Assembly (NCBI GenBank): GCA_022072055.1
Contig: JAJVIK010000011.1
Location: 1 to 64,000, forward strand
Source of the DNA: a bacterium
GTDB lineage: Bacteria; Hinthialibacterota; Hinthialibacteria; OLB16
Reading direction: 5' to 3'
Length of the DNA: 64,000 nucleotides
Shown one piece after another: positions 1 to 64,000 of this stretch. Made by a program: the position numbers and the translations under genes. Every line of letters begins with the position of its first letter. The stretch's first letter is position 1. Under the pieces are notes generated by a model, which did not search any database, had not been told where the DNA came from, and was given only the letters and a program-made list of their open reading frames with translations.

Positions 1-251
1 TAATCGGAGTGGTGGCGATTGTGAGCGCGCTTGGTGTGTGGAACAATTTCCTTTGGCCGCTGGTCACCACCTCCAGCGAGGAGGTGATGGTCCTCACCGT
101 GGGGATCCTGCGCTACAACACGCGCGTGGGGGGGCAGTACGGACGCATGTTTGCCGGGTACACGATCTCCGCGATTCCGCTCGCGATTCTTTTCGCCTTC
201 ACCACTCGCGTGTTCCTCAAAGGCATCACCAGCGGAGCCTTGAAGGGATGA
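1..251 (+). CDS. Carbohydrate ABC transporter permease, C-terminal end (partial)
   Basis: Only the last 83 or so codons are present; the gene runs off the left edge in the frame that reads through base 3. The visible part has the C-terminal pattern of MalG-type inner-membrane permeases: a G-V-W-N-N-F-L-W-P-L stretch, a segment rich in small and polar residues, then a last hydrophobic helix (A-G-Y-T-I-S-A-I-P-L-A-I-L) and a short polar tail ending K-G-I-T-S-G-A-L-K-G. That tail is typical of permeases pairing with an ATPase in sugar uptake. The stop overlaps the next start as ATGA, so the next gene is probably co-translated. The substrate cannot be told from this fragment. Confidence 0.85.
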   Translation, partial: IGVVAIVSALGVWNNFLWPLVTTSSEEVMVLTVGILRYNTRVGGQYGRMFAGYTISAIPLAILFAFTTRVFLKGITSGALKG

Positions 252-1774
252 CGGCTCGGGCGCGGGTGACATGGGCGGTCATTCTGACGTTGGGCGCCCT
301 CGCGCGAGCGGTCTATGTCGCGCGTCCCTTTGACCACCGCATCCGAACCTCGTGGCGTCAATCGGATTATGTTCAGATCGCGCGGAACTTCGACCGGGAG
401 GGGATGAACATCCTTTATCCGCGAATCGATTGGCGCGGCGACACCCCTGGGTATGTGGAGGCGGAGCTCCCGATTGTCCCTTGGTTGGGGGCGTGCTTGT
501 ACCGTGTGTTTGGAATGGATGAAAGGCTCCTTCGGATCATCCCCTGCGCCTTCTCGGTCGCGACCCTGTTTCTTTTCGCGTGGCTCGCCGCTCGTATTCT
601 CCCAATGGGTGGAGCGCAATTCGCCACCGCCGCCTTCGCGCTCAATCCGATCCTGATCTACCTCTCCACCGCCATTCAGCCCGAATCCGTGATGCTCTTC
701 TTCTCGGTGGCCGCATTCGCCGCGATCGTGGCTTGGCAACGGGAGCAGAGCCTTCCGCGCCTCCTGGTCGCCTCGGTTCTGGTCGGCGCGGCGATTCTGG
801 CCAAGACCCCGGCGGCGGCCCTTGGCCTCGTGCTGGCTTTCGCCGTCTTTCGCTCCCAGGGTGTTCGCTGCCTTGCGGATTGGCGAGTGCATCTCGCCGG
901 ATGGGTCGGCATTCTGCCGCCGCTGGGTTGGTACGCTTGGACCCACCGGTTCTGGACCCAGTACGGCAACTCGCTGGGAATCTCCAACGAGTCGCATTTC
1001 ATCGGCGTGGACATTCTTTTTCCGCCTACTTTCCTCCTCGGGAACTTCAAATGGGAGTCCATCGTGGCGGTCTCGCCCGCCGGCTGGCTGCTGATCCTCG
1101 CGGCGCTTGGAACCTCTCTCGGCAGGGCTGGCTTGGCATGGGGCTGGTATGGAGCGGTGTGGGTTTTTTATATGCTTGCGGCGCGAACCTCGGGCGACAA
1201 TTGGGCCTACTACTACCACTGCTCCTCGGTTCCGCCCGCGTGCCTGCTCTTGGGCGTTGGAGTCTCGGGTCTGTGGGCGGGACTTCCCATACTCAGGAAT
1301 CGTCTTGCGCTGAAACACCAACGCGCGGTTGGGCTGGCGCTTATGGCCGGAACACTCCTTGGTTTCGTCGCGGTGACCTCTTACCTCCTCCGCTTGCGGG
1401 ACAACAACCCCGAACTGCTTGCGCTGCGAACCTGCGCCCTTGCGCTCGCGGAATATGTCCCGTCCGATGGCCTTATCGTGGTCAAAGGGGGCCGGATGTT
1501 TGATGAGCTCGGGCGGCGCGTCGCCTACAACGAGCCGATGGTCTTTGCCTGGATGGATCGCAAGGGGTTCAACTATGGTCTGGAGGAGTTCAGCCTCGAG
1601 ACCCTCGAGCGGATTCGCGGACGTGGCGGGCGATACTGGCTGGCCGAGCGATCCGAGGTGGAGCGAGCCGGTCTGGCCGAAGAGGTCGCGCGCCGTTATC
1701 GACGGATCGCCGATTGCGAAGGCAAGTTCCAGCTCTACGATCTGGCGACCCCTCCCGAGGGGCCACAAGGGTGA
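248..1774 (+). CDS. Polytopic membrane glycosyltransferase-like protein (GT39/ArnT-like)
   Basis: A protein of 508 residues with about ten hydrophobic segments. After the first helix come charged residues in an exoplasmic-loop-like context (F-D-H-R-I-R-T-S-W-R-Q-S-D-Y near residue 28), the arrangement seen in GT-C fold enzymes such as the PMT/ArnT group, which move sugars from lipid-phosphate donors on the outer face of the membrane. The last 130 or so residues form a soluble tail. The ATG overlaps the ABC permease stop by four bases, and the following gene begins in its own stop. Donor and acceptor cannot be inferred; a GT-C family membership is the most I would claim. Confidence 0.7.
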   Translation: MTARARVTWAVILTLGALARAVYVARPFDHRIRTSWRQSDYVQIARNFDREGMNILYPRIDWRGDTPGYVEAELPIVPWLGACLYRVFGMDERLLRIIPCAFSVATLFLFAWLAARILPMGGAQFATAAFALNPILIYLSTAIQPESVMLFFSVAAFAAIVAWQREQSLPRLLVASVLVGAAILAKTPAAALGLVLAFAVFRSQGVRCLADWRVHLAGWVGILPPLGWYAWTHRFWTQYGNSLGISNESHFIGVDILFPPTFLLGNFKWESIVAVSPAGWLLILAALGTSLGRAGLAWGWYGAVWVFYMLAARTSGDNWAYYYHCSSVPPACLLLGVGVSGLWAGLPILRNRLALKHQRAVGLALMAGTLLGFVAVTSYLLRLRDNNPELLALRTCALALAEYVPSDGLIVVKGGRMFDELGRRVAYNEPMVFAWMDRKGFNYGLEEFSLETLERIRGRGGRYWLAERSEVERAGLAEEVARRYRRIADCEGKFQLYDLATPPEGPQG

Positions 1775-3099
1775 TGGGAAGAATGATGCACCGGCATTTG
1801 GGAACGGTGGTCGACCTGCTTTCCCCGGCTTCGCCAAGGCGCACGGAGGTCACCGCGCTCGCCGTGGCCCTTTATGTCGGCCTCTCCGCGTTCCTGTTTT
1901 TCCGCACGATGGACCGCTTGGTCATCCCCGGCGGCGACAACACCGGAAGGTGGGCCTATGCCGCCTACCGGGACGCCACCTATTACCCGGTGCGGGCATT
2001 CCTCGAGGGCAAGAACCCTTACGATCCCAAGGAGTATCTCGTGTCCTATCCGGTCGGGGATGTGCTCCCGCCCTATCTCCCCATGACCCTCCTGATTCAC
2101 CTCCCATTCGGACTCGTCTCCTTCAAGGCTTCCGCGGTCCTCTATCTCCTCTTCACGCTGGCCCTGACGCTGGTTCTCGCGGGTCTCTGCCTCCGGATGG
2201 CGGGAGTCGGCCCGACAGCGGCGCGGGTCCTGTTGCTTGGGACCTTTATCCTGCTGACCCGACCCGGGCAAAACAACCTCCTGCTTGGGGAGTGCACCGT
2301 GGTGTCGGTGATGGCCACCTACGCCACACTCTTCCTCGCGCGACAAGCCCCCAAGGCCGCCTCCGTTGCCTTTGCCTTCGCCTGCTTCAAGCCGACCTTC
2401 GGCGCGCCGTTGGGGGTGTTGCTTCTCGCGCGGAGGGATTGGAAGGTTGCGATCTTTGGGGGGCTGATCGCGGCGCTCCTCTCCGCCGCTGCCGCCGGGG
2501 TGATCGTCTTGAATGTGGGTTTGGGCCCGTTTGTCGCATCCGCTTTGAGCGCCTATGACGCCTCCGAGGACCACCCGGACTCCCACCCTGCGAGCAGCCC
2601 CTCGCGGATTGACGCCAAGGGCTTGATCGGAAGGCTCCTCGGGGAGGATCCCGGCGTGGGGAGCGAGCTGCTTCTCGCGGCGATTCTTCTGGGTCTGGGA
2701 GGCTGGGGCGCGCGACTCTTGGCGGTCCCCTCGGAGACCGACGAATCGCGTTCGCTTGCTGTCACCTTGACCTCCTTGGTGATTCTGACTTCGATCTTCC
2801 ATCAGCCCTACGATCTGATCCTGCTGGTTTTTCCGTTGCTTTCGATTCTGGAGGGCTGGAAGCGCCTGCCGTGGAGCGAACACCCCTTTTCGGGAGTCGT
2901 GTTGGCTCTTCTCCTGTCCTTCCTCCTATTCAACTACTTGGGGTCGGCCACCGCGCTGGCGCGTCTGGGAATCCACCCCCGCGAGCCGGCGTGGGTGCTG
3001 CTCTCCTCGGCGGGAGGTGTGGCGCTGCTCGCGGCGCTCGGGCTTGCGCTAAGAGTGTCCTGCGCCTGTCCGATCCACCGCCGCGATCAGCCCTCGTGA
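1774..3099 (+). CDS. Polytopic membrane protein of GT87 (DUF2029) type, putative mannosyltransferase-like
   Basis: A protein of 441 residues with ten or more hydrophobic segments. It has an N-terminal G-G-D-N-T-G-R-W-A-Y-A loop and a Y-P-V-R-A-F-L-E-G-K-N-P-Y segment; the pattern of a small exposed loop followed by G-x-N-P-Y-D is common in DUF2029/GT87 proteins, whose studied members are polyprenyl-phosphate-mannose-dependent mannosyltransferases. A later H-Q-P-Y-D pair (near residue 348) is also typical. The ATG shares one base with the upstream stop (TGATG); a GTG three bases earlier is the alternative. It probably forms a unit with the gene before it. The following gene is convergent and nine bases away. 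Confidence 0.65.
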   Translation: MGRMMHRHLGTVVDLLSPASPRRTEVTALAVALYVGLSAFLFFRTMDRLVIPGGDNTGRWAYAAYRDATYYPVRAFLEGKNPYDPKEYLVSYPVGDVLPPYLPMTLLIHLPFGLVSFKASAVLYLLFTLALTLVLAGLCLRMAGVGPTAARVLLLGTFILLTRPGQNNLLLGECTVVSVMATYATLFLARQAPKAASVAFAFACFKPTFGAPLGVLLLARRDWKVAIFGGLIAALLSAAAAGVIVLNVGLGPFVASALSAYDASEDHPDSHPASSPSRIDAKGLIGRLLGEDPGVGSELLLAAILLGLGGWGARLLAVPSETDESRSLAVTLTSLVILTSIFHQPYDLILLVFPLLSILEGWKRLPWSEHPFSGVVLALLLSFLLFNYLGSATALARLGIHPREPAWVLLSSAGGVALLAALGLALRVSCACPIHRRDQPS

Positions 3100-3108
3100 A
3101 TCCGACCA

Positions 3109-3927
3109 TCAGGGTCTATTCGCCGCTTTGGCCGCGAGGAAAGTCTCGAGTTCCGCGAGACGGTCTGTGTTGATCAGGTCAATTCCGGTCGCCAGCGCGA
3201 GCCTCCAGTAGGACTCCTTGTCCGGGTTGCCCCAAAAGCGGAGCTTCCTTCCTTTGGCGTGGATGTCGTTCACGAGAGCGGTAAGCTTGGCGTGTTCCTC
3301 CGGTGGGATTTCACCCTCCCCCCTCCAATCGAAAAAACTCCCCCAGCGCAGCGCCACCCAGCGCCAACGGTTGTCCGCTGGGGAATCCTCCGCCGAATAA
3401 GTCCCATCCCGGCAGACTCGACGCCTGGGGAACTGGGCCACATGACGGGTCTTGGACTCCGCGTCGCCGGTCAAGATCGCGGTCACCGGCCCTTCGAGCA
3501 TCTCCTCATCGGTGAACACGGTCAGCATCGGATATTGGGCCAGAAGGTCCTCCAGCTCTTGATTCAGTTCGGGACGACCATCCTTGAGGTCGATCCACAG
3601 TAGGAAGGGGTTCCCATCCCCGTGCACTGACCCTTTCTCACGCACGCGCGCTTGGAGCGGATCGAGATACAAGTCTTTGAGGGTCCCCTTCCATTCCCCC
3701 TCATCATGGGCCACCAGAATCCTTCCCTCCACCAGCCAAATGTCCGCCTCCACGCTGTAAAACCTGTGGTCAAGGGCATCCGACAAAGGACGAGGGTGTT
3801 CGTAATCATTGTGCGCGTGGGCGTGGACAAACGGCGATTGCGCCTCCTCCGCTCGGAGCCGGGCGACGGGAAGAAGCGCGACGAACAGCAGAACGGCCAA
3901 CGGACGGGCGGACATCAAGCGGGTCAT
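3109..3927 (-). CDS. Secreted PI-PLC/GDPD-like phosphodiesterase family protein
   Basis: 272 residues. A signal peptide (hydrophobic A-V-L-L-F-V-A-L-L-P, ending near R-L-R-A at 23-26) precedes the hallmark H-A-H-N-D-Y-E-H at residues 37-44, followed by V-E-A-D-I-W and V-A-H-D-E-G. This H-x-H-N-D-Y/H and E-x-D layout is that of the PLC-like TIM-barrel phosphodiesterases related to glycerophosphodiester phosphodiesterases and to yeast AIM6. The protein should act outside the cytoplasmic membrane. The ATG has a very good ribosome-binding site (AAGGAGGAG, six bases away). It is transcribed divergently from the next gene. The substrate is unknown. Confidence 0.75.
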   Translation of the reverse strand: MTRLMSARPLAVLLFVALLPVARLRAEEAQSPFVHAHAHNDYEHPRPLSDALDHRFYSVEADIWLVEGRILVAHDEGEWKGTLKDLYLDPLQARVREKGSVHGDGNPFLLWIDLKDGRPELNQELEDLLAQYPMLTVFTDEEMLEGPVTAILTGDAESKTRHVAQFPRRRVCRDGTYSAEDSPADNRWRWVALRWGSFFDWRGEGEIPPEEHAKLTALVNDIHAKGRKLRFWGNPDKESYWRLALATGIDLINTDRLAELETFLAAKAANRP

Positions 3928-4015
3928 GGAACTCCTCCTTCAAGGCTTGCTTGTCTAGGCTTCATGGCGCGAAGTCATTACGCTACCTCATTCCACGGCT
4001 CCCGTGCAGACTGAA

Positions 4016-5587
4016 ATGGCCGCCTCGACGCACGCTTCCGAACCCTCGGAACAGGACTCCCGCCTGCGCGGCGAGCGCCTTCTTGTGTTCTTCTTTCTCG
4101 CGTTGTTCGTCCTGATGATGGCGCGGCTGGCCTGGCTCAGCGATGACGCCTACATCACTTTCCGGACGGTTGACAACCTCGCCAACGGCTATGGACTCAC
4201 TTGGAACGTGGCGGAGCGAGTTCAGGTCTACACCCACCCCCTCTGGATGTTTGTCGTCTCCGTTTTCTATTTCTTCACGCGAGAGATTTACTTCACAACC
4301 TTGATCCTTTCGATCGCCATTTCCGCGACTGTGGCCACGTTGTTTGCCTTCCGGATCGCCCCCACCCCCGCGGCGGCGATCCTGGGACTGGCTCTCATGA
4401 CCTTTTCCAAGGCATTCGTTGAATACAGCACCTCCGGGCTCGAAAACCCACTCTCCCACCTGCTCCTCGCGCTCTATGTGGTCCTGTTTCTCAAGGGGGA
4501 GCGAAATCTCAAGTGGCTCTCACATGTCGCGCTGCTTTGCGCCTTGGCCGCCTTCAATCGCATGGACACCCTTGTGTTCTTTCTCCCCGGCCTGGTAGTC
4601 GGCTTTCAAGCCATTCCTCGGGATGGACGGGTGATGGCGCTGGCCAAAGGCTTCCTCCCGCTCCTTGTTTGGGAGAGTTTCTGTTTCTTCTATTACGGTT
4701 TTCTCTTTCCCAACACCGCCTATGCCAAGCTCAACACCGGAATCTCCAGCGCCGACCTGGCCTTTCAAGGGGTCTGCTATTTCATGAATTCCTTGAACCT
4801 GGACCCCTTGACCCTGGTGGTGATCGCGGCGGGCATCGCCTCAGCCTTCAGCCAAAGGGAGCGCCGCCTTTTGGCGCTCGCCATCGGTGGCGTCTTGTAC
4901 CTGCTCTATACCCTCCGCATTGGCGGGGATTTCATGAGCGGGCGATTTCTTTCAACGGTCTTCTTCATGGGACTCTGCCTCCTGGCCTCCGCGCACCCGC
5001 TCGACCTCCGCGGCGCGGCGATCGGACTTCTGGGCCTGCTGCTGGCCGGTTTTTTTTCTCCTCACGCCCAGCACCTCCTTGACCTGGAACATCCGCTCTC
5101 GAAACAAACCCCGGTGATCGACAACAAGGGGGTGGCCGACGAAAGGGCCTATTACTTTCCCGCGACCGGCCTTGCTGGGATTTCGCGCGGACAGGCGCTG
5201 CCCTATCACGCCTGGGCGCTCGAAGGGCATGATGCTCGCAAACAGGGGCACTCGGTGCTGGTCCGAGACAACATCGGTCTGTTCGGTTTCTACGCCGGCC
5301 CGGATGTTCACATTCTCGACAATTGGGCCTTGGCCGATCCGCTCCTGGCGCGCCTTCCGATGCGCGCTCAAGACTGGCGCATCGGGCATTTCCAGCGAGC
5401 CATCCCGGCGGGTTATATCGCCACCCTCGAAAGCGGTGAAAACCGGATTGAGGACCCCAAGATCGCGAACTATTATGACCAACTGGCCTTGATCACCCGG
5501 GGACCGCTATTCAGCCCGCGACGCCTTCTCACCGCCCTGCGGATGAACCTGGGCTGGTACGACTCCCTTATCGAAAGTCCGAACTGA
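4016..5587 (+). CDS. Polytopic membrane glycosyltransferase-like protein (AftB/GT-C type)
   Basis: 523 residues with about nine to eleven hydrophobic helices. After the first helix comes L-S-D-D-A-Y-I-T-F-R, then L-T-W-N and V-Q-V-Y-T-H-P-L-W-M. A D-D-A-Y/F-I motif just outside helix 1 is the acidic catalytic-loop signature of GT-C enzymes, and this wording resembles the arabinofuranosyltransferase AftB-like group often left as hypothetical outside Actinobacteria. The ATG at 4016 is preferred over an upstream GTG at 4004. It is the first gene of a forward run with the acyltransferase (gap 6 bases) and the AsmA-like gene, suggesting a role in building or moving an envelope lipid or glycan. The sugar is unknown. 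Confidence 0.65.
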   Translation: MAASTHASEPSEQDSRLRGERLLVFFFLALFVLMMARLAWLSDDAYITFRTVDNLANGYGLTWNVAERVQVYTHPLWMFVVSVFYFFTREIYFTTLILSIAISATVATLFAFRIAPTPAAAILGLALMTFSKAFVEYSTSGLENPLSHLLLALYVVLFLKGERNLKWLSHVALLCALAAFNRMDTLVFFLPGLVVGFQAIPRDGRVMALAKGFLPLLVWESFCFFYYGFLFPNTAYAKLNTGISSADLAFQGVCYFMNSLNLDPLTLVVIAAGIASAFSQRERRLLALAIGGVLYLLYTLRIGGDFMSGRFLSTVFFMGLCLLASAHPLDLRGAAIGLLGLLLAGFFSPHAQHLLDLEHPLSKQTPVIDNKGVADERAYYFPATGLAGISRGQALPYHAWALEGHDARKQGHSVLVRDNIGLFGFYAGPDVHILDNWALADPLLARLPMRAQDWRIGHFQRAIPAGYIATLESGENRIEDPKIANYYDQLALITRGPLFSPRRLLTALRMNLGWYDSLIESPN

Positions 5588-5593
5588 ACTGCC

Positions 5594-6274
5594 ATGCCGC
5601 GCCTTTACTACACCGAAACCCAGCCGCTTGAGGGCTGGCGCAAGAAACATGATGTGATCCGGTTCCATTGGTGGTGGTGGGTCAATCGCCTTTACATGCG
5701 CTTCTGGTTTCGACTGTCCGTGGAGGGGGACGAAAACATTCCCACCTCCGGCCCCGCGATCCTCACCAGCAACCACATCGGATTTCTGGACGCCAACATC
5801 ATTTCGGCGGCCTCGCCCCGAAAGGTCTCCTTCATGATCGCGCGGGAGTGGCACGACCAGACCGGGGTCAATTGGATGTGCCGCTTCCTGGGTTGCATCC
5901 CAGTAAACCGCAGCGGCCAGGACATCGCCGCGGTCAAGGGGGCGCTCAAGGCCCTCTCCCAAGGGCATCTGCTGGGGGCCTTCCCCGAGGGTGGGATCAG
6001 CGAGAGCGGGGAAATGCGGGATTCCAAGCTCGGAATTGCCCTCTTGGCGATTCGCTCCGGAGTCCCGGTGGTCCCCATCCACCTCTCCGGTTATCGGATT
6101 CAATCCCTCCCGGCGACTTTCTTCCTCCCGAAGAAGCTGAGCATCCGGGTCGGCAAACCCCTTGTGTTTAAGGAGGAGGACCACAAGAATCGAGAGAGCC
6201 TCGAGCGGGTCACCGAAGCGGTGAGCGAGGCGATACGCTGCCTCGGAAATGGCGCGGATAACGATGCCGGGTAA
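5594..6274 (+). CDS. 1-acyl-sn-glycerol-3-phosphate acyltransferase family protein (PlsC-like)
   Basis: 226 residues. The acyltransferase H-x4-D motif is at residues 61-66 (N-H-I-G-F-L-D), followed by a substrate-binding F-P-E-G-G-I-S near residue 135 and a P-V-V-P-I-H-L-S stretch, the standard order of motifs I, III and IV in the PlsC/LPLAT family. Such enzymes move an acyl chain from acyl-ACP or acyl-CoA onto lysophosphatidate at the inner membrane. W-W-W-W near residue 26 may anchor it at the membrane surface. Its last 26 bases overlap the start of the AsmA-like gene, so the two are probably translationally coupled. Whether it is the housekeeping PlsC or a modifier of another glycolipid is not clear. 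Confidence 0.88.
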   Translation: MPRLYYTETQPLEGWRKKHDVIRFHWWWWVNRLYMRFWFRLSVEGDENIPTSGPAILTSNHIGFLDANIISAASPRKVSFMIAREWHDQTGVNWMCRFLGCIPVNRSGQDIAAVKGALKALSQGHLLGAFPEGGISESGEMRDSKLGIALLAIRSGVPVVPIHLSGYRIQSLPATFFLPKKLSIRVGKPLVFKEEDHKNRESLERVTEAVSEAIRCLGNGADNDAG

Positions 6275-7181
6275 GAAGAGCGCGATTGTCGGTTTCTTGA
6301 TCGGAGTGATTCTCACCCTGATCCTCGCGGGTGGGGCGGGGTACCTCCTTTATCAGAAGATCGAGCGCGCCATATCTCCGGAAACCACGCGCGCGACTGC
6401 CGAGGAGCAGCTCTCCAAGCTCGCCCGGCAACCGGTGACCGTGGGAGAAGCCAAGGCCGATCTGATCGAAAGTCTCCTCACCCTGCACAAGGTCCGGATC
6501 GGCTCGGGAACCGAGACCTTCTTGGAGATCGAGAAGGTTGAGTTGGCCGCGGAGGGCGGGGTCCAAGGTCTCCGAGCGGGGAGATTTTCGGAGGCGGTCC
6601 TTACCCACCCCGTGGTGTCTCTCGAAAAACGGGAGGGGCGCTGGAATCTCCAGACCTATCTTGCCCCAATTATCGAGGGCGCGCGAAAGGCCGCCGGGCT
6701 TCCCCGCGAGATCACCTCCGAGCCATCTTCCGTGGCCGACGGGCCCCAAATCTCCCTCCGTTCCGTTCGGGTTTCCGATCTGGAAATCCAACTGGCGCTC
6801 GATGATGGAGCCTCGTTCACCGGCCTTTCGGTCTCGGAGGTCGATTTGGAGCGAGAGGGCCCCGGAGCCCCCTGGAACCTGACCGCCAGAGGTACCCAGG
6901 TCCAGGTCAACACCACGAGCGGTGACATGCCCTTGCTGGGCGCCCTTCAGGAAGCTCAGACCTTGCTTGGAGGCGCGAGCGGGTCGAAAGCGCTTGGCGG
7001 AAGCAAAGCTGTCTCCCCCGCGCTAGCCGGGGTAGCGCTCGAGGATGTCAGCCTGGAATGGTCCCAGCCCTCCCAGATCCTTTCCTTTGAGGGGCTTTCC
7101 TTCCGGGCGGAGGACTTTTTCCGTCTCCTCTCCATGCAAACAGGATCTCTGGAAAAAAAAAACTCGCCATCCGAGGTCTGA
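6249..7181 (+). CDS. AsmA/TamB-like envelope protein, N-terminal part (zero frame)
   Basis: This reading frame gives 310 residues: a single N-terminal transmembrane helix (V-G-F-L-I-G-V-I-L-T-L-I-L-A-G-G-A-G-Y-L) and then an AsmA-like periplasmic stretch with repeated short amphipathic beta-strands. It ends in a TGA 19 bases after a run of ten A residues (7153-7162). The conserved-looking sequence continues in the -1 frame straight after the A run, so this is the front of a protein of about 1258 residues rather than a complete gene. AsmA/YhdP/TamB proteins span the periplasm and help move phospholipids to the outer membrane, which fits the PlsC neighbour. The start overlaps plsC; ATG 6264 is an alternative. 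Confidence 0.75.
   Translation: MARITMPGKKSAIVGFLIGVILTLILAGGAGYLLYQKIERAISPETTRATAEEQLSKLARQPVTVGEAKADLIESLLTLHKVRIGSGTETFLEIEKVELAAEGGVQGLRAGRFSEAVLTHPVVSLEKREGRWNLQTYLAPIIEGARKAAGLPREITSEPSSVADGPQISLRSVRVSDLEIQLALDDGASFTGLSVSEVDLEREGPGAPWNLTARGTQVQVNTTSGDMPLLGALQEAQTLLGGASGSKALGGSKAVSPALAGVALEDVSLEWSQPSQILSFEGLSFRAEDFFRLLSMQTGSLEKKNSPSEV
7153..7162 (+). other. A10 slippery tract / -1 frameshift site
   Basis: Ten consecutive A residues preceded by CTGG. Reading CTG-GAA-AAA-AAA then stepping back one base gives AAA-CTC-GCC-ATC and an open frame to 10024; the zero frame stops at 7179-7181. The tract contains the A-AAA-AAA heptamer used in -1 ribosomal frameshifting and is also long enough for RNA polymerase slippage. 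A one-base homopolymer error in the assembly would look identical. Confidence 0.7.
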
Positions 7182-10024
7182 CATGGCAGCCGCTTGATCC
7201 GGACACCGGATTGCCGAAGGCTCCGGCCTTCGGCTCGGAAGTGGATCTCACCTTCACCTGGAACCGGAAGCCCGATCTGTGGGCTTTTGATGGGAGATTG
7301 TGGATTCACGCGGTGGAGAATGTCGCCTCCCTTTCCCACCTGCCCTTGCTTCAGGATTACCCGGAGGCAGCTTTGGCCCTGGTCTATGTGGAGGAGGCCA
7401 AGACCCTCACGGTTTCCGGTTCGCTGCCACCCGGCGGCGGGAAGGGTGTGTGGCGTGTTCAACTCGAAACCGTTCAAGGTCACGCCTATGACCTTGCCCT
7501 GGAGGTGGATCCCACCACAGTGCCATGGTCCGCGTCCGCCTCGCTGACCGACATCACCCTTCCCGTGGAGGAGGCTCTCGGGTACTTGCCGCTGGGCGAA
7601 GAGGTTCCCTCGGTGACCGGGGAACTTCAGGTGAAACGGCTTTCCGCTTCCGGTCGGATTGGAGAATGGGACCGTTGGCGCTTCGGGGTGAATGCTTCCA
7701 CTCGGATCGACGACCTTTATGTCCCCCCGCTCGACCGCTATCTCGCGGGGCTTACTCTGGACCTCGCCCTCGAAGGGACCTTGGAGGAATGGGCTGGAAC
7801 GGTTTCCGGCTCGATTGAGCAGATCGATGCCCGCCCGATCCCCGACCCCCTGCGCGGTTTCTCGACCCAGGGATTCGAGGTCAACGTGTCCCTCCCCAAG
7901 AAGCGCTTTTCCATCAAGGGGCCGTGGTCCCTTGATGACGCGGTTGGAAGCGCGGTTTCGGGGACGCTGGACTACAAGTCGAGCGGGGCCTTACGTCTTG
8001 AGGGGCGTATCAAGGGGCTGAACCTTGTTCGTCTGCACACATCTCTCGGTGGGAAGGGGGAAGTCTTCTTCGACCTGGCCGGCAATGTCCTTGAGGAAAC
8101 CCCATTTGCCTTGTCCGCTCGCATGTCGAGCGGGAGCCTCATATGGGGGAGCCAAGACTTGTCCCAACACACCGCCGAGGTGAGGGCCACGGCGCGGGCG
8201 AGCAAGGAAGGCAAGCTCGAATGGACTCATGTGGAGACCCGCTGGGGCCGCGCGCTTGAGGTCGAGCTCTCCGACCTTCACGCCGGCGCGGACAAACTTG
8301 AGGTGGGACGCGCGACCCTGAGTGGAGACCTCGCCGCGCTGAGTCAGTTCGCTCCTTCCCCGGCCTCCAACAAGGAGGTCTGGAAGTGGATCCACCCGCG
8401 TGATTGGAGCCTGGATGGCGGCATCGAGATCACACTCTTGCCCGCTCTCGGGATTCATGCCCGGAATGCCGAGTTCGACACCGGGCGGGGACTCAAGGGA
8501 CCGATCTCGTTTTCGTATGCCTCGGACACGCGCGAATGGACCTTCCGCTCTCCCGTGCTGCGATTCGCCCTGGATCAGGCGGTTAAGGGCCTGGCGATGG
8601 GGCGGCTGGACATCGAGGGGGACCTGCTCGCGAGCCTGGACCTTTCCGGACGGGTCCCTCAAGAGGGCAAACCGGGACCCTGGATCATGTCCGGCATACT
8701 GAACGGGGAAATCAAGGGCGCGAACGGCCTGGTCCTCGGACCCGGCGGGAAGGCGCCGGGCGAGCCGGCCTGGTGCAGTTGGCGAGACCTTAACGGAACC
8801 ATCGAGGCTCGTTGGGCGGAAGGCGAAATCACAAGATTGCAGGCCTCCTTGTTTGCCAAGCGGTGGGTCTTCTTCACTCGCCACCCCATGCATGATCGAC
8901 CCTATCCCGAAAGCCTCCCCACCCAAGCCAGTCTGGAAATCCTGGTCACCAAGAACCCCGGTCAGCCCTACACGGTCCGAGATGGCAAGGTGGTCCTGGG
9001 GGATGTCTCGCCGATTGTCGTTGAACTCCGAGGAACCGTGGACCAACGTGGCGGAGACTGGCTTGCCGAACTAGATGTGCGTGGGACTGGGAACGGCGCG
9101 AGCGCGACTCCTGTCTTTCGGGGCGTGAGAATGGGTGGAACAGGAACGCTGCTCGGGAAGCTGACTTCCGAGCCGGGCGGGCGGGTGATCTTCAACGGAG
9201 ACCTGCATTGCACGGGACTGGACTTTGAGCAAGTGGCGGTTCCGGTGCTTCTCAAGAATTGCCGGGGAGTCTTTTACCTTCGGGATGTGCGCTTGGATGA
9301 ATTGCTCGACCCGACTCGGTTCGAGCGGGTGCGACGCAGCCCCCCGCTGGAACGGGACCAGCCCGAAGCGCTCTCCGAGGCTTTCGAACGCTCCAAGAAG
9401 AGCCCGGTGAACCTGGAAATCAGCCATGCGACAGTGGGGTTGGGCCGGTATTCCGAGCTGAGCCTCCGAACCATTGTCCAGGGGGAGGTGCTTTACCTGA
9501 ACACGGCGGAGGGTGTGTTCGCGGAGGGAGGCTACCCGCTTCGGTTCACCGGTTTTGTCTACGCCCACCCCGGGATGGGACCGGTCTGGTCGATCCGAGG
9601 GCTTACGGAGCGGGTTCCGCTCACCATCGCGGTGCCCGGACTTTTTGACAGTGTCGGGATCTCCGAAAGAGCGCTTCGGGTGGATTTCTATCTGGTTCGC
9701 AAGCCACCGGGTCCCTCCATCCAGACCCGCCTCATCGAGCTGGATTTCCCGATCGGACGGCTCAGGGACCTCCCGGGGATCGGCCGGCTTCTGTTCCGAT
9801 GGACCCCTGACTCCCTGGGGGTTCAGACCCTGATCGTTCAGAAAGTGGACAACGGGGACTGGAGGATCATCAACCCCTTTGAAATTCCCGAAGGCTCCGA
9901 AATCCCCAGCTTCCTGTTTCTGGAGGTTCCCAAGCGGATCTTCGCCCCCATCCGCGACAAGGGAAAGGATTTCCTCGAGGGGGTTGGTGGGGGGATTCGG
10001 AGCTTCATCCGAGGGGATGAATAA
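7160..10024 (+). CDS. AsmA/TamB-like envelope protein, C-terminal part (-1 frame)
   Basis: About 950 codons in the -1 frame relative to the upstream part, joined at the A10 tract. No good start lies near its head: the first candidate is a TTG at 7211 without a ribosome-binding site, and sensible protein sequence (K-L-A-I-R-G-L-T-W-Q-P-L-D) extends upstream to the A run. The chain is rich in alternating hydrophobic/polar beta-strand patterns, and near the end has L-P-G-I-G-R-L-L-F-R-W followed by a W-R-I-I-N-P-F segment, the kind of C-terminal region found in AsmA-like proteins. It would sit in the periplasm, anchored by the N-terminal helix. The mtgA gene follows after 65 bases. Confidence 0.72.
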   Translation, partial: KLAIRGLTWQPLDPDTGLPKAPAFGSEVDLTFTWNRKPDLWAFDGRLWIHAVENVASLSHLPLLQDYPEAALALVYVEEAKTLTVSGSLPPGGGKGVWRVQLETVQGHAYDLALEVDPTTVPWSASASLTDITLPVEEALGYLPLGEEVPSVTGELQVKRLSASGRIGEWDRWRFGVNASTRIDDLYVPPLDRYLAGLTLDLALEGTLEEWAGTVSGSIEQIDARPIPDPLRGFSTQGFEVNVSLPKKRFSIKGPWSLDDAVGSAVSGTLDYKSSGALRLEGRIKGLNLVRLHTSLGGKGEVFFDLAGNVLEETPFALSARMSSGSLIWGSQDLSQHTAEVRATARASKEGKLEWTHVETRWGRALEVELSDLHAGADKLEVGRATLSGDLAALSQFAPSPASNKEVWKWIHPRDWSLDGGIEITLLPALGIHARNAEFDTGRGLKGPISFSYASDTREWTFRSPVLRFALDQAVKGLAMGRLDIEGDLLASLDLSGRVPQEGKPGPWIMSGILNGEIKGANGLVLGPGGKAPGEPAWCSWRDLNGTIEARWAEGEITRLQASLFAKRWVFFTRHPMHDRPYPESLPTQASLEILVTKNPGQPYTVRDGKVVLGDVSPIVVELRGTVDQRGGDWLAELDVRGTGNGASATPVFRGVRMGGTGTLLGKLTSEPGGRVIFNGDLHCTGLDFEQVAVPVLLKNCRGVFYLRDVRLDELLDPTRFERVRRSPPLERDQPEALSEAFERSKKSPVNLEISHATVGLGRYSELSLRTIVQGEVLYLNTAEGVFAEGGYPLRFTGFVYAHPGMGPVWSIRGLTERVPLTIAVPGLFDSVGISERALRVDFYLVRKPPGPSIQTRLIELDFPIGRLRDLPGIGRLLFRWTPDSLGVQTLIVQKVDNGDWRIINPFEIPEGSEIPSFLFLEVPKRIFAPIRDKGKDFLEGVGGGIRSFIRGDE

Positions 10025-10089
10025 GCCTGTTGTGATTTCCTACAGCCCTTTCCTTTTCCAGCCGATAACCGAGATGGAGAAGAGGGGCC

Positions 10090-11304
10090 ATGTTCCTGTT
10101 CCGCCTCACATTCGGCCTGGTTCGGTGGGCAACAAAACTTTGCCTCTTGTTGCTCTTTGTGGCGGGGTCTGCCTTGGTTATTTACACCGCGTTCTGGCTC
10201 CCGGATGTTTCCCTACTGCGCAAGGACAACCCGGAGACCACCGCCTTCATGGAAGCGGCCAAGGCGAGGTTTCGCGAGGCGAATGACCGCCGCCAAGTTC
10301 GGCGGAAGTGGGTTCCGCTGGACCGCATTTCCCCTCATCTGGTCGAAGCCGTCCTGATCGCCGAGGATGACCGTTTCTTCCAGCACCAGGGGTTCGATTT
10401 CACCGAAATCTGGAACTCGGTTGAGACCAACTACCGCGCGGGGCGTTGGGTCCGCGGCGGCAGCACCCTGTCCCAGCAACTGGCCAAGAACCTTTACCTC
10501 TCCCCCGACAAGACCTTTACGCGCAAATTCAATGAAATGCTCCTCACGTGGAAGGTGGAGAAAAGCCTCTCCAAGAGCCGTATCCTGGAAATCTACCTGA
10601 ATGTCGTGGAGTGGGGCGGTGGCTGCTTCGGCGCGGAGGCCGCCTCACAGTACTACTTTTCGAAGCCCGCCTCCGCGCTCTCACCCCGAGAGGCGGCCAG
10701 CCTGGCTGCGCGACTGCCCAATCCGGATTTCCTGAATTCCGGCGGAGGGGAGGACCGTCGCAAGAAACGCGAGGCCCTCATCCTCGCGCGCCTCTCCAAG
10801 CGTGGCGAGTCGGAGCGCGCGCGAAAAGTGACAGCGGAGGAGGCCCCTCGGGTTGTGGGCGGTGTGAGGATTGATGCCAAGGGCCCGGGCCTCACCATGC
10901 TCCTTCCCGAACGCGAGAGGATGGTGGAGGGGGTGAACGAGGTGGGGGCGGCTGTTCGGGACCGGGTCGGGGGGCTGTTTACAGCTTGGAGTGGCCTAGT
11001 TCATTCAACCTCAAGCGCCATCAGCGCCCCCTCCGTGGATTCCGATCCGCCGCATCCGGAAGAGACCCCCGTCATCTCCAAGGTCGCCAAATCGGGAGAC
11101 TCAACTTCCGCGAGGCTCCCAGCATCCGGAGGATGGAAGGCGGTCCCGGAACTGGTCCGGTCCGAGAAGACGGGTCCCTCAAAAGAGTCTGCGACCGGTC
11201 CCTCCGCGCGCCCGGAAAGCGAACAGATTGGCTCGGGCAAGCCCACCCGCGCGGAACGTCTGCGGGATTCGCTCTCACGTCTTGAGAAGGCGCTTGGGAA
11301 CTGA
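10090..11304 (+). CDS. mtgA: Monofunctional biosynthetic peptidoglycan transglycosylase with long C-terminal extension
   Basis: 404 residues. An N-terminal membrane helix (residues 15-36) is followed by a GT51 domain: the catalytic E-D-D-R-F-F-Q-H-Q-G-F-D at 92-103, R-G-G-S-T-L-S-Q-Q-L-A-K-N-L-Y at 122-136 and K-S-L-S-K-x-R-I-L-E-I-Y-L-N. GT51 enzymes polymerise lipid II into glycan strands on the outer face of the inner membrane. There is no transpeptidase domain, so it is MtgA-like. MtgA proteins usually end soon after the catalytic domain (about 240 residues); here about 160 more Ser/Pro/Glu-rich, probably disordered residues follow. Good start with AGAAGAGG upstream. Confidence 0.92.
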   Translation: MFLFRLTFGLVRWATKLCLLLLFVAGSALVIYTAFWLPDVSLLRKDNPETTAFMEAAKARFREANDRRQVRRKWVPLDRISPHLVEAVLIAEDDRFFQHQGFDFTEIWNSVETNYRAGRWVRGGSTLSQQLAKNLYLSPDKTFTRKFNEMLLTWKVEKSLSKSRILEIYLNVVEWGGGCFGAEAASQYYFSKPASALSPREAASLAARLPNPDFLNSGGGEDRRKKREALILARLSKRGESERARKVTAEEAPRVVGGVRIDAKGPGLTMLLPERERMVEGVNEVGAAVRDRVGGLFTAWSGLVHSTSSAISAPSVDSDPPHPEETPVISKVAKSGDSTSARLPASGGWKAVPELVRSEKTGPSKESATGPSARPESEQIGSGKPTRAERLRDSLSRLEKALGN

Positions 11305-11336
11305 TACCTGTTTTCCTGAAAGGGGGCCACGATTAG

Positions 11337-12518
11337 ATGCCCCTCGCGCCCGCCCCACCCGAAATGGACCTCGAAATCCTCACTGTCGCGGTTTACCCAC
11401 GCCTGGGAGGGATGACCAGCTGGATCGATCAGGTCGCGCACGGGCTTGCGCGGCTTGGCTGGAGGGTCCGTCTGATCGGAATTTCCGATGATTTCTCCAG
11501 TGTGTACGACAACGCCCCCTTTGAGACCATCCACCTCCCCATGGTCTCACCCGAAAGGGACCGGTTCGGTCCCCTGAGTCGGCTCGCTCGCTGGCGGGAG
11601 GCTCACAGGATGCTCCTCAAGTGGTGCAAGGATCAGCCGAAACCACGCCTGCGCCTCTCCGATTCGACTCCCGGAGTGCTCCAGACAACCCGGCGGCTCT
11701 CTCAAGACGATCAAGTTCCTTGGGCGGTCCTCGCGGGAGGGGACATCTTCTCCGAAACCAAGGGCGCTCCTCTCTCTCCGCTCCTCCACTCCCGCCTGCG
11801 AAGTCATCTGAACGCCGCCAAGTCCATTTTCGTGGATGGACCGGACCTCAGGGAGTCCCTGGGGCGGAGCGGAATCGCGCGCGACAAGCTCCATGTCCTG
11901 TACCATGGCGTCTCCGAAGAGGCCTTCAGCGTCTCCTCCGATCCCCCGGAGTTCTTCTCCCATGATTCAGGGCCGCGCTTGGCATGGCATGGGCGCCATG
12001 TTGAGGACGCGGGTCCGTTTCGGTTCCTGGAAATCCTCAAGAGGATTCCAGATGCCCAAGGATTGCTCGCTGGGGATGGTCCACTACGTCCCGAAATCCT
12101 AGAGCGGATCCAACCGTTCGGAAACCGCTGCGCCTGGGTGGGCCCGCTCCCACCCCCCGATTTGGGGCGTTTTCTCGCCGAGGGGCAGTTTGGGGTTTAT
12201 CCCCTTCGGAACATGGCCGGTGTTCCCCGGGTTCTGCTCGAATCCATGGCCGCGGGTCTCGTTACTCTCACCTTGGAAACCGGAGCCTGCCGGGAACTGA
12301 TTCGACATGGGGAGAACGGTTTGGTTTGCCGGGATGAAAGCGATATGGCGGCGACTCTGGAGGGACTCCACCGAAATCCCGAAGCGCGACGGAGCATCGG
12401 ACTTGCCGCGCGTGAAACCATCCGGAGCCGGTGGAGCGAGGAGGCCAGCATCCGCGCGACCGCGAGGGCCTTCGAGGAATTGCTCGGAGCCTCGGGCCTT
12501 CGTGGGAGGCAACCGTGA
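11337..12518 (+). CDS. GT4 family glycosyltransferase
   Basis: 393 residues with the two-Rossmann GT-B layout. The N-terminal half opens with I-L-T-V-A-V-Y-P-R-L-G-G-M-T-S-W, the G-G-M/I-x-x loop common in glycosyltransferase family 4. The C-terminal half has A-G-D-G-P-L-R-P, then G-V-Y-P-L-R-N-M-A-G-V-P-R-V-L-L-E-S-M-A-A-G-L, the E-x7-E-like nucleotide-sugar binding region. It is soluble or peripheral and transfers a sugar from an NDP donor. It overlaps the next glycosyltransferase by four bases (GTGA), and the pair follows mtgA by 32 bases, suggesting surface glycan assembly. Specific donor and acceptor are unknown. Confidence 0.85.
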   Translation: MPLAPAPPEMDLEILTVAVYPRLGGMTSWIDQVAHGLARLGWRVRLIGISDDFSSVYDNAPFETIHLPMVSPERDRFGPLSRLARWREAHRMLLKWCKDQPKPRLRLSDSTPGVLQTTRRLSQDDQVPWAVLAGGDIFSETKGAPLSPLLHSRLRSHLNAAKSIFVDGPDLRESLGRSGIARDKLHVLYHGVSEEAFSVSSDPPEFFSHDSGPRLAWHGRHVEDAGPFRFLEILKRIPDAQGLLAGDGPLRPEILERIQPFGNRCAWVGPLPPPDLGRFLAEGQFGVYPLRNMAGVPRVLLESMAAGLVTLTLETGACRELIRHGENGLVCRDESDMAATLEGLHRNPEARRSIGLAARETIRSRWSEEASIRATARAFEELLGASGLRGRQP

Positions 12519-13723
12519 ATCCGCCGATGCAGGCCGCGCGGGCGCGGATCGCCTATCTCGGTTCCAGCACCGCCACCGATGGCGGGGCCGAGCTGCGGTT
12601 GCTGCACATGGCGCGGAAGATGAGGGCCGAGTTTGAGGTGACGCTCTTCCTTCCGGATCAGGGCCCGCTATTCGAGGTCGCGCGCGCCCAGGGCATCTCG
12701 GTCATGAATCTGGATTTTCTTCGCCTGCGTCGCCACCGCGGGTTGGGTTGGATCAAGTGGTGGAAAAGCGTTCGGCGAGCTCGGAGACGATTCGCCGAGG
12801 AGCTAGTGACTCGAAAGGTCGAGCTGGTCCACTTCAATGACCTGATCGACCTTCCGTTCTACAGCGTGCCGCGCCGATTGGGGATCCCCGCGCTCTCTCA
12901 TCTCCGTTTCATCCTCGCCGACCCAACGGCGAAGGCTTTCTATCGTCGCCTTGCCAGGCAATCCAGGATCCGAGTCCTCCCCGTTTCCGCCGCCGTGGCC
13001 AAGGCCATGTTGCCGAACGACAAATCGATCCCACATCAAGTCCTTTATGACCCTTCGCCGGACCGAACCCTCTTTCGACCTTGCACCGAGGAGCTTCATG
13101 AGGAGCGACGGATGCTCCGCGCGAACTTCGGGTGGGGGGAGCGGGACTTCGTGGTGGGGATGGTCTCAAAGCTCCTGGAGGCCAAGGGCCACCTGAATTT
13201 TCTGTCGGTCGCGGAGAGGCTTGAACAACTTGGCCCCACCGGGTTCCGCTTTCTGATGGTGGCTGGGCCCTCGCCGGGCCGTGACCGGTACCGGCGGGAG
13301 GTTCTGCAGCGCGGCCAATCCCTTGCCACGGGGAGTTTTCAGTGGGTCCCCGGGGCCCCCCATGAGGAGGTCCCCAGGCTCCTTCGGGCCTCCGATTGTT
13401 TTCTGCACCTTCCCGATACCGAGGACAGCCTTCCGGGAGTGGTGCTGGAGGCGATGGCTTGCGGGCTACCGGTGGTTTCCTGGAGGAGCGGCGGGGTCCC
13501 GGAGGAACTGGAGGATGGCAAGGCGGGGGTCTTGCTTGAAGCGGGGGATCTCGAGGGCGTGGTCGAGGGGGTCCGAAGGCTCCGCGCGGACACAAACTTC
13601 CGAGATGAAGTGGTTCAACGGGCCTTGGAGCGTCTGGACACCACCTTTTCGGAGGAGGCCCACTTTGACCTCTTACGGGTCACCTATCGGAACGCCCTGG
13701 AACAAGCTCCGCCGCGTTGGTAA
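12515..13723 (+). CDS. GT4 family glycosyltransferase
   Basis: 402 residues from the GTG that overlaps the upstream stop; an ATG four codons later is the alternative. The head I-A-Y-L-G-S-S-T-A-T-D-G-G-A-E-L matches the GG-loop start of GT4 enzymes. The C-terminal domain has V-G-M-V-S-K-L-L-E-A-K-G-H, M-V-A-G-P-S-P-G, then L-H-L-P-D-T-E-D-S-L-P-G-V-V-L-E-A-M-A-C-G-L-P-V-V, the classical retaining GT4 donor-site block. It is one of two tandem glycosyltransferases and probably acts in the same glycan pathway. Sugar specificity cannot be deduced. Confidence 0.87.
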   Translation: MNPPMQAARARIAYLGSSTATDGGAELRLLHMARKMRAEFEVTLFLPDQGPLFEVARAQGISVMNLDFLRLRRHRGLGWIKWWKSVRRARRRFAEELVTRKVELVHFNDLIDLPFYSVPRRLGIPALSHLRFILADPTAKAFYRRLARQSRIRVLPVSAAVAKAMLPNDKSIPHQVLYDPSPDRTLFRPCTEELHEERRMLRANFGWGERDFVVGMVSKLLEAKGHLNFLSVAERLEQLGPTGFRFLMVAGPSPGRDRYRREVLQRGQSLATGSFQWVPGAPHEEVPRLLRASDCFLHLPDTEDSLPGVVLEAMACGLPVVSWRSGGVPEELEDGKAGVLLEAGDLEGVVEGVRRLRADTNFRDEVVQRALERLDTTFSEEAHFDLLRVTYRNALEQAPPRW

Positions 13724-13774
13724 GGTTCCACGCGTTCATTGTCCCGATTTTCCCCAAGGAGAGCCTCCGCCAAC

Positions 13775-16624
13775 ATGCTTCAGTTCCGCCTCTCTCTCTC
13801 TGTTTGCCTTCTGCTCCTGGTTTCGCGCGTTGCCTTTGCGGGGCCGACCTACTTGGATGACCAATTCACCCTTCCGGAGGGCTTTCACATCTACCGATAT
13901 GTGGAACCCTCGCACGTCAAGATTTCGTATTCCGCGGCCTTCGACCGGATCGGACGCCTTTATGTCGGCGATGGGGACCGGATCGTGCGCGTGAGCGACA
14001 CGGATTCGGATGGAGTCGCGGACAGCTTCGAATCGATCGCGGAGGGCTTCAAGGATCGCGGACCTCAGGGGCTCCTATTCCTGGGGGATCGGATCTTCGC
14101 CAATGGGGATAAGTCCAACTGGATCCTGGAGGATTTGGACGCCGATGGGATTCCAAGGACCCGGCGCAAGATCGGTGGACCGGTTGAAACCGGTGGCGAT
14201 CACCACGCGCACGCCTTCATCCGGGGTTTGGATGGGTACGTCTACTGGTTGGCCGGGAACGACAGTGGCTTCACCCCGGAGGGCCACATCACCGAGGAGA
14301 ATTCCCCGATCCGGAAGCCGCTTGGATCGACCGTGTTTCGGATCAGCCCGGATGGCGCCCGCTGGGAGGCCATCGGAACAGGCTGCCGGAATCCCTATGA
14401 CATCGCCGTGAATGACCTCGGGGAGATTTTCACCGTGGACAGCGACCACGAAGGGCAGATCGGACTCCCCTTCTATCGCCCGGTCCGAGTCACCCACTAC
14501 ACCGCCGGTTCGCGGATGGGATGGACCTCGTGGGGCGACGGCAAGTTGATGCCCTGTTTGATCGACAATCTCCCGGGCCTGTTCACGGTGGGGCGCGCCT
14601 CGCCGACCGGGGTTCTGTTCTACGAACACAAACAGTTCCCCGAACCCTACCGGGGCGCCCTTTTCATGGGGGACTACCTGAACAAGCGCGGCGAGACCCT
14701 TCGTTACGCCACCACGGGGCGGATTCTGGCGTTCCGCTTGAACCGTCAGGGGTCCACCTGGTCGGTTGATCAGGAGCTTTTCGCCGTCCCGAAGAAGGAG
14801 GCTGGCGTGGGACCGTCCTTCGCGGTGATTGACCTCGCGGTGGCCCCGGACGGCAGTCTTTTGGTCACCACCTCCGGGGATGGCGTATTCCGAATCTTCC
14901 ATGATCCCGAAGGCAAGGGTCCGAAGCCCTTGAACTTGGTCGCGGGACTTTCAGAAGGACTTTCCCCCGTGGAGGAGATTCTGGCGTATCCGCAGCCCGG
15001 GGAGACCTGGGCCCTGCCGAGGTTGGAGCAACTCGCCCAAGAGGTGAACCCCGCCTCTCTGGTCTTGGACGCCAGCCGTCCAACCAAGGACCGTCTCCGC
15101 CTCTTCCAATTGGTTGCGCCCAAGTTCGCCGAGCTACCCTCGGATTTCCTTTCGACCCTTTCCCGCGACCAGGCTCCCGAGATGCGCGCCCAGGCGGCTT
15201 GGCTGGTGGGGTTGAGAGCGAGGCTTGAGGAGCAGCCGCTCCTGATCCCCCTTCTCAGGGATCCCGATGGGTTGGTGCGGAGACGAGCCGCCGAGGCGCT
15301 GGCGCGCCTTCCGGAGGACCAGCCCGTGGAGCCGATCCTTCCCCTCCTCATGGAGGAGGACCGCTGGGTTCGTTTCGCTGGGATGCACGCTCTTTCGCAC
15401 CGAGACCCGAACAAGTGGGTGAAGACCCTTCTCACCAAACGGCCTCCGAGGATGGTGGCCGCCGCGCTCGTGGCGCTCTCCTGGACCGCCGAGGGGGAGA
15501 ACCCGAGCGCGGAGACCAAGGCCGCGGCGGCGCGCTCCTTGGACTGGCTGTGGCTATCGGTTCAACGAGGAGTGGACCGTGAGCGGGCGCTCGAAAACCT
15601 CCGCGTGACTCGAATTTGGAAACCCCTTCTGGATGATGGGGCGCTTGCGGGGATTTGCGAAAAGGTTCAGCCCGTGCTCGCGCATTCCGACCTTGATGTC
15701 CTCACCGAGGCCACCCATCTGGTGGGCGCTCTACGCTGCTCGGAGGCTGTTCCGATCCTCGCGCGCAGGTTTCAGGAAATCGAGGATCCGGTTTTGCAGC
15801 TGCTGATCATGGACCAGCTGGCCTCGATCAAGGACGGCTGGACTCCCGCGCTGGAGGCGGATGCCATCACCTGGTTGGATGCCTCGGATGAGGGCTGGCA
15901 CGGGGACCGTCGCGGCAAGGGGACCAGCTACCCCGATTGGTGGAACCGGATTGTGACCACGTTCATCGACAACCACGCCCAACCTGTTCTCGCGCGCCTC
16001 GCGGAATTCAATCTCACCGGTCCCTTCGGCGCGGCGGCCCTGGCCAAGGCGGAAAAGGGGGGCGCTCCAAGCTCCGTGGACCTCGAAGGACTAAAGAAGG
16101 TCCGGGAGGAGCGTCTGGACAATCGAAGGCGAGAGCTTCCCCCCTCCGAGGGGATTCAGCACTCCAACGCGGAAATCCGGGAATTCGTGCTGTCCAAAGC
16201 GGTCGATGGCGGGTCGGTCGAGCTCGGCAAGGAGATCTTTCAATACCAGTGCATGACCTGCCACGATCCGAAGTCGGCGCAGTCCCGCCGCGGTCCCAAT
16301 CTGGACGCCATCCGCGCGGCCACCCCCGAGCTGTTGATCGATTCCATCCTCGAGCCCAACCGGTCGGTGAAGCCGGAGTTCCGCAACCACCTGGTGACTC
16401 TCGCGGATGGCGAGGTGGTGACTGGGCTGCCCATCGAGGAGAGCGAGACTGAAGTGGTGTATGCCGGAGAGGGCGAACCGCGCCGTTTGAGCCGTGAGGA
16501 AATCGAACGCGTGGATATCAGCCAATTCTCCCCGATGCCGGAAAACCTGCTCAATGTCCTTTCCTGGAATGAAATCCGCGACCTGTGGGCGTATCTGCGT
16601 GGGGGCGAAAAACAGGGGAAATAG
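13775..16624 (+). CDS. PVC-type membrane-bound dehydrogenase with HEAT repeats and C-terminal CxxCH haem domain
   Basis: 949 residues from ATG 13775, which has AAGGAGAG upstream and a signal peptide (L-L-L-L-V-S-R-V-A-F-A). Residues 25-380 form a beta-propeller dehydrogenase-like domain (F-D-R-I-G-R-L-Y-V-G-D-G-D, G-T-G-C-R-N-P-Y-D-I-A-V-N) of the type named PVC membrane-bound dehydrogenase. A HEAT-repeat region follows (about 440-740), then a cytochrome-c-like domain with F-Q-Y-Q-C-M-T-C-H near residue 825. This order is characteristic of Planctomycetes/Verrucomicrobia and relatives, where the proteins are thought to oxidise sugars or related substrates in the periplasm. It stands alone after the glycosyltransferases and converges on the next gene. 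Confidence 0.9.
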   Translation: MLQFRLSLSVCLLLLVSRVAFAGPTYLDDQFTLPEGFHIYRYVEPSHVKISYSAAFDRIGRLYVGDGDRIVRVSDTDSDGVADSFESIAEGFKDRGPQGLLFLGDRIFANGDKSNWILEDLDADGIPRTRRKIGGPVETGGDHHAHAFIRGLDGYVYWLAGNDSGFTPEGHITEENSPIRKPLGSTVFRISPDGARWEAIGTGCRNPYDIAVNDLGEIFTVDSDHEGQIGLPFYRPVRVTHYTAGSRMGWTSWGDGKLMPCLIDNLPGLFTVGRASPTGVLFYEHKQFPEPYRGALFMGDYLNKRGETLRYATTGRILAFRLNRQGSTWSVDQELFAVPKKEAGVGPSFAVIDLAVAPDGSLLVTTSGDGVFRIFHDPEGKGPKPLNLVAGLSEGLSPVEEILAYPQPGETWALPRLEQLAQEVNPASLVLDASRPTKDRLRLFQLVAPKFAELPSDFLSTLSRDQAPEMRAQAAWLVGLRARLEEQPLLIPLLRDPDGLVRRRAAEALARLPEDQPVEPILPLLMEEDRWVRFAGMHALSHRDPNKWVKTLLTKRPPRMVAAALVALSWTAEGENPSAETKAAAARSLDWLWLSVQRGVDRERALENLRVTRIWKPLLDDGALAGICEKVQPVLAHSDLDVLTEATHLVGALRCSEAVPILARRFQEIEDPVLQLLIMDQLASIKDGWTPALEADAITWLDASDEGWHGDRRGKGTSYPDWWNRIVTTFIDNHAQPVLARLAEFNLTGPFGAAALAKAEKGGAPSSVDLEGLKKVREERLDNRRRELPPSEGIQHSNAEIREFVLSKAVDGGSVELGKEIFQYQCMTCHDPKSAQSRRGPNLDAIRAATPELLIDSILEPNRSVKPEFRNHLVTLADGEVVTGLPIEESETEVVYAGEGEPRRLSREEIERVDISQFSPMPENLLNVLSWNEIRDLWAYLRGGEKQGK

Positions 16625-16638
16625 CGCATCCTCCGCCC

Positions 16639-18297
16639 TTATTGTCTTTCGCGCGTTCTTTCCCGGTGTTTTTCCAGGATCAAGCGGGTCACTCGTTCGA
16701 GCCCGCCCCGGAAGTCGTGCGCGAGCAGACGCGCCCGCATTTCCTCGCGGCGCTCACGATGGTCAAGGAGCTCCCGGACCGCCTTGACCAAGCCCGGATC
16801 GCGGAGGTCGGCTCCAAGCCCCAGGTTCACAAACCCATTCTCCGCGTGACCGAAGGCGTGGGCCATTTCGCGAGCGTTCTGTGCGATCAACAGCGCCGGG
16901 GTTCCCACCGAGGCGACCTCGTACATGGTCCGTCCGCAAGAGGTGACCACCAAATCCGCGCTCTTGAACTCGGTGGCCATCGAGGAGACCTGACGTTTCA
17001 CCTCGACTCGGTCCGAGATCCCGAGTCTCCGGATGTCCGCGAGCAGGCGGGCCTCGGAGTCTGGGGGGTATCCAAGTCCGAGAATCACCACCAGGCGAAT
17101 GCCTCGTTCGCGGATCAGTTCCGCGAGGGCCGCCACGGTTCGGTGGGTCTGGTCGCTGGGGTCCGCGCCGCCGAAGGTCACCACGATGCGTTCAACTTGA
17201 TCGGAAAGCTCCCTCGGAGCGGTGTGCGCGAACTCCTCGCGGAGGCAGTAGTAATCCGGCCCCGAAAAGACATGCGGATAGGGGATCGCGCTTTGATATA
17301 GCGCGTTGATCGTGAGATCGGAATGCGCCATTCCGGGTCCAAGGTCCTCGAATGTCACCACAAAGATGCCGCGCTCCTTGAAGGCGAGCACCTCCTCAGC
17401 GGTGGTGTCGAGGATGTCCAGGATCAGGATATCGGGGTTGTGGGCGAGGATGCGTTCGCAAATCTCTTCACGCGGCGCGGCGGTGTGAGGATAGAAGGCG
17501 TCGGCGACCATCGCCACCGCCTCCGTGTGTTTGTCATCCAGAAAGAAGTGAAGATGATGATCGAGGAGGCGGTTGGCGAGCAACAGCATGCGGTAAACAT
17601 GCCCGAAGCCGATCGGGCGGTTTCCGTCCACGCGAATCGCCAATCGTTTCCGGTCGAGCTGTTTTTCGACAATCCACCAATCCTCGATCCGGTCGATGTC
17701 GATGGCTTCGTCCTGGGACACTTCAAAGACCGCGACATTCTCCCCGAAGCGGCTGGTGGGAGTGACGCAGCGCTTGCGCGAGATGAAGAAGGCTCCGGTC
17801 TCACGGTACAGTGGGGGGAGCAGTTGGCGGTTCACCCGTTTGGCGTAGTTGGGAACAATCTTGCCGTCCTTCTCGACCCAAGAAAGACGGGGGTCGTTGA
17901 CCACCGAGATCAGCGTGTCGATCTCGGGGGATTCCCGCATGCGGCGCATGGCTTCGCGGAGGGTTTCCACTCGCAGGAGCGGCGAGGTGGGCTGAAGTGT
18001 CACCACCAGCTCATGGGCGTGGCCGCGGGCCTCGACCACATCATGGATGACCCCGTCCAGGGTGGCGTCGTCGGTGGCCAAGCGCGCCGGACGGCGATGG
18101 ACCCGGGCCCCGCACTCGGCGGCCACATGCGCGATTTCATCATGGTCGGTGCTGACCACGACCTCCTCAAAACAGCCGGATTCGAGAGCGGTGTGAATGG
18201 CGTGCCAAATGAGCGGCTTGCCCCCGAGTTCGCGGATGTTCTTGCGGGGAATCCCCTTGGAGCCCCCGCGCGCGGGGATGATGGCGATGGCGTTCAT
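16639..18297 (-). CDS. Fusion: CMP-sialic/pseudaminic-type cytidylyltransferase + PseG-like nucleotide-sugar hydrolase
   Basis: 552 residues. Residues 1-230 are a cytidylyltransferase: M-N-A-I-A-I-I-P-A-R-G-G-S-K-G-I-P-R-K-N is the N-terminal signature of NeuA/PseF/LegF enzymes, which activate nonulosonic acids with CTP; L-Q-P-T-S-P-L-L-R follows near residue 95. From about residue 235 a GT-B-like domain starts (R-V-D-G-N-R-P-I-G-F-G-H-V-Y-R), then V-V-T-F-G-G-A-D-P-S-D and a C-terminal V-T-S-C-G-R-T-M-Y-E block, matching PseG, the hydrolase releasing UDP from UDP-2,4-diacetamido-trideoxyhexose. Both steps belong to pseudaminic or legionaminic acid synthesis. The long upstream extension of the frame overlaps citrate synthase and is not coding. 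It lies 14 bases downstream of that gene. Confidence 0.88.
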   Translation of the reverse strand: MNAIAIIPARGGSKGIPRKNIRELGGKPLIWHAIHTALESGCFEEVVVSTDHDEIAHVAAECGARVHRRPARLATDDATLDGVIHDVVEARGHAHELVVTLQPTSPLLRVETLREAMRRMRESPEIDTLISVVNDPRLSWVEKDGKIVPNYAKRVNRQLLPPLYRETGAFFISRKRCVTPTSRFGENVAVFEVSQDEAIDIDRIEDWWIVEKQLDRKRLAIRVDGNRPIGFGHVYRMLLLANRLLDHHLHFFLDDKHTEAVAMVADAFYPHTAAPREEICERILAHNPDILILDILDTTAEEVLAFKERGIFVVTFEDLGPGMAHSDLTINALYQSAIPYPHVFSGPDYYCLREEFAHTAPRELSDQVERIVVTFGGADPSDQTHRTVAALAELIRERGIRLVVILGLGYPPDSEARLLADIRRLGISDRVEVKRQVSSMATEFKSADLVVTSCGRTMYEVASVGTPALLIAQNAREMAHAFGHAENGFVNLGLGADLRDPGLVKAVRELLDHRERREEMRARLLAHDFRGGLERVTRLILEKHRERTRERQ

Positions 18298-18311
18298 CCG
18301 CTCGGTCTGGG

Positions 18312-19436
18312 TCACCGGGGTGGTTCGTATTCGAGGCCCAGCGGGCCGATGTACTCGGCGTCGGGACGGATCAGGCGGTTGTTTTCGAATTGTTCGATGA
18401 CATGCGCCGCCCATCCCGATATTCGACTCGCGGCAAAAATCGGGGTGTACATGGGCACCGGAATTCCCAGCAGGCGGTAAACCCACGCGCAGGGGAAGTC
18501 CACGTTCGGGAAGAGGTTCTTCTCCCGTTTCATGACTGCCTCGATGGCGTCCGCGATGTCCGCGAAGCGGGTGTCTCCGCGCTTCTCGGCCAGTTTCCTC
18601 CCAGCCTCGCGGAGAGAAACCGCGCGGCTGTCGCACTGCTTATAGACACGGTGACCGAATCCCATGATCTTCTTCTTCTGACGGAGCGCGTCCATCACCC
18701 ATGGCTCCGCCTTGTCCACCTCGCCGACCTCCTCCAGCATGGTCATCGCGGCCTCATTGGCTCCGCCGTGGAGCGGCCCCTTGAGCGTGCCGATGGCGCC
18801 GGTGATGGATGAGTGGAGATCCGAGAGCGTGGAGGCGCACACTCGGGCGGTGAAGGTCGAGGCGTTGTACCCATGTTCGGCGTACAGCACAAGCGAGAGG
18901 TTCATCACCGCGACATCATCAGAGTCCGGAACCTTCCCGGTGAGTTGAAGCAGAAGATTCCCGGCGTGGTTGAGATCGGATCGGGCTTCGGGCATGGCGC
19001 GCTTGGCCGACTTGGCGGCGAGAGCGCCAAGGACAAGGGGGGCCTTGGCCAGAAGACGGATCGCCTTGCGGATGTTGGCCTCGCGGGAATTGTCCTCCAC
19101 ATCCGGGTCCCATCCGGCGGTGGCCGATAGAGCGGTGCGGAGCGCATCCATCGGGTGCATCTGATCGGGCAGGGCGCGGATCAGATTCAGGATCGGCTGC
19201 TCCAGGCTCCGCGCCGTATGCAGGTCGCGCTTAAACTTATCCAGCTCCGCCAGGGAAGGGAGCCTTCCCAGAAGGAGCAAATGGGCGGTTTCCTCGAATT
19301 CGCCACGATGTCCAAGCTCCGAGGCGTCATAGCCTCGATAGATCAGTTTGTCGACATCGGAGCGGACATCGGAAAGCGAGGTTCTTCCGGCGACAATTCC
19401 TTCAAGGCCGGGGCTGTAGTGGGGATGGTCATGCAT
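18312..19436 (-). CDS. Citrate synthase / 2-methylcitrate synthase
   Basis: 374 residues, normal for the short bacterial type. Signatures include the N-terminal G-L-E-G-I-V-A-G-R-T-S, the active-site helix S-L-V-L-Y-A-E-H-G-Y-N-A-S-T-F, K-G-P-L-H-G-G-A-N-E-A-A-M with the CoA/oxaloacetate histidine, G-F-G-H-R-V-Y-K, and F-P-N-V-D-F. The enzyme condenses acetyl-CoA or propionyl-CoA with oxaloacetate. A methylisocitrate lyase (PrpB) is encoded 4 kb away on the same strand, so the methylcitrate role is possible, but sequence alone does not separate PrpC from CitZ/GltA. The ATG at 19436 has AGGAG about 14 bases upstream. An intrinsic terminator upstream (19522-19559) insulates it from msrB. Confidence 0.9.
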   Translation of the reverse strand: MHDHPHYSPGLEGIVAGRTSLSDVRSDVDKLIYRGYDASELGHRGEFEETAHLLLLGRLPSLAELDKFKRDLHTARSLEQPILNLIRALPDQMHPMDALRTALSATAGWDPDVEDNSREANIRKAIRLLAKAPLVLGALAAKSAKRAMPEARSDLNHAGNLLLQLTGKVPDSDDVAVMNLSLVLYAEHGYNASTFTARVCASTLSDLHSSITGAIGTLKGPLHGGANEAAMTMLEEVGEVDKAEPWVMDALRQKKKIMGFGHRVYKQCDSRAVSLREAGRKLAEKRGDTRFADIADAIEAVMKREKNLFPNVDFPCAWVYRLLGIPVPMYTPIFAASRISGWAAHVIEQFENNRLIRPDAEYIGPLGLEYEPPR

Positions 19437-19521
19437 GGGGCCGCTGTCTCCTCGTGGATGAGAGTTGTCTTTTACCAGAAAAGGGGGGGGATTCGTAGAC
19501 AGGGTGGCTCTTTTCCCGTCC

Positions 19522-19559
19522 AAAAAAAGAAAAGGAGGAGCCAATGGGCGCGGCTCCTC
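19522..19559 (-). terminator. Rho-independent terminator after the DUF1223-MsrB gene
   Basis: On the minus strand a perfect 8-base-pair stem (GAGGAGCC with GGCTCCTC, loop of nine) is followed at once by CTTTTCTTTTTTT. It lies 41 bases past the stop of the gene ending at 19600 and before the citrate synthase start. Confidence 0.85.
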
Positions 19560-19599
19560 GAGGGTCGGGGTGGGATGTGTGGGGGGAATTGGGAGGGTG

Positions 19600-20829
19600 T
19601 CAGTGTTCGCTTGAGTCCTTTTCAATCTTGTTCAGGGAGACCGAATTGATGCAGTAACGCTTGCCGGTCGGGGCCGGTCCATCCTCGAAGACATGCCCCA
19701 GGTGGGCTTCGCAGCGGGAGCACATCACCTCGGTCCGGCGCATGAAATGGCTGAAGTCGTCCTCGGTTTTCACCGCGCGCTCTTCCATCGGGGCCCAAAA
19801 GCTCGGCCATCCGGTTCCGGAGTCGAATTTGGCATCCGAGCTGAATAGCTCCTGCCCGCAGCAGACACAGGCGTAGACCCCCGCCTCTTTCGAGTTCCAA
19901 TACTTCCCGGTGAACGCGCGCTCGGTTCCCTTCTGACGCGCCACGCGGAATTGCTCCGGAGTAAGCATGGCTTTCCACTCCTCATCGGTCTTGACCACTT
20001 TCTCTGACATGGCGGCGCTCCTTTCGCTCCTCGGTTTCTTTGCGGCGGCTTGGGTCTCAAGATGCGCGGTGACCTCCTCCGCGCCCACCACCTTGAGCGT
20101 GGCGGGACATTGGATGACACCGACGAAAGAGGCTCGTTCCGGTTTGAGATCCGCCGGTAGGGGAACTCGAATCGTTCCCGCCTCGCCGCCATGGGCTGAG
20201 GTGGTCCGGAAGGCCCTCACCACGTTGGCGTGGTGCAGGACCCTGCCGGCGTTTTCCCCGCGCGGCGCCTCGGATGACCGAGTATGTTCGACCAAGGCGA
20301 CATGCAGTTCCAGTGGTCCATTCCATCCGCCGATCCGGTAATTCAAGCGGGCTTCCTTTGAAATGGTTTCGACCTTGAGATGGACCGCGACAGGGCGGGT
20401 CTCGCGCAACGCCTCCTCGATGGCGGACCTTCCCCGCGCGCGGTCCGAACCGACCAACTCGACCGCTCCGTTGATCACCATCTGTGGGGTGTAAACCCGT
20501 CCATCGGAGAGGGCCGCGCCATAGCGTCGCTGGCGCTCCGTGAAATCGGCATGGCTGAAGGGATCCGGCCAACCGAGGTGATTCCAATAATCGACATGAA
20601 ACGAGAGTGGGAAGAGGCGCAGCCCTTTGGTTCGGGCCTCTTCGGCAAGCTCGATCAGGAATTGGTCCGCGGGGGGACAACTGGAGCACCCCTCCGAGGT
20701 GAACAGCTCCACCACCGCGAATGGCGGGACCGTCTCCTCCAGATTCACACCGGTCACCGCCCCCACCAGTCCGGCGGCAAGCAGCACGGGAACGACTGTC
20801 ACCCCGATGAGGTGAAGCTTGAGCAGCAT
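19600..20829 (-). CDS. msrB: Fusion: secreted DUF1223 (thioredoxin-like) domain + methionine-R-sulfoxide reductase MsrB
   Basis: 409 residues in one frame. A signal peptide ([14 protein letters not shown]) is followed by a DUF1223 domain with [15 protein letters not shown] at 41-55, holding a C48-x-x-C51 redox-like pair, and Y-W-N-H-L-G-W-x-D. From residue 274 a complete MsrB follows: zinc pairs C-V-C-C-G and C-S-R-C, G-T-G-W-P-S-F and the catalytic R-Y-C-I-N. MsrB reduces methionine-R-sulfoxide in proteins and needs a thiol donor; the CxxC domain could be that donor in the periplasm, as the thioredoxin-like domain does in Neisseria PilB (inference). Start ATG 20829 has GGGAGGG upstream. A second start with its own ribosome-binding site lies at the domain border (20010). 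Confidence 0.85.
20008..20023 (-). promoter_or_regulatory. Internal ribosome-binding site and start codon for free MsrB
   Basis: On the minus strand AAAGGAG sits seven bases before an in-frame ATG whose end is at 20010. Starting there gives [12 protein letters not shown], a standard cytoplasmic MsrB head, and a 136-residue protein, the usual family length. One gene may thus give an exported two-domain protein and a cytoplasmic MsrB. Confidence 0.6.
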
Positions 20830-21035
20830 ATCGAGGACCCTCCCTCTCACGGTCTGTATTTCAACGAACGCCACCTTTACAAGAAACGGGCCAAATTGTT
20901 TTTCAGGGGAAAAGCCTCGGTGGGGACCTTCGGCCATGAGATTCGCGTGGGCAACCCACGAGATTTCGTGGCCCAGATGCCCCGTGGCTCCATCTGGATT
21001 GCCAGGAATTGGGTGGGGAGGCACACTTGCTGATT

Positions 21036-23621
21036 ATGGTAACTCTCACCCCCCCCATCAAATCGCGCCGAATTCCGTTGATCCCGGGCTTACTCTTTGT
21101 CCTTCTGCTTGGTGGAGTCGCCCAATCCGAGCCACTCCTCAAACTGGAGAAAGGGTGGCGCTTTTCTCCCGATCCAAAGGGCGAAGGAGAGCAGCTCGGC
21201 TGGCACCTGCCGGAGTTCGAGGACTCCTCATGGGCGACCCTTGAAGCCGGGAAACGCTGGGAAGACCAAGGCTATCCCGACCTGGATGGGAAGGCTTGGT
21301 ATCGAATCCGGTTCGAGGTCCCCGCCGATTGGAAGGGGGGACCCGCCTGGCTCGTTTTCGGTGGGGTCAATGACGCCTACGTTCTCTACTGCAACGGCGT
21401 TCGGGTCAACTCGTATGGGACTCGAACCTCGCGCACGGTCGCCCAAACTCAGACCATCGCTGAACTTAGCGCCTGGCTCCAACCCGGAAAAACCAACTTG
21501 ATCGCGGTCTGCGTGGATGACTTTGGGGGCAACGGCGGCCTCTGGAGACTTCCCTGCGCGCTGACCAACGCCCCGGCGCTGACTCCCTACTTCATCGGCA
21601 TGGAGACCGCGATGGATTATGAGCACCACGCGCTGGTGGTGGACCTCGATATGGCGGTTTTTGGAAACGATCAGCCGCGCCGCAAAATCGTGGTGGAGGT
21701 CCACGAGGTCCAAGGGGCCTGGAAGGATCGCCGCGAAGTGACGCGCGAGGCGGGGCATCCGACGGAGACTTTCACCTTCGCGCTTCCGGAGTCCGACAAA
21801 GATCGGTCCTACATGGTTCATCCCACGGTCCGCTCGGATGAGGATGGACAGTTCCTGATGCCCCCGATTCCCTCCGAGATCGCGGTGGAATGGAAGGGTA
21901 AGCCAACTTGGCCCGCACCGCACAAAAACCTCAAAGTCTTGAACAACTTTGTGACCGAACTCGCAAGCGGGACCCTTCCGGCGGGTGCGAAGGATCGAAT
22001 CTCATTTCCTAACCCAAGGCGCGGATGGGTGTTCTTCTCGGCGCACGGCAAAGCTGGAGCAAGACTCCCCCAGGCTCCCCGTGCACATTTGGAGAACTCG
22101 ACGGAGCCGGTTCTTTTCCGTCAAGAACCGAACAGCGGCGCCTGGGAGGCCATGCGCTTCCTCTCGGAGGGTTCGCACAGACTCACCGTGGAAACGGACA
22201 GTGAGACCGAGGTCCGGATTCGCGCCATCCCGGAGATTGGGTTTTGTTATTACCCCACCAGCGCGCACATTCCTCAGCATGGTCCTTACGATTGGGCTTA
22301 CATGACCCGGCATGTCCTGTCGAATGTGAATGTGCTCATCACCTCGGGGGGCGCGCCCGAGGCGGAGATCCACGAATGGCTGAAGGAGGGACGGCGCTGG
22401 GTGATCAACACCGGGTTGCCCGGACTGTACACGCCGCCGCCCACTCCGGAGGAGGTCTTTGAAGGCTGGGCGAAGGTCCCCCAGGTTTCCGATCCGAATT
22501 ACGCCGGGATGATCGTGGACGAGTTCATCTTCAGTCGTGACGCTCACTACCCGGCCTGGACCGAGGCGATGGAGCGGATCGTGCGAAGCGACTTCTTCAA
22601 GGGGAAGACTTTCTACGGGTTCTGCAATGACCTCTATCTTGAGCCGGACAGTCGGGTCCGCGCGTTCTGCAAGAAACTGGCGGAGCTCGATGGTCGTTTC
22701 GCGGTGGAAAAATACATCCCCGAACGTCCCACCGAGGAAGAGGCCGCCCAGCTCCTGCGACGGGAACTCCAGGCGGTTCACCGTGGATGGAAGAAGTTTG
22801 TGCCCGGGTGGGAGAAGGTCGGGATGTACACTTTGGGGTATTTCTCAGCCCCTCCGGAAGGGCTGAATGTCCTCCCCTCGGTCAACTACCGGGTCTTCAT
22901 GGAGATGCAGTTTCGCCTGCTCGCCACCGATCCCACCTTCTTCGGGTTGTATGGCCTGATGGAGTACCTGGTGAGCTACGCCGATGAAGAGAATGTCCGC
23001 TGGGCGCACCAGCTCTTCCGGCACTATTGCATCGAGGGCAAAACCGAGCGTCTCTCCCCGGACCCCTATCTCCTCCCGCATCTTGTCAACCCGGATTTCG
23101 CGGATGGGCTTGCCGGTTGGGATGTCGCCATGGCCACCCCTGAGAGTGTCCGAACCGAGGAGATGAAGGATTTTTCGTGGCTCCAGGGGCGCTATCCGCC
23201 GACGACAATCGGCGACAGGTTCGCTCTCCTGCTCCGTTCCGAGGAGCGCCCCAACAAGCTTTCACAGAGTCTGAAAGCCTTGGAGCCCGGAAGGCTCTAT
23301 TCGCTGAAGCTCTTAAGCGCGGACCTTGCTCGGTTGGATCAGAAAACGGAACTTCCATTTCGGATTGACCTGGAGGGGGTGGAGCGAGTCGAGGATCTGT
23401 GCTTCCGAACAGTCTACCCGCACTGCTACTCCCACAACACGGGACCTTTCACGCCCGAGCGCCCAGCCTACTTCAACTACCATCGGCTGGTGTTTCGCGC
23501 AAAGGGAACGGAGGGGCGAGTCACCCTCTCCGACTGGCTGAGCGACACGGAAGCGGGGGGGACCCGGGGACAGCGCCTGGCGCTCAATTTCGTGGAGGTT
23601 CAACCTTACCTCGAACCCTGA
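21036..23621 (+). CDS. Secreted glycoside-hydrolase-like protein with GH2-type sugar-binding N-terminus
   Basis: 861 residues. A signal peptide (I-P-G-L-L-F-V-L-L-L-G-G-V-A-Q-S) leads into a beta-sandwich like the sugar-binding domain of family 2 glycosidases: W-H-L-P-E-F-E-D-S-S-W, then G-K-A-W-Y-R-I-R-F-E-V-P, V-N-D-A-Y-V-L-Y-C-N-G and a final G-G-L-W-R-L-P (to about residue 175). The middle has a possible catalytic barrel with G-M-I-V-D-E-F-I-F-S near residue 495, which could hold an acidic catalytic pair, but I do not recognise the family. Start ATG 21036 was chosen for the signal peptide. It runs divergently from msrB and its end overlaps prpB by 16 bases tail to tail. An outer-surface carbohydrate-active role is inferred. 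Confidence 0.6.
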   Translation: MVTLTPPIKSRRIPLIPGLLFVLLLGGVAQSEPLLKLEKGWRFSPDPKGEGEQLGWHLPEFEDSSWATLEAGKRWEDQGYPDLDGKAWYRIRFEVPADWKGGPAWLVFGGVNDAYVLYCNGVRVNSYGTRTSRTVAQTQTIAELSAWLQPGKTNLIAVCVDDFGGNGGLWRLPCALTNAPALTPYFIGMETAMDYEHHALVVDLDMAVFGNDQPRRKIVVEVHEVQGAWKDRREVTREAGHPTETFTFALPESDKDRSYMVHPTVRSDEDGQFLMPPIPSEIAVEWKGKPTWPAPHKNLKVLNNFVTELASGTLPAGAKDRISFPNPRRGWVFFSAHGKAGARLPQAPRAHLENSTEPVLFRQEPNSGAWEAMRFLSEGSHRLTVETDSETEVRIRAIPEIGFCYYPTSAHIPQHGPYDWAYMTRHVLSNVNVLITSGGAPEAEIHEWLKEGRRWVINTGLPGLYTPPPTPEEVFEGWAKVPQVSDPNYAGMIVDEFIFSRDAHYPAWTEAMERIVRSDFFKGKTFYGFCNDLYLEPDSRVRAFCKKLAELDGRFAVEKYIPERPTEEEAAQLLRRELQAVHRGWKKFVPGWEKVGMYTLGYFSAPPEGLNVLPSVNYRVFMEMQFRLLATDPTFFGLYGLMEYLVSYADEENVRWAHQLFRHYCIEGKTERLSPDPYLLPHLVNPDFADGLAGWDVAMATPESVRTEEMKDFSWLQGRYPPTTIGDRFALLLRSEERPNKLSQSLKALEPGRLYSLKLLSADLARLDQKTELPFRIDLEGVERVEDLCFRTVYPHCYSHNTGPFTPERPAYFNYHRLVFRAKGTEGRVTLSDWLSDTEAGGTRGQRLALNFVEVQPYLEP

Positions 23622-24520
23622 CCCGTGCGATTCCAATCGTCGTAGCCGAGCAGGTCGTAGAGCTCCCGGCGGGTCTGCATGTGGTCAAGCAGGCCGGCCT
23701 GGGTCCCCTTGACGCGGAGCTCGGCAAGGGTTTCTCCCGCGGCGGCCATCATCACCCGCAGGCAGGTCTGGGGATACAGGACCACCCGAACCCCCGCATC
23801 CGCGAGCTCGCCAAGTCCGAGGAGCGGCGACTTCCCGAACTCGGTCATGTTGGCGAGGATCGGAACGGGAAGGGCCTCGGCGAAGCGCGCGAACTCTTCA
23901 AGGCTTTCCAGCGCCTCCGGAAAGATCGCATCCGCGCCCGCCTCGACATAGACCTTGGCGCGGTCCAGCGCGGCATCAAACCCTTCCACCGAGCGGGCGT
24001 CGGTCCGGGCCACGAGCACGAAATCCGGGTCGGTTCGTCCGCTCAGCGCAGATCGAATCCGATCCGTCATGACCTCCACCGGCACAAGTTCCTTGCCGGG
24101 GAGGTGCCCGCAGCGTTTGTCGGCGACCTGGTCCTCCAAGTGGATACCGGCCACCCCCTCGAGGATAAAACTCTCCACCGCCCGGCGGATCATCGCCGGG
24201 CCGCCATAGCCCGTGTCGGCATCACACAAGCAGGGCAGGGAGGTGGCGCGCGCGATCTGTCCCGCCAACCGCACCGCCTCGGTCATCGTGAGCAGACCGA
24301 CATCCGGCAGCCCCAGACCGGCGTTGGAAAGTCCCGCGCCGGAGATGTAGACCATATCGAAACCCGCGCGTTCGACCAGCCGCGCAAGCAGCGGATTGAA
24401 CACACCCGGGGCTTGAACGGTCTTCTTTCCCGCGAGAAGCCGCCGCAGTCGGGTAGTGGGACGGACGTTGGCGGCGCTCACGGCCAGCGGTTCAGTTTCC
24501 GGCCTTCTTGAGCCACTCAT
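23606..24520 (-). CDS. prpB: 2-methylisocitrate lyase (PEP mutase/isocitrate lyase superfamily)
   Basis: 304 residues from ATG 24520; a GTG at 24481 would give 291, and PrpB is usually 290-300, so the start is open. The order of motifs is that of PrpB: L-L-A-G-K-K-T-V-Q-A-P-G-V-F-N-P near the head, Y-I-S-G-A-G-L-S-N, D-A-D-T-G-Y-G (metal site), H-L-E-D-Q and the catalytic K-R-C-G-H. It splits 2-methylisocitrate to pyruvate and succinate, the last step of propionate use by the methylcitrate cycle. No prpD or aconitase gene is in the window. Its start overlaps the sugar-binding-protein gene by 29 bases, so the two are probably co-transcribed. Confidence 0.9.
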   Translation of the reverse strand: MSGSRRPETEPLAVSAANVRPTTRLRRLLAGKKTVQAPGVFNPLLARLVERAGFDMVYISGAGLSNAGLGLPDVGLLTMTEAVRLAGQIARATSLPCLCDADTGYGGPAMIRRAVESFILEGVAGIHLEDQVADKRCGHLPGKELVPVEVMTDRIRSALSGRTDPDFVLVARTDARSVEGFDAALDRAKVYVEAGADAIFPEALESLEEFARFAEALPVPILANMTEFGKSPLLGLGELADAGVRVVLYPQTCLRVMMAAAGETLAELRVKGTQAGLLDHMQTRRELYDLLGYDDWNRTGQGSR

Positions 24521-25421
24521 CCACATTCTCGGCGGTGATCCCCACGGTTTCGAGCGTGATCTCCTTGGGAACCTGCTCGCCCTTGAGGATCTTGAGGGCG
24601 GTTTCGATGGCCTCGGCCCCTCCGGTGGGATAGAGGAAGGTCGCGGCCAGGACCCCCTGTTTGACATACATCATCCCCTCATGGGGGAGGGCGTCGATGC
24701 CCACGAAGAGGATCTCCTTGGCGCGGCCCGACGCCTGAGCGGCCAGATAAGCCCCATGCGCCATCGGATCATTGTGAGCGTAAACCAGATCGATCTTGGG
24801 TAGGCGTGAAAGCGCCGACTCCATCTCCTTGCGGCCATTCGGTTCCAGCCATTTGCCGTCCGCCTCAAAGGGAATCTTGATCTCGGTCCCCTCGATCCCT
24901 TTCCGGAAACCGGAGTTGCGGTCCTGACCGGGGGTGGAGGTCATCAGGCCCTTGAGTTCCACCACCGTGCCCTTGCCCCCCAAACGTTGGGCGATCCACT
25001 TGCCCGCCATTTCGCCGATCAGTTTGTTATCCGCCCCGACAAAGCAGGTGTAATCCTGTCCGATGACCTTGCGGTCCAGCACGACCACCGGAATCCCGGT
25101 CTTGAAAGCCGCGCGGACCGGTGGGGTGAGCGGCGCGGCCTCCAGCGGCGAAACCAGCAGGCAGTCCACCTTCTGGGCCACGAACTCCTCGACATGGGTT
25201 CGCTGGCGCAGGGAGTCGTTTTGCGCATCCTTGAAATCCACCCGGATGTTGTCGTGGGCGGCGGCCGCGCGCTTGATATCGGCGTTCATCTGGACCCGCC
25301 ACGGCTCACCCAGATTGCACTGCGACATGCCGATTACCCACGGATCTTCTTTGGTTCCCGATCCGGCCAGGGCAATCCCGGCCACCATCAGGGACAACAG
25401 CAGAACCACGGCGCTCCTCAT
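24492..25421 (-). CDS. Sugar ABC transporter substrate-binding protein (RbsB-like, periplasmic-binding type I)
   Basis: 309 residues. A signal peptide (V-V-L-L-L-S-L-M-V-A-G-I-A-L-A) precedes a type I periplasmic-binding fold: I-G-M-S-Q-C-N-L-G-E-P-W-R, then V-D-C-L-L-V-S-P-L-E-A-A-P-L-T-P, P-V-V-V-L-D-R, and Y-A-H-N-D-P-M-A near residue 210, the pattern of ribose/galactose-binding proteins. The ATG at 25421 has GGAGAGG close upstream. No permease or ATPase gene adjoins it in the window, so either it uses distant transporters or senses a ligand for a histidine kinase. It lies between a sialidase-like gene and prpB. Confidence 0.88.
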   Translation of the reverse strand: MRSAVVLLLSLMVAGIALAGSGTKEDPWVIGMSQCNLGEPWRVQMNADIKRAAAAHDNIRVDFKDAQNDSLRQRTHVEEFVAQKVDCLLVSPLEAAPLTPPVRAAFKTGIPVVVLDRKVIGQDYTCFVGADNKLIGEMAGKWIAQRLGGKGTVVELKGLMTSTPGQDRNSGFRKGIEGTEIKIPFEADGKWLEPNGRKEMESALSRLPKIDLVYAHNDPMAHGAYLAAQASGRAKEILFVGIDALPHEGMMYVKQGVLAATFLYPTGGAEAIETALKILKGEQVPKEITLETVGITAENVDEWLKKAGN

Positions 25422-25487
25422 CAGACCCTCTCCTTTGAGATCAAAGATTGACTGCCCGGTTTTCAATCCCAACAAGGCGGGACGGCC

Positions 25488-26693
25488 TTACTTGTCCCCT
25501 TCCATGATCCATTCTTCGTTGAAGCGGATGTACTTGATGGTTTCGCCGGGGTTGTCGGTCTTGTTGGTGTAGGTGTAGCACGCGATGATCGATCCATCCG
25601 ACGCAAGGGTGAAGGATGGATAGGCCGCCGCGCCCTTGTCCGGCTCCCAGCGCTCGGCGTGACGCATCCATTTCCAGGTCTTGCCATCATCGTCCGAGAG
25701 GTGGATCGCCATGGTGTGGCGACCTTTTTCGGCATCGTTGTGGACCACCAGGATATGACCGTTCGCGAGGCGCAACCCCTCGACCCCCGCTCCGGAATCC
25801 AGGAGCTCGCTATCCTTCCCCATGGACCAGCTCATCCCCCCATCGGTGGACTCCGAATAGATGACCCGCTTGGGTGGGGGCCCGTTGTCCCGGAGATAGG
25901 CGACCAGGCTTCCATCCGAGCGCGGCACGATGCTCGGTTGGACTCCGCCGAGGGAGATGATCGGTCGGCTCGCGGTCCAGGTCTTGCCGTGGTCATCGCT
26001 GATCGCCACCAAGCCGAAGCTGAAACCATCCGAATAGAGGGGCATGAGGATTCTTCCGGAGTCCAGGACAGTCGCCTTGGAGCGCGGCATCCACCCCATC
26101 CGGCGCGTGTACTTGTCGGCGGCCTCCTCCTTGAGCTTGGCGAGCTCGTCTCCGTAAGCCTCGACCAGCTCCTTCGGCAGGGTCTTCTTGAATTCCTCCA
26201 CCGCCGCCGCCACATCCTCCGCGAACACGTCCCCGGGTTTGAGCAGGATCGGAGTTTGCCAGGTCCAGTTGGGCGCTCCCGGGGTGTTGTAGTCGGTGGA
26301 GATCCGGGCCATCAGGATCGCGGTCTCCCAACGGTTGGCGACCAAGAGCGGCCAGAACATCCAGAGCTTCTTTTCCTTGTCCACGACCAGCGCGGAGTTG
26401 CAGTCCGGGAAGCCCTCGAAGTCGGCCATGTCGAATACTTCCGACCACTTCTCTTCGCCCTTGCGGAGACGGGCCCCCACGATCTTGACCGAGTCGTCGC
26501 CCTTTTCACCATGCCCCTTGTACCACGAGGCGAGCAGGTCGCCGTTGGGGAGCTCGACAATGCAGGAACCGTGATTGTGGAAACTGTTGATCGGTTCGAT
26601 CAGCGCCGAGGTGTATCGCGGCTCGGCCCGGACCCCGAAGGCGCACGCGAGGATCAGGGAGAACGCGGGGAAGAAGCGGAAGAATGTGGACAT
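25488..26693 (-). CDS. Secreted sialidase-like BNR-repeat protein
   Basis: 401 residues with a signal peptide (F-S-L-I-L-A-C-A-F-G-V-R-A). The mature part begins I-N-S-F-H-N-H-G-S-C-I-V-E-L-P-N-G-D-L-L and carries Asp-box-like repeats (S-D-D-H-G-K-T-W near 245, S-T-D-G-G-M-S-W near 290, S-D-D-D-G-K-T-W near 345) typical of six-bladed sialidase propellers. These families include exo-alpha-sialidases but also proteins of other or unknown activity, and I did not verify the arginine triad. It probably forms a unit with the downstream binding-protein gene, 66 bases away. Confidence 0.8.
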   Translation of the reverse strand: MSTFFRFFPAFSLILACAFGVRAEPRYTSALIEPINSFHNHGSCIVELPNGDLLASWYKGHGEKGDDSVKIVGARLRKGEEKWSEVFDMADFEGFPDCNSALVVDKEKKLWMFWPLLVANRWETAILMARISTDYNTPGAPNWTWQTPILLKPGDVFAEDVAAAVEEFKKTLPKELVEAYGDELAKLKEEAADKYTRRMGWMPRSKATVLDSGRILMPLYSDGFSFGLVAISDDHGKTWTASRPIISLGGVQPSIVPRSDGSLVAYLRDNGPPPKRVIYSESTDGGMSWSMGKDSELLDSGAGVEGLRLANGHILVVHNDAEKGRHTMAIHLSDDDGKTWKWMRHAERWEPDKGAAAYPSFTLASDGSIIACYTYTNKTDNPGETIKYIRFNEEWIMEGDK

Positions 26694-26784
26694 GAGGATA
26701 CTCCCACCGAGAGATTTCGAGACCTTCACCAGCCACGCCACCGTGGCCACTCGATAGGATGAACCAGCCTCCCCATCAGGTCCA

Positions 26785-26812
26785 GACCTCTTCTCCCCTC
26801 GGAGCGGTTTCC
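26785..26812 (+). repeat. 28-base repeat A, copy 1
   Basis: Begins GACCTCTTCTCCCCTCG and matches 28575-28602 at 25 of 28 bases in the same orientation. The two copies lie on either side of the beta-helix gene. Confidence 0.75.
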
Positions 26813-26825
26813 TCCCGGACCCGCT

Positions 26826-26850
26826 CGCACCGGAGTTGCACTCCGGTGCG
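26826..26850. repeat. Hairpin repeat, unit 1
   Basis: A perfect 11-base-pair stem, CGCACCGGAGT against ACTCCGGTGCG, with loop TGC, flanked by GCT and GAACCC. Confidence 0.8.
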
Positions 26851-26867
26851 GAACCCCATCCACCGCT

Positions 26868-26892
26868 CGCACAGGAGTTGGACTCCTGTGCG
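26868..26892. repeat. Hairpin repeat, unit 2
   Basis: A perfect 11-base-pair stem, CGCACAGGAGT against ACTCCTGTGCG, loop TGG, with the same GCT and GAACCC flanks as unit 1. The one stem difference (C-G in unit 1, A-T here) is compensated on both sides, so pairing is kept. Confidence 0.8.
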
Positions 26893-26936
26893 GAACCCGG
26901 TCGGGGAGGTGCACTCGGCATCCACGCGGCGAGCCA

Positions 26937-26960
26937 ACCGCTCCCTTACGGTCGCGGCTC
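26937..26960 (+). repeat. 24-base repeat B, copy 1
   Basis: Begins ACCGCTCCCTTACGG and ends GCGGCTC. Its reverse complement occurs at 28514-28537 with 22 of 24 bases matching. Confidence 0.75.
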
Positions 26961-26971
26961 GGACACTCCCA

Positions 26972-27005
26972 CTCCCGCGCGTGGGAGAGGACTGGGGTGA
27001 GGGGG
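26972..27005. repeat. REP-like hairpin at the 3' end of the beta-helix gene
   Basis: CTCCCG-CGCG-TGGGAG forms a short stem with a tetraloop and is followed by AGGACTGGGGTGAGGG, a layout often seen in REP-type intergenic repeats. It ends just beyond the stop of the minus-strand gene and could act on its mRNA end. Confidence 0.55.
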
Positions 27006-27008
27006 GGA

Positions 27009-28388
27009 TCAAGGCCCGCTGACCTTTTGCCAATCCGCGATCAAGAGCAGCAGGTCCTCCGTGTCCACCTTGCCGCTCTGGTTGATGTCCGAACGGCTGT
27101 TGATAAACGGCCCCGGGTACTCGTACGCTCCCATGTCAAAAGCATCGGGGCCGTCCACGCCAACACCCGGCACGTCCAGTGGGCGGGGGTTCCCGATCAC
27201 GTCCCGATCCGAGGAGGCTCGTGTCGCCGTGTCGATACAGGGGGAGCCTGGAAGAAGACTGTACGGCTTCGGAGTGAACAGGCCCGCAAGCTTTGGGTTA
27301 CCCGAGATATTCCCCTCGCCGGCGACAAATGATGGAAAGAGGCTATAGGACACGTCCAGTATGGGGGTGTCACCAAAGTCACTCGCAGTCGCATCAGCGA
27401 CAATGCTTGATTGAATGATGGCCGTCGGTGTTCCCGGAAGTCCAGAGTCCTCGAAGAAGAACGAGATCTTCCTCGTTGGTCCAAAATCGCCTTGCTGATT
27501 TCTGACAATCGTGCAGTTCCTTGCGACAACTATCGCATCACGTATATACACTCCACCGCCCCTTGCTTCCTCGAAGCGGCCTCCGCCGCCACCCGAGATT
27601 GGTTTATGTAGAACCAAATTGTCAGTGATTAAACACGAGTCGATCACGGGCGACATTGATCCGCTGCAGTAAACGCCCCCACCTCTGGCACGAGAAACGT
27701 TTCCGAACACCCGGCAGTTCACCATGCGTAAGGAGGATTCCGGTCTCTCTCCGGATACATCGATTCCGCCTCCACCTCCGAGGTTATTAATGTTCTGGGT
27801 AATCGTACACCCAGTGATAACCGTCGAGCCTTCGAAAATTGCTATCCCCGGTCCATTCTCCAAGACCTCACAGCGAAACACCGAGACTTCTGAATCAATT
27901 AACGAAATCCCGCGTGTGCCCTTCCTTAGAACAAAACCATCAAGGATTGCTGAAACGATGTCCGTAGCCCGAACGACCTGCCGCCCCGTCCCTCCGGCAT
28001 AGAGTGTTGTGGTGTGTGCGTTCCAATCACGCAGGCTAAACTGATCCTCCGCTTCAGTGCCAGCGAATCCGCCGTAGATGCCGACACCAGACTTCAGATT
28101 GACCGCCTCGGCATACAAACCTCCCTTCACCCAAATCGCATCCCCGCTCGCAGAATGTGCAATTCCTGCAGAAACGGTCTTATAGGCCGTTTCCCAGGTT
28201 TCTCCATTCTCTCCCGATCCATCGAGAGCAACACGGATGATCTTGGCCCCGGCGGTATGGCAGAGAACCAGCCACAAGAACACGACCCACACGAGGATCT
28301 GCTTGGTCAAAGGTCCCTTGGACGCAGCGGCGCGACTTGTCGGGGCGGAATCGTGATCGGACTTTCTGGAGCGGCGGCGTGTGCGCAT
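27009..28388 (-). CDS. Secreted right-handed beta-helix protein with dockerin-like C-terminus
   Basis: 459 residues. After a basic head and a signal segment (I-L-V-W-V-V-F-L-W-L-V-L-C) come V-A-L-D-G-S-G-E-N-G-E-T-W and A-I-W-V-K-G-G-L-Y, the start of parallel beta-helix polymorphic-outer-membrane-like proteins. Short repeats such as G-G-G-V-Y-C-S-G and G-G-G-V-Y-I-R-D follow, then the choice-of-anchor phrase S-P-C-I-D-T-A and F-D-M-G-A-Y-E-Y. The tail D-I-N-Q-S-G-K-V-D-T-E-D-L-L-L-L is one EF-hand/dockerin-like calcium loop. The gene's GC content is visibly lower than its neighbours (many 60-base rows at 42-55%) and it lies between repeat copies. The ATG at 28388 has GGAGG upstream. Confidence 0.8.
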   Translation of the reverse strand: MRTRRRSRKSDHDSAPTSRAAASKGPLTKQILVWVVFLWLVLCHTAGAKIIRVALDGSGENGETWETAYKTVSAGIAHSASGDAIWVKGGLYAEAVNLKSGVGIYGGFAGTEAEDQFSLRDWNAHTTTLYAGGTGRQVVRATDIVSAILDGFVLRKGTRGISLIDSEVSVFRCEVLENGPGIAIFEGSTVITGCTITQNINNLGGGGGIDVSGERPESSLRMVNCRVFGNVSRARGGGVYCSGSMSPVIDSCLITDNLVLHKPISGGGGGRFEEARGGGVYIRDAIVVARNCTIVRNQQGDFGPTRKISFFFEDSGLPGTPTAIIQSSIVADATASDFGDTPILDVSYSLFPSFVAGEGNISGNPKLAGLFTPKPYSLLPGSPCIDTATRASSDRDVIGNPRPLDVPGVGVDGPDAFDMGAYEYPGPFINSRSDINQSGKVDTEDLLLLIADWQKVSGP

Positions 28389-28513
28389 GGTGCAGCCTCC
28401 GGACATCGGGAGTGTCGGGGGCGGCGAATACAGGGCGTATCATAGCGTGGGTGGGCGGAGGTTGACAGGTAGTTTCTAAAGCAGGCGCGAGCAAGATATG
28501 CTGCAACCGAACT

Positions 28514-28537
28514 GAGCCGCGACCATGAGGGAGCGGT
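28514..28537 (-). repeat. 24-base repeat B, copy 2 (inverted)
   Basis: Reads GAGCCGCGACCATGAGGGAG on the plus strand, the reverse complement of the copy at 26937-26960 with two mismatches. It lies upstream of the beta-helix gene start, so the gene is bracketed by inverted copies. Confidence 0.75.
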
Positions 28538-28574
28538 CCGGTTCCCCCACCCGCTTGCTCACGCGCGCGGTGCG

Positions 28575-28602
28575 GACCTCTTCTCCCCTCGAAACGGATT
28601 CC
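28575..28602 (+). repeat. 28-base repeat A, copy 2
   Basis: Direct copy of 26785-26812 with three mismatches. It ends four bases before a TATAGT that may be the -10 box of the glycosyltransferase gene starting at 28622. Confidence 0.75.
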
Positions 28603-28605
28603 TTG

Positions 28606-28611
28606 TATAGT
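28606..28611 (+). promoter_or_regulatory. Candidate -10 box for the GT4-carbamoyltransferase pair
   Basis: TATAGT lies ten bases before the ATG at 28622, which has no Shine-Dalgarno sequence. If used, the transcript would be leaderless or nearly so. No -35 hexamer is evident 16-18 bases upstream, so support is weak. Confidence 0.3.
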
Positions 28612-28621
28612 CAGCCGGATC

Positions 28622-29941
28622 ATGGAACCAGGCCGTCCACCGCGCATCGCCTTTGTCGATCTGACCTTTAACTGGCCCCCCGTGGGAGGGTGTTGGGTGG
28701 ATCTCAAAGAGGTCATGGCCGGGCTTGCCCGGAGGGGCCATGAGGTCTGTCTGTTCGTTCCGGTCTGGACCGATTACTACCCGCGTGGGGACATCCGCGC
28801 CGAGCTCCCATTCCCTGTCCGCAAGGTCCATTTCAGCCGCTTCACCTTCAACGCCTGGCATCTCCGGAAACGGTTGGGCGCGCTGGTGCGGGAATGGAAT
28901 CCGGACATCGTGTTCCTGGGGGATGGCTATCACCTCAAACCTCATCTGCTCGACCATTTCTCCCGTTCCTTCCCGACAATCTGCCGGTTCTACGCCTACG
29001 ATGTGAACTGCCTCAACCTGCACTACTGGCTCTACAACGAGGGGCGCATCTGCGATGGTGGATTTCTGACCGACCCCGGTCGCTGCCACCGCTGCTGGCA
29101 CCCCCGTGGTTCTTTCAAAGGGCGTCTCATTGAGATCGCCAAAGGCCGTCCGGACCGTCACCCGGAGCTCCACTTCACCCAGGAATACGCCGCCGCGCTG
29201 GCCTTTACCCCCTGGTACCGCCGGAATCTGCCGAAGTGGCTCGCGCGCGCCGAGGGGCTGATTGTCTACAACGATTTTATCGCCGACTTCTTCCTCCCGG
29301 TTTCGGACAAGGTGCGGGTGATCCCCTCCGGGGTGGACACGCGGCGATTCCAACCCCAAGGGAACAGAGCCGCCACAAGAGAACGATCTTCGCGCCCCGT
29401 CATCCTCGTTCCGGGGCGGATCAACGATGAGCTCAAGGGATTCGAGACCGTGTGGGAGGCTTGTCGGAGGTTGCGAGAACAGGGTTTCGATTTCGAGGCG
29501 CGGGTGACCGCCGCGATGGAGTTTCGTTTCGAGGCGGATTGGATTGTGAACCTGGGGTGGGTTTCCCAAGACAAGGTCCCGGAGCTTTATCGGGATGTGG
29601 ACATTGTGGTGGTTCCGAGCCTGTGGGTGGAGCCCTTCGGGATCACCACGCTGGAGGCCATGGCTTCGGGGCTTCCGGTGGTCGGGTCCCGCATTGGGGG
29701 CATCGCCGAAACCCTGGTGGATGGGGTCACCGGACTGCACTTCGAGGCGGGGGACGCGAAGGGGCTTGCGGATGCCCTGCGCCGCTTGCTCACGGACCCC
29801 ACCCTGAGGGAGAGGCTCGGCGCGGCGGGCCGTTACCGAGCCGAGTCGGAATACGACTGGGAGGTCGTGATCGACCGCCACTACACGGGTTGGTTTGAAT
29901 CGATCCTCAGGGAGCGCCATGCGTATCCTCGGCATCAGTGA
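28622..29941 (+). CDS. GT4 family glycosyltransferase
   Basis: 439 residues. N-terminal Rossmann half with F-N-W-P-P-V-G-G-C-W and L-A-R-R-G-H-E-V; a central cysteine-bearing insert (R-C-H-R-C-W-H near 155) looks unusual for the family; then V-I-P-S-G-V-D-T-R-R-F and the donor-site block E-P-F-G-I-T-T-L-E-A-M-A-S-G-L-P-V-V-G near residue 338. It is a retaining NDP-sugar glycosyltransferase. Its last 23 bases overlap the carbamoyltransferase start, so the products are probably made together and act on the same molecule: a carbamoylated glycan or glycosylated metabolite (inference). Confidence 0.87.
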   Translation: MEPGRPPRIAFVDLTFNWPPVGGCWVDLKEVMAGLARRGHEVCLFVPVWTDYYPRGDIRAELPFPVRKVHFSRFTFNAWHLRKRLGALVREWNPDIVFLGDGYHLKPHLLDHFSRSFPTICRFYAYDVNCLNLHYWLYNEGRICDGGFLTDPGRCHRCWHPRGSFKGRLIEIAKGRPDRHPELHFTQEYAAALAFTPWYRRNLPKWLARAEGLIVYNDFIADFFLPVSDKVRVIPSGVDTRRFQPQGNRAATRERSSRPVILVPGRINDELKGFETVWEACRRLREQGFDFEARVTAAMEFRFEADWIVNLGWVSQDKVPELYRDVDIVVVPSLWVEPFGITTLEAMASGLPVVGSRIGGIAETLVDGVTGLHFEAGDAKGLADALRRLLTDPTLRERLGAAGRYRAESEYDWEVVIDRHYTGWFESILRERHAYPRHQ

Positions 29942-31616
29942 GCTCGATAACGACGCCGGCGCCTGCGCGCTTGTGGATGGCCGGATTGTGGCCGCCGCGA
30001 ACGAGGAGCGCTTCTCGCGGATCAAGCAGCATGCCGGGTTTCCCACACGGGCCGTGGAGTGGATCTGCTCGGAGCTCGGACTTAAACCGCGCGAATTCGA
30101 TGGAGTGGCCATCGCCAAGCCCCCCGCCGAGGAGGAGATCCGCCTGGTCCGCGCGCCTCTCGCGAAATACTCCTGGAACTCCGAGAACCACTCCACGGCC
30201 CTGGAGAAATGGCTCACCCGCGCGGCTTTCCGGTTCCACCGTTTCCCCAAACATGCTCGCTCGGCGCGCGCCTTGAACCGCGAACTGGAGGATTGGCTTC
30301 GGCGCTCGGGGATGGAGGCTTCGCGGCTGTATCGAGTCGACCACCACCGCGCGCACGCTCTTTCCGCTTATTACGCCTCCGGTTTTGACTCGGCTTTGGT
30401 GGCCACCTGCGATGGCCAAGGGGCCGGGGTCACCGGAACACTCCGGGTCGGGGAAGGGAACGAGCTCCGCAAGCTACAGACTGTCTTCCTGCCCCACTCC
30501 ATGGGCAATTTCTACGCCGCGGCCACCCGCGCGCTTGGCTTTCTCCCAAACCGCCATGAGGGCAAGGTGACCGGACTCGCGGCCTTCGGACACCCCTCCG
30601 AGGAAGACCTCAACGTCATTCGCCGGCTCGCCTGGTTTGAGGGGGACTCTTATCACTCGCCCTGCGTGCATGGGGCCTACCCCGGCCTCTTGAGGTTCCG
30701 CGATCAGGTCGGGAAGGAGCGCTTTGCGGCGTGCTTCCAGCAAATCCTCGAGGAGGTGGTGACCGGCTGGGTTCGGAGCGGCCTGCGCTTGACCGGCAAG
30801 GTCCGGGTCGCGCTTGCGGGGGGTGTGTTCGCCAATGTGAAGCTCAACCAGCGCATCGCGGAGATCGGGGGGGTGGAGGAGGTGTTTGTCTTCCCCGGGA
30901 TGGCGGATGGGGGACTGGGGCATGGGGCCGCGCTGGGATGGGATCAGGACCTCGGCGCGCGCGAAGCCGTGCATGGGCTTGAGCATGTCTTCTGGGGACC
31001 TGAGCCAAGAGAGGCGGAGTGCGAGGCGGCGCTGGCTTCCTCCGCGTGGGAGTGGTCGCGCCCGAACAACCTGGAAGCGGAGATTGCGCGTCTCTTGGGC
31101 CAAGGGAAAACAGTGGCAGTCTGCCGGGGGAGGCTGGAATTCGGTCCGCGCGCGCTTGGGCACCGCAGCATTCTCTACCAGGCGACCGATCCCACGGTCA
31201 ACGACTGGCTCAACCGCAAACTGCGCCGCACCGAGTTCATGCCTTTCGCGCCGATGACACGGAGTGAGGATCTTGAAACGTGCTATCAGGGGTTCACCTC
31301 GAAATCCTCGGCGCGCTTCATGACCATCACCACGGACTGCTCGCGTGAGATGAGTGAGAAATGCCCGGCGGTGGTCCATGTGGATGGGACCGCGCGCCCC
31401 CAGATTGTCGCCCCGGAAGGCGAGCCTTTCGCCCACCGTGTGCTGACAGAGTATCAGCGCCTCACCGGGCTTCCGTGCCTGATCAACACCAGCTTCAACC
31501 TGCACGAGGAACCGATTGTTTGCAGCGTGTCGGATGCGGTTCGCGCGGCTGGGGAGGCCTCTCTGGATGCCCTGGTTCTCGGACCTTACCTGGCGCTCCT
31601 TTCCCAACGCGGGTGA
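29919..31616 (+). CDS. Carbamoyltransferase (NodU/CmcH family)
   Basis: 565 residues. The N-terminal Kae1-like half opens M-R-I-L-G-I-S-E-L-D-N-D-A-G-A and has E-E-R-F-S-R-I-K, then R-V-D-H-H-R-A-H-A-L-S-A-Y with the metal-binding histidines, and A-T-C-D-G-Q-G-A-G. The C-terminal YrdC-like half has F-G-P-R-A-L-G-H-R-S-I-L and ends with L-P-C-L-I-N-T-S-F-N-L-H-E-E-P-I. These enzymes use carbamoyl phosphate and ATP to carbamoylate hydroxyls of Nod factors, antibiotics or sugars. ATG 29919 sits inside the glycosyltransferase end with AGGGAG upstream. The acceptor here is unknown. Confidence 0.92.
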   Translation: MRILGISELDNDAGACALVDGRIVAAANEERFSRIKQHAGFPTRAVEWICSELGLKPREFDGVAIAKPPAEEEIRLVRAPLAKYSWNSENHSTALEKWLTRAAFRFHRFPKHARSARALNRELEDWLRRSGMEASRLYRVDHHRAHALSAYYASGFDSALVATCDGQGAGVTGTLRVGEGNELRKLQTVFLPHSMGNFYAAATRALGFLPNRHEGKVTGLAAFGHPSEEDLNVIRRLAWFEGDSYHSPCVHGAYPGLLRFRDQVGKERFAACFQQILEEVVTGWVRSGLRLTGKVRVALAGGVFANVKLNQRIAEIGGVEEVFVFPGMADGGLGHGAALGWDQDLGAREAVHGLEHVFWGPEPREAECEAALASSAWEWSRPNNLEAEIARLLGQGKTVAVCRGRLEFGPRALGHRSILYQATDPTVNDWLNRKLRRTEFMPFAPMTRSEDLETCYQGFTSKSSARFMTITTDCSREMSEKCPAVVHVDGTARPQIVAPEGEPFAHRVLTEYQRLTGLPCLINTSFNLHEEPIVCSVSDAVRAAGEASLDALVLGPYLALLSQRG

Positions 31617-31629
31617 ACCCGGTTGGGGG

Positions 31630-33300
31630 TTATCCCGCCTGCCGGGAATAGATCTCCAGAATCTGACTTTCCCTCCGCGTGAAGACCAGGGCCGCCACCC
31701 ATGTGAACAGGGTGTACAGCACAACCCCGTAGGCTCCCCCCAATAGAACCCACTCGATGGAGCCGAGGAATCCTGCCTCCGGTCCAAGCACAAAGCCGTG
31801 ATAGATCAGAAACACCGGAAGCCCCATCAACAGGAGGAGCGCGAGGTTCAGGTAGGTCCACAGCGCCAGGACACACCCCTGACGTTGGCTTTGGGACTGT
31901 GAAAGGGGATTCCTCCCAGTCATCGACACTGGGACCGGCAAGAGGACCGAGGAAAGATTCCCCCAACCGAGGATCACGAGCAGAAGGCTCGCCCCCATCA
32001 GGATCAATGGAACCGCTTCGGTCATCCGGCGGAACAACCCCGACAGGAGAAGCACGACCAGGCCATTCCAGAGGAACGCCAAGGTTCCGTACACAATATT
32101 CTTCCCGATAAAGATGGTTCGTGCCCTGATCGGGGAGGAGAGGAGTTGGACCATCGCGCGGCTTTCCGTGCCGAGCGCCAGGAAAAACACCTGGGATTCC
32201 ACATACAGCAGGATCAGAAGGGTTGAGAGCAGGAGGATCCCCCCGCGCTCCGCGACCTTCTCGAGGTCAAATCCGGCGCGGGTCAGCCCAATCGCGACCG
32301 GGAGGAGGAACAGGAAGGACTGCTGGATGACCAAAGTCTTGATGGACGGTTCGCGCCGGACCATCAGGCATTCCTTGACCACCACGCCTCCGAGAGCGCC
32401 GCCGAAATGGAAACCGGATCGAGGCTGCGCGCTCTTCTCCCATTTAAGCGCCGCGACCCCACGCGGGCCTCCCGCCTGCATCTCACCGAGGAGGGCCCTT
32501 TCAAGCAGACGGGTCCCCATCCACGGCAGCGCCAGAGTGATCGCCAGCGCCATCCCCGCCTGAAACAGGACCACGGCGGGGGAGCCTTGCGTGGGAAAGA
32601 GCAACCCCGAGTGCCAGCAGAACGGGGTGAGATGCACCCAATCCGGCAGGGATAAGTCGGAGATCGCGCGCCCGATATTCCCGTTTTCGGCGTGGAGGAC
32701 CACTTGAATCCCGACTGTGATGAAAACCCCGAACAGCGGAAGAAGCACGCGCAGGAAGTCCTGATATTTTCTCCGCTTGAGGAATTGGAGGAAAGCAAGG
32801 GTGAGGACCAGCCGCAGCAGGGCCGTGTGCGCCAGAAAGAAAGCAAAGACCCCCATTCGGGAAAGCCACGCTCCAAAGCCCCCCGATATCACCCACATCG
32901 AGGCGGTGACCGAGGGGAGGAAGAAAACGACGCCCGGAGAAGCTAGCGACGAGGCAAGCACCACCGAGAAGAGGGTGCCGGCCGAGATCGGGTAAAGCTT
33001 GGACTTTTCGATATCGAGAAAATCGGCTGCATGGAAACCGAAGAACGGGGCGGTCAGGGAGTAAAGGTAATATGCCGCGAAGACCAGTGCGAACAGCGTC
33101 TTTATACCCTCCTCGGAGATCTCGTCCGAGCCCAGGACCGAGCTCACAACGTAAGCGATCAGACTCGAGAACGGAACGAAGAATAGAAGCAGCCCGGCCA
33201 TCCCCGCCATTCGGGCGCTTTGGCCCCCGCCGGCCTGACGCCAAGCCTGTTTCCAGCGGACCGCAAGGAGGAGAAGGAAAGGGCGCATCCTTTGTGTCAT
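31630..33300 (-). CDS. ABC-2-type exporter membrane subunit (putative)
   Basis: 556 residues with about twelve hydrophobic helices and a cytoplasmic central loop (residues 275-320). The wording near the head, A-V-R-W-K-Q-A-W-R-Q, and K-E-C-L-M-V-R-R-E-P-S near residue 325 suggests the large ABC-2 family in which two six-helix halves occur in one chain. No ATPase gene is adjacent in the window. Its ATG overlaps the stop of the HigB-HigA remnant by four bases (ATGA), so translation may depend on the upstream frame. Substrate unknown. Confidence 0.65.
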   Translation of the reverse strand: MTQRMRPFLLLLAVRWKQAWRQAGGGQSARMAGMAGLLLFFVPFSSLIAYVVSSVLGSDEISEEGIKTLFALVFAAYYLYSLTAPFFGFHAADFLDIEKSKLYPISAGTLFSVVLASSLASPGVVFFLPSVTASMWVISGGFGAWLSRMGVFAFFLAHTALLRLVLTLAFLQFLKRRKYQDFLRVLLPLFGVFITVGIQVVLHAENGNIGRAISDLSLPDWVHLTPFCWHSGLLFPTQGSPAVVLFQAGMALAITLALPWMGTRLLERALLGEMQAGGPRGVAALKWEKSAQPRSGFHFGGALGGVVVKECLMVRREPSIKTLVIQQSFLFLLPVAIGLTRAGFDLEKVAERGGILLLSTLLILLYVESQVFFLALGTESRAMVQLLSSPIRARTIFIGKNIVYGTLAFLWNGLVVLLLSGLFRRMTEAVPLILMGASLLLVILGWGNLSSVLLPVPVSMTGRNPLSQSQSQRQGCVLALWTYLNLALLLLMGLPVFLIYHGFVLGPEAGFLGSIEWVLLGGAYGVVLYTLFTWVAALVFTRRESQILEIYSRQAG

Positions 33301-33659
33301 GCGGCCGAGAGTTTGCGCACCTTAAGGCCACGACTGTTTTGTTCCGCGGTCCAAGGGTCATATACAACCTGCTGATTCAACCAGCTCTCCGGGGAAGGCC
33401 CGAATGCCTTCGCCAAACGGATCGACATCTGAGGGCTAATCCCGGCTCGCCGGTTAAGGATGGCCGACAGCGTTCCCTTGCGCGCGCCGGAAAGCGGGTG
33501 CAGGCGCAGGCCTGGAGGATTCATGTCCAATGGCGAGACCGAGGCTTGGAGTCGTCCCAGAATGAGGCGAAGCCGCGCGGCATGATTCGCCTGAATCCCG
33601 GAAGATGTCCCCCTCAGGAAGAAATGCTCGAGTCCGTTGTGCCGGAATTCCCTGATCAC
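33297..33659 (-). pseudogene. Chimaeric HigB-HigA toxin-antitoxin remnant
   Basis: 120 residues from GTG 33659. Residues 1-58 read like the N-terminal half of a HigB/RelE-type toxin (M-I-R-E-F-R-H-N-G-L-E-H-F-F, then M-N-P-P-G-L-R-L-H-P-L-S-G). From about residue 60 the chain becomes the C-terminal part of a HigA antitoxin (T-L-S-A-I-L-N-R-R-A-G-I-S-P, A-K-A-F-G, E-S-W-L, Y-D-P-W). The C-terminal half of the toxin, with its catalytic residues, and the first HTH helices of the antitoxin are absent. An in-frame internal deletion of a higBA pair explains this simply. The frame is still open and may be expressed, but neither activity is expected intact. Confidence 0.75.
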
Positions 33660-33665
33660 CAATCA

Positions 33666-33694
33666 AGTGTAACGTGTCCCGTAACACGTATTAA
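33666..33694 (-). promoter_or_regulatory. TA-type promoter with palindromic operator
   Basis: On the minus strand TTAATA and TACACT are 17 bases apart, and between them lies the palindrome ACGTGT-N6-ACACGT (33672-33689). Its placement over the promoter, six bases from the GTG, is what autoregulated toxin-antitoxin operons use; here it would drive the chimaeric gene and the ABC-2 gene after it. Confidence 0.6.
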
Positions 33695-33843
33695 GGTGGA
33701 CTGAGAGAAACAGTGTTCCCACGCCCGCAGCTTCGCGACACGACCCTCCCGAATCGAGCCAGGTCGATTTCCCGATTCCTCCTTCCTCCGGCAATGCGGT
33801 GCGGTTATACTTGTTCATTCCGACCAAAGGGGGTGGGCGCGCC

Positions 33844-35187
33844 ATGGAGGGAAGTCGCTGGACACGGAGGGGCTTTCTCAAAACATCCATCGCTGCCGCC
33901 GGCGCGGCCCCCTATGTGATCCCATCCGGCGCGCTCGGAAACGACACGATCCCGCCGCCAAGCGAGCGAATCACCCTCGGACATATCGGAGTCGGCGGCC
34001 GCGGCACCGCGCTCCAAAAGGAATTCCAGGATCTTGCCGAGGCGCAATCGGTCGCGGTCTGCGATCCCTTCAAGGATCGACGCGAGGAGCGCGCGGCGGC
34101 TATCGACTCGGCCTACGCCGAGGATCGAAGCCGGGGGTCGTACAAGGGTTGCGCGATTTACAACGATTTCCGCGAGCTTTTAGCCCGAGATGACATTGAC
34201 GCCGTGGTGGTGGCGACCCCCGACCATTGGCATGTTCCCATCGCGCTGGAGGCGGCGCGCGCGGGCAAGGACATGTATGTGGAAAAGCCGCTGGGGGTCA
34301 GCCTTGCTCAGGACTTCGCCTTGCGAAGGGCGATTCATCGTTACTCGCGGGTCTTCCAATACGGCACCCAGCAGCGCTCCAGCAAGTACTTCCACATGGC
34401 CTGCGAACTTGTACGCAATCACCGCGTCGGCGAGCTCAAATCCATCGATGTCTGGTGCGCGGCGGGAGGATGCGGTGGCTCGGTCGATCCGATCGAGGTT
34501 CCGGAAGGGTTCGATTACAACCTCTGGTTGGGACCCGCTCCCGAATCCCCCTACACCTCGGATCGCTGCCTGGCGCGTGGGGGGTATTGGATTTCGGACT
34601 ATTCGCTTGGCTTTATCGCCGGCTGGGGTGTGCATCCGCTGGACATCGCGCAGTGGGGCATGGACGCCGATGGGACCGGCCCCATCCGGGTTGAGACCGT
34701 GGGGATTATCCCCAGTGATGGTCTCTACGACACCATTTCAACGTGGGATGCGCGCTGCTGGTATCGGAACGGGGTCGAGATCCACTTCATGAGCGAAGAC
34801 CTCGCCCGGCCCATAGTCGAGAAGTACCGTGTCCACCACGACCACGGCACCACCTTTTTGGGGACCGAGGGGTGGATCAGCGTGGACCGGGGGGGAATCC
34901 ATGCCGATCCGTCGACGCTCCTGGACGCGGAGGTCGGCCCGGAAGGGTTTCATCTCACCAAGAGCAAGAACCATCGTAAGAATTTCCTCGAGGCGGTCCG
35001 GAGTCGGGGGGAGACCATCAGCCCGATCGAGTCGGCGGTCCGCGTGGACACCCTCAGCCACCTCTGCAACATGTCGGCGCGCCTGGGACGACCCATCCGC
35101 TGGGATCCGGACCGCGAGGCTCCCATCGGGGACTCGGACGCCGAACGGATGATGGCGCGTCCGATGCGAAGCCCCTGGACAGTCTAG
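33844..35187 (+). CDS. Tat-exported Gfo/Idh/MocA family oxidoreductase
   Basis: 447 residues. A twin-arginine signal (R-R-G-F-L-K at 8-13, then a hydrophobic A-A-A-G-A-A) precedes a Rossmann domain: I-G-V-G-G-R-G-T-A, then V-V-A-T-P-D-H-W-H and Y-V-E-K-P-L-G-V with the catalytic-type EKP lysine. The C-terminal half is the usual alpha/beta dimerisation fold (W-G-V-H-P-L-D-I-A-Q-W-G). Family members oxidise or rearrange sugars and inositols with tightly bound NAD(P). Tat export implies the folded, cofactor-loaded protein works in the periplasm. The start at ATG 33844 keeps the Tat motif. Confidence 0.9.
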   Translation: MEGSRWTRRGFLKTSIAAAGAAPYVIPSGALGNDTIPPPSERITLGHIGVGGRGTALQKEFQDLAEAQSVAVCDPFKDRREERAAAIDSAYAEDRSRGSYKGCAIYNDFRELLARDDIDAVVVATPDHWHVPIALEAARAGKDMYVEKPLGVSLAQDFALRRAIHRYSRVFQYGTQQRSSKYFHMACELVRNHRVGELKSIDVWCAAGGCGGSVDPIEVPEGFDYNLWLGPAPESPYTSDRCLARGGYWISDYSLGFIAGWGVHPLDIAQWGMDADGTGPIRVETVGIIPSDGLYDTISTWDARCWYRNGVEIHFMSEDLARPIVEKYRVHHDHGTTFLGTEGWISVDRGGIHADPSTLLDAEVGPEGFHLTKSKNHRKNFLEAVRSRGETISPIESAVRVDTLSHLCNMSARLGRPIRWDPDREAPIGDSDAERMMARPMRSPWTV

Positions 35188-35220
35188 CGTGAATATCGGG
35201 ACAGACCGGAGAGCACGACC

Positions 35221-35940
35221 ATGCGAGATCAGACCCGTTGGGATCAGAAGGCTCCACTGCTGGCGGCTTACCACTTTGGTCAGAGCCGAGCGCTCCTTTT
35301 TGAGGTCGAATTGCTTGTCGGGGAGGCGTTTAACGATCCCGTGCTGAAGAGGGAGATGATCTCGCGCCTGGTGAACCTCCTGGACTCGGATGCCAGCCCC
35401 GACTGCCTCCGTTTTGTGTGCCGCGAGCTGGCCCTGCTTGGCGGAAAGGAGTCGGTTCCGGCGCTGGCGCGACGGCTCCGTGACAAGGAGGTGGGGGAAG
35501 CGGCGATCCATGCCCTTCAGATAATCCCGCACTCGTCGGCGGCCACGGGCCTGCGGTCCGGTTTGCTCGACAGCGAGAACCCCAAGCGGGTGGCTGTGGC
35601 CAACGCGCTCGGAGAGCGACGCGATCCGCTTGCGGTCGGACCGCTCAGCCGAGTCCTCAGCGAGCCGGATGAGAATCTGGCGGAGGCCTCGGCCCGCGCG
35701 CTCGGAAAGATCGGAAGCCGGTTCGGAGTGGGGGCTCTCCTCGCGGCTTGTGAGAAGAGACCCCCGTCTTCCCGCTCGGTGTTCAGCCACGCCGCCCTTG
35801 AATGCGCCGAGAGACTCGCCGAACAAGGGAGGACCGGAGAGGCGGCCGAAATCTACTCGCGCCTCGCGAAAGCGGAAACCATTGAACCGGTGCGCGCCGC
35901 CGCCGAGTGCGGCCTGAAGAGAACCACTCCCCGCCGCTGA
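35221..35940 (+). CDS. HEAT-repeat protein
   Basis: 239 residues, almost all alpha-helical, with about six HEAT-like repeats: D-S-E-N-P-K-R-V-A-V-A-N-A-L-G-E, E-P-D-E-N-L-A-E-A-S-A-R-A-L-G-K-I-G and V-P-A-L-A-R-R-L-R-D-K-E-V-G-E are the clearest. No signal peptide or catalytic motif is seen, so it is probably a cytoplasmic scaffold. It follows the Gfo/Idh gene by 33 bases and may be co-transcribed. Function unknown. Confidence 0.75.
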   Translation: MRDQTRWDQKAPLLAAYHFGQSRALLFEVELLVGEAFNDPVLKREMISRLVNLLDSDASPDCLRFVCRELALLGGKESVPALARRLRDKEVGEAAIHALQIIPHSSAATGLRSGLLDSENPKRVAVANALGERRDPLAVGPLSRVLSEPDENLAEASARALGKIGSRFGVGALLAACEKRPPSSRSVFSHAALECAERLAEQGRTGEAAEIYSRLAKAETIEPVRAAAECGLKRTTPRR

Positions 35941-35972
35941 GACCCGCGAATTGCGAGAAACGTCTCCTGACC

Positions 35973-36001
35973 TTCAATTAAAGGAGTGCAGTGGATATAG
36001 T
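35973..36001 (+). promoter_or_regulatory. Candidate promoter upstream of the lipoprotein and Ehr operon
   Basis: TTCAAT and TATAGT are 17 bases apart. The -10 box is good, the -35 box weak. It would yield a 5' leader of about 70 bases before the lipoprotein ATG. Confidence 0.35.
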
Positions 36002-36079
36002 GATTCCCGCATGCGGCAGATCCGCTGATTCTCAAGACCCAGTGAGTTGGTCTTCTTCCAGGAGGGGAAGTTATCCGCC

Positions 36080-36832
36080 ATGAAACCCACGTCATCGCTT
36101 CTTTCAATGTTGCTCGCCGGGAGTGTCCTGGTTTCCCTGTGGGGCTGTGGAGGAGGGGAGCCTCCCAAGCCCGCTCAGAAGGCCGAGAAGAAAGAGGTCG
36201 CCAAGCCCGCCCCGAAGGCGGATGTCAAAGAGGCTCCCAAACCGGCTCAGAAAGTTGAGAAGAAAGTGGAGCCCAAAGAGCAGACCGCCCCCACCAAGCC
36301 ACAAGCGCCTGTTCAGGGTGCAAAGGCCGATTCGAGTGACCTGATCGATTTTGCGTCCCTCAAGAACTATCCGGAACTGGCATATACCGCGACAGAAAAC
36401 GAACCTGGGAACGGGGATGTTCGCTGCGCTCTCATGGATGGGGCCCGGCCACTCACCCCGGAAGGCAAACCCGCCAACGGATATTGGTGCGCGCCCACTC
36501 CGGCTCAGATGGAAATCGCCCTGAGCGACCCCAAGGGCGCCTGCTGGATCTCGTCCGTGGAGGTCGAGGGCACCCAGGGCGACTATGTATTCTCGGAGTG
36601 TTCCATCAACATCAAGACTCAAGAGAATCCCGCCTGGCATTCCCCCGAGGGTTTAATGGTCAATAGTCCCCAGGGCGCATCTCCGGGGAGCCAGGCGACC
36701 GGGGCGAGATATGTGTTCTCGTTCACCCCCGTGGCGGCCACCCATGTGCAGATCACGGTCACCAAGGGAGGGGTGAGGCGCACCCCACGAGCCTATGTCA
36801 GGGATATCGATGTTCTTGGGGTCGTGAAATAG
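36080..36832 (+). CDS. Lipoprotein with Lys/Pro/Glu-rich linker and beta-sandwich-like domain
   Basis: 250 residues. The signal peptide ends in a lipobox (L-V-S-L-W-G-C), so the mature Cys near residue 23 should be lipidated. Residues 30-75 are a low-complexity linker built from imperfect P-K-P-A-Q-K-A/V-E-K-K units, likely extended through the periplasm. The rest, with W-I-S-S-V-E-V-E-G-T-Q-G-D and F-T-P-V-A-A-T-H-V-Q-I, resembles a discoidin/F5-8C-like sandwich but I am not sure. The Ehr operon begins 45 bases after its stop; whether it belongs to the complex is open. Confidence 0.6.
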   Translation: MKPTSSLLSMLLAGSVLVSLWGCGGGEPPKPAQKAEKKEVAKPAPKADVKEAPKPAQKVEKKVEPKEQTAPTKPQAPVQGAKADSSDLIDFASLKNYPELAYTATENEPGNGDVRCALMDGARPLTPEGKPANGYWCAPTPAQMEIALSDPKGACWISSVEVEGTQGDYVFSECSINIKTQENPAWHSPEGLMVNSPQGASPGSQATGARYVFSFTPVAATHVQITVTKGGVRRTPRAYVRDIDVLGVVK

Positions 36833-36877
36833 CTGTCCTGATGAATCGTTACCCTTGGCGCTGGCGGGGATCGGCGG

Positions 36878-38875
36878 ATGCCTTTGATTCTCGTTGAGGT
36901 TTCCGCCGCCCTGTTGCTGTTGAGCGGCGTTGCAGACCTTCCACGCTTGGGCGGTCCCCGCGCCACAAAGTGGGTCGGGTCGTTAATCGCGCTCATCGGA
37001 TCGGCTCTCGGAGTCGCGGCGTCCGTGTGGGCCCTCACCCAGGCCTCCGAGGCCAGCCAGAGCATTTCGTGGAACTTGCCGGGGGGCGACCTGGATTTGG
37101 GGCTCGATCCGTTGAGCGCCTTCTTCCTGGTCCCCATTTTTTTTGTTGGCGGGTTGGGGACCCTCTATCAGATCGGGTATTGGGACCCCGCCTCTCATCC
37201 CCGCAACTTTCGAGCTCACCGCTTCTTCTGGGGGCTCCTCCAAGGGGGCCTTGCCCTGCTGGTCCTCGCGCGAAACGGCGTGGCCTTTCTCTTCGGATGG
37301 GAGGTCATGGCCCTTTCGGCCTTTTTCCTGATCTCAACGGAGGACCAGCGTGAAGAGGTTCGAGAGGCGGCCTGGGTTTACCTGGTGGCCACGCATGTCG
37401 GAACCCTTAGCCTGTTTGGGATGTTTTCCCTTCTTTGGGCATCGACCGGGTCGTTCGGATGGGGAACGCTCGACCTTGGGGGGCAGGAAACCTGGCGACT
37501 CTGGGGGGTCTTCGCGCTCGCAATCATCGGTTTCGGACTTAAGGCTGGACTGATGCCGCTCCACTTCTGGCTTCCCGGCGCGCACGCCAACGCCCCCAGC
37601 CATGTTTCCGCCATGCTCTCGGGGGTGGTGATCAAGATGGGGATCTATGGCTTGGCTCGGTTGCTTTCCATGATCCCGCAACCGCCCTTGAGCTGGGGTG
37701 GTTTGCTTCTGCTCCTTGGGGCCGTGAGCTGCGTGGGCGGGGTCCTGTTCGCGATTGGCCAACATGACCTCAAGCGACTGCTCGCCTATCACAGCGTGGA
37801 GAACATCGGAATCATCCTCATGGGGCTGGGATTGGCGCTTATCGGGCGGTCCACGGGAAGGCGTGATCTTCTGATGCTTGGGATGGCGGGCTGCCTCCTC
37901 CATGTCTGGAACCACGGCCTGTTCAAGCCGCTCCTCTTCTTCGGGGCCGGCGCGGTTCTGCACACAACCCAAACGCGAGAGATGGATGCTCTTGGCGGGC
38001 TTGCCGGACGGATGCCGTGGACCGCGGGTCTTTTCCTGGTCGGAGCGCTCTCGATTTGCGGCCTTCCGCCATTCAATGGATTTGTCAGCGAACTCTTCAT
38101 TTACTTGGGATTCTTCCGAGGCCTCCTCACCGTGGATGGAGCCTCCTACCCGGCGGTCGCGCTGGGAGCGCCCATCCTCGCGATCGTCGGGGCGCTGGCG
38201 GTGGCCTGCTTTGTCAAAGTTTACGGAGTGGTGTTTCTTGGCTCTCCTCGGAGCTCGGCGGTCGCAAGCGCCCAGGAGCCCCCACTTACCATGCGGAGCG
38301 CCATGGCCCCCCTGGCGGTTGCTTGCGTGGGAATCGGTGTCGCGCCGTTCCTGGTCGCGCGACTCCTTGAGCATGCGGTGCGGACCTGGGGCGGAGAGAG
38401 CCTCTCCCCTGTCCGCGCGGCGGACATTGAGGCGTGGGTTCCGCTCGGTTGGCTGACCTTCTTGGGATTGGCGCTGATCCTCTCCATCGGCGTCTTGTTC
38501 CTCCGTTTTTCGCGAGTTTGGGGGCGCTCCACGGCGAGGAGCGTGACCTGGGACTGTGGCTATGCGGCGCCAACTCCGCGGATGCAATACACGTCGTCCT
38601 CCTTCGCGAAGATCCTGGTCGATCAGTTCTCTTGGGTTCTGCATCCCAAGGGAGAACAACCTCAGATCCGGGGCTTCTTCCCAACCACGGTCAAGCGCCA
38701 TTCCTGGGTGGAGGATCGAGTTCTTGGGGAGATCATCCACCCCTTGGCGAAAGCGCTGGAGAGGCTTTGCGCGAGACTGCGCCCGCTTCAGCAGGGAAAA
38801 CTTCAGGCATACCTCCTCTATGTGTTCATCATCCTTGGAATTCTGTTGATTTGGGGTGCTCTGGGGGCGCCTTGA
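36878..38875 (+). CDS. Ehr complex proton-pumping subunit, HyfB/HycC-like (copy 1)
   Basis: 665 residues with about 14-16 transmembrane helices, the antiporter-like (NuoL/MrpA) fold of hydrogenase-4 component B. Typical are L-D-P-L-S-A-F-F-L-V-P-I-F-F, W-E-V-M-A-L-S-A-F-F-L-I-S, P-L-H-F-W-L-P-G-A-H-A-N-A-P-S-H-V-S and K-P-L-L-F-F-G-A-G. After the helices the tail has T-W-D-C-G-Y-A-A-P-T-P-R-M-Q-Y, a stretch shared by HyfB proteins. Such subunits couple electron flow to H+ (or Na+) translocation in the inner membrane. The second copy is encoded 850 bases downstream, with the regulator gene in between. Confidence 0.9.
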   Translation: MPLILVEVSAALLLLSGVADLPRLGGPRATKWVGSLIALIGSALGVAASVWALTQASEASQSISWNLPGGDLDLGLDPLSAFFLVPIFFVGGLGTLYQIGYWDPASHPRNFRAHRFFWGLLQGGLALLVLARNGVAFLFGWEVMALSAFFLISTEDQREEVREAAWVYLVATHVGTLSLFGMFSLLWASTGSFGWGTLDLGGQETWRLWGVFALAIIGFGLKAGLMPLHFWLPGAHANAPSHVSAMLSGVVIKMGIYGLARLLSMIPQPPLSWGGLLLLLGAVSCVGGVLFAIGQHDLKRLLAYHSVENIGIILMGLGLALIGRSTGRRDLLMLGMAGCLLHVWNHGLFKPLLFFGAGAVLHTTQTREMDALGGLAGRMPWTAGLFLVGALSICGLPPFNGFVSELFIYLGFFRGLLTVDGASYPAVALGAPILAIVGALAVACFVKVYGVVFLGSPRSSAVASAQEPPLTMRSAMAPLAVACVGIGVAPFLVARLLEHAVRTWGGESLSPVRAADIEAWVPLGWLTFLGLALILSIGVLFLRFSRVWGRSTARSVTWDCGYAAPTPRMQYTSSSFAKILVDQFSWVLHPKGEQPQIRGFFPTTVKRHSWVEDRVLGEIIHPLAKALERLCARLRPLQQGKLQAYLLYVFIILGILLIWGALGAP

Positions 38876-38901
38876 AGAGAGATTCCTCCTTCAGTTCCTC
38901 C

Positions 38902-38930
38902 TTGACAGTTGGGACCACTTGGAAAAGAAT
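38902..38930 (+). promoter_or_regulatory. Candidate sigma-70 promoter of the HTH/IIA regulator
   Basis: TTGACA and AAGAAT lie 17 bases apart within the 103-base gap before the regulator gene. The -35 box is perfect and the -10 box matches four of six. It could drive the regulator and the rest of the operon apart from the first hyfB. Confidence 0.45.
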
Positions 38931-38978
38931 GTCCAAAGTTGTCTATGCTGGGAGGGAGTTGAGGGTTTCGGGGGAGAA

Positions 38979-39713
38979 ATGCAGCTCGGAGTCAAAGAAG
39001 CCGCCAGCCTGTTGGAAGTTTCCGAAAAAACCATCTACCGGTGGATCAAGCAGGGGACCATCCCGGCCTACAAGCTGAACGAGCAGTACCGCTTTAATCG
39101 CGCGGAGCTCCTGGAGTGGGCCACTTCTCGGCGAATCCATATCTCGCCCGAGATTTTCTCCGAAGTCGACGCCAGCCGCCTACCGCTTCCATCGGTCTCA
39201 GAGGCGCTTCAGGCGGGCGGGATTTTTTACCGGATTGGTGGCCAGGATAAGAACACGGTTTTGAGAGCGGTTGTGGACACCTTGCGCGTTCCGGAGGAAG
39301 TGGACCGCGAGTTTCTCTATCAGGTTCTGCTGGCCCGCGAGGCTCTCGGCTCGACCGGAATTGGGGATGGGATCGCCATTCCGCATGTCCGCAACCCGAT
39401 TGTTCTGCATCTGCCGCGTCCCACGATCACGCTCTGCTTCCTGGAGAATCCCATCGAGTTCGGGGCGTTGGACGGCAACCCCGTGACCACCTTATTCACC
39501 CTGATCAGCCCCTCGGTCCGGGCGCATCTGCACATGCTGTCGCGGCTTGGCTTCATCCTCCGTAACAAAGACTTCCGGGCGCATCTCTCCGAACAGTCCT
39601 CGCGCGAGGAGCTCCTGCGCGCGCTCAAGGCCGCGGAGGAGGTGCTCCCTCCCCCTCCACCCCCGGTCACGGAACCCCAGCTTCCGAGGGGAGACCGGGT
39701 GGGCGGGGAGTAG
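38979..39713 (+). CDS. HTH DNA-binding protein with PTS IIA (PtsN-like) domain
   Basis: 244 residues. Residues 1-50 are a MerR/excisionase-type helix-turn-helix: V-K-E-A-A-S-L-L-E-V-S-E-K-T-I-Y-R-W-I. Residues 75-220 form a IIA domain of the mannitol/fructose/PtsN type, with the phospho-acceptor histidine at 136 in G-I-A-I-P-H-V-R-N-P. The end is Pro-rich (residues 225-235). This suggests a regulator sensing phosphoryl flow, perhaps from PTS-Ntr-like proteins, controlling the surrounding operon (inference). Start ATG 38979 has GGGGGAG close upstream. It lies exactly between the two hyfB paralogues. Confidence 0.85.
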   Translation: MQLGVKEAASLLEVSEKTIYRWIKQGTIPAYKLNEQYRFNRAELLEWATSRRIHISPEIFSEVDASRLPLPSVSEALQAGGIFYRIGGQDKNTVLRAVVDTLRVPEEVDREFLYQVLLAREALGSTGIGDGIAIPHVRNPIVLHLPRPTITLCFLENPIEFGALDGNPVTTLFTLISPSVRAHLHMLSRLGFILRNKDFRAHLSEQSSREELLRALKAAEEVLPPPPPPVTEPQLPRGDRVGGE

Positions 39714-39725
39714 AGGAGACCGAGG

Positions 39726-41693
39726 GTGATTCTACTTGTCTTGGAAGCCGCCGCCGCGCTCGCGCTTCTGAGCGGAGTCCCGGTCCTTCTGAGTGGGGCC
39801 GGCTCCATTCACGCGAGAGCTTTTGGGAGGGTCTTGGGTCTGCTTGGCTCCACAACGGGTCTCGTCGCTTCCATGTGGAGTCTCTGCTCGCACAACCATT
39901 CCCGCCAAGACTTCGCCTGGAGCCTTCCAGGAGCATCCTTGAGTCTGGGATTGGACCCGCTCAGTGCTTTCTTTCTGGTCCCAATCTTCCTGATCGGCGG
40001 TTTGGGGACCCTGTACCAGGCCGGTTACTGGACCCCCTCCATTCACCCTCGCAACTACAGGCGTCATTGTTTCTGCTGGGGGTTGCTCCAGGCCTCCATG
40101 GCGCTTGTGGTCATTGCTCGTCACGGTGTCCTTTTTCTCTTCGCCTGGGAGCTCATGGCGCTCTCCGCCTACTTCCTCATCTCGACCGAAGACCAATTGG
40201 AGGAGGTCCGCGAGGCGGGATGGGTCTACTTGGTCGCCACCCATGTCGGAACTCTCTCTCTATTTGGGATGTTTGCCCTGATGAAGACCCTTTCAGGCGC
40301 CTTGGAGTGGCATCCGCTCCCGACCGGGGCGCCGGAGGACTGGCGGCTCTTCGCGGTGTTTCTCCTCGGGCTTGTGGGGTTTGGAATCAAGGCCGGGATC
40401 ATGCCGCTACACTTTTGGCTTCCCGGAGCGCACGCCAACGCCCCCAGCCATGTCTCAGCGATTCTCTCCGGGGTCATGCTCAAGATGGGAGTCTACGGTT
40501 TGGTCAGAACCCTTTCGCTGTTTCCCGATCCGCCTGTCGCTTGGGGCGCGATCCTCCTCGTCCTGGGAGCTGCCTCGGGTTTTCTTGGAATCTGGCTCGC
40601 AATGGCCAATCAGGACCTCAAGCGCCTCCTCGCCTACAGTAGCGTGGAGAATGTGGGAATCCTCCTGATGGGACTGGGGCTAGCGGTCATCGGGCGAGCC
40701 TTGGGAAGGGAGGACCTGCAGGTCCTCGGAATGGGTGGATGCCTCTTACATGTCTGGAACCATGCTCTGTTCAAGCCACTTCTCTTCTTTGGCGCCGGGT
40801 CCGTGCTGCATGCCACTCATTCTCGGCAACTCGATGTTTTGGGGGGACTCTCCAGACGCATGCCCCTTACCGCCGCGCTTTTTCTGATCGGGGCGCTGTC
40901 GATCAGCGCGCTTCCGCCCCTGAACGGATTTGTGAGTGAACTTCTCATCTATCAGGGCCTTTTCCGCGCTTCCCAAGCGCTGGATGGAGGGGGCTGGGCA
41001 GGGGCGGCCTTGAGCGCTCCGATCCTGGCGATGATTGGGGCGCTCGCGGCGGCCTGTTTCGTCAAGGTTTCGGGGGTCGCGTTCCTGGGGGCTCCACGCA
41101 CCCCACGGGCGGAAGCCGCACGCGAGTCCCCGGGGTCCATGCTGGCTCCCATGGGAATCCTGGCCGCATGCTGTCTGGCGGTGGGCGTGCTTCCTGTCGG
41201 AGTGGCTCCATTCCTTGAGGCCGCGACCGAGTGTTGGATTGGAGAAACTCTCGTCGCAAACGGGGAAGGAACACTCGGCGCGATTGCGCCCTTGCGCGAC
41301 ATCGGTCTGCTCAGCGGGGCGCTTGCCATCGGGATAGCCTCAGTCTCCCTGCTCCTCTTGCCAAGAATGAAGAAGGTCGTGGGCCGACAGATGACCTGGG
41401 ACTGCGGTTACTCCTCACCCGGTCCGCGGATGCAGTACAGCGCCTCCTCGTTCGCGCGAATCCTGGCCAAACCGCTTGAGTGGGTTTCCCACCCGACCTC
41501 GGCGTTCCCCCGGTTGGTCGGCCTTTTCCCGGAAAAGGGGCCTTTCAAGCCCCAAGAGTCGCGAAGCTTCCCGGAGGGGGGCCTTCAGCCGTATCTCACC
41601 CGTCTTGTGGAACACGGCAGGCTTCAGCTGAACCTCGCGCTCTTTGTTCTGATCCTTGGGATTCTCCTGTTCTTGGGGAGGCTCGACCCATGA
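39726..41693 (+). CDS. Ehr complex proton-pumping subunit, HyfB/HycC-like (copy 2)
   Basis: 655 residues from a GTG, with the same architecture as copy 1 and clear similarity end to end, including L-D-P-L-S-A-F-F-L-V-P-I-F-L, L-P-G-A-H-A-N-A-P-S-H-V-S and the tail W-D-C-G-Y-S-S-P-G-P-R-M-Q-Y. The two genes are most simply a tandem duplication followed by divergence, and the complex may hold both subunits as two separate ion channels. It starts 12 bases after the regulator and overlaps hyfC by four bases (ATGA). Confidence 0.9.
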   Translation: MILLVLEAAAALALLSGVPVLLSGAGSIHARAFGRVLGLLGSTTGLVASMWSLCSHNHSRQDFAWSLPGASLSLGLDPLSAFFLVPIFLIGGLGTLYQAGYWTPSIHPRNYRRHCFCWGLLQASMALVVIARHGVLFLFAWELMALSAYFLISTEDQLEEVREAGWVYLVATHVGTLSLFGMFALMKTLSGALEWHPLPTGAPEDWRLFAVFLLGLVGFGIKAGIMPLHFWLPGAHANAPSHVSAILSGVMLKMGVYGLVRTLSLFPDPPVAWGAILLVLGAASGFLGIWLAMANQDLKRLLAYSSVENVGILLMGLGLAVIGRALGREDLQVLGMGGCLLHVWNHALFKPLLFFGAGSVLHATHSRQLDVLGGLSRRMPLTAALFLIGALSISALPPLNGFVSELLIYQGLFRASQALDGGGWAGAALSAPILAMIGALAAACFVKVSGVAFLGAPRTPRAEAARESPGSMLAPMGILAACCLAVGVLPVGVAPFLEAATECWIGETLVANGEGTLGAIAPLRDIGLLSGALAIGIASVSLLLLPRMKKVVGRQMTWDCGYSSPGPRMQYSASSFARILAKPLEWVSHPTSAFPRLVGLFPEKGPFKPQESRSFPEGGLQPYLTRLVEHGRLQLNLALFVLILGILLFLGRLDP

Positions 41694-42601
41694 GGGCGGC
41701 GGAATTCGCAATCCACTTGCTGCTCCTGCTGGCGTTTCCTCCGATCCTCTTGGGGGTGATCAACAAGACCAAAGCCGCCTTCGCGGGCCGTGTCGGCGCG
41801 CCGCTGCTCCAACCATACCACGATCTCCTCAAACTTTTTCGAAAGGGCTTGGTCCTGAGCGAGACCACCACCTGGGTGTTCACCCTGGCGCCGGCGGCGG
41901 CGCTCCTCGCGGTCATCCTGGCGGGGATGCTGCTTCCGGCGGGTCCCCTGGATGCTCCGATTCGATTCACCGGCGACATGATCCTGTTTGTGTACCTTCT
42001 CGGTTTGGCCAGGTTCCTGATCGCCACCGCCGCCCTCGACACCGGCTCTTCGTTTGAGGGAATGGGCGCCGCGCGCGAGGTTTCCTTCGCCTGTCTCGCG
42101 GAAGGAGCGGTCCTGTTTGCCTTCCTGGTTCTCGCGAAGAACTCTGGAGCGCTGGCTCTCAGCTCGATGTTGCGCGGTGTTGAGGAAGTGGAATGGGGAA
42201 TCGCCGCCGCGCCGCTTCTTCTGATTTCAGCGGGACTTTTCATCGTGGTTCTCGCCGAAAACTGCCGGGTTCCCTTCGATGACCCGAACACCCACCTCGA
42301 ACTCACCATGATTCATGAGGTGATGGTCCTGGACCATGGGGGTCCCCTGCTCGGCCTGATCCTCTATGGCGCGGCCATCAAACTCTACATCCTCGGGGCG
42401 CTGCTCGTTCAAGTGTTGATCCCCTTCGACAACATCGGTCCCGGCGGCGCGCCGGTCTTCGTGGCGGGACTGCTCGGACTCGCGGTCGCCATCGGGGTGG
42501 TTGAATCGATCATGGCCCGCCTGCAGCTCCGTCACATCCCCTATCTCCTCACCGCCGCGACCCTGTTCTGCGCGTTTGGATTTCTCTTGGTGACCAGGTA
42601 A
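41690..42601 (+). CDS. Ehr complex membrane subunit, HyfC/HycD-like (NuoH family)
   Basis: 303 residues with about eight helices. It has G-R-V-G-A-P-L-L-Q-P-Y-H-D-L-L-K-L after helix 1, the stretch that in NuoH contacts the quinone site and in HycD the hydrogenase module; then E-G-M-G-A-A-R-E-V-S and E-N-C-R-V-P-F-D-D-P-N-T-H-L-E-L-T-M, the standard acidic loop. In the complex it joins the soluble redox arm to the membrane pumps. The start follows the hyfB stop with a four-base overlap. Confidence 0.92.
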   Translation: MRAAEFAIHLLLLLAFPPILLGVINKTKAAFAGRVGAPLLQPYHDLLKLFRKGLVLSETTTWVFTLAPAAALLAVILAGMLLPAGPLDAPIRFTGDMILFVYLLGLARFLIATAALDTGSSFEGMGAAREVSFACLAEGAVLFAFLVLAKNSGALALSSMLRGVEEVEWGIAAAPLLLISAGLFIVVLAENCRVPFDDPNTHLELTMIHEVMVLDHGGPLLGLILYGAAIKLYILGALLVQVLIPFDNIGPGGAPVFVAGLLGLAVAIGVVESIMARLQLRHIPYLLTAATLFCAFGFLLVTR

Positions 42602-42609
42602 CGGATCCC

Positions 42610-43248
42610 ATGCCCGTGCTCGACTCGCTCCTTATCGTGGTGCTCCTCTTGAACCTCTTTGTTCTTGGCACAAGCCGGATCTACGCGGTGATCCGCGCGG
42701 TTTCAGTGCAGGGCGCGCTCTTGGGTTTCATGCCTTTGCTGGTCCACGAAAAGATCGGGATTCAAACTGCGCTCCTGTCCGCGGCCACCGTCCTTCTCAA
42801 GGGAATCGTGATACCGAGGATGCTGATGCACGCCATGCGTGAAGCGCGGATCAAGCGCGAGGTGGAGCCTTTCATCGGGCTGCTTACTTCGATGGTTCTT
42901 GGAGCCGTGGCGGCTGGAGTGTCCGTGCTGGCCGCGCGAGAGCTTCCGCTCGCGGCCGGGCATGCCGCCTCGCTGGTGGTTCCATCCGCCCTAGCCACCT
43001 CCTTCACCGGATTCATCCTCCTGGTCACTCGTCTGAAGGCCATCAGTCAGGTCACCGGCTTTCTGCTGCTTGAAAACGGCATCTTCATCTTCGCCTTGCT
43101 GCTTCTGGAGGCGATGCCGTTCATTGTCGAGATCGGGGTCCTGCTCGACCTGTTCGTCGGCATCTTTCTGATCGGGATCATCGTGGAGCACATGAACCGG
43201 GAGTTTTCCTCCCTGGACACACGCCACTTGACCACCCTTAAGGAATGA
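42610..43248 (+). CDS. Ehr complex membrane subunit, HyfE-like
   Basis: 212 residues with five to seven hydrophobic helices. The head (V-L-L-L-N-L-F-V-L-G-T-S-R-I) and the basic loop R-M-L-M-H-A-M-R-E-A-R-I-K-R-E-V-E are typical of hydrogenase-4 component E, which contains a NuoK-like core with extra helices. It sits between hyfC and hyfF with gaps of 8 and 4 bases, as in other hyf-type operons. Confidence 0.88.
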   Translation: MPVLDSLLIVVLLLNLFVLGTSRIYAVIRAVSVQGALLGFMPLLVHEKIGIQTALLSAATVLLKGIVIPRMLMHAMREARIKREVEPFIGLLTSMVLGAVAAGVSVLAARELPLAAGHAASLVVPSALATSFTGFILLVTRLKAISQVTGFLLLENGIFIFALLLLEAMPFIVEIGVLLDLFVGIFLIGIIVEHMNREFSSLDTRHLTTLKE

Positions 43249-43252
43249 TTCG

Positions 43253-44686
43253 ATGAGCCTCGGTTCGATCTGGTTTCCCTTGGTCATGGCGCTGCTCGCC
43301 TTCGGTCTTCCCTCGAACCGCTGGCGTCCCTGGCTCCTGCCGGCAAGCGGCCTCGCTCACCTATTGTTCTTTGCCCTCGGAATCACGGCCGAACGGGTTC
43401 CGGCGGATAGCCACTGGTTGGCCCTTGATCCCTTGGGCAAGTTGGTTCTCGGCCTGATCAGCGTGTTGTTCCTCCCGTGCTCCTTCTACGCCGCGGGCTA
43501 CCTGAACCGGAGAGGAGAGCGCTCCAACCGAATCTTCTGCTCCTGCCTCCTCGTGTTCCTTGCGATGATGAGCTTGGTTTGTTGGTCTCAACATCTGGGG
43601 CTCCTGTGGGTGGCGATTGATGCCACGACGCTCGCCTCCGGACCTCTGATCTATTTTAATCGCACTCCGAGATCCATTGAGGCGGCTTGGAAGTACCTGA
43701 TGGTCTGCTCGGTCGGGATTGCCCTCGCTCTATTGGGCTCGCTCTTCCTGGCATACGCCTCCCTGCATGGGGGGGAGGAATCGAGCCTGATCTTCGGCGA
43801 CCTGTTGCTACATGCTCCCCAGCTCTCCAAGCCGTGGGTTCACGCAGGATTCGTGCTGCTCCTGGTAGGCTATGGAACCAAGATGGGACTCGCCCCGATG
43901 CACACCTGGAAGCCCGATGCCTATGGGGAGGCTCCGGGGGTGGTTGGGGCGCTGCTGGCGGGAGGCCTCGCCAACTGCGCGTTCCTTGCCATCCTGCGAG
44001 TGCATCAGGTTTGCATCGCGGCGGGCGAGGGGGAATACGCGAGCCGTTTGCTCCTCTTCGTGGCGCTCCTTTCAATGGCCTGCGCGGCGGTCTTCATGGT
44101 CGGGCAAAAGGATTTCAAACGCATGCTCGCTTATTCGAGCATCGAGCACATGGGCATCCTCGCGCTTGGAGTGGGCGTGGGCGGACTCGGGGCCCAAGGG
44201 GCGCTCTTGCACATGGTCAATAACGGACTCACCAAGGGGGTCCTGTTTCTGTCCGCGGGGAATCTCCATCGGGCCTATGGCGATAAGACCACAGATGCGG
44301 TCCGGGGCGCGCTCATCCGGTCCCCGCTGTCGGGCTGGCTGTTCCTCCTGGGGTTTCTTGCCATCACCGGTTCGCCCCCCTTTGCCCCCTTTGTTAGCGA
44401 GTTTTCCATCCTCCGCTCGATGGTTGAATCAGGGCGTCACCTTCCCGCCGCCGCGTTCCTGGCGTTCCTCCTCGTGATCTTCGTTGGGATGGGGAAAACA
44501 GTTCTTTCCGTGGTCCAGGGGAATCCTCCCGAAGGAGCCGACCAGGCAGGGGAGCGCGAAGGAGTGTTTACCAGTCTTCCCATTGTGATGCTGATGGGGG
44601 CTGTCTTGATGCTCGGAGTCTGGATTCCGGAGCCGCTATCCTCCCTTGTGGATTCAGCCGCCCGTTTCCTGGAGCTCAAGTCATGA
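43253..44686 (+). CDS. Ehr complex proton-pumping subunit, HyfF-like (NuoN/NuoL family)
   Basis: 477 residues with about 13-14 helices of the antiporter-like fold: G-Y-G-T-K-M-G-L-A-P-M-H-T-W-K-P-D-A, then M-L-A-Y-S-S-I-E-H-M-G-I-L, the pattern of hydrogenase-4 component F. With the two HyfB copies it makes three potential ion pumps in the complex. It lacks the long lateral-helix tail of NuoL. It overlaps the large-subunit gene by four bases (ATGA). Confidence 0.9.
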   Translation: MSLGSIWFPLVMALLAFGLPSNRWRPWLLPASGLAHLLFFALGITAERVPADSHWLALDPLGKLVLGLISVLFLPCSFYAAGYLNRRGERSNRIFCSCLLVFLAMMSLVCWSQHLGLLWVAIDATTLASGPLIYFNRTPRSIEAAWKYLMVCSVGIALALLGSLFLAYASLHGGEESSLIFGDLLLHAPQLSKPWVHAGFVLLLVGYGTKMGLAPMHTWKPDAYGEAPGVVGALLAGGLANCAFLAILRVHQVCIAAGEGEYASRLLLFVALLSMACAAVFMVGQKDFKRMLAYSSIEHMGILALGVGVGGLGAQGALLHMVNNGLTKGVLFLSAGNLHRAYGDKTTDAVRGALIRSPLSGWLFLLGFLAITGSPPFAPFVSEFSILRSMVESGRHLPAAAFLAFLLVIFVGMGKTVLSVVQGNPPEGADQAGEREGVFTSLPIVMLMGAVLMLGVWIPEPLSSLVDSAARFLELKS

Positions 44687-46200
44687 TTCCCGGACAGAGC
44701 GGCTTCGCGCCGGTGGCCAACAGCCGTCCGCTTCCATTAGGGGAGATCCGGATTCTGCCCTGGGAGGATTTCCACGCAAACCTGCTCCAGGCGGTCTCAA
44801 GAGGCGGGAGAGTGGCCGCGCTGTTTGGGATGAGTCCTCACGGCGAGAATCAACTCTTCCTGGTTCTCGCCGATGACACCGACAATAAGCTCTGGCTGGC
44901 GCGCACACGGCTCGAAGGCCCCAGTTTTCCTTCGCTGACCCCTTCCTGCCCCCAGGTGCATCTCTTCGAGCGCGAGATCGCGGAGCAGCGCGGGTGGGCG
45001 CCGCAGGGGCACCCTTGGCTCAAGCCTGTGCGGTTTTCCTTCGCCTTTCGGAGCGGTCCGGCGGCGCCCGAGGCTGCTCCCACCATCGGAGTCACGGATT
45101 TCTACCGAGTCGAGGGGGACGAAATCCACGAGGTGGCGGTCGGGCCTGTTCATGCCGGAGTCATTGAACCGGGTCACTTCCGGTTTCAGTGTCATGGCGA
45201 GGAGGTTCTCCACCTCGAGATTTCTCTTGGCTACCAGCATCGTGGGGTGGAGCGCGCGCTGATCGGAGGTCCCGACAAGCGCTCGATCCACTACATGGAG
45301 ACCCTCGCGGGGGACTCAACAGCTGCTCATTCCACGGCGTACTGCCAGGTGATGGAGGCGCTTGGGCGCTGCAAGGAGCCGGCGCGTTCTCAAGTGATCC
45401 GCGGGATTGCACTCGAACTGGAGCGAATCGCCAACCATGTGGGGGACCTGGGCGCCTTGTCGGGGGATGTCGCCTTCCTGCCCACGGCATCGTTCTGTGG
45501 GCGCCTGCGAGGCGATTTCCTGAACATGACAGCGCTCCTGTGCGGAAACCGATTCGGTCGCGGCCTGGCCCGACCCGGTGGAGTCCGGTTCGATCTTTCA
45601 ACCGAGCTCGCCGAGGAGCTTCTGCAACGCCTGGATTCCGTGGAATCCGATTTGGCGAGCGCGGTCAACCTGCTCTGGGACACCCCGTCGGTGATGGCTC
45701 GATTCGAGGGGGCTGGTCCTCTTCTGAAAGAGGATGCCGCCGAGCTCGGGATTGTCGGTCCGGCCGCACGGGCCTCCGGTCTGCTGCGCGACACTCGACA
45801 CGATCAGCCTTGGGGGATCTATCGCTTCGTTCACATCCCGGTCTCCACCGGAGGCCCGGGAGATGTCTTTGCGCGCGCGCATGTGCGCTGGCTGGAGGTC
45901 CAGCGTTCAATGGCGTTTGTTCGCGAGCAGTTGAGGACCCTGCCCGGTGGACCTCATCGCGCCGAGTGTGGGTCGCTTGCGCCGGAATCCGTTTGTGTCT
46001 CTCTTGTTGAGGGGTGGCGCGGCGAAGTGTGTCATGTGGCGGTCACGGATTCCGAGGGTCATTTCCTGGCCTACAAAGTGGTTGATCCCTCTTTTCACAA
46101 CTGGACCGGACTCGCGCTTGCGCTCCGGAACCAGCAGATTTCTGATTTTCCGCTGTGCAACAAAAGTTTCAACCTTTCCTATTGTGGACATGATCTATGA
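44683..46200 (+). CDS. Ehr complex large subunit, HyfG-like (NuoCD fold) without NiFe ligands
   Basis: 505 residues: a NuoC-like N-terminal domain (to about 140), then a NuoD/hydrogenase-large-subunit domain with V-G-P-V-H-A-G-V-I-E-P-G-H-F-R-F, Y-Q-H-R-G-V-E and L-E-R-I-A-N-H-V-G-D-L. In group 4 [NiFe] hydrogenases two CxxC pairs bind the metal. Here the first position reads T-L-A-G-D-S-T-A-A-H-S and the C-terminus D-F-P-L-C-N-K-S-F-N-L-S-Y-C-G-H-D-L, so neither pair is present. It should therefore not evolve H2. Known relatives are called energy-converting-hydrogenase-related (Ehr) complexes, of unproven substrate. Confidence 0.9.
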   Translation: MIPGQSGFAPVANSRPLPLGEIRILPWEDFHANLLQAVSRGGRVAALFGMSPHGENQLFLVLADDTDNKLWLARTRLEGPSFPSLTPSCPQVHLFEREIAEQRGWAPQGHPWLKPVRFSFAFRSGPAAPEAAPTIGVTDFYRVEGDEIHEVAVGPVHAGVIEPGHFRFQCHGEEVLHLEISLGYQHRGVERALIGGPDKRSIHYMETLAGDSTAAHSTAYCQVMEALGRCKEPARSQVIRGIALELERIANHVGDLGALSGDVAFLPTASFCGRLRGDFLNMTALLCGNRFGRGLARPGGVRFDLSTELAEELLQRLDSVESDLASAVNLLWDTPSVMARFEGAGPLLKEDAAELGIVGPAARASGLLRDTRHDQPWGIYRFVHIPVSTGGPGDVFARAHVRWLEVQRSMAFVREQLRTLPGGPHRAECGSLAPESVCVSLVEGWRGEVCHVAVTDSEGHFLAYKVVDPSFHNWTGLALALRNQQISDFPLCNKSFNLSYCGHDL

Positions 46201-46246
46201 ACACGAGGCAAGGTCAATTCATGGTTTACCGCGGGGGGGCTGAGAG

Positions 46247-47035
46247 ATGCTGAAGATTCTCCTCACTCGGCTCCGCCAAGGTCACCGAACCCTCCGATTC
46301 CCCGATGGGCCGGCTCCGGAGATGCCGGATCGTTTCCGAGGACGGCCCGAGATCCATGCCGCGAAGTGCCCGGAACGTTGCAGCGAGTGCGCGGAGGCCT
46401 GTCCCACCGGGGCTATTGAAATCGGCGCGAAGGCCCGGATCGACCTCGGGAAATGCCTGTTTTGTTCAGACTGCGCGGATGCGTGTCCGGAGGGGGCGAT
46501 CTCTTACAGCCGGGATTACAGGCTGGCCGTGCGCGCTCGATCCGACCTGATTGTGGAGGAAGGGGTGGCCGTTCGTCTGGAAGGCGAACTGGATCGGGAG
46601 CTGAAACGCCTGTTTGGACGGTCCCTCAAACTTCGGCAGGTGAGCGCCGGAGGCTGCAACGCCTGCGAGTCGGATGTGAACGTGCTCAACACCGTCGCTT
46701 GGGATATCGGGCGTTTTGGGATTCAATTCGTGGCATCCCCACGTCATGCCGATGGACTTCTCATCACCGGCCCGGTCACCCGGAACATGCACTTGGGGCT
46801 GATGAAGACATACGCAGCTGTTCCGCCGCCGAAAATCGTGATCGCGGTGGGGGGCTGCGCCATCTCAGGCGGCCCCTACATCGATCACGGGGAGACCTGC
46901 GGGGGTGCGGAATCGGTTCTGCCGGTCGATCTGTATATCCCGGGGTGTCCGCCCCATCCTCTCACAATCCTCGATGGGCTTCTGCGTCTCCTAGGAAGGA
47001 TCAAGAACGGTGAGAGACCGGATGCAGCTCCTTGA
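46247..47035 (+). CDS. Ehr complex fused ferredoxin (HyfH-like) and NuoB-like (HyfI) subunit
   Basis: 262 residues. The first 90 form a two-cluster ferredoxin: Cys 41/45/48/52 and Cys 70/73/76/80. The first motif is C-x3-C-x2-C-x3-C rather than the usual C-x2-C-x2-C-x3-C. From residue 125 a NuoB-like domain follows with G-G-C-N-A-C-E (136,139), V-G-G-C-A-I (203) and P-G-C-P-P-H-P (233), the ligands of the terminal cluster next to the large subunit. In hyf/hyc operons these are usually two genes. It would pass electrons to the active site whose identity is unknown. It starts 46 bases after hyfG and ends the operon. Confidence 0.9.
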   Translation: MLKILLTRLRQGHRTLRFPDGPAPEMPDRFRGRPEIHAAKCPERCSECAEACPTGAIEIGAKARIDLGKCLFCSDCADACPEGAISYSRDYRLAVRARSDLIVEEGVAVRLEGELDRELKRLFGRSLKLRQVSAGGCNACESDVNVLNTVAWDIGRFGIQFVASPRHADGLLITGPVTRNMHLGLMKTYAAVPPPKIVIAVGGCAISGGPYIDHGETCGGAESVLPVDLYIPGCPPHPLTILDGLLRLLGRIKNGERPDAAP

Positions 47036-47061
47036 CACCCGAACCGCCTCTCAGGTATGGT
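47032..47061 (+). promoter_or_regulatory. Candidate sigma-70 promoter of the ylxM-ffh block
   Basis: TTGACA (perfect) and TATGGT are 18 bases apart. The -35 box overlaps the stop codon of the last Ehr gene. The ATG of ylxM is about 88 bases beyond the -10 box. Confidence 0.6.
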
Positions 47062-47149
47062 TCCCACCCGTTGTGTAAAGGGAATTGCCTTTTCACGCTT
47101 TTCCCTCGATCAGGCCAACTTTCAAACCCCCTCTTCAAGGTTAAGGTTG

Positions 47150-47599
47150 ATGGCAAAGGCTCAGGAATACTTGCAGACTCAGATTGAGATTTCGGACTTG
47201 TTCCATGTCTATGGGGAGCTGCTCTCGCCCCGGCAGCGGACTTTTATCCGGCTCTATTACGACGAAAACCTCTCCCTGGCCGAGATCGCCGAGCGTCACG
47301 AGATCTCTCGTCAGGCGGTCCACGATGCAATCAAGCACGGCCGGCGCGCTTTGGCGAATTACGAGCAGACATTGCACCTGCTGGAGCTGCGGCGCAACGG
47401 GGGGGCTCCTGTCACAAGCAATTGTTGGCGCGGCAAGGTGGAGACGATCCTCAACGAAATGGAAAAGACGCTCCGGGAGGGGTCCGCCGATCTGGCCAAC
47501 CGGCTTCCCGCCCAGATTGCCTCTCTTCGCGAGCTCCTGAATGGAGTCGGGTCCCCGCCCGGGGCCCAGGATTCCTTCCGTGAGGAGGCGGTGGCCTAA
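47150..47599 (+). CDS. ylxM: YlxM/p13-like DNA-binding protein (UPF0122)
   Basis: 149 residues. The N-terminal 75 are the YlxM helix-turn-helix: L-L-S-P-R-Q-R-T-F-I-R-L-Y-Y-D-E-N-L-S-L and A-E-R-H-E-I-S-R-Q-A-V-H-D, resembling region 4 of sigma factors. A C-terminal helical part (80-149) is longer than in the 110-residue Bacillus protein. YlxM is nearly always encoded just before ffh and is thought to modulate the signal recognition particle. Here the gap to ffh is 20 bases. Confidence 0.9.
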   Translation: MAKAQEYLQTQIEISDLFHVYGELLSPRQRTFIRLYYDENLSLAEIAERHEISRQAVHDAIKHGRRALANYEQTLHLLELRRNGGAPVTSNCWRGKVETILNEMEKTLREGSADLANRLPAQIASLRELLNGVGSPPGAQDSFREEAVA

Positions 47600-47619
47600 C
47601 TTGGCCCTCGGATTCGCTC

Positions 47620-48996
47620 ATGTTTGACAGCCTGCAGACCCGTCTCGGAAACCTGTTCCGCTCGATCAGCGGTCAGGCGCGCATGACCGAGGCCAACATC
47701 GAAGAGGCCCTGGATGAGGTGCGCGTGGCGATGCTCGACGCCGATGTGAGCTACCGCGCCACTCGGAAATTCATCAACCATGTCAAGGAGCGCGCGGTCG
47801 GCCAGGAGGTGCTCCGAAGCCTCACCCCGGGCCAGCAGGTCATCAAAATAGTCCACGAAGAGCTGATCAACTTGATGGGAGGCGGGGAAGAGATTCCCAC
47901 ACTCCCGCGCGGGTCACGGCAGGCTGTCATGCTGATGGGCCTCCAAGGCTCCGGTAAGACCACAACCGCCGCCAAGCTCGCCAGTTTTTACAAGAAAGAA
48001 GGGCGACGTCCCCTGCTGGTCGCGGCGGATGTGTATCGGCCGGCGGCCATTGATCAGCTCAGAATCCTCGCGGAATCGATTGAAGTCCCGATCTGGGCTC
48101 CAGGGGCGAATGTGGACCCGGTGGAGATCGCCTCCGGGGCGCTGGCTCACGCGGACCGTGAGGTGCTGGACACGGTCATCCTCGACACCGCCGGTCGCCT
48201 CCATGTCGACGATGAAATGATGGGGGAGCTGGAGCGGATCCGCGACCTGGTCAAGCCGCACTGGCGCCTTTTCGTGGCCGATGCCATGACCGGGCAGGAT
48301 GCCACCCAACAGGCCGAGGTTTTTCACGAAAAGATCGGGATCGATGGGGTCATCCTCACCAAGCTCGATGGCGACACCCGCGGCGGCGCGGCGATTTCGG
48401 TCCGCGCGGTCACTGGGAAGCCGATCCTCTTCGCGGGCATGGGAGAGAAGATCGACAACTTCGAGGTCTTCTATCCCGACCGAATGGCTTCCCGAATCCT
48501 GGGCATGGGGGATGTTCTCTCCCTGATCGAGAAGGCGGAGTCGGCCTACACGGAAGAGGAGACTCGCGCGCTTTCCAAGAAGATCCGCAAGGATGAGTTC
48601 GATTTCAACGATTTCCTGGACCAGATTCACCAGATCCGCAAGATGGGGGGAGTCCGCGAGCTGCTTTCCCTACTCCCCGGCTTCGGGACCAACTCGGCGG
48701 TGAAAAACCTGGACATGGGGGACAAGGAGCTCGTGCGGGTCGAGGCGATTGTGCTCTCGATGACTCGCCTGGAGCGGATGCGCCCCAGGATTCTCACCGG
48801 CTCGCGCCGCCGCCGGATCGCCGCCGGGAGCGGAACCACGGTGCAGGATGTGAACCGGCTGCTCGGTCAGTTTGAGCAGATGAAGAAAATGATGAAGAAG
48901 TCGATTGGGAGCAAGTTCACTCCCAGCGCCAAGGATCGGAAGAAACGCGCCAAGGCCAAGCCGAAAAGCATCTTCTCCCGCTTCGGGGGACGATAG
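47620..48996 (+). CDS. ffh: Signal recognition particle protein Ffh
   Basis: 458 residues, normal length. N domain (1-90), G domain with P-loop M-G-L-Q-G-S-G-K-T-T near 106, D-T-A-G-R-L-H near 190, T-K-L-D-G-D-T-R-G-G near 247, and the methionine-rich M domain from about 330 that ends in K-K-R-A-K-A-K. Ffh binds 4.5S RNA and signal sequences and targets nascent membrane proteins to FtsY. It heads the ribosomal-protein block. A short GC hairpin (48998-49013) lies just beyond its stop. Confidence 0.96.
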   Translation: MFDSLQTRLGNLFRSISGQARMTEANIEEALDEVRVAMLDADVSYRATRKFINHVKERAVGQEVLRSLTPGQQVIKIVHEELINLMGGGEEIPTLPRGSRQAVMLMGLQGSGKTTTAAKLASFYKKEGRRPLLVAADVYRPAAIDQLRILAESIEVPIWAPGANVDPVEIASGALAHADREVLDTVILDTAGRLHVDDEMMGELERIRDLVKPHWRLFVADAMTGQDATQQAEVFHEKIGIDGVILTKLDGDTRGGAAISVRAVTGKPILFAGMGEKIDNFEVFYPDRMASRILGMGDVLSLIEKAESAYTEEETRALSKKIRKDEFDFNDFLDQIHQIRKMGGVRELLSLLPGFGTNSAVKNLDMGDKELVRVEAIVLSMTRLERMRPRILTGSRRRRIAAGSGTTVQDVNRLLGQFEQMKKMMKKSIGSKFTPSAKDRKKRAKAKPKSIFSRFGGR

Positions 48997-49067
48997 GGCT
49001 GCGCCGGTGCAGCGCGCGATATAGGGCAAGCAAATCACGAAGAACGGAGATTCACGAGGAGGAAACA

Positions 49068-49562
49068 ATGGCACTCAGAATTCGATTGACCCGCGTGGGG
49101 TCGCGTCACCGCCCCTGCTTCAGACTGGCGGTGGTGGACTCCCGCTCGCGGCGTGATGGGAGATCCACGGCGGTGTTGGGTTACTACCATCCCCTGGATG
49201 AGCCGCACACGCTCAAGATCCAATCCGAGACGGCCCTGGAATGGCTGAAGAAGGGCGCTCAGCCGACCGACACCGCGCGGAGCCTGCTCAAGCAAGCCGG
49301 GGTCTGGCAGCGTTTCCAGCTCCAAAAACAAGGCAAAGGCGAGGAAGAAGTTGAGGCTGAGGTGGCCAAGAGCCTGGACCGCATCAAATCCAAGACCAGC
49401 GCCGAGTTGTCGAAGCTGAATGAAAGGCGCGAGGCGGCCCGCACCGCAGCGGCGGAAGCTCGGATGGCGGCGCGCGCCAAGCGTCGCGCGTCGGCCGCCC
49501 CGGAGAGCTCCGAATCGGGTGGCGCGGAAGAACCGGCGGCTGAAACCGCCCCGGCTGAATGA
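49068..49562 (+). CDS. rpsP: 30S ribosomal protein S16 with C-terminal extension
   Basis: 164 residues. The first 85 are typical S16 (I-R-L-T-R-V-G-S-R-H-R-P, Y-H-P-L and the A-L-E-W-L-K-K-G-A-Q-P-T-D-T segment). Most bacterial S16 proteins have 80-90 residues; here a further 80 form a charged Ala/Glu/Lys/Arg-rich helix and an acidic Ala/Pro/Glu tail. A very strong ribosome-binding site (GAGGAGG) precedes the ATG. First gene of the rpsP-khpA-rimM-trmD-rplS group. Confidence 0.95.
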   Translation: MALRIRLTRVGSRHRPCFRLAVVDSRSRRDGRSTAVLGYYHPLDEPHTLKIQSETALEWLKKGAQPTDTARSLLKQAGVWQRFQLQKQGKGEEEVEAEVAKSLDRIKSKTSAELSKLNERREAARTAAAEARMAARAKRRASAAPESSESGGAEEPAAETAPAE

Positions 49563-49624
49563 TCACGGTCCCGCGGCCGGTGAATTCACCGGCGTTGCCT
49601 TCGCCGTGGAAGGAGTTTTTTTCC

Positions 49625-49867
49625 GTGTCAAAATCAGAGGAATTGCTGGTCTACCTGGCCAAAGCCTTGGTGGGGAAGCCGGATGAAGTCACGATCACCT
49701 CGGAGATCGAGGGGGATGCGGTTCTGCTCAAGGTTCAGGTCAACCCGGAGGACTTGGGTCGCCTGATCGGTCGGGGTGGACGCACCGCCAAGGCGCTCCG
49801 TGAGGTGGTCGGAAAAGCCGCCGCCTGCAACAAGGAAGGCAAGGTCCAGGTGGTTATACTGGAGTGA
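49625..49867 (+). CDS. khpA: KH-domain RNA-binding protein KhpA
   Basis: 80 residues from GTG 49625, which has GGAAGGAG nine bases upstream; starting at the ATG overlapping rpsP (49559) would add 22 unusual residues. One KH domain with the loop R-L-I-G-R-G-G-R-T near residue 48 (G-x-x-G type) and the opening L-V-Y-L-A-K-A-L-V-G-K-P-D-E-V, exactly as in KhpA/YlqC. KhpA binds RNA with KhpB and affects cell length and division in Firmicutes. It overlaps rimM by four bases (GTGA). Confidence 0.92.
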   Translation: MSKSEELLVYLAKALVGKPDEVTITSEIEGDAVLLKVQVNPEDLGRLIGRGGRTAKALREVVGKAAACNKEGKVQVVILE

Positions 49868-50505
49868 ACTGGAACCCTCCCGACCCATGGGTCATTGTCG
49901 GGCGGATCGGAAGACCGGTGGGACTCGATGGTTCGGTTCGGGTATGGGCCGAAGCCGACCTGCCGCCGATCCTGGAAGAGGATGTCCCGCTCCGAGCCTG
50001 GAATGAGCGGGAAGGGCCCCTGGTGGAGCTCCGCGCGGTTGAGGCTCGAGATGACCCGCGCGGCTGGGTGGTGCGCTGGGAAGGATACGAAACGCGGGAG
50101 TCCACGGTCCGACTGCGAAACGCCTGGATCGTGGCCAAACGTGAGGACCTCCCCGAACCCGAAGATGGGAGCGTTTATTTCGGCGACCTGCTCGGGTCTC
50201 AGGCGCGCAGCCGGGAGGGGCGCCGCCTCGGGGTGGTGGTCGACTTCGTGGAATCCGCCGCGCACGCGGTCGTGGAGGTCCGCAAGGAAGATGGAAGCGG
50301 GTTTCTGATTCCGCTCACCGAGGAGGTGGACGCCCGGTTTGAGCGGGCCGCGGAGAAGGGGGCGGAATCGGTCCTTTGGGTGACTTTGCCGGAAGGCCTG
50401 GAGGAGGCGACGGAAATCGTTCCGGGCGATTCGGTTCGCCCCAAGGAGAGACGACCGGCAAGGAGACGTCGGCCCGGGAACACGGGAAGGGGAGGGCGCG
50501 CGTGA
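49864..50505 (+). CDS. rimM: Ribosome maturation factor RimM
   Basis: 213 residues from a GTG overlapping the khpA stop. The first half has V-G-R-I-G-R-P-V-G-L-D-G-S-V-R-V, the RimM beta-barrel head; the second half is the PRC-barrel with V-Y-F-G-D-L-L-G and V-R-K-E-D-G-S-G-F-L-I-P-L. RimM helps mature the 30S head and is always near rpsP and trmD. The last 35 residues are Arg-rich and dispensable-looking. Translationally coupled to trmD through a four-base overlap. Confidence 0.93.
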   Translation: MNWNPPDPWVIVGRIGRPVGLDGSVRVWAEADLPPILEEDVPLRAWNEREGPLVELRAVEARDDPRGWVVRWEGYETRESTVRLRNAWIVAKREDLPEPEDGSVYFGDLLGSQARSREGRRLGVVVDFVESAAHAVVEVRKEDGSGFLIPLTEEVDARFERAAEKGAESVLWVTLPEGLEEATEIVPGDSVRPKERRPARRRRPGNTGRGGRA

Positions 50506-51197
50506 GGATCGACATCGTGACCACCTTTCCGGAGATGTTCGCGCCGCTCGGAACCTCGATCCTCGGAAAGGCTCAAGAGCGTGGGCTGATCGAAATTCGG
50601 TTTTTCAATCCGAGGGATTATTCCAAGGATCCCCATCGGAAGACCGATGATGTCCAGTATGGAGGGTCCGAGGGGATGGTGATGACCGCGCCGCCGTTGC
50701 TCGAGTCGGTCGAGGCGGCCATTGGCGGAGAAGGGAAGGGGACTTCCCGGCTGATCCTGACAAGCCCGCAAGGGCGGCTTTTTGACCAGCCGATGGCGGT
50801 GGAACTCTCCCGGTGTCCGCACCTCATTCTGGTGTGCGGCCACTACAAAGGGGTGGATGAGCGTTTCATCGACCTGCTTCAACCGGAGGAGATCTCCATC
50901 GGGGACTATGTCCTGACCGGCGGAGAACTTCCGGCGATGGTGATCGCGGACGCCGTGGCGCGGCTGTTGCCGAATGTAGTCGGCGGCTACGCCTCGGTGG
51001 AGGAGGACTCGTTCGGGGAGGGTCTGTTGGATTGCCCCCGGTACACCCGCCCCCGGTCGGTTCGCGGCTTGGAGGTTCCGGATGTCCTGTTATCGGGGAA
51101 CCACTCGAAAATCGCGGCGTGGCGGAAGCGCATGGCGATTGAGGCAACGCGTCGCAAGCGACCGGACTTGCTCGCGAAATATGAAGAGATCCGCTGA
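50502..51197 (+). CDS. trmD: tRNA (guanine-37-N1)-methyltransferase TrmD
   Basis: 231 residues from GTG 50502. The SPOUT knot is visible as D-D-V-Q-Y-G-G, L-T-S-P-Q-G near 88, V-C-G-H-Y-K-G-V-D-E-R near 112 and S-I-G-D-Y-V-L-T-G-G-E-L-P near 137; the tail has S-G-N-H-S-K-I-A-A-W-R. TrmD makes m1G37 in tRNAs reading CNN codons and prevents +1 frameshifting. Its stop shares a base with the next start (TGATG). Confidence 0.95.
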   Translation: MRIDIVTTFPEMFAPLGTSILGKAQERGLIEIRFFNPRDYSKDPHRKTDDVQYGGSEGMVMTAPPLLESVEAAIGGEGKGTSRLILTSPQGRLFDQPMAVELSRCPHLILVCGHYKGVDERFIDLLQPEEISIGDYVLTGGELPAMVIADAVARLLPNVVGGYASVEEDSFGEGLLDCPRYTRPRSVRGLEVPDVLLSGNHSKIAAWRKRMAIEATRRKRPDLLAKYEEIR

Positions 51198-51760
51198 TGG
51201 CCGCGCTGTATGTGGCGCTCATGCACGGTGAAGTGGTCGGCAAGACAGGTGAGGACATCACCAGTTCGCTGACCCACTTTGATGTGCACGACATTGCCCG
51301 GTCGTGCCGGACCTACGGGGTCACTCGGTATTTCGTGGTGACCCCGCTGGAGACCATGCGGTATTTGGCCCAGCGGATGATTTCGTATTGGCGGTCCGGA
51401 CTTGGGAATCATTCGATCCCAAACCGGGCGGAGGCGCTCGAGTTGGTGGAGGTCGTCACCACTTTGGACGAGGTGGTCGCGGCCATCGAATCCCGGCACG
51501 GGGTTCGTCCCTGTCTCGTGGCGACGAGCGCGCGGGCGCGCGAGCGGCGGGTGTCGTATGAAGCGCTCCGGCGACGAACTCGCGAGGAGGATCGCCCCAT
51601 CCTCCTGATCTTTGGGACCGCCTATGGTCTCAATGAGCGCGTGATGGGGTTGTGTGACGAAATACTCCCGCCGATTCGGGCCGGGGAATGGAACCATCTG
51701 TCCGTGCGCTCGGCGGTGGCCATCATCCTCGACCGGGTGGTCGGCGAGGCTCAAGGTTGA
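51197..51760 (+). CDS. SPOUT-type RNA methyltransferase (RNA_Me_trans family)
   Basis: 187 residues. The pattern L-Y-V-A-L-M-H-G-E-V-V-G-K-T-G at the head, D-I-A-R-S-C-R-T-Y-G-V, and I-F-G-T-A-Y-G-L near residue 145 match the small SAM-dependent RNA methyltransferases that are encoded next to, or fused with, trmD in deltaproteobacteria and some thermophiles. The target base is not known. The ATG shares one base with the trmD stop, so it belongs to the same mRNA. Confidence 0.85.
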   Translation: MAALYVALMHGEVVGKTGEDITSSLTHFDVHDIARSCRTYGVTRYFVVTPLETMRYLAQRMISYWRSGLGNHSIPNRAEALELVEVVTTLDEVVAAIESRHGVRPCLVATSARARERRVSYEALRRRTREEDRPILLIFGTAYGLNERVMGLCDEILPPIRAGEWNHLSVRSAVAIILDRVVGEAQG

Positions 51761-51778
51761 CACTGAAGGAGGCCAATC

Positions 51779-52192
51779 ATGGCGAACGTGGCGTTGGAGA
51801 AGTTTGAACGTGGGCATATGCGGAGCGAGGTTCCCGAATTCCGCGTGGGGGACACGGTCCGAGTCAATTTCCGGGTCCGTGAAGGGGACCGGGAACGAAT
51901 CCAGGGGTTCGAGGGGATCTGCACCCGGCGGAGCGGGGGTGGTCATTCCGAAATGGTGACCGTGCGCAAAATCAGCTCCGGGATTGGGGTGGAGCGGATG
52001 TTTTACCTGCATTCGCCGCTGGTGGAAAGCATCAAGTTGGTGCGCAAGGGGCATGTGCGACGCTCGCGGCTGTATTACCTGCGGGAGCGTTTCGGGAAGG
52101 CCGCGCGAGTCAAAGGCTCCAAGAAGTTTCTCGCCCCAAGGGGCGCCGTGACGGTGGAGACAGTCGAAGAGGCGCCCGCCGCGGAGGAGTGA
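51779..52192 (+). CDS. rplS: 50S ribosomal protein L19
   Basis: 137 residues. Signatures: F-R-V-G-D-T-V-R-V, E-G-D-R-E-R-I-Q-G-F-E-G-I-C-T and the C-terminal R-R-S-R-L-Y-Y-L-R-E-R-F-G-K-A-A-R. L19 sits at the 30S-50S interface. Family members have about 115 residues, so the last 20 (V-E-T-V-E-E-A-P-A-A-E-E) are a short acidic extension. An AAGGAGG ribosome-binding site precedes the ATG. Last gene of this block. Confidence 0.95.
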   Translation: MANVALEKFERGHMRSEVPEFRVGDTVRVNFRVREGDRERIQGFEGICTRRSGGGHSEMVTVRKISSGIGVERMFYLHSPLVESIKLVRKGHVRRSRLYYLRERFGKAARVKGSKKFLAPRGAVTVETVEEAPAAEE

Positions 52193-52200
52193 ATCAAGGT

Positions 52201-52239
52201 CGGACGCGACGGGGCGGGGCGCGAGCCTTGCCCCGTCCG
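52201..52239. terminator. GC-rich hairpin between convergent genes (possible two-way terminator)
   Basis: GACGGGGC (52208-52215) pairs perfectly with GCCCCGTC (52230-52237); CGGAC and GTCCG offer an alternative outer pairing. It fills the 49-base space between rplS and the convergent metallohydrolase gene. There is no T-run, so termination would depend on the stem alone or on Rho. Confidence 0.4.
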
Positions 52240-52241
52240 CG

Positions 52242-53930
52242 CTACCGAAATCGGAGCGCGGAAAGATCAGTGGCCCCGGTCTCCAGCCTTTCGTAGATTT
52301 CGCGCGCGATGGCCACCCGAGCCAGGATTTCATCCCCCATGCGGGCGATGGGACCGGATGGGTTTGATTCACGTTCGGTCCGGACCAGGACTGTAATCTC
52401 ATCCAACCGCGTCCTTCTCACGGCCAGATTCGCGGCGAGCTCCGCGCGATCCTCAAAGCCCTTGCTCTCGATGTTCACATAGATCGGAGTGGTGTGCGCC
52501 ACCTCTCCATTGGGGCATGTGGCGCGGGCCGCGATCCAAAGACCGTGCGCGGAGGAAAGCTCACGCTCGATCTCGATGGCCTGGGTGGAGTCCGCCACGC
52601 CGGTGGCCGAGGCGAGGACCCTCCCGTGGGCCACCACTTCAAGCGTACGAGGGGCGCCTATGGTCGGATGGCCCCACGCGCGCGCCCGGACCCGGAGGTT
52701 CTCACCCGATTCCACGGTGATCTCATCTCCGGGCGGCGCCCCATTAACCGAGAATTCGATCATCGGGCCGTTGGTGACAAAGGTTCGACCACAACGGGCC
52801 GCCTCGAACCACCTGTCGGCGGTGAATTCCTCCGCGCCCAATAACGCATAGGTTCTGACCTCGCCGATGGAACCGCCCCAAGGCACATCGCTCCCCGCGA
52901 GGGCCGCGAGCTTCCACCCCAAGTTGAGATGGACATACCAAAGCGCGGGGTCCAGCCTCTCGAATTGGAGCACCTCCGCCAGATTCACCTGACCGGTGGG
53001 GACAAAGAGACTCATCCCTTGGTCCACCTGGTAGGTTTGGTCGCTCACATGGCAGAAGGCCACCAGGGCCCCTTGCCGATGAGCGCCCAAAGTCATGGCA
53101 TCGTAGAGGTAGTACCGGTCCGGTTCGCGGACCAGACCGGCGGAGAGGTTCATCGCCTCCATGTGGCCGAATTCATCCGTGCGAGGGCACTCCTGCCCCG
53201 GAACCAGGACCGTGTCTCCGACTTGATATCGGAATGCTTCGCCAAAACCCGCTTGCTTGAACCAGGTGGCGGTAATGTCCCCCATCTCCAGCACATTGAC
53301 CACATGCGTGTCCATTGCTCGCGCCCAACGGACCAGTCGGGCGCGCTGGAAGGGATTAGTCAAAGTGCTATGGACATGCCCATCCCCGGACCACCAGCCC
53401 CGGGTTTTCATGTCCACCCAGCGCCGGAGGGACACTGTCCGGTCCGGGGTGGGCGCCTCCCCTGTTTCGAACTCTTCGTGGACGGGGACATATTCGATCC
53501 CTTTAGTCACCCACAAATCCCATGGCCCGGGAATCAAGTAGAATGTCGCCGTCCCATCCACGCAATGAGCCCCAACAGGCTCCCAATGGGGCGCGAAGAT
53601 CGGAAGGAGCCTCCGGTGCTGGGGACCGTCATCGAAGTGTCCGAAGAAATCCGCGGCTTCCGCCGGAACCGCAAAGGTCCCCTCTGGGGCGTATCGGAGC
53701 GCGATCATCGCGGGGGTTGGCGAACCCGTTTCTTCCTCCACGATTCGAAGACGAAAGGGATAGGCGATGGGAATCCCCTTGCGGGCATCCACTCCCCCAT
53801 GATCTTGCGAAAACTCGCGGAGTTCTTGGGCGCGTCGGACAGGCGAGACCCCCTCCGGAAGGCCGGTTGCGCATGCCAACGAGCCAATTCCGAGGAGGGT
53901 GAGTAGAAATGTCGGGCGAAGGGTCCACAT
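52242..53930 (-). CDS. CehA/McbA-type metallohydrolase (PHP-like)
   Basis: 562 residues with a signal peptide ending near residue 21 (L-L-G-I-G-S-L-A-C-A); the Cys at 20 might be a lipid site. The signature W-W-S-G-D-G-H-V-H-S near residue 186 is the H-x-H metal motif of CehA/McbA proteins, a PHP-like branch named after a carbaryl hydrolase. Further candidate ligands follow in V-L-E-M-G-D-I-T-A, V-P-G-Q-E-C and F-C-H-V-S. The domain is common in Planctomycetes with mostly unknown substrates. It diverges from mutS2. Confidence 0.85.
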   Translation of the reverse strand: MWTLRPTFLLTLLGIGSLACATGLPEGVSPVRRAQELREFSQDHGGVDARKGIPIAYPFRLRIVEEETGSPTPAMIALRYAPEGTFAVPAEAADFFGHFDDGPQHRRLLPIFAPHWEPVGAHCVDGTATFYLIPGPWDLWVTKGIEYVPVHEEFETGEAPTPDRTVSLRRWVDMKTRGWWSGDGHVHSTLTNPFQRARLVRWARAMDTHVVNVLEMGDITATWFKQAGFGEAFRYQVGDTVLVPGQECPRTDEFGHMEAMNLSAGLVREPDRYYLYDAMTLGAHRQGALVAFCHVSDQTYQVDQGMSLFVPTGQVNLAEVLQFERLDPALWYVHLNLGWKLAALAGSDVPWGGSIGEVRTYALLGAEEFTADRWFEAARCGRTFVTNGPMIEFSVNGAPPGDEITVESGENLRVRARAWGHPTIGAPRTLEVVAHGRVLASATGVADSTQAIEIERELSSAHGLWIAARATCPNGEVAHTTPIYVNIESKGFEDRAELAANLAVRRTRLDEITVLVRTERESNPSGPIARMGDEILARVAIAREIYERLETGATDLSALRFR

Positions 53931-54028
53931 GCGCTTGGCGCGAAAACAAGGTGAGTGTAGAGAATCTGTACTCCCATGTCATGTCAAACAGGAAGTTCAT
54001 CCGGAGGGGCGTCCAAGGTGACAAATCG

Positions 54029-56650
54029 ATGCGTCTTTTCAACAATGGGAGCATGGATGGCGCGGAGCCTTATTCCCTGGAAGTTCTGGAGTTCTTCAAG
54101 GCGCTCGACCTTTTCCGGCGCTATTTGAGGACCCCCCTTTCCCTATCTCACCTTCAAGCCGCCCGGCCCGGCTCGGATTTTGAGGGGCTCAGGTCCCGCT
54201 ATTCCGAGATCGGAGAGGCGCGCGACCTACTCGAGGTGGGGAAACGGTTTCCGTTCGAGGGGATCGCCGATATCCGTTCCACCCTGGACACCGCCGCCCT
54301 GCCAGGCTCGTTGGTTGAAGGATCATCGCTTGTCCGGATTCTGGAAACCCTACGCGGTGTGCGCCTCCTTCGAAAAAGTCTCGACTCCCAAGAGCGTCCG
54401 CTCGCCGCGCTGGATCCCTATCGCCATCGGATTGTCCCCCTCGAGGAACTGGAGAACCGTCTTGCCGGATGTCTCGAAGAGGATGGCGCGCTCAAGGATT
54501 CCGCGAGTCCGGAGCTCAGGAAGATTCGGGAGCGCATTCGCCGTCAGCGCTCCCATATTCAAAGACGGCTTGAGGAGATGTGCCGAAACCCGGACATTCG
54601 CCCGCTGCTCCAGGAAGATTACTTCACCGAGCGCGGTGGGCGGTATGTCCTTCCGGTCCAGTCCAACTACAAGAAACGGCTTCCCGGGATCCAACATGGG
54701 AAATCGGTCACCGGGACCACTTCGTATATCGAACCCTTCGAGCTGGTGGAATCCGGCAATCTGTTGGTGGAGGCGCTTGAGGAGGAAACGCTTGAAGTCG
54801 AGGTCATTCTTCGCTCGCTCACCGGTCGGTTGCGAGAATGCCTCCCGATCCTGCGACCCACGCTGGAGGCGGTGGCCGAATTCGACCTGGTTGTCTCACT
54901 AGCCGAATACTCGCTGGAATCCCGCTCCGCGCTTCCGGTGATCGTCCCGGAGGGTCCCCTGGTCCTTCGTGAGATTCGCCACCCCCTGCTTCTTGCCCAG
55001 ATGCCGCGCGAGTCGGTTGTGCCGAATGACCTGATCCTGGAGAGCAATTCCGCTGGGCTGGTGATCACCGGGCCGAACACCGGCGGGAAGACCGTGGTGA
55101 TGAAGACCGCTGGTCTCCTGTGTTTGCTGGCCCTTTCAGGCCTGCCAATTCCCTGCGGCGAGGGGACTCAGGTTCCGCTGCTGGGAGGGGTGCTTGCGGA
55201 CATTGGGGATGAGCAATCCATCGAAGCCTCGCTCTCCACTTTTTCATCCCACGTAGCTCGCATGAAGGCCTTCCAGGAGGCCGCGCGGAGAATTCGCCGC
55301 CTGAACGGTCCGCGCCCGCTGATCATCCTGGATGAGCTCGGCGCGGGCACGGACCCCTCGGAGGGGGCGGCGCTTGGAAGAGCGTTGCTGGAAGACCTGA
55401 TCTCGAACGGAGCCTGGGTCCTTGTGGCGACCCATATTGGCGACCTCAAGGTCTTCGGGCGCACCCACCCCGCGCTCAAGACCGGGGCGATGCGCTTCGA
55501 TCAGGACAACCTCGCCCCCGCTTACCATCTCATCCTCGACTCGGTGGGCGAAAGCCACGGGATCGCGATTGCGCGGCGACTGGGGCTGCCCGAATCGTTG
55601 ATCGAGCGCGCCGAGGAGCTGATCGCCACGAACCCCAATCAGGCCGCGGCGGTCCTCCACCGGCTCACCGAGGAGGAGCGCCGCGCGCGGGAGCTGCGCG
55701 AGGAGATCGAGCAAGAGCGGGCCGAGACCGAGGAAAAGAAAGAGGCGGTGGTCCGACGGCTGGAGCAGATCGCCAGGGATGAGAAGCGAATCCTCGACCA
55801 AGCGCGCCGCGAGGCCGAATTCAAAGTGGCCGCAGCCAAGCGGCGCATGGCGCACATCGAAGAGCACATCCGCCGCGAGGAGGAAAAACTGCGCCGCGGT
55901 TACGACGGACGCGAGAAAGACCTGGAGCGGCGTGAGTACCAGGTCACCTGGCTTGAACGGGAGTATGAGCGACGTCTGGAGATCCTGGCGGGGATGGCGC
56001 GGAAGTTCCCGAACTTCGCCCCGGAGTTGTTGAAGCCCGCTGAGTTCGAGCGCCTCGCGCGCCTGTCCGAGCCGGAGTGGAAGCGAGTCCTGAGGGAGGT
56101 CAATCGGGAGGAGGAGGCCATCCGGGAGGAGTTCCCCCACGCCCGGCCGCTCAGCGATCTGACCGAGGAGGTCCGCCCCGCATGGGAGGAAATCGGCATG
56201 GGGGACTTGCTCCGAATCGAGGGACTCGAGCGGCCGGTTTCAGTCGAGGGGAAGGATGAAAAGAAGAAGCGGCTTTCGGTGCTCCTTGGGGACCTCACCC
56301 TGGAGATCCCTTACTCCCGGGTGCTCCATCGCGCGGCCACTTCCGGCGCGCGAACCGTCGAACCGACTTCGGGGGTTCGAGTCTCACAGCTTTTCAAGGC
56401 GGACATTCCCGGGGAAATCAACTTGATCGGGATGACCGTGGATGAGGCGGAGCCGCTTCTGGTGAAGTATCTGGATGATGCGGTTCTGGCGGGTCGAGAT
56501 CAGGTTCGGGTGATCCACGGGCACGGAACCGGAGCGCTGCGGAACGGAGTGAGGAAGGCTCTCGCGCGGCATCCGCACGTGGCGAGGATTCAGGAAGCGG
56601 AACCGCATGAGGGGGGTGCCGGGGCGACCGTGGCGGTCCTCACGAGATAG
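54029..56650 (+). CDS. mutS2: Endonuclease MutS2
   Basis: 873 residues from ATG 54029, which has AGGTGA seven bases upstream; ATG 54053 (865 residues) fits the family head equally well (S-L-E-V-L-E-F-F-K-A-L). Core and lever domains up to about 320, ATPase with Walker A G-P-N-T-G-G-K-T-V near 348, then D-I-G-D-E-Q-S-I and D-E-L-G-A-G-T-D, a long charged coiled coil (530-680), and a C-terminal Smr nuclease domain with V-I-H-G-H-G-T-G-A-L-R near 827. MutS2 suppresses homologous recombination and splits collided ribosomes in some species. Normal length is near 780. Confidence 0.94.
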   Translation: MRLFNNGSMDGAEPYSLEVLEFFKALDLFRRYLRTPLSLSHLQAARPGSDFEGLRSRYSEIGEARDLLEVGKRFPFEGIADIRSTLDTAALPGSLVEGSSLVRILETLRGVRLLRKSLDSQERPLAALDPYRHRIVPLEELENRLAGCLEEDGALKDSASPELRKIRERIRRQRSHIQRRLEEMCRNPDIRPLLQEDYFTERGGRYVLPVQSNYKKRLPGIQHGKSVTGTTSYIEPFELVESGNLLVEALEEETLEVEVILRSLTGRLRECLPILRPTLEAVAEFDLVVSLAEYSLESRSALPVIVPEGPLVLREIRHPLLLAQMPRESVVPNDLILESNSAGLVITGPNTGGKTVVMKTAGLLCLLALSGLPIPCGEGTQVPLLGGVLADIGDEQSIEASLSTFSSHVARMKAFQEAARRIRRLNGPRPLIILDELGAGTDPSEGAALGRALLEDLISNGAWVLVATHIGDLKVFGRTHPALKTGAMRFDQDNLAPAYHLILDSVGESHGIAIARRLGLPESLIERAEELIATNPNQAAAVLHRLTEEERRARELREEIEQERAETEEKKEAVVRRLEQIARDEKRILDQARREAEFKVAAAKRRMAHIEEHIRREEEKLRRGYDGREKDLERREYQVTWLEREYERRLEILAGMARKFPNFAPELLKPAEFERLARLSEPEWKRVLREVNREEEAIREEFPHARPLSDLTEEVRPAWEEIGMGDLLRIEGLERPVSVEGKDEKKKRLSVLLGDLTLEIPYSRVLHRAATSGARTVEPTSGVRVSQLFKADIPGEINLIGMTVDEAEPLLVKYLDDAVLAGRDQVRVIHGHGTGALRNGVRKALARHPHVARIQEAEPHEGGAGATVAVLTR

Positions 56651-56663
56651 ACCACAGCGGATC

Positions 56664-56858
56664 CTAGGCCTGTCTGACTGTGGGTGTCTGTTCTGCGAGT
56701 TCTTCGGGTGGCAAGCAAGACTTAGGAAGCGAGCGGGCCCAAGTTGGCGTCTGTTCCGCGAAGAAGCGAAGCATCTCTTCATGCGTCATCCCGTGGAGTT
56801 CAGCCGTGAGTTTTTCCTTCGTCTCCCAAATCCTTTCCATCATGCCCAAGTAACTCAT
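56664..56858 (-). CDS. Small antitoxin-like partner of the PIN protein
   Basis: 64 residues, helical, with I-W-E-T-K-E-K-L-T-A-E-L-H-G-M-T-H-E-E-M-L near residues 10-30, a pattern of small proteins that accompany PIN toxins. Its ATG overlaps the PIN stop by four bases, so it is the second gene of the pair, the reverse of the usual antitoxin-first order. No DNA-binding motif is obvious. It converges on mutS2 with 13 bases between stops. The assignment rests on context and size. Confidence 0.55.
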   Translation of the reverse strand: MSYLGMMERIWETKEKLTAELHGMTHEEMLRFFAEQTPTWARSLPKSCLPPEELAEQTPTVRQA

Positions 56859-57367
56859 ATCTCAAAAACCTCCGCCGGGGTGCAAATCCTCATAGGACTA
56901 TCATACCCCCAATCGCGGTTGACATCCAAGAAAAGCGCTTCTCTGCGGTAGTTTGCCAGATGTCGAAAATTCCAGCTAAGGAGGAAATCCGAATTCCCAA
57001 GTGTGGCTGCCACCACATGGAGGGCGTCGAATCGGTGTTTCTCCGTCAGGACATTCCTTCGGAGATATTCCTCAGCCAGGGTGAGAACACGCTCGCTGAC
57101 TGGGATACTCGTTGGAGCGACCTGTTGAATTCGCCTTTCAAGGTGGTCCCGGAATGGAGGAGGAGAATTGGCCACCTCGGTCAATACGATCTCCGAGGTC
57201 AAAATGATCCAATTATTCTGTTCGGCGTGGACAAAGAACTCCTCCGTAATCATCCTCAGGTCTGGGCAGTCCTCCCCAACCGCAAAGCACCAAATGGATG
57301 TGTCGAGATAGAATCGATTGGAATGGCCAGCGGAAGTCTTTCGTGGGCCCGAGCTTAAGATCCTCAC
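56855..57367 (-). CDS. PIN-domain protein (putative RNase toxin)
   Basis: 170 residues from a GTG that overlaps the DUF1501 stop by four bases. PIN acidic residues are visible in order: R-F-Y-L-D-T-S-I-W near 18-26, L-T-E-V-A-N near 62, and F-D-A-L-H-V-V-A-A-T-L-G-N-S-D-F near 116-131, followed by L-L-S-W-N-F-R-H-L. PIN toxins are Mg2+-dependent RNases. The pair with the small gene downstream looks like a toxin-antitoxin unit hitched to the DUF1501 transcript. The first 15 or so residues may not be translated. Confidence 0.8.
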   Translation of the reverse strand: MRILSSGPRKTSAGHSNRFYLDTSIWCFAVGEDCPDLRMITEEFFVHAEQNNWIILTSEIVLTEVANSPPPFRDHLERRIQQVAPTSIPVSERVLTLAEEYLRRNVLTEKHRFDALHVVAATLGNSDFLLSWNFRHLANYRREALFLDVNRDWGYDSPMRICTPAEVFEI

Positions 57368-58809
57368 GCAATAACCTCGCGGACCACGTGCCCGTGGACA
57401 TCGGTGAGACGGAAATCCCTGCCGGCGTGGCGGTAGGTTAGGCGTTCATGGTCGAAACCGAGCAGGTGGAGGATCGTGGCGTGAAGATCATGCGGATGGA
57501 CCGGATTCTCCACCGCTTTCCAGCCGAATTCATCCGTGGCCCCATACACAAACCCGCCTTTGACCCCACCACCCGCGAGCCAGACCGTGAAACCGTAAGG
57601 ATTGTGGTCACGCCCATTGATCGCCCCGCGATTGAGACCGGGCGTGGGGAGCTCGACCGTCGGCGTGCGCCCAAACTCGCCGCAACAGTAAACCAGCGTG
57701 TCCTGGAGCAGGCCGCGCTGCTTGAGGTCCTTGAGAAAGGCCGCGATGCCCTGGTCGCATTGCTGCGCGAGGCGCGCGTGCCCTTCCGCCAGATCGTCAT
57801 GGTTGTCCCAGGGCTGCCCCTCCCCATGCCAAACCTGCACGAAACGAACACCTCGCTCCAGGAGCCTTCGGGTGATGAGCAACTGTCTTGCCTGGACCCC
57901 CGGACCGTACAATTCGAGGATCGCGGGCGGTTCCTTGCGCACATCAAAGGCATCGGTGGCCTCAATCTGCATTCGATAGGCGAGCTCAAAGGATTGAATT
58001 CGGGCCTCCAGCTCGGCGTCATCTTCGCGCGCCTGGCGGTGACGTTCGTTAATCTCGCGTAATAGATCGAGCTGGCTTCGCTGACCAGCGCTTGAAACCG
58101 TCTCGTTACGAATCCATTCGATCATCGAGTGGATGTCATCCTTGCGAGTGTCGATGTAAGTTCCCTGGTAAATTCCCGGCAGGAACCCCGACTGCCAGTT
58201 CTGCGCGCCCATCACCGGATACCCGCCGGGACACATCGAAATGAAGCCGGGCAGATTCTGGGACTCCGAACCGAGCCCATAGGTGACCCACGACCCCACG
58301 CAAGGGCGCACGAAACGCGCGTCGCCGGTGTTCATCAACATGAGCGAGGGTTCATGGTTGGGGACATCCGCGCGCATTGAGCGGATGAAACACATGTCAT
58401 CCACACACTCAGCGATCTTTGGGAAAAGCTCGCTGACCTCGATTCCGCTCCGGCCGCGCGGCTCGAATTTGAAAGGGGAGGGAAACGCCGAACCGGTCGG
58501 TCGTTCGGTCTTGAGGTGTTCCCCGGGGAGCATTTTACCCGCGTGTTTTTCCAGGGCGGGCTTGGGGTCGAAGGTGTCGATGTGGGAGCAGCCGCCATTC
58601 AGAAAGATATGAACCACTCGCTTGGCGCGAGGGGCAAAGTGAGGGGTCTTGGGCGCGAGGGGATTCAGAAACGAGGATTCGCCGGCGCGGCTCTCCTCGG
58701 CCCCGAGGAGGGCGGTGAAACCAAGCGCTCCAAAACCCATCCCGGTCCGAAGGAGGAAGTCCCTGCGGTTCAGGATGAAGTCATCGGCGCCATTTCGTGC
58801 ATGCGGCAT
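57364..58809 (-). CDS. DUF1501 domain Tat-exported protein
   Basis: 481 residues. A Tat signal (N-R-R-D-F-L-L-R, then G-M-G-F-G-A-L-G-F) precedes a sulfatase/phosphatase-fold DUF1501 domain with V-V-H-I-F-L-N-G-G-C-S-H-I-D-T-F-D, M-R-A-D-V-P-N-H-E-P-S and C-G-E-F-G-R-T-P, plus G-R-D-H-N-P-Y-G near the end. In Planctomycetes DUF1501 genes usually stand next to DUF1549/DUF1553 genes and their substrate is unknown. Here the partner lies 1 kb away, beyond a divergent nitrilase gene. Start ATG 58809 has AGAGG upstream. Confidence 0.92.
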   Translation of the reverse strand: MPHARNGADDFILNRRDFLLRTGMGFGALGFTALLGAEESRAGESSFLNPLAPKTPHFAPRAKRVVHIFLNGGCSHIDTFDPKPALEKHAGKMLPGEHLKTERPTGSAFPSPFKFEPRGRSGIEVSELFPKIAECVDDMCFIRSMRADVPNHEPSLMLMNTGDARFVRPCVGSWVTYGLGSESQNLPGFISMCPGGYPVMGAQNWQSGFLPGIYQGTYIDTRKDDIHSMIEWIRNETVSSAGQRSQLDLLREINERHRQAREDDAELEARIQSFELAYRMQIEATDAFDVRKEPPAILELYGPGVQARQLLITRRLLERGVRFVQVWHGEGQPWDNHDDLAEGHARLAQQCDQGIAAFLKDLKQRGLLQDTLVYCCGEFGRTPTVELPTPGLNRGAINGRDHNPYGFTVWLAGGGVKGGFVYGATDEFGWKAVENPVHPHDLHATILHLLGFDHERLTYRHAGRDFRLTDVHGHVVREVIA

Positions 58810-58942
58810 TGCTTGGCCTCTTGTGTCGAAAGAGGGGGTGCCCCCTTTTGCAGGTAAAGGATACCGCGGCACGCCCCGGGCGGCAACTCGCATTTTATGC
58901 TCTCCCCTTACTGTTCGTCCAACACGGTGAGAAATTGAAGAC

Positions 58943-59872
58943 ATGAACCTGATCGCCGCGGCCATCCAGATGCCGGCCCGACTTCCGCCCGGGTCCAGCC
59001 GCCTGGGAGCCATCGAGGCCATGCTTGCGCACGCGGCTTCGATGGGTGCGCGCCTTGCGGTACTGCCGGAAATCTCCGCGTGCGGGTATGAGGTCGGTCG
59101 ACGTTCTTTCAGGGTCGCCGAGACTGTTCCCGGTCCTCTCACGGAAACATTCCTTGAAATGGCGCGGCGCTTCGAGATGGCGATTGTCTCCGGGTTGATC
59201 GAGCGGGAAGGGAATCGCCGGTTCAACACCGCGTTCATCGTGGACCCGACTGGATTCAAGGGAAGCTACCGAAAGGTCCATGTGTCCACTATTGAAAACG
59301 CCGCCTGGAGCAGAGGCAAGGAGCCGGCGATCATCGCCACGGACCTCGGAAGGGTCGCGCTGGGCACCTGCGCGGACATGGTGTACGCCGATTCTTGGAA
59401 GGGGTACCGCGACAGCGAGATCGACCTGGTGGCGATCGGCGCGGCCTGGCCGGATTTCAGAGGAAGGTTCTTCCCGCCGACTGGGAGGCGTTTCCGCTCG
59501 CTTCACTTCCGCTGTGTGCGCGAGATTCCGGAGAAGATCTCGAGGGCCTTGGGGGTTCCGGTGATTTTCTCCAATTACACGGGGACGCTGTGTCCGGCGT
59601 TTCCATACCTCGGAATCCCCTTTTCGGTGACCCTTGCGGGCGGTTCCCGGGTGGTCCAGGGAGTGACGCTCGCGGATGATTCGTTTTCGAGGACCGGCGT
59701 GATCGCGGCGGAGATCGAAATCGGGACGCGCCATCCCAATCCGGACGAATGGGGAGGCCATTGGCTCCCCGGCGCGAACGCTTGGATTCGTGGCCAGTTC
59801 CATGTGGGCGAGGCGCTTTGCCGAGCGGCCTTTTCCCCCGCGTATCACTGGCGACGCCTCCGCACGGGGTGA
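58943..59872 (+). CDS. Carbon-nitrogen hydrolase (nitrilase superfamily)
   Basis: 309 residues, all three catalytic residues visible: Glu 43 (L-P-E-I-S-A-C-G-Y), Lys 111 (Y-R-K-V-H-V) and Cys 143 (G-T-C-A-D-M-V-Y-A-D). Members hydrolyse amides or nitriles (N-carbamoyl amino acids, omega-amides, NAD synthesis glutamine). The R-F-F-P-P-T insert and the lack of a signal peptide do not point to one subgroup. It lies between the DUF1501 and DUF1549 genes on the opposite strand; the downstream convergent stop is six bases away. Confidence 0.88.
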   Translation: MNLIAAAIQMPARLPPGSSRLGAIEAMLAHAASMGARLAVLPEISACGYEVGRRSFRVAETVPGPLTETFLEMARRFEMAIVSGLIEREGNRRFNTAFIVDPTGFKGSYRKVHVSTIENAAWSRGKEPAIIATDLGRVALGTCADMVYADSWKGYRDSEIDLVAIGAAWPDFRGRFFPPTGRRFRSLHFRCVREIPEKISRALGVPVIFSNYTGTLCPAFPYLGIPFSVTLAGGSRVVQGVTLADDSFSRTGVIAAEIEIGTRHPNPDEWGGHWLPGANAWIRGQFHVGEALCRAAFSPAYHWRRLRTG

Positions 59873-59878
59873 AGGGAG

Positions 59879-62800
59879 TCAGTCCACGAAGAGAAGCTCG
59901 TTGGTCATCAGGAGAACTTGGGCATATTGTCCCCACGGATCAAGCGGCTGTGGAAGGGGCGGTGGGGGTCCGGCGAAATCCAGACGAGAAAGCCATTCGG
60001 CCCTCTTTGCCTGATCCTCGCCGGGCCCGATCAGCCAGATCCTTGGATGCCAGTCAAAGCTGTCGTAAGCGTCGCCGGCGCCTGGAGCGACAATCAGATC
60101 GAGCGTGTCCCCCCGGCGGACATACGTGCTGGTGACCTCGGTGACCACCTCGCAATTCCGCGCTGATCCGGACCAAAGAATCCCCTCCCGGCTCGATACC
60201 AGCGCGGCAGAGACCCCATCCCCCTCAGCGCCTTTGTGGATCAGATGCCCCTCAAAGGAAACTTGCCCCTCCACGGGGGAGATCCAGCGGCGGATGACCG
60301 AGTGATCGGAGTCCCTGCCGGGATGTCCGCCAAGCGCGTTCAATTGGATCCAGCCGAGCTCGGGATCGGGATACTTCGGCCCCACACGCCAACTGTCGTT
60401 CTCGAAATGGCCAAGCTCGGTGAAAGTGAAGGTCCTTTGGAGGGTCTTGTCCAAGCGACCATATCCATACCTCCAAGGGGAGCGCTCCCGGGGAGGGGGC
60501 GGCCCGGACAGACTTGGGTTTGAAAGAAACCGGGACGCAAGGTCCGTCTCTTCCGGCGTGGGCTCACGCTGAAAGAGGATGTGGTGTAACCGGCGGACGC
60601 GCTCTTCCGCGCGTGTTGTGGAAGCGACTTCCGGACGAGCGATCAGGGCGCGGGCCTGCTCAATGGCGAAGGGGCTGTTCAAGAAGAACAGGGCCTGCTG
60701 TGGGACCGTGGTCCGGAATCGGGCGGGACTGTGCGCGTCCGGGTTTGCGAAGTCGAAGTTTCGCAGGACTCCAGGTTGGTTCTGGCGGTCCACCAGGCTA
60801 TAGACCGTGCGCCGAGCGGTGAAGGGCGGATCGGTGATCTGAACAGATGGTCCGCCCATGGTCAAGTCCAGCTTCCCCGAGGCCGCGAGGAGACTGTCGC
60901 GCATGGCCTCGAAATCCAACCGGCGGCGATTCTGCCGCCATAGAAGCCGATTCTCCGGATCGAGCGCCTCGGCCTCGGGTCGTTTGGCGCTGGATTGCAT
61001 GTAGGCGCTCGACAGCAGGATGGAACGGTGTAGCTTCTTGATCGACCAGCCTTCCTCGACAAACCGCGCGGCCAGATGATCGAGAAGCTCCGGATGGCTG
61101 GGCGGGTCGCCGCGCAGTCCGAAGTCGCTGGTCGTGGACACCAAAGGGCGTCCGAAATGGTGCATCCACACCCGGTTCACCAGCACGCGCGCGGTGAGAG
61201 GGTTGGTCGGGGAGGCGATCGCGCGGGCGAGTTCCAGACGCCCGCTGCCTTGACGGAATGAGGGGGGCGGGTCGTTCGCGGAAAGGACCGCGAGGAATCG
61301 CCGGGGAACCGACTCCCCCTTGTTGGCGGGATTCCCCCGCAGAAAGACATACGGCTCGAAGGGGGTGGGAGAATCGAGCAGGACCATCGCTCGGTCGGGT
61401 CTTCCGGGGTGCGTGGCTTCCACCCGAAGCACCGCGTTGCGCAGGTTATTGAGTTTGCCCCGCGTGGCCCCGTCAATCAGGCTCTCGACATCCTCCTTGG
61501 GGAGATTCGCCGGGCTGTCCGCTCCGTAGAGGGCTTGGCGGATGGATTCCGCGTTCGGTTCCGCGAGCCCCTTCGGCAAGACCGCGCTCGAATCCCGCGC
61601 CGCGATTTGGGAATGAGACGCGAGAAGATCCGACCACTCGCGATCCACGGCGGCGAATGCGGCGGCGTAACGATTCGCCACCTCCCCAATGGTCCAGGTG
61701 GCCTCCGCGGTGAAGGCCGACGCGATTCGAGGGTTCAGCGGATGCTCGGGGTCGGCGCTTGCGGCGAACCGGGCCGCGAGCTCCCGGCCCTTCGATGCAA
61801 TCTCCTCCGGGGCCAACGCGGCGAAGGCGAGCCAAGGGGCGAAGATCGGGTCGTTCGCGGTCCTTTCCTTAAGGAAGCCCCTCCACCGCGAAAGGAACAG
61901 ACCGTGCAACCCTTTTTCCCTTGCCGCGCGCTGGAAGGGGTCATCCGCGGTGACATCTCGGACCTCGTACGAGGTGAAGAGGTAATCGCCGACCTTTTCG
62001 CGCGCGTGCTTGAGGAAGGAAACATGGAGGCTTTCGCGGAAGATGTCCTCTTCCTTCTCAACTCGTTCGAGTTCCGCGAGGTAAGCCTGGTAAGTCTCGC
62101 TGGTTGGGTCCGGTTCCTGGAGGAGTGGGAGTTCCTCCGGCTCGGTGCAACTTCGAAACACTCCATAGAGGGAGTAGTAATCCGCCGAGGGGACCGGATC
62201 GTACTTGTGGTCATGGCATCGGGCGCAGGAAACCGTGAGTCCGAGAAGGCCCCTTGTGACCACATCGATGCGGTCGTCAATGATATCGTCGAGCTTCCCG
62301 CGACGGCCCAGGGTGAGAAAGCCAAGAGCGGCCAGGGGGCGTTTGTCCGGGCCCGGGTCGAGCAGATCGGCGGCGAGTTGTTCGAGGAGGAAGCGGTCAT
62401 ACGGCAGGTCTTCGTTGAACGCGCGAATCACATAGTCGCGGTAAGTGTGAGGGAACGGATAGAACGGGTCGCGCGCCGCGACATAGCCGGTGGTGTCGGA
62501 GTAGCGGGCCAGATCGAGCCAATATCGCGCCCAGCGCTCCCCGTATCGCGGCGAGGCCAGGAGCCTGTCCACCACCTTTTCGTATGCGTCCGGCGAGGGG
62601 TCCGCGACAAACCCCTGCACCTCCGCGAAGGTCGGGGGAAGTCCAATGAGATCGTAGGTCACCCGACGCAGTAACCCGGCGCGGTCCGACGGTGGAGAAG
62701 GGTCGATCCCATGCTCCTCCATCTTGGCGAGGATGAAACGGTCGATGGGAGATCGGATCCAGGGTTCATTGCGGACCTTGGGAAGGGCCGGTTTAACCAC

Positions 62801-63493
62801 CGGTCGAAAAGCCCAGTGGGTTTCTCGGGCGTGCGCGAGGCGCTCCGTGTTGGAAAGCGGAGCGAGTATCGGGGAATCTTCCGGCCTGTCGGCGCCGCGC
62901 TCCACCCACTCGACCAGCGCCTGAAAGACCCCCTCCGGGAGCTTCCCTTGGGGCGGCATGCGAACCTCCCCGTCGTGGCGAGTCACCCGGATGAGTTTAC
63001 TCCCCTCCGGATTCCCAGGCGCGACCAGCGGTTCTTTTCCCGCAAGGCCGAAAAGCGCCTCGCGTGTATCCAGTCGAACGCCCGATTTCTGTTCGGTGGG
63101 GCCATGGCAGGAAAAGCAGTTGTCGGCCAAGGCGGGGCGGACATGCTTCTCGAAAAACTCCACATCCTCGGGGTCCGCGGAGACCGGAGATGCGCGCGCG
63201 GCCTGTCGCTCCCGGGCTCCATGCTCGAGGACGCGAAGCGCGGACTCGAGCGAATCAATCCGCTCTTGAGCCGCCTCGGCCTCTTGGTTGGATCGCTCGA
63301 TCGCCTCGCGGAGGGTCTCCGCCAAGAGTCTTGGAGCCGTGGAAGAGGCCTGGAAGGCTTCGATGGCTTCGACCAGCCTCTCCACATCCGACATCAAAGA
63401 CCCGTGCCCCGGCGCGGGTTCGGCGCTGGCCGCCCCCGCGATGAGGGATAGACTGAGCAGAGCGCCAAGGATGTAAGAGGGCGTGCCCGACAT
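59879..63493 (-). CDS. Planctomycete cytochrome (PSCyt1)-DUF1549-DUF1553 protein
   Basis: 1204 residues from ATG 63493, chosen because a signal peptide begins there (I-L-G-A-L-L-S-L-S-L-I-A-G-A-A-S-A). A short coiled coil (40-95) leads to a planctomycete-type haem site C-F-S-C-H-G near 124. DUF1549 follows (D-R-A-G-L-L-R-R-V-T-Y-D-L-I-G-L-P) with a second C-A-R-C-H near 422, then DUF1553 from about 770 (N-P-L-T-A-R-V-L-V-N-R-V-W). The last 200 residues form an extra beta-rich domain after a R-S-P-W-R-Y-G-Y-G junction. The protein is exported; role unknown, probably in polysaccharide use. Confidence 0.92.
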   Translation of the reverse strand: MSGTPSYILGALLSLSLIAGAASAEPAPGHGSLMSDVERLVEAIEAFQASSTAPRLLAETLREAIERSNQEAEAAQERIDSLESALRVLEHGARERQAARASPVSADPEDVEFFEKHVRPALADNCFSCHGPTEQKSGVRLDTREALFGLAGKEPLVAPGNPEGSKLIRVTRHDGEVRMPPQGKLPEGVFQALVEWVERGADRPEDSPILAPLSNTERLAHARETHWAFRPVVKPALPKVRNEPWIRSPIDRFILAKMEEHGIDPSPPSDRAGLLRRVTYDLIGLPPTFAEVQGFVADPSPDAYEKVVDRLLASPRYGERWARYWLDLARYSDTTGYVAARDPFYPFPHTYRDYVIRAFNEDLPYDRFLLEQLAADLLDPGPDKRPLAALGFLTLGRRGKLDDIIDDRIDVVTRGLLGLTVSCARCHDHKYDPVPSADYYSLYGVFRSCTEPEELPLLQEPDPTSETYQAYLAELERVEKEEDIFRESLHVSFLKHAREKVGDYLFTSYEVRDVTADDPFQRAAREKGLHGLFLSRWRGFLKERTANDPIFAPWLAFAALAPEEIASKGRELAARFAASADPEHPLNPRIASAFTAEATWTIGEVANRYAAAFAAVDREWSDLLASHSQIAARDSSAVLPKGLAEPNAESIRQALYGADSPANLPKEDVESLIDGATRGKLNNLRNAVLRVEATHPGRPDRAMVLLDSPTPFEPYVFLRGNPANKGESVPRRFLAVLSANDPPPSFRQGSGRLELARAIASPTNPLTARVLVNRVWMHHFGRPLVSTTSDFGLRGDPPSHPELLDHLAARFVEEGWSIKKLHRSILLSSAYMQSSAKRPEAEALDPENRLLWRQNRRRLDFEAMRDSLLAASGKLDLTMGGPSVQITDPPFTARRTVYSLVDRQNQPGVLRNFDFANPDAHSPARFRTTVPQQALFFLNSPFAIEQARALIARPEVASTTRAEERVRRLHHILFQREPTPEETDLASRFLSNPSLSGPPPPRERSPWRYGYGRLDKTLQRTFTFTELGHFENDSWRVGPKYPDPELGWIQLNALGGHPGRDSDHSVIRRWISPVEGQVSFEGHLIHKGAEGDGVSAALVSSREGILWSGSARNCEVVTEVTSTYVRRGDTLDLIVAPGAGDAYDSFDWHPRIWLIGPGEDQAKRAEWLSRLDFAGPPPPLPQPLDPWGQYAQVLLMTNELLFVD

Positions 63494-63658
63494 GGCCGTT
63501 AGCTTAAGGGATATTTGCGGGTGCGGGCAAGCTTCCCAGCGAGGGGAAAAAAGCGGCAACGCGGGCGGCGGCGCGCGAGCGACCTCTGGACAACCCTCGC
63601 TTCACGGCGATAGTCTCCCTGGCGCGCGCGGCGAGGGGACGCACGGGCATGGGCTGAG

Positions 63659-64000
63659 ATGACTTTTTCCGGTTTGATCTACAAACTTCCGCTTGTCAAA
63701 GACACGCCCAAGGACCCGCCGTGCCATGTCTGTCCGGCGATCTGTTGCAGCTACTTCTCGCTTGAGATCGACACGCCTAAGAGCAAGCATGATTTCGAGA
63801 ACCTTCGCTGGTACCTGATGCATGAAAAGGTCCATGTTTTTCTGGACTCGGGGAAATGGTACCTCCAGGTCTGGAGCCGGTGCGTCAACCTGCAGCCCGA
63901 CAACCGCTGCGGAATCTATGAGACACGTCCGCAAATCTGCCGTGAATATGGGTACGGCGAAGATCACGAGGTGAACTGCCACGCTACCGCCGAAAAAAAC
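63659..64000 (+). CDS. YkgJ-family cysteine-cluster protein (partial, runs off right edge)
   Basis: The ATG at 63659 opens a frame of 114 codons still open at the window end. Cysteines occur in C-H-V-C-P-A-I-C-C near residue 22 and in R-C-V-N, R-C-G-I-Y-E-x-R-P-Q-I-C-R-E-Y further on. The C-G-I-Y-E-x-R-P-x-x-C motif is that of YkgJ-type putative Zn/Fe-chelating proteins. It is divergent from the DUF1549/1553 gene; the 165 bases between hold no evident gene. Function unknown. Confidence 0.85.
   Translation, partial: MTFSGLIYKLPLVKDTPKDPPCHVCPAICCSYFSLEIDTPKSKHDFENLRWYLMHEKVHVFLDSGKWYLQVWSRCVNLQPDNRCGIYETRPQICREYGYGEDHEVNCHATAEKN

Follow-up and report, generated by a model that had tools for sequence, protein, structure and literature searches.

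What can a membrane complex of the complex I superfamily catalyze when its large subunit has neither the ligands of a [NiFe] centre nor the known quinone-site residues? The question is raised by an operon of a Hinthialibacterota bacterium (Hinthialibacteria, OLB16; contig JAJVIK010000011.1), which lies in a 64,000-nucleotide stretch of DNA called the window here.

Gene content and assignment of the operon

Eight consecutive genes, seven of them structural, occupy positions 36878-47035 of the plus strand, and all are open frames over this span (Table 1). The structural genes encode the HyfB1, HyfB2, HyfC, HyfE and HyfF proteins, a HyfG-like large subunit and a fusion of HyfH with HyfI. Both the identities and the order of these subunits confirm an earlier sequence-only reading, which had also counted eight genes but left the eighth, encoding an HTH-EIIA protein, without a name. 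The best NCBIfam match of both HyfB proteins is hydrogenase 4 subunit B (564.9 bits, 2.5e-169 for HyfB1; 529 bits for HyfB2), and that of HyfG is NuoD/49 kDa.

Table 1. Genes of the Ehr operon in the window, with their positions and domain or family matches
Gene product	Positions	Strand	Match	Remark
HyfB1, antiporter-like membrane subunit, 665 aa	36878..38875	+	PF00361 1.6e-49	C-terminal lateral-helix region
HTH-EIIA protein	38979..39713	+	PF12728 3.9e-18, PF00359 3.1e-27	between both hyfB genes
HyfB2, second antiporter-like subunit, 655 aa	39726..41693	+	PF00361 6.6e-56	
HyfC, NuoH-like membrane subunit	41690..42601	+	PF00146 (NADHdh) 3.1e-28	
HyfE, membrane subunit	42610..43248	+	NCBIfam hydrogenase 4 membrane subunit 4.8e-19	
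HyfF, third antiporter-like subunit, 477 aa	43253..44686	+	NCBIfam hydrogenase 4 subunit F 5.4e-102	
HyfG/EhrL, NuoC-NuoD-like large subunit	44683..46200	+	PF00346 1.5e-37	no NiFe ligands
HyfH-HyfI fusion/EhrS	46247..47035	+	PF01058 5.4e-26 and Fer4 domains	Pfam also Oxidored_q6

The operon is tight: by ORF coordinates hyfF overlaps hyfG by 4 bases, as does hyfB2 with hyfC, where the ATG of hyfC (read from the translation) overlaps the hyfB2 stop. It is followed by a YlxM-like gene (Pfam-tested) and then by ffh, rpsP, a KH-domain gene, rimM, trmD and rplS, as read from their translations. Immediately upstream of hyfB1, a putative lipoprotein with a Lys/Pro/Glu-rich linker and no Pfam match was observed at 36047-36832, and the stretch at 29895-31616 reads as a putative NodU-type carbamoyltransferase.

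By its features, the complex can be assigned to the Ehr complexes, an already described kind. It combines a large subunit that resembles group 4 hydrogenases and lacks CxxC pairs with a HyfB/C/E/F-like membrane arm and an Fe-S small subunit, and its large subunit falls into a clade with the Geobacteraceae Ehr proteins, apart from hydrogenases (100/100). Operons of this kind were found in about 15 phyla. Among 386 sampled bacterial genomes, a set weighted to a few close relatives, 33 (about 8%) encode the fused small subunit. In Geobacter sulfurreducens, Ehr is encoded by GSU0739-0745, with EhrA-1, EhrC, EhrL and EhrS named after Coppi et al. (PMC7894505); Ehr was also described in Geobacter in a further study (PMC8691401) and reported from comammox Nitrospira (PMC10284858) and from Margulisbacteria/Saganbacteria (PMC6349859). 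The function of Ehr is given there as unknown or only proposed (PMC7894505, PMC8691401, PMC10284858, PMC6349859), and we found neither biochemistry nor a tested substrate for any Ehr in the literature, which agrees with the earlier statement that such complexes are known from surveys while their substrate is unproven.

The window complex shares with the G. sulfurreducens Ehr a NuoL-like EhrA-1 (a name that suggests a second such subunit), a HyfE-like EhrC and the large and small subunits, and a Geobacteraceae locus (L106) has the plan PTS-HyfB-HyfB-HyfC-HyfE-HyfF-HyfG-HyfHI. Unlike Geobacter Ehr, it has the order HyfB-PTS-HyfB, and both of its HyfB proteins appear to derive from one lineage-specific copy (see below).

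A large subunit without NiFe or known quinone ligands

The VCGICG and DPCYSC motifs of the FHL subunit HycE align with LAGDST and NLSYCG, respectively, of the window HyfG. No CxxC pair was found in HyfG or in its 83 aligned Ehr relatives, and the four NiFe cysteine positions are occupied in the family by A, T/S (S in the window), S and G; the earlier claim that both pairs are missing thus stands. The quinone-site residues His38 and Tyr87 of Thermus Nqo4 align with I161 and G210 of HyfG, and these replacements are invariant and common to the 83 relatives, which come from many phyla. Other invariant residues are IEPGHFRF, GD at 210-211, S499, Y500, G502, D504 and L505. HyfG ends in ...SYCGHDL and has no cleavable tail, whereas E. 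coli HyfG and HycE run on past this point with a tail that is cleaved during maturation. Group 4 [NiFe] hydrogenases are recognized by two CxxC pairs and complex I by a His and a Tyr in the quinone site of its 49 kDa subunit; having neither set, the window complex is, judged by these ligands, neither a hydrogenase nor a canonical quinone reductase.

The best PDB match of HyfG is FHL subunit 5, both by sequence (1.5e-47) and by fold (TM 0.80). The AlphaFold monomer has a pLDDT of 81 and a pTM of 0.86 overall, with pLDDT below 50 at the pocket walls (135-173 and 487-505); because these segments are modelled without confidence, no substrate can be read from the model, and it was used for the fold search only.

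In a HyfG tree that took in Ehr sequences, CxxC-bearing hydrogenases and NuoD, the Ehr large subunits form a single clade, sister to E. coli HyfG/HycE (98/96). Sequences of three Geobacteraceae loci other than that of G. sulfurreducens (L087, L095 and L106) sit within this clade. The sequence-only reading had proposed this phylogeny as a check, and HyfG indeed was not placed within true hydrogenases. A grouping of Ehr with Nuo was disfavoured, not rejected (AU p = 0.06). Because of the sister position to HyfG/HycE, Ehr HyfG probably descends from a hydrogenase lineage. The same position would suit an ordinary [NiFe] hydrogenase whose sequence contains errors, a possibility that we regard as practically negligible, since identical ligand replacements occur in 83 relatives from many phyla, no C-terminal tail is present for the protease and HypD lacks a match in some host genomes. 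These observations refute it at the sequence level.

Of the 12 other genomes with a homologue of the Ehr large subunit (36-65% identity), five gave no HypD match, namely G028, G033, G055, G070 and G077. In each of the five the gene may be missing from an incomplete assembly, but four of them (G028, G033, G055 and G077) are 98-100% complete; G055, which is 98% complete, encodes a HyfG 60% identical to that of the window. The lack of HypD matches in these genomes argues that Ehr is independent of the machinery for the NiFe cofactor in those hosts. The genome of the window carries HypD as well as two other hydrogenase-like large subunits, and its HypD probably serves the latter.

In its composition, the window complex shares with E. 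coli Hyf/Hyc (PDB 7z0s) the subunit plan, the sister relationship of large subunits and the best fold match, and with Hyf the possession of three antiporter-like subunits. It differs from Hyf/Hyc by the absence of the NiFe cysteines and of the C-terminal processing tail and by the fusion of HyfH to HyfI, and from Hyf by the absence of HyfA and HyfD, a second HyfB standing where Hyf has HyfD. Complex I (Nuo) has the equivalent NuoC-D, NuoB, NuoI and NuoH and likewise three antiporter-like subunits, whereas the window complex lacks an NADH module, has the quinone-site His and Tyr replaced and carries a proximal cluster of the hydrogenase type (CxxC) in contrast to the tandem cysteines of cluster N2. 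The NADH-oxidising NuoE/F/G module is absent from the operon and does not recur beside the operons of relatives; a separate Nuo complex is encoded elsewhere in the genome.

Electron input and candidate reactions

The HyfH-HyfI fusion carries eight cysteines (41, 45, 48, 52, 70, 73, 76 and 80) that form two ferredoxin-type [4Fe-4S] motifs, followed by the ligands of a hydrogenase-type proximal cluster (CxxC...C...C; cysteines 137, 140, 204 and 234). All twelve are conserved at 93% or more in 80 relatives, in line with the earlier claim that the iron-sulfur ligands of the NuoB-like part are kept. The best PDB matches of the fusion are MbhJ and FHL subunit 7. At least 509 related fusion genes are present in a GTDB-species collection, from which the 80 relatives were fetched, and most of the fetched loci have the same gene order, so the pattern is not due to chance.

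Clustering of neighbouring genes at about 80 loci revealed no dehydrogenase or flavin subunit that recurs beside Ehr operons, which favours a soluble carrier as the electron donor. Large minus-strand families in this clustering were dismissed as shadow ORFs of Ehr genes because of their positions. The genome of the window encodes a full-length POR-family enzyme, a candidate ferredoxin reducer, and ferredoxin is the proposed donor.

Two loci have redox genes of their own in the vicinity. In a Kiritimatiellae locus (L058), the stretch at 2996-9334, downstream of the Ehr operon, contains non-recurrent NuoE- and NuoF-like genes together with putative Rex-like and FeFe-hydrogenase-like genes. In a Phycisphaerales locus (L075), genes for a CxxC-bearing group 4 hydrogenase are located at 15804-19293, about 6 kb past the Ehr operon.

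We consider it moderately probable that Ehr is a membrane redox pump of the complex I superfamily, of Hyf/Hyc-like descent, incapable of binding NiFe, fed by ferredoxin and under PTS-linked control by HTH-EIIA. In such a pump, the electrons of reduced ferredoxin would enter the fusion through both [4Fe-4S] clusters of its HyfH part, move on to the proximal cluster of its HyfI part and from there reach an acceptor in the remodelled pocket of HyfG. As this acceptor, we favour a quinone or some other small molecule of the cytosol or membrane over protons. The energy would be transmitted via HyfC to the three antiporter-like subunits, HyfF and both HyfB proteins, for the movement of H+ or Na+, and HTH-EIIA probably sets the transcription of the operon according to the phosphorylation state of a PTS-type relay of the cell.

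A different donor is suggested by Geobacter, where Ehr proteins are reported to rise on formate and a link to formate dehydrogenase was proposed. Ehr could then be the membrane-bound portion of a respiratory enzyme that oxidises formate, fed by a separately encoded formate dehydrogenase and not by ferredoxin, as already proposed for Riflemargulisbacteria and Saganbacteria (PMC6349859). The two molybdopterin oxidoreductase loci that the genome of the window has besides a match in the Nuo region encode candidate formate dehydrogenases. However, no fdh gene recurs beside the approximately 80 Ehr loci, the clusters of the fusion are exclusively ferredoxin-type and the operons have no recurrent additional HyfA/HycB-like linker, so we regard this arrangement as unlikely.

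The MBS complex of Pyrococcus likewise has no working NiFe site while its clusters are kept, and 6u8y_J/L are among the PDB sequence matches, so an MBS-like reduction of polysulfide directly at the proximal cluster has to be considered. It seems improbable, as FHL and complex I give better matches in both sequence and fold and the Ehr signature is also met in organisms without a known sulfur metabolism, reportedly including comammox Nitrospira (possibly with another subtype). Slightly less probable still is that the complex runs mainly in reverse, with the ion gradient driving uphill ferredoxin reduction from a quinol-level donor: complex I relatives are reversible, and this direction was proposed for extra-pump complexes in Nitrospira-like organisms (PMC9040806), but the POR-family enzyme of the genome can itself supply reduced ferredoxin. 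We retain the ferredoxin-fed pump as the preferred reading.

Pump subunits, hyfB duplication and the HTH-EIIA gene

The pump residues are kept, as the sequence-only reading had stated. HyfB1 and HyfB2 both have E142/K222/K253/E405, and HyfF has D123/K210/N241/E383, with E143 and N263 as counterparts of the first and third in E. coli HyfF; the TM5 acid, TM7 Lys and TM12 Glu are thus retained in all three, and the TM8 Lys position is N in the window HyfF as it is in E. coli HyfF. HyfC has the conserved acids E131, E139, E191, E205 and E211 (in a numbering one codon longer at the 5' end). With clusters and pump residues kept, redox-driven ion translocation by the complex is plausible.

The presence of two HyfB proteins had been called unusual, which does not hold, as many relatives have two. 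An increased ion/electron ratio, suggested on the same occasion, is plausible only in comparison with one-HyfB Ehr complexes, since complex I and E. coli Hyf normally have three antiporter-like subunits as well. A duplicated antiporter-like subunit is also shared with 2M complex I and the Complex_I_3 of Manganitrophaceae, which have more than three pumps and a lateral-helix insertion of about 26 aa (PMC9040806). In contrast, the window complex has three pumps in total and, by comparison of tail lengths, no such insertion in its HyfB proteins (C-terminal tails of 108 and 98 aa versus 105 aa in one-HyfB relatives).

Among the named loci, 13 have the order PTS-B1-B2-HyfC and 23 have PTS with one HyfB. 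The B1 and B2 proteins of Planctomycetota, Kiritimatiellota, Latescibacterota, Fibrobacterota, Spirochaetota and other phyla fall into two distinct clades, whereas HyfB1 and HyfB2 of the window, which are 56% identical, are sisters (100/100) inside the B1 clade. That the window pair is the same old B1/B2 pair was rejected for the whole length (AU p 9.5e-5) and for the antiporter core alone (AU p 0.0008) and was not rejected for the C-terminal third (AU p 0.55), the tested group having been named after the tree was seen. In trees by parts, the core groups with B1 (99) and the C-terminal third is nearer to B2 (90, unstarred). The window HyfB proteins thus appear to be a pair specific to this lineage, with a core of B1 type and possibly a tail of B2 type. 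The simplest scenario would be that a deletion first fused B1 with B2 and that the product was then duplicated in tandem together with the PTS gene; this would account for the order B-PTS-B as well. Ongoing gene conversion is unlikely, since core identity is 62-75% per segment with no near-identical block. The HyfB pairs of Phycisphaerae, Holophagaceae and Geobacteraceae look like further separate duplications.

The HTH-EIIA protein consists of an excisionase/MerR-like DNA-binding domain (HTH_17, residues 3-52) and a PtsN-like PTS EIIA domain (PTS_EIIA_2, residues 77-217) with the phospho-acceptor His136, whose motif GxGxAIPH is conserved in at least 93% of 41 homologues. It is the only non-structural neighbour that recurs beside Ehr operons in the neighbour clustering, being present at half of the 80 named loci (40; contig ends truncate many of the 80) and at 23 of the 32 whose sequence extends 1 kb or more upstream of the operon; the nine of these 32 without it are six Holophagaceae, two Geomonas and one Lentisphaerae locus. 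The genome of the window encodes EI together with HPr kinase and a PtsN-like EIIA at C19, and an HPr gene was not located in it, which leaves the phosphorelay incomplete as shown. Judging from domains, linkage and the ion transporters named below, HTH-EIIA may be a regulator of ion-transport systems. We found nothing in the literature that ties it to Ehr or to antiporters; its linkage and the lineage-specific re-duplication of hyfB were not found described and are the new parts here.

At other places, too, EIIA domains are associated with ion transporters. In the genome of the window, two neighbouring Na+/H+ exchangers each have a C-terminal PTS EIIA domain (G000:C4:100911-103138, L137). HTH-EIIA genes in same-class and other relatives (L142, L143, L144, L145 and L148) adjoin a 577-601 aa family of ClC-type channels, two of which, tested by Pfam, are ClC chloride channels with CBS domains. 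At another locus (L125, 5794-7209), two tandem HTH-EIIA genes directly precede the Ehr operon.

A broader proposal, which we put forward as tentative, is that Ehr represents a third catalytic type of the complex I superfamily, whose pocket, with the invariant signature IEPGHF / GD(T/S) / SY(C)G.DL, would bind neither NiFe nor, in the known manner, a quinone. A family of HTH-EIIA regulators dedicated to Ehr would couple ion pumping to the phosphorylation state of the PTS, and repeated tandem duplication of hyfB would let membrane pumps be gained or lost as modules. The pocket signature, the linked HTH-EIIA and the host genomes without a HypD match provide handles (residues, a regulator and organisms, respectively) for finding the function of Ehr, and the several separate duplications of hyfB illustrate how the pumping arm of such a complex can be reshaped.
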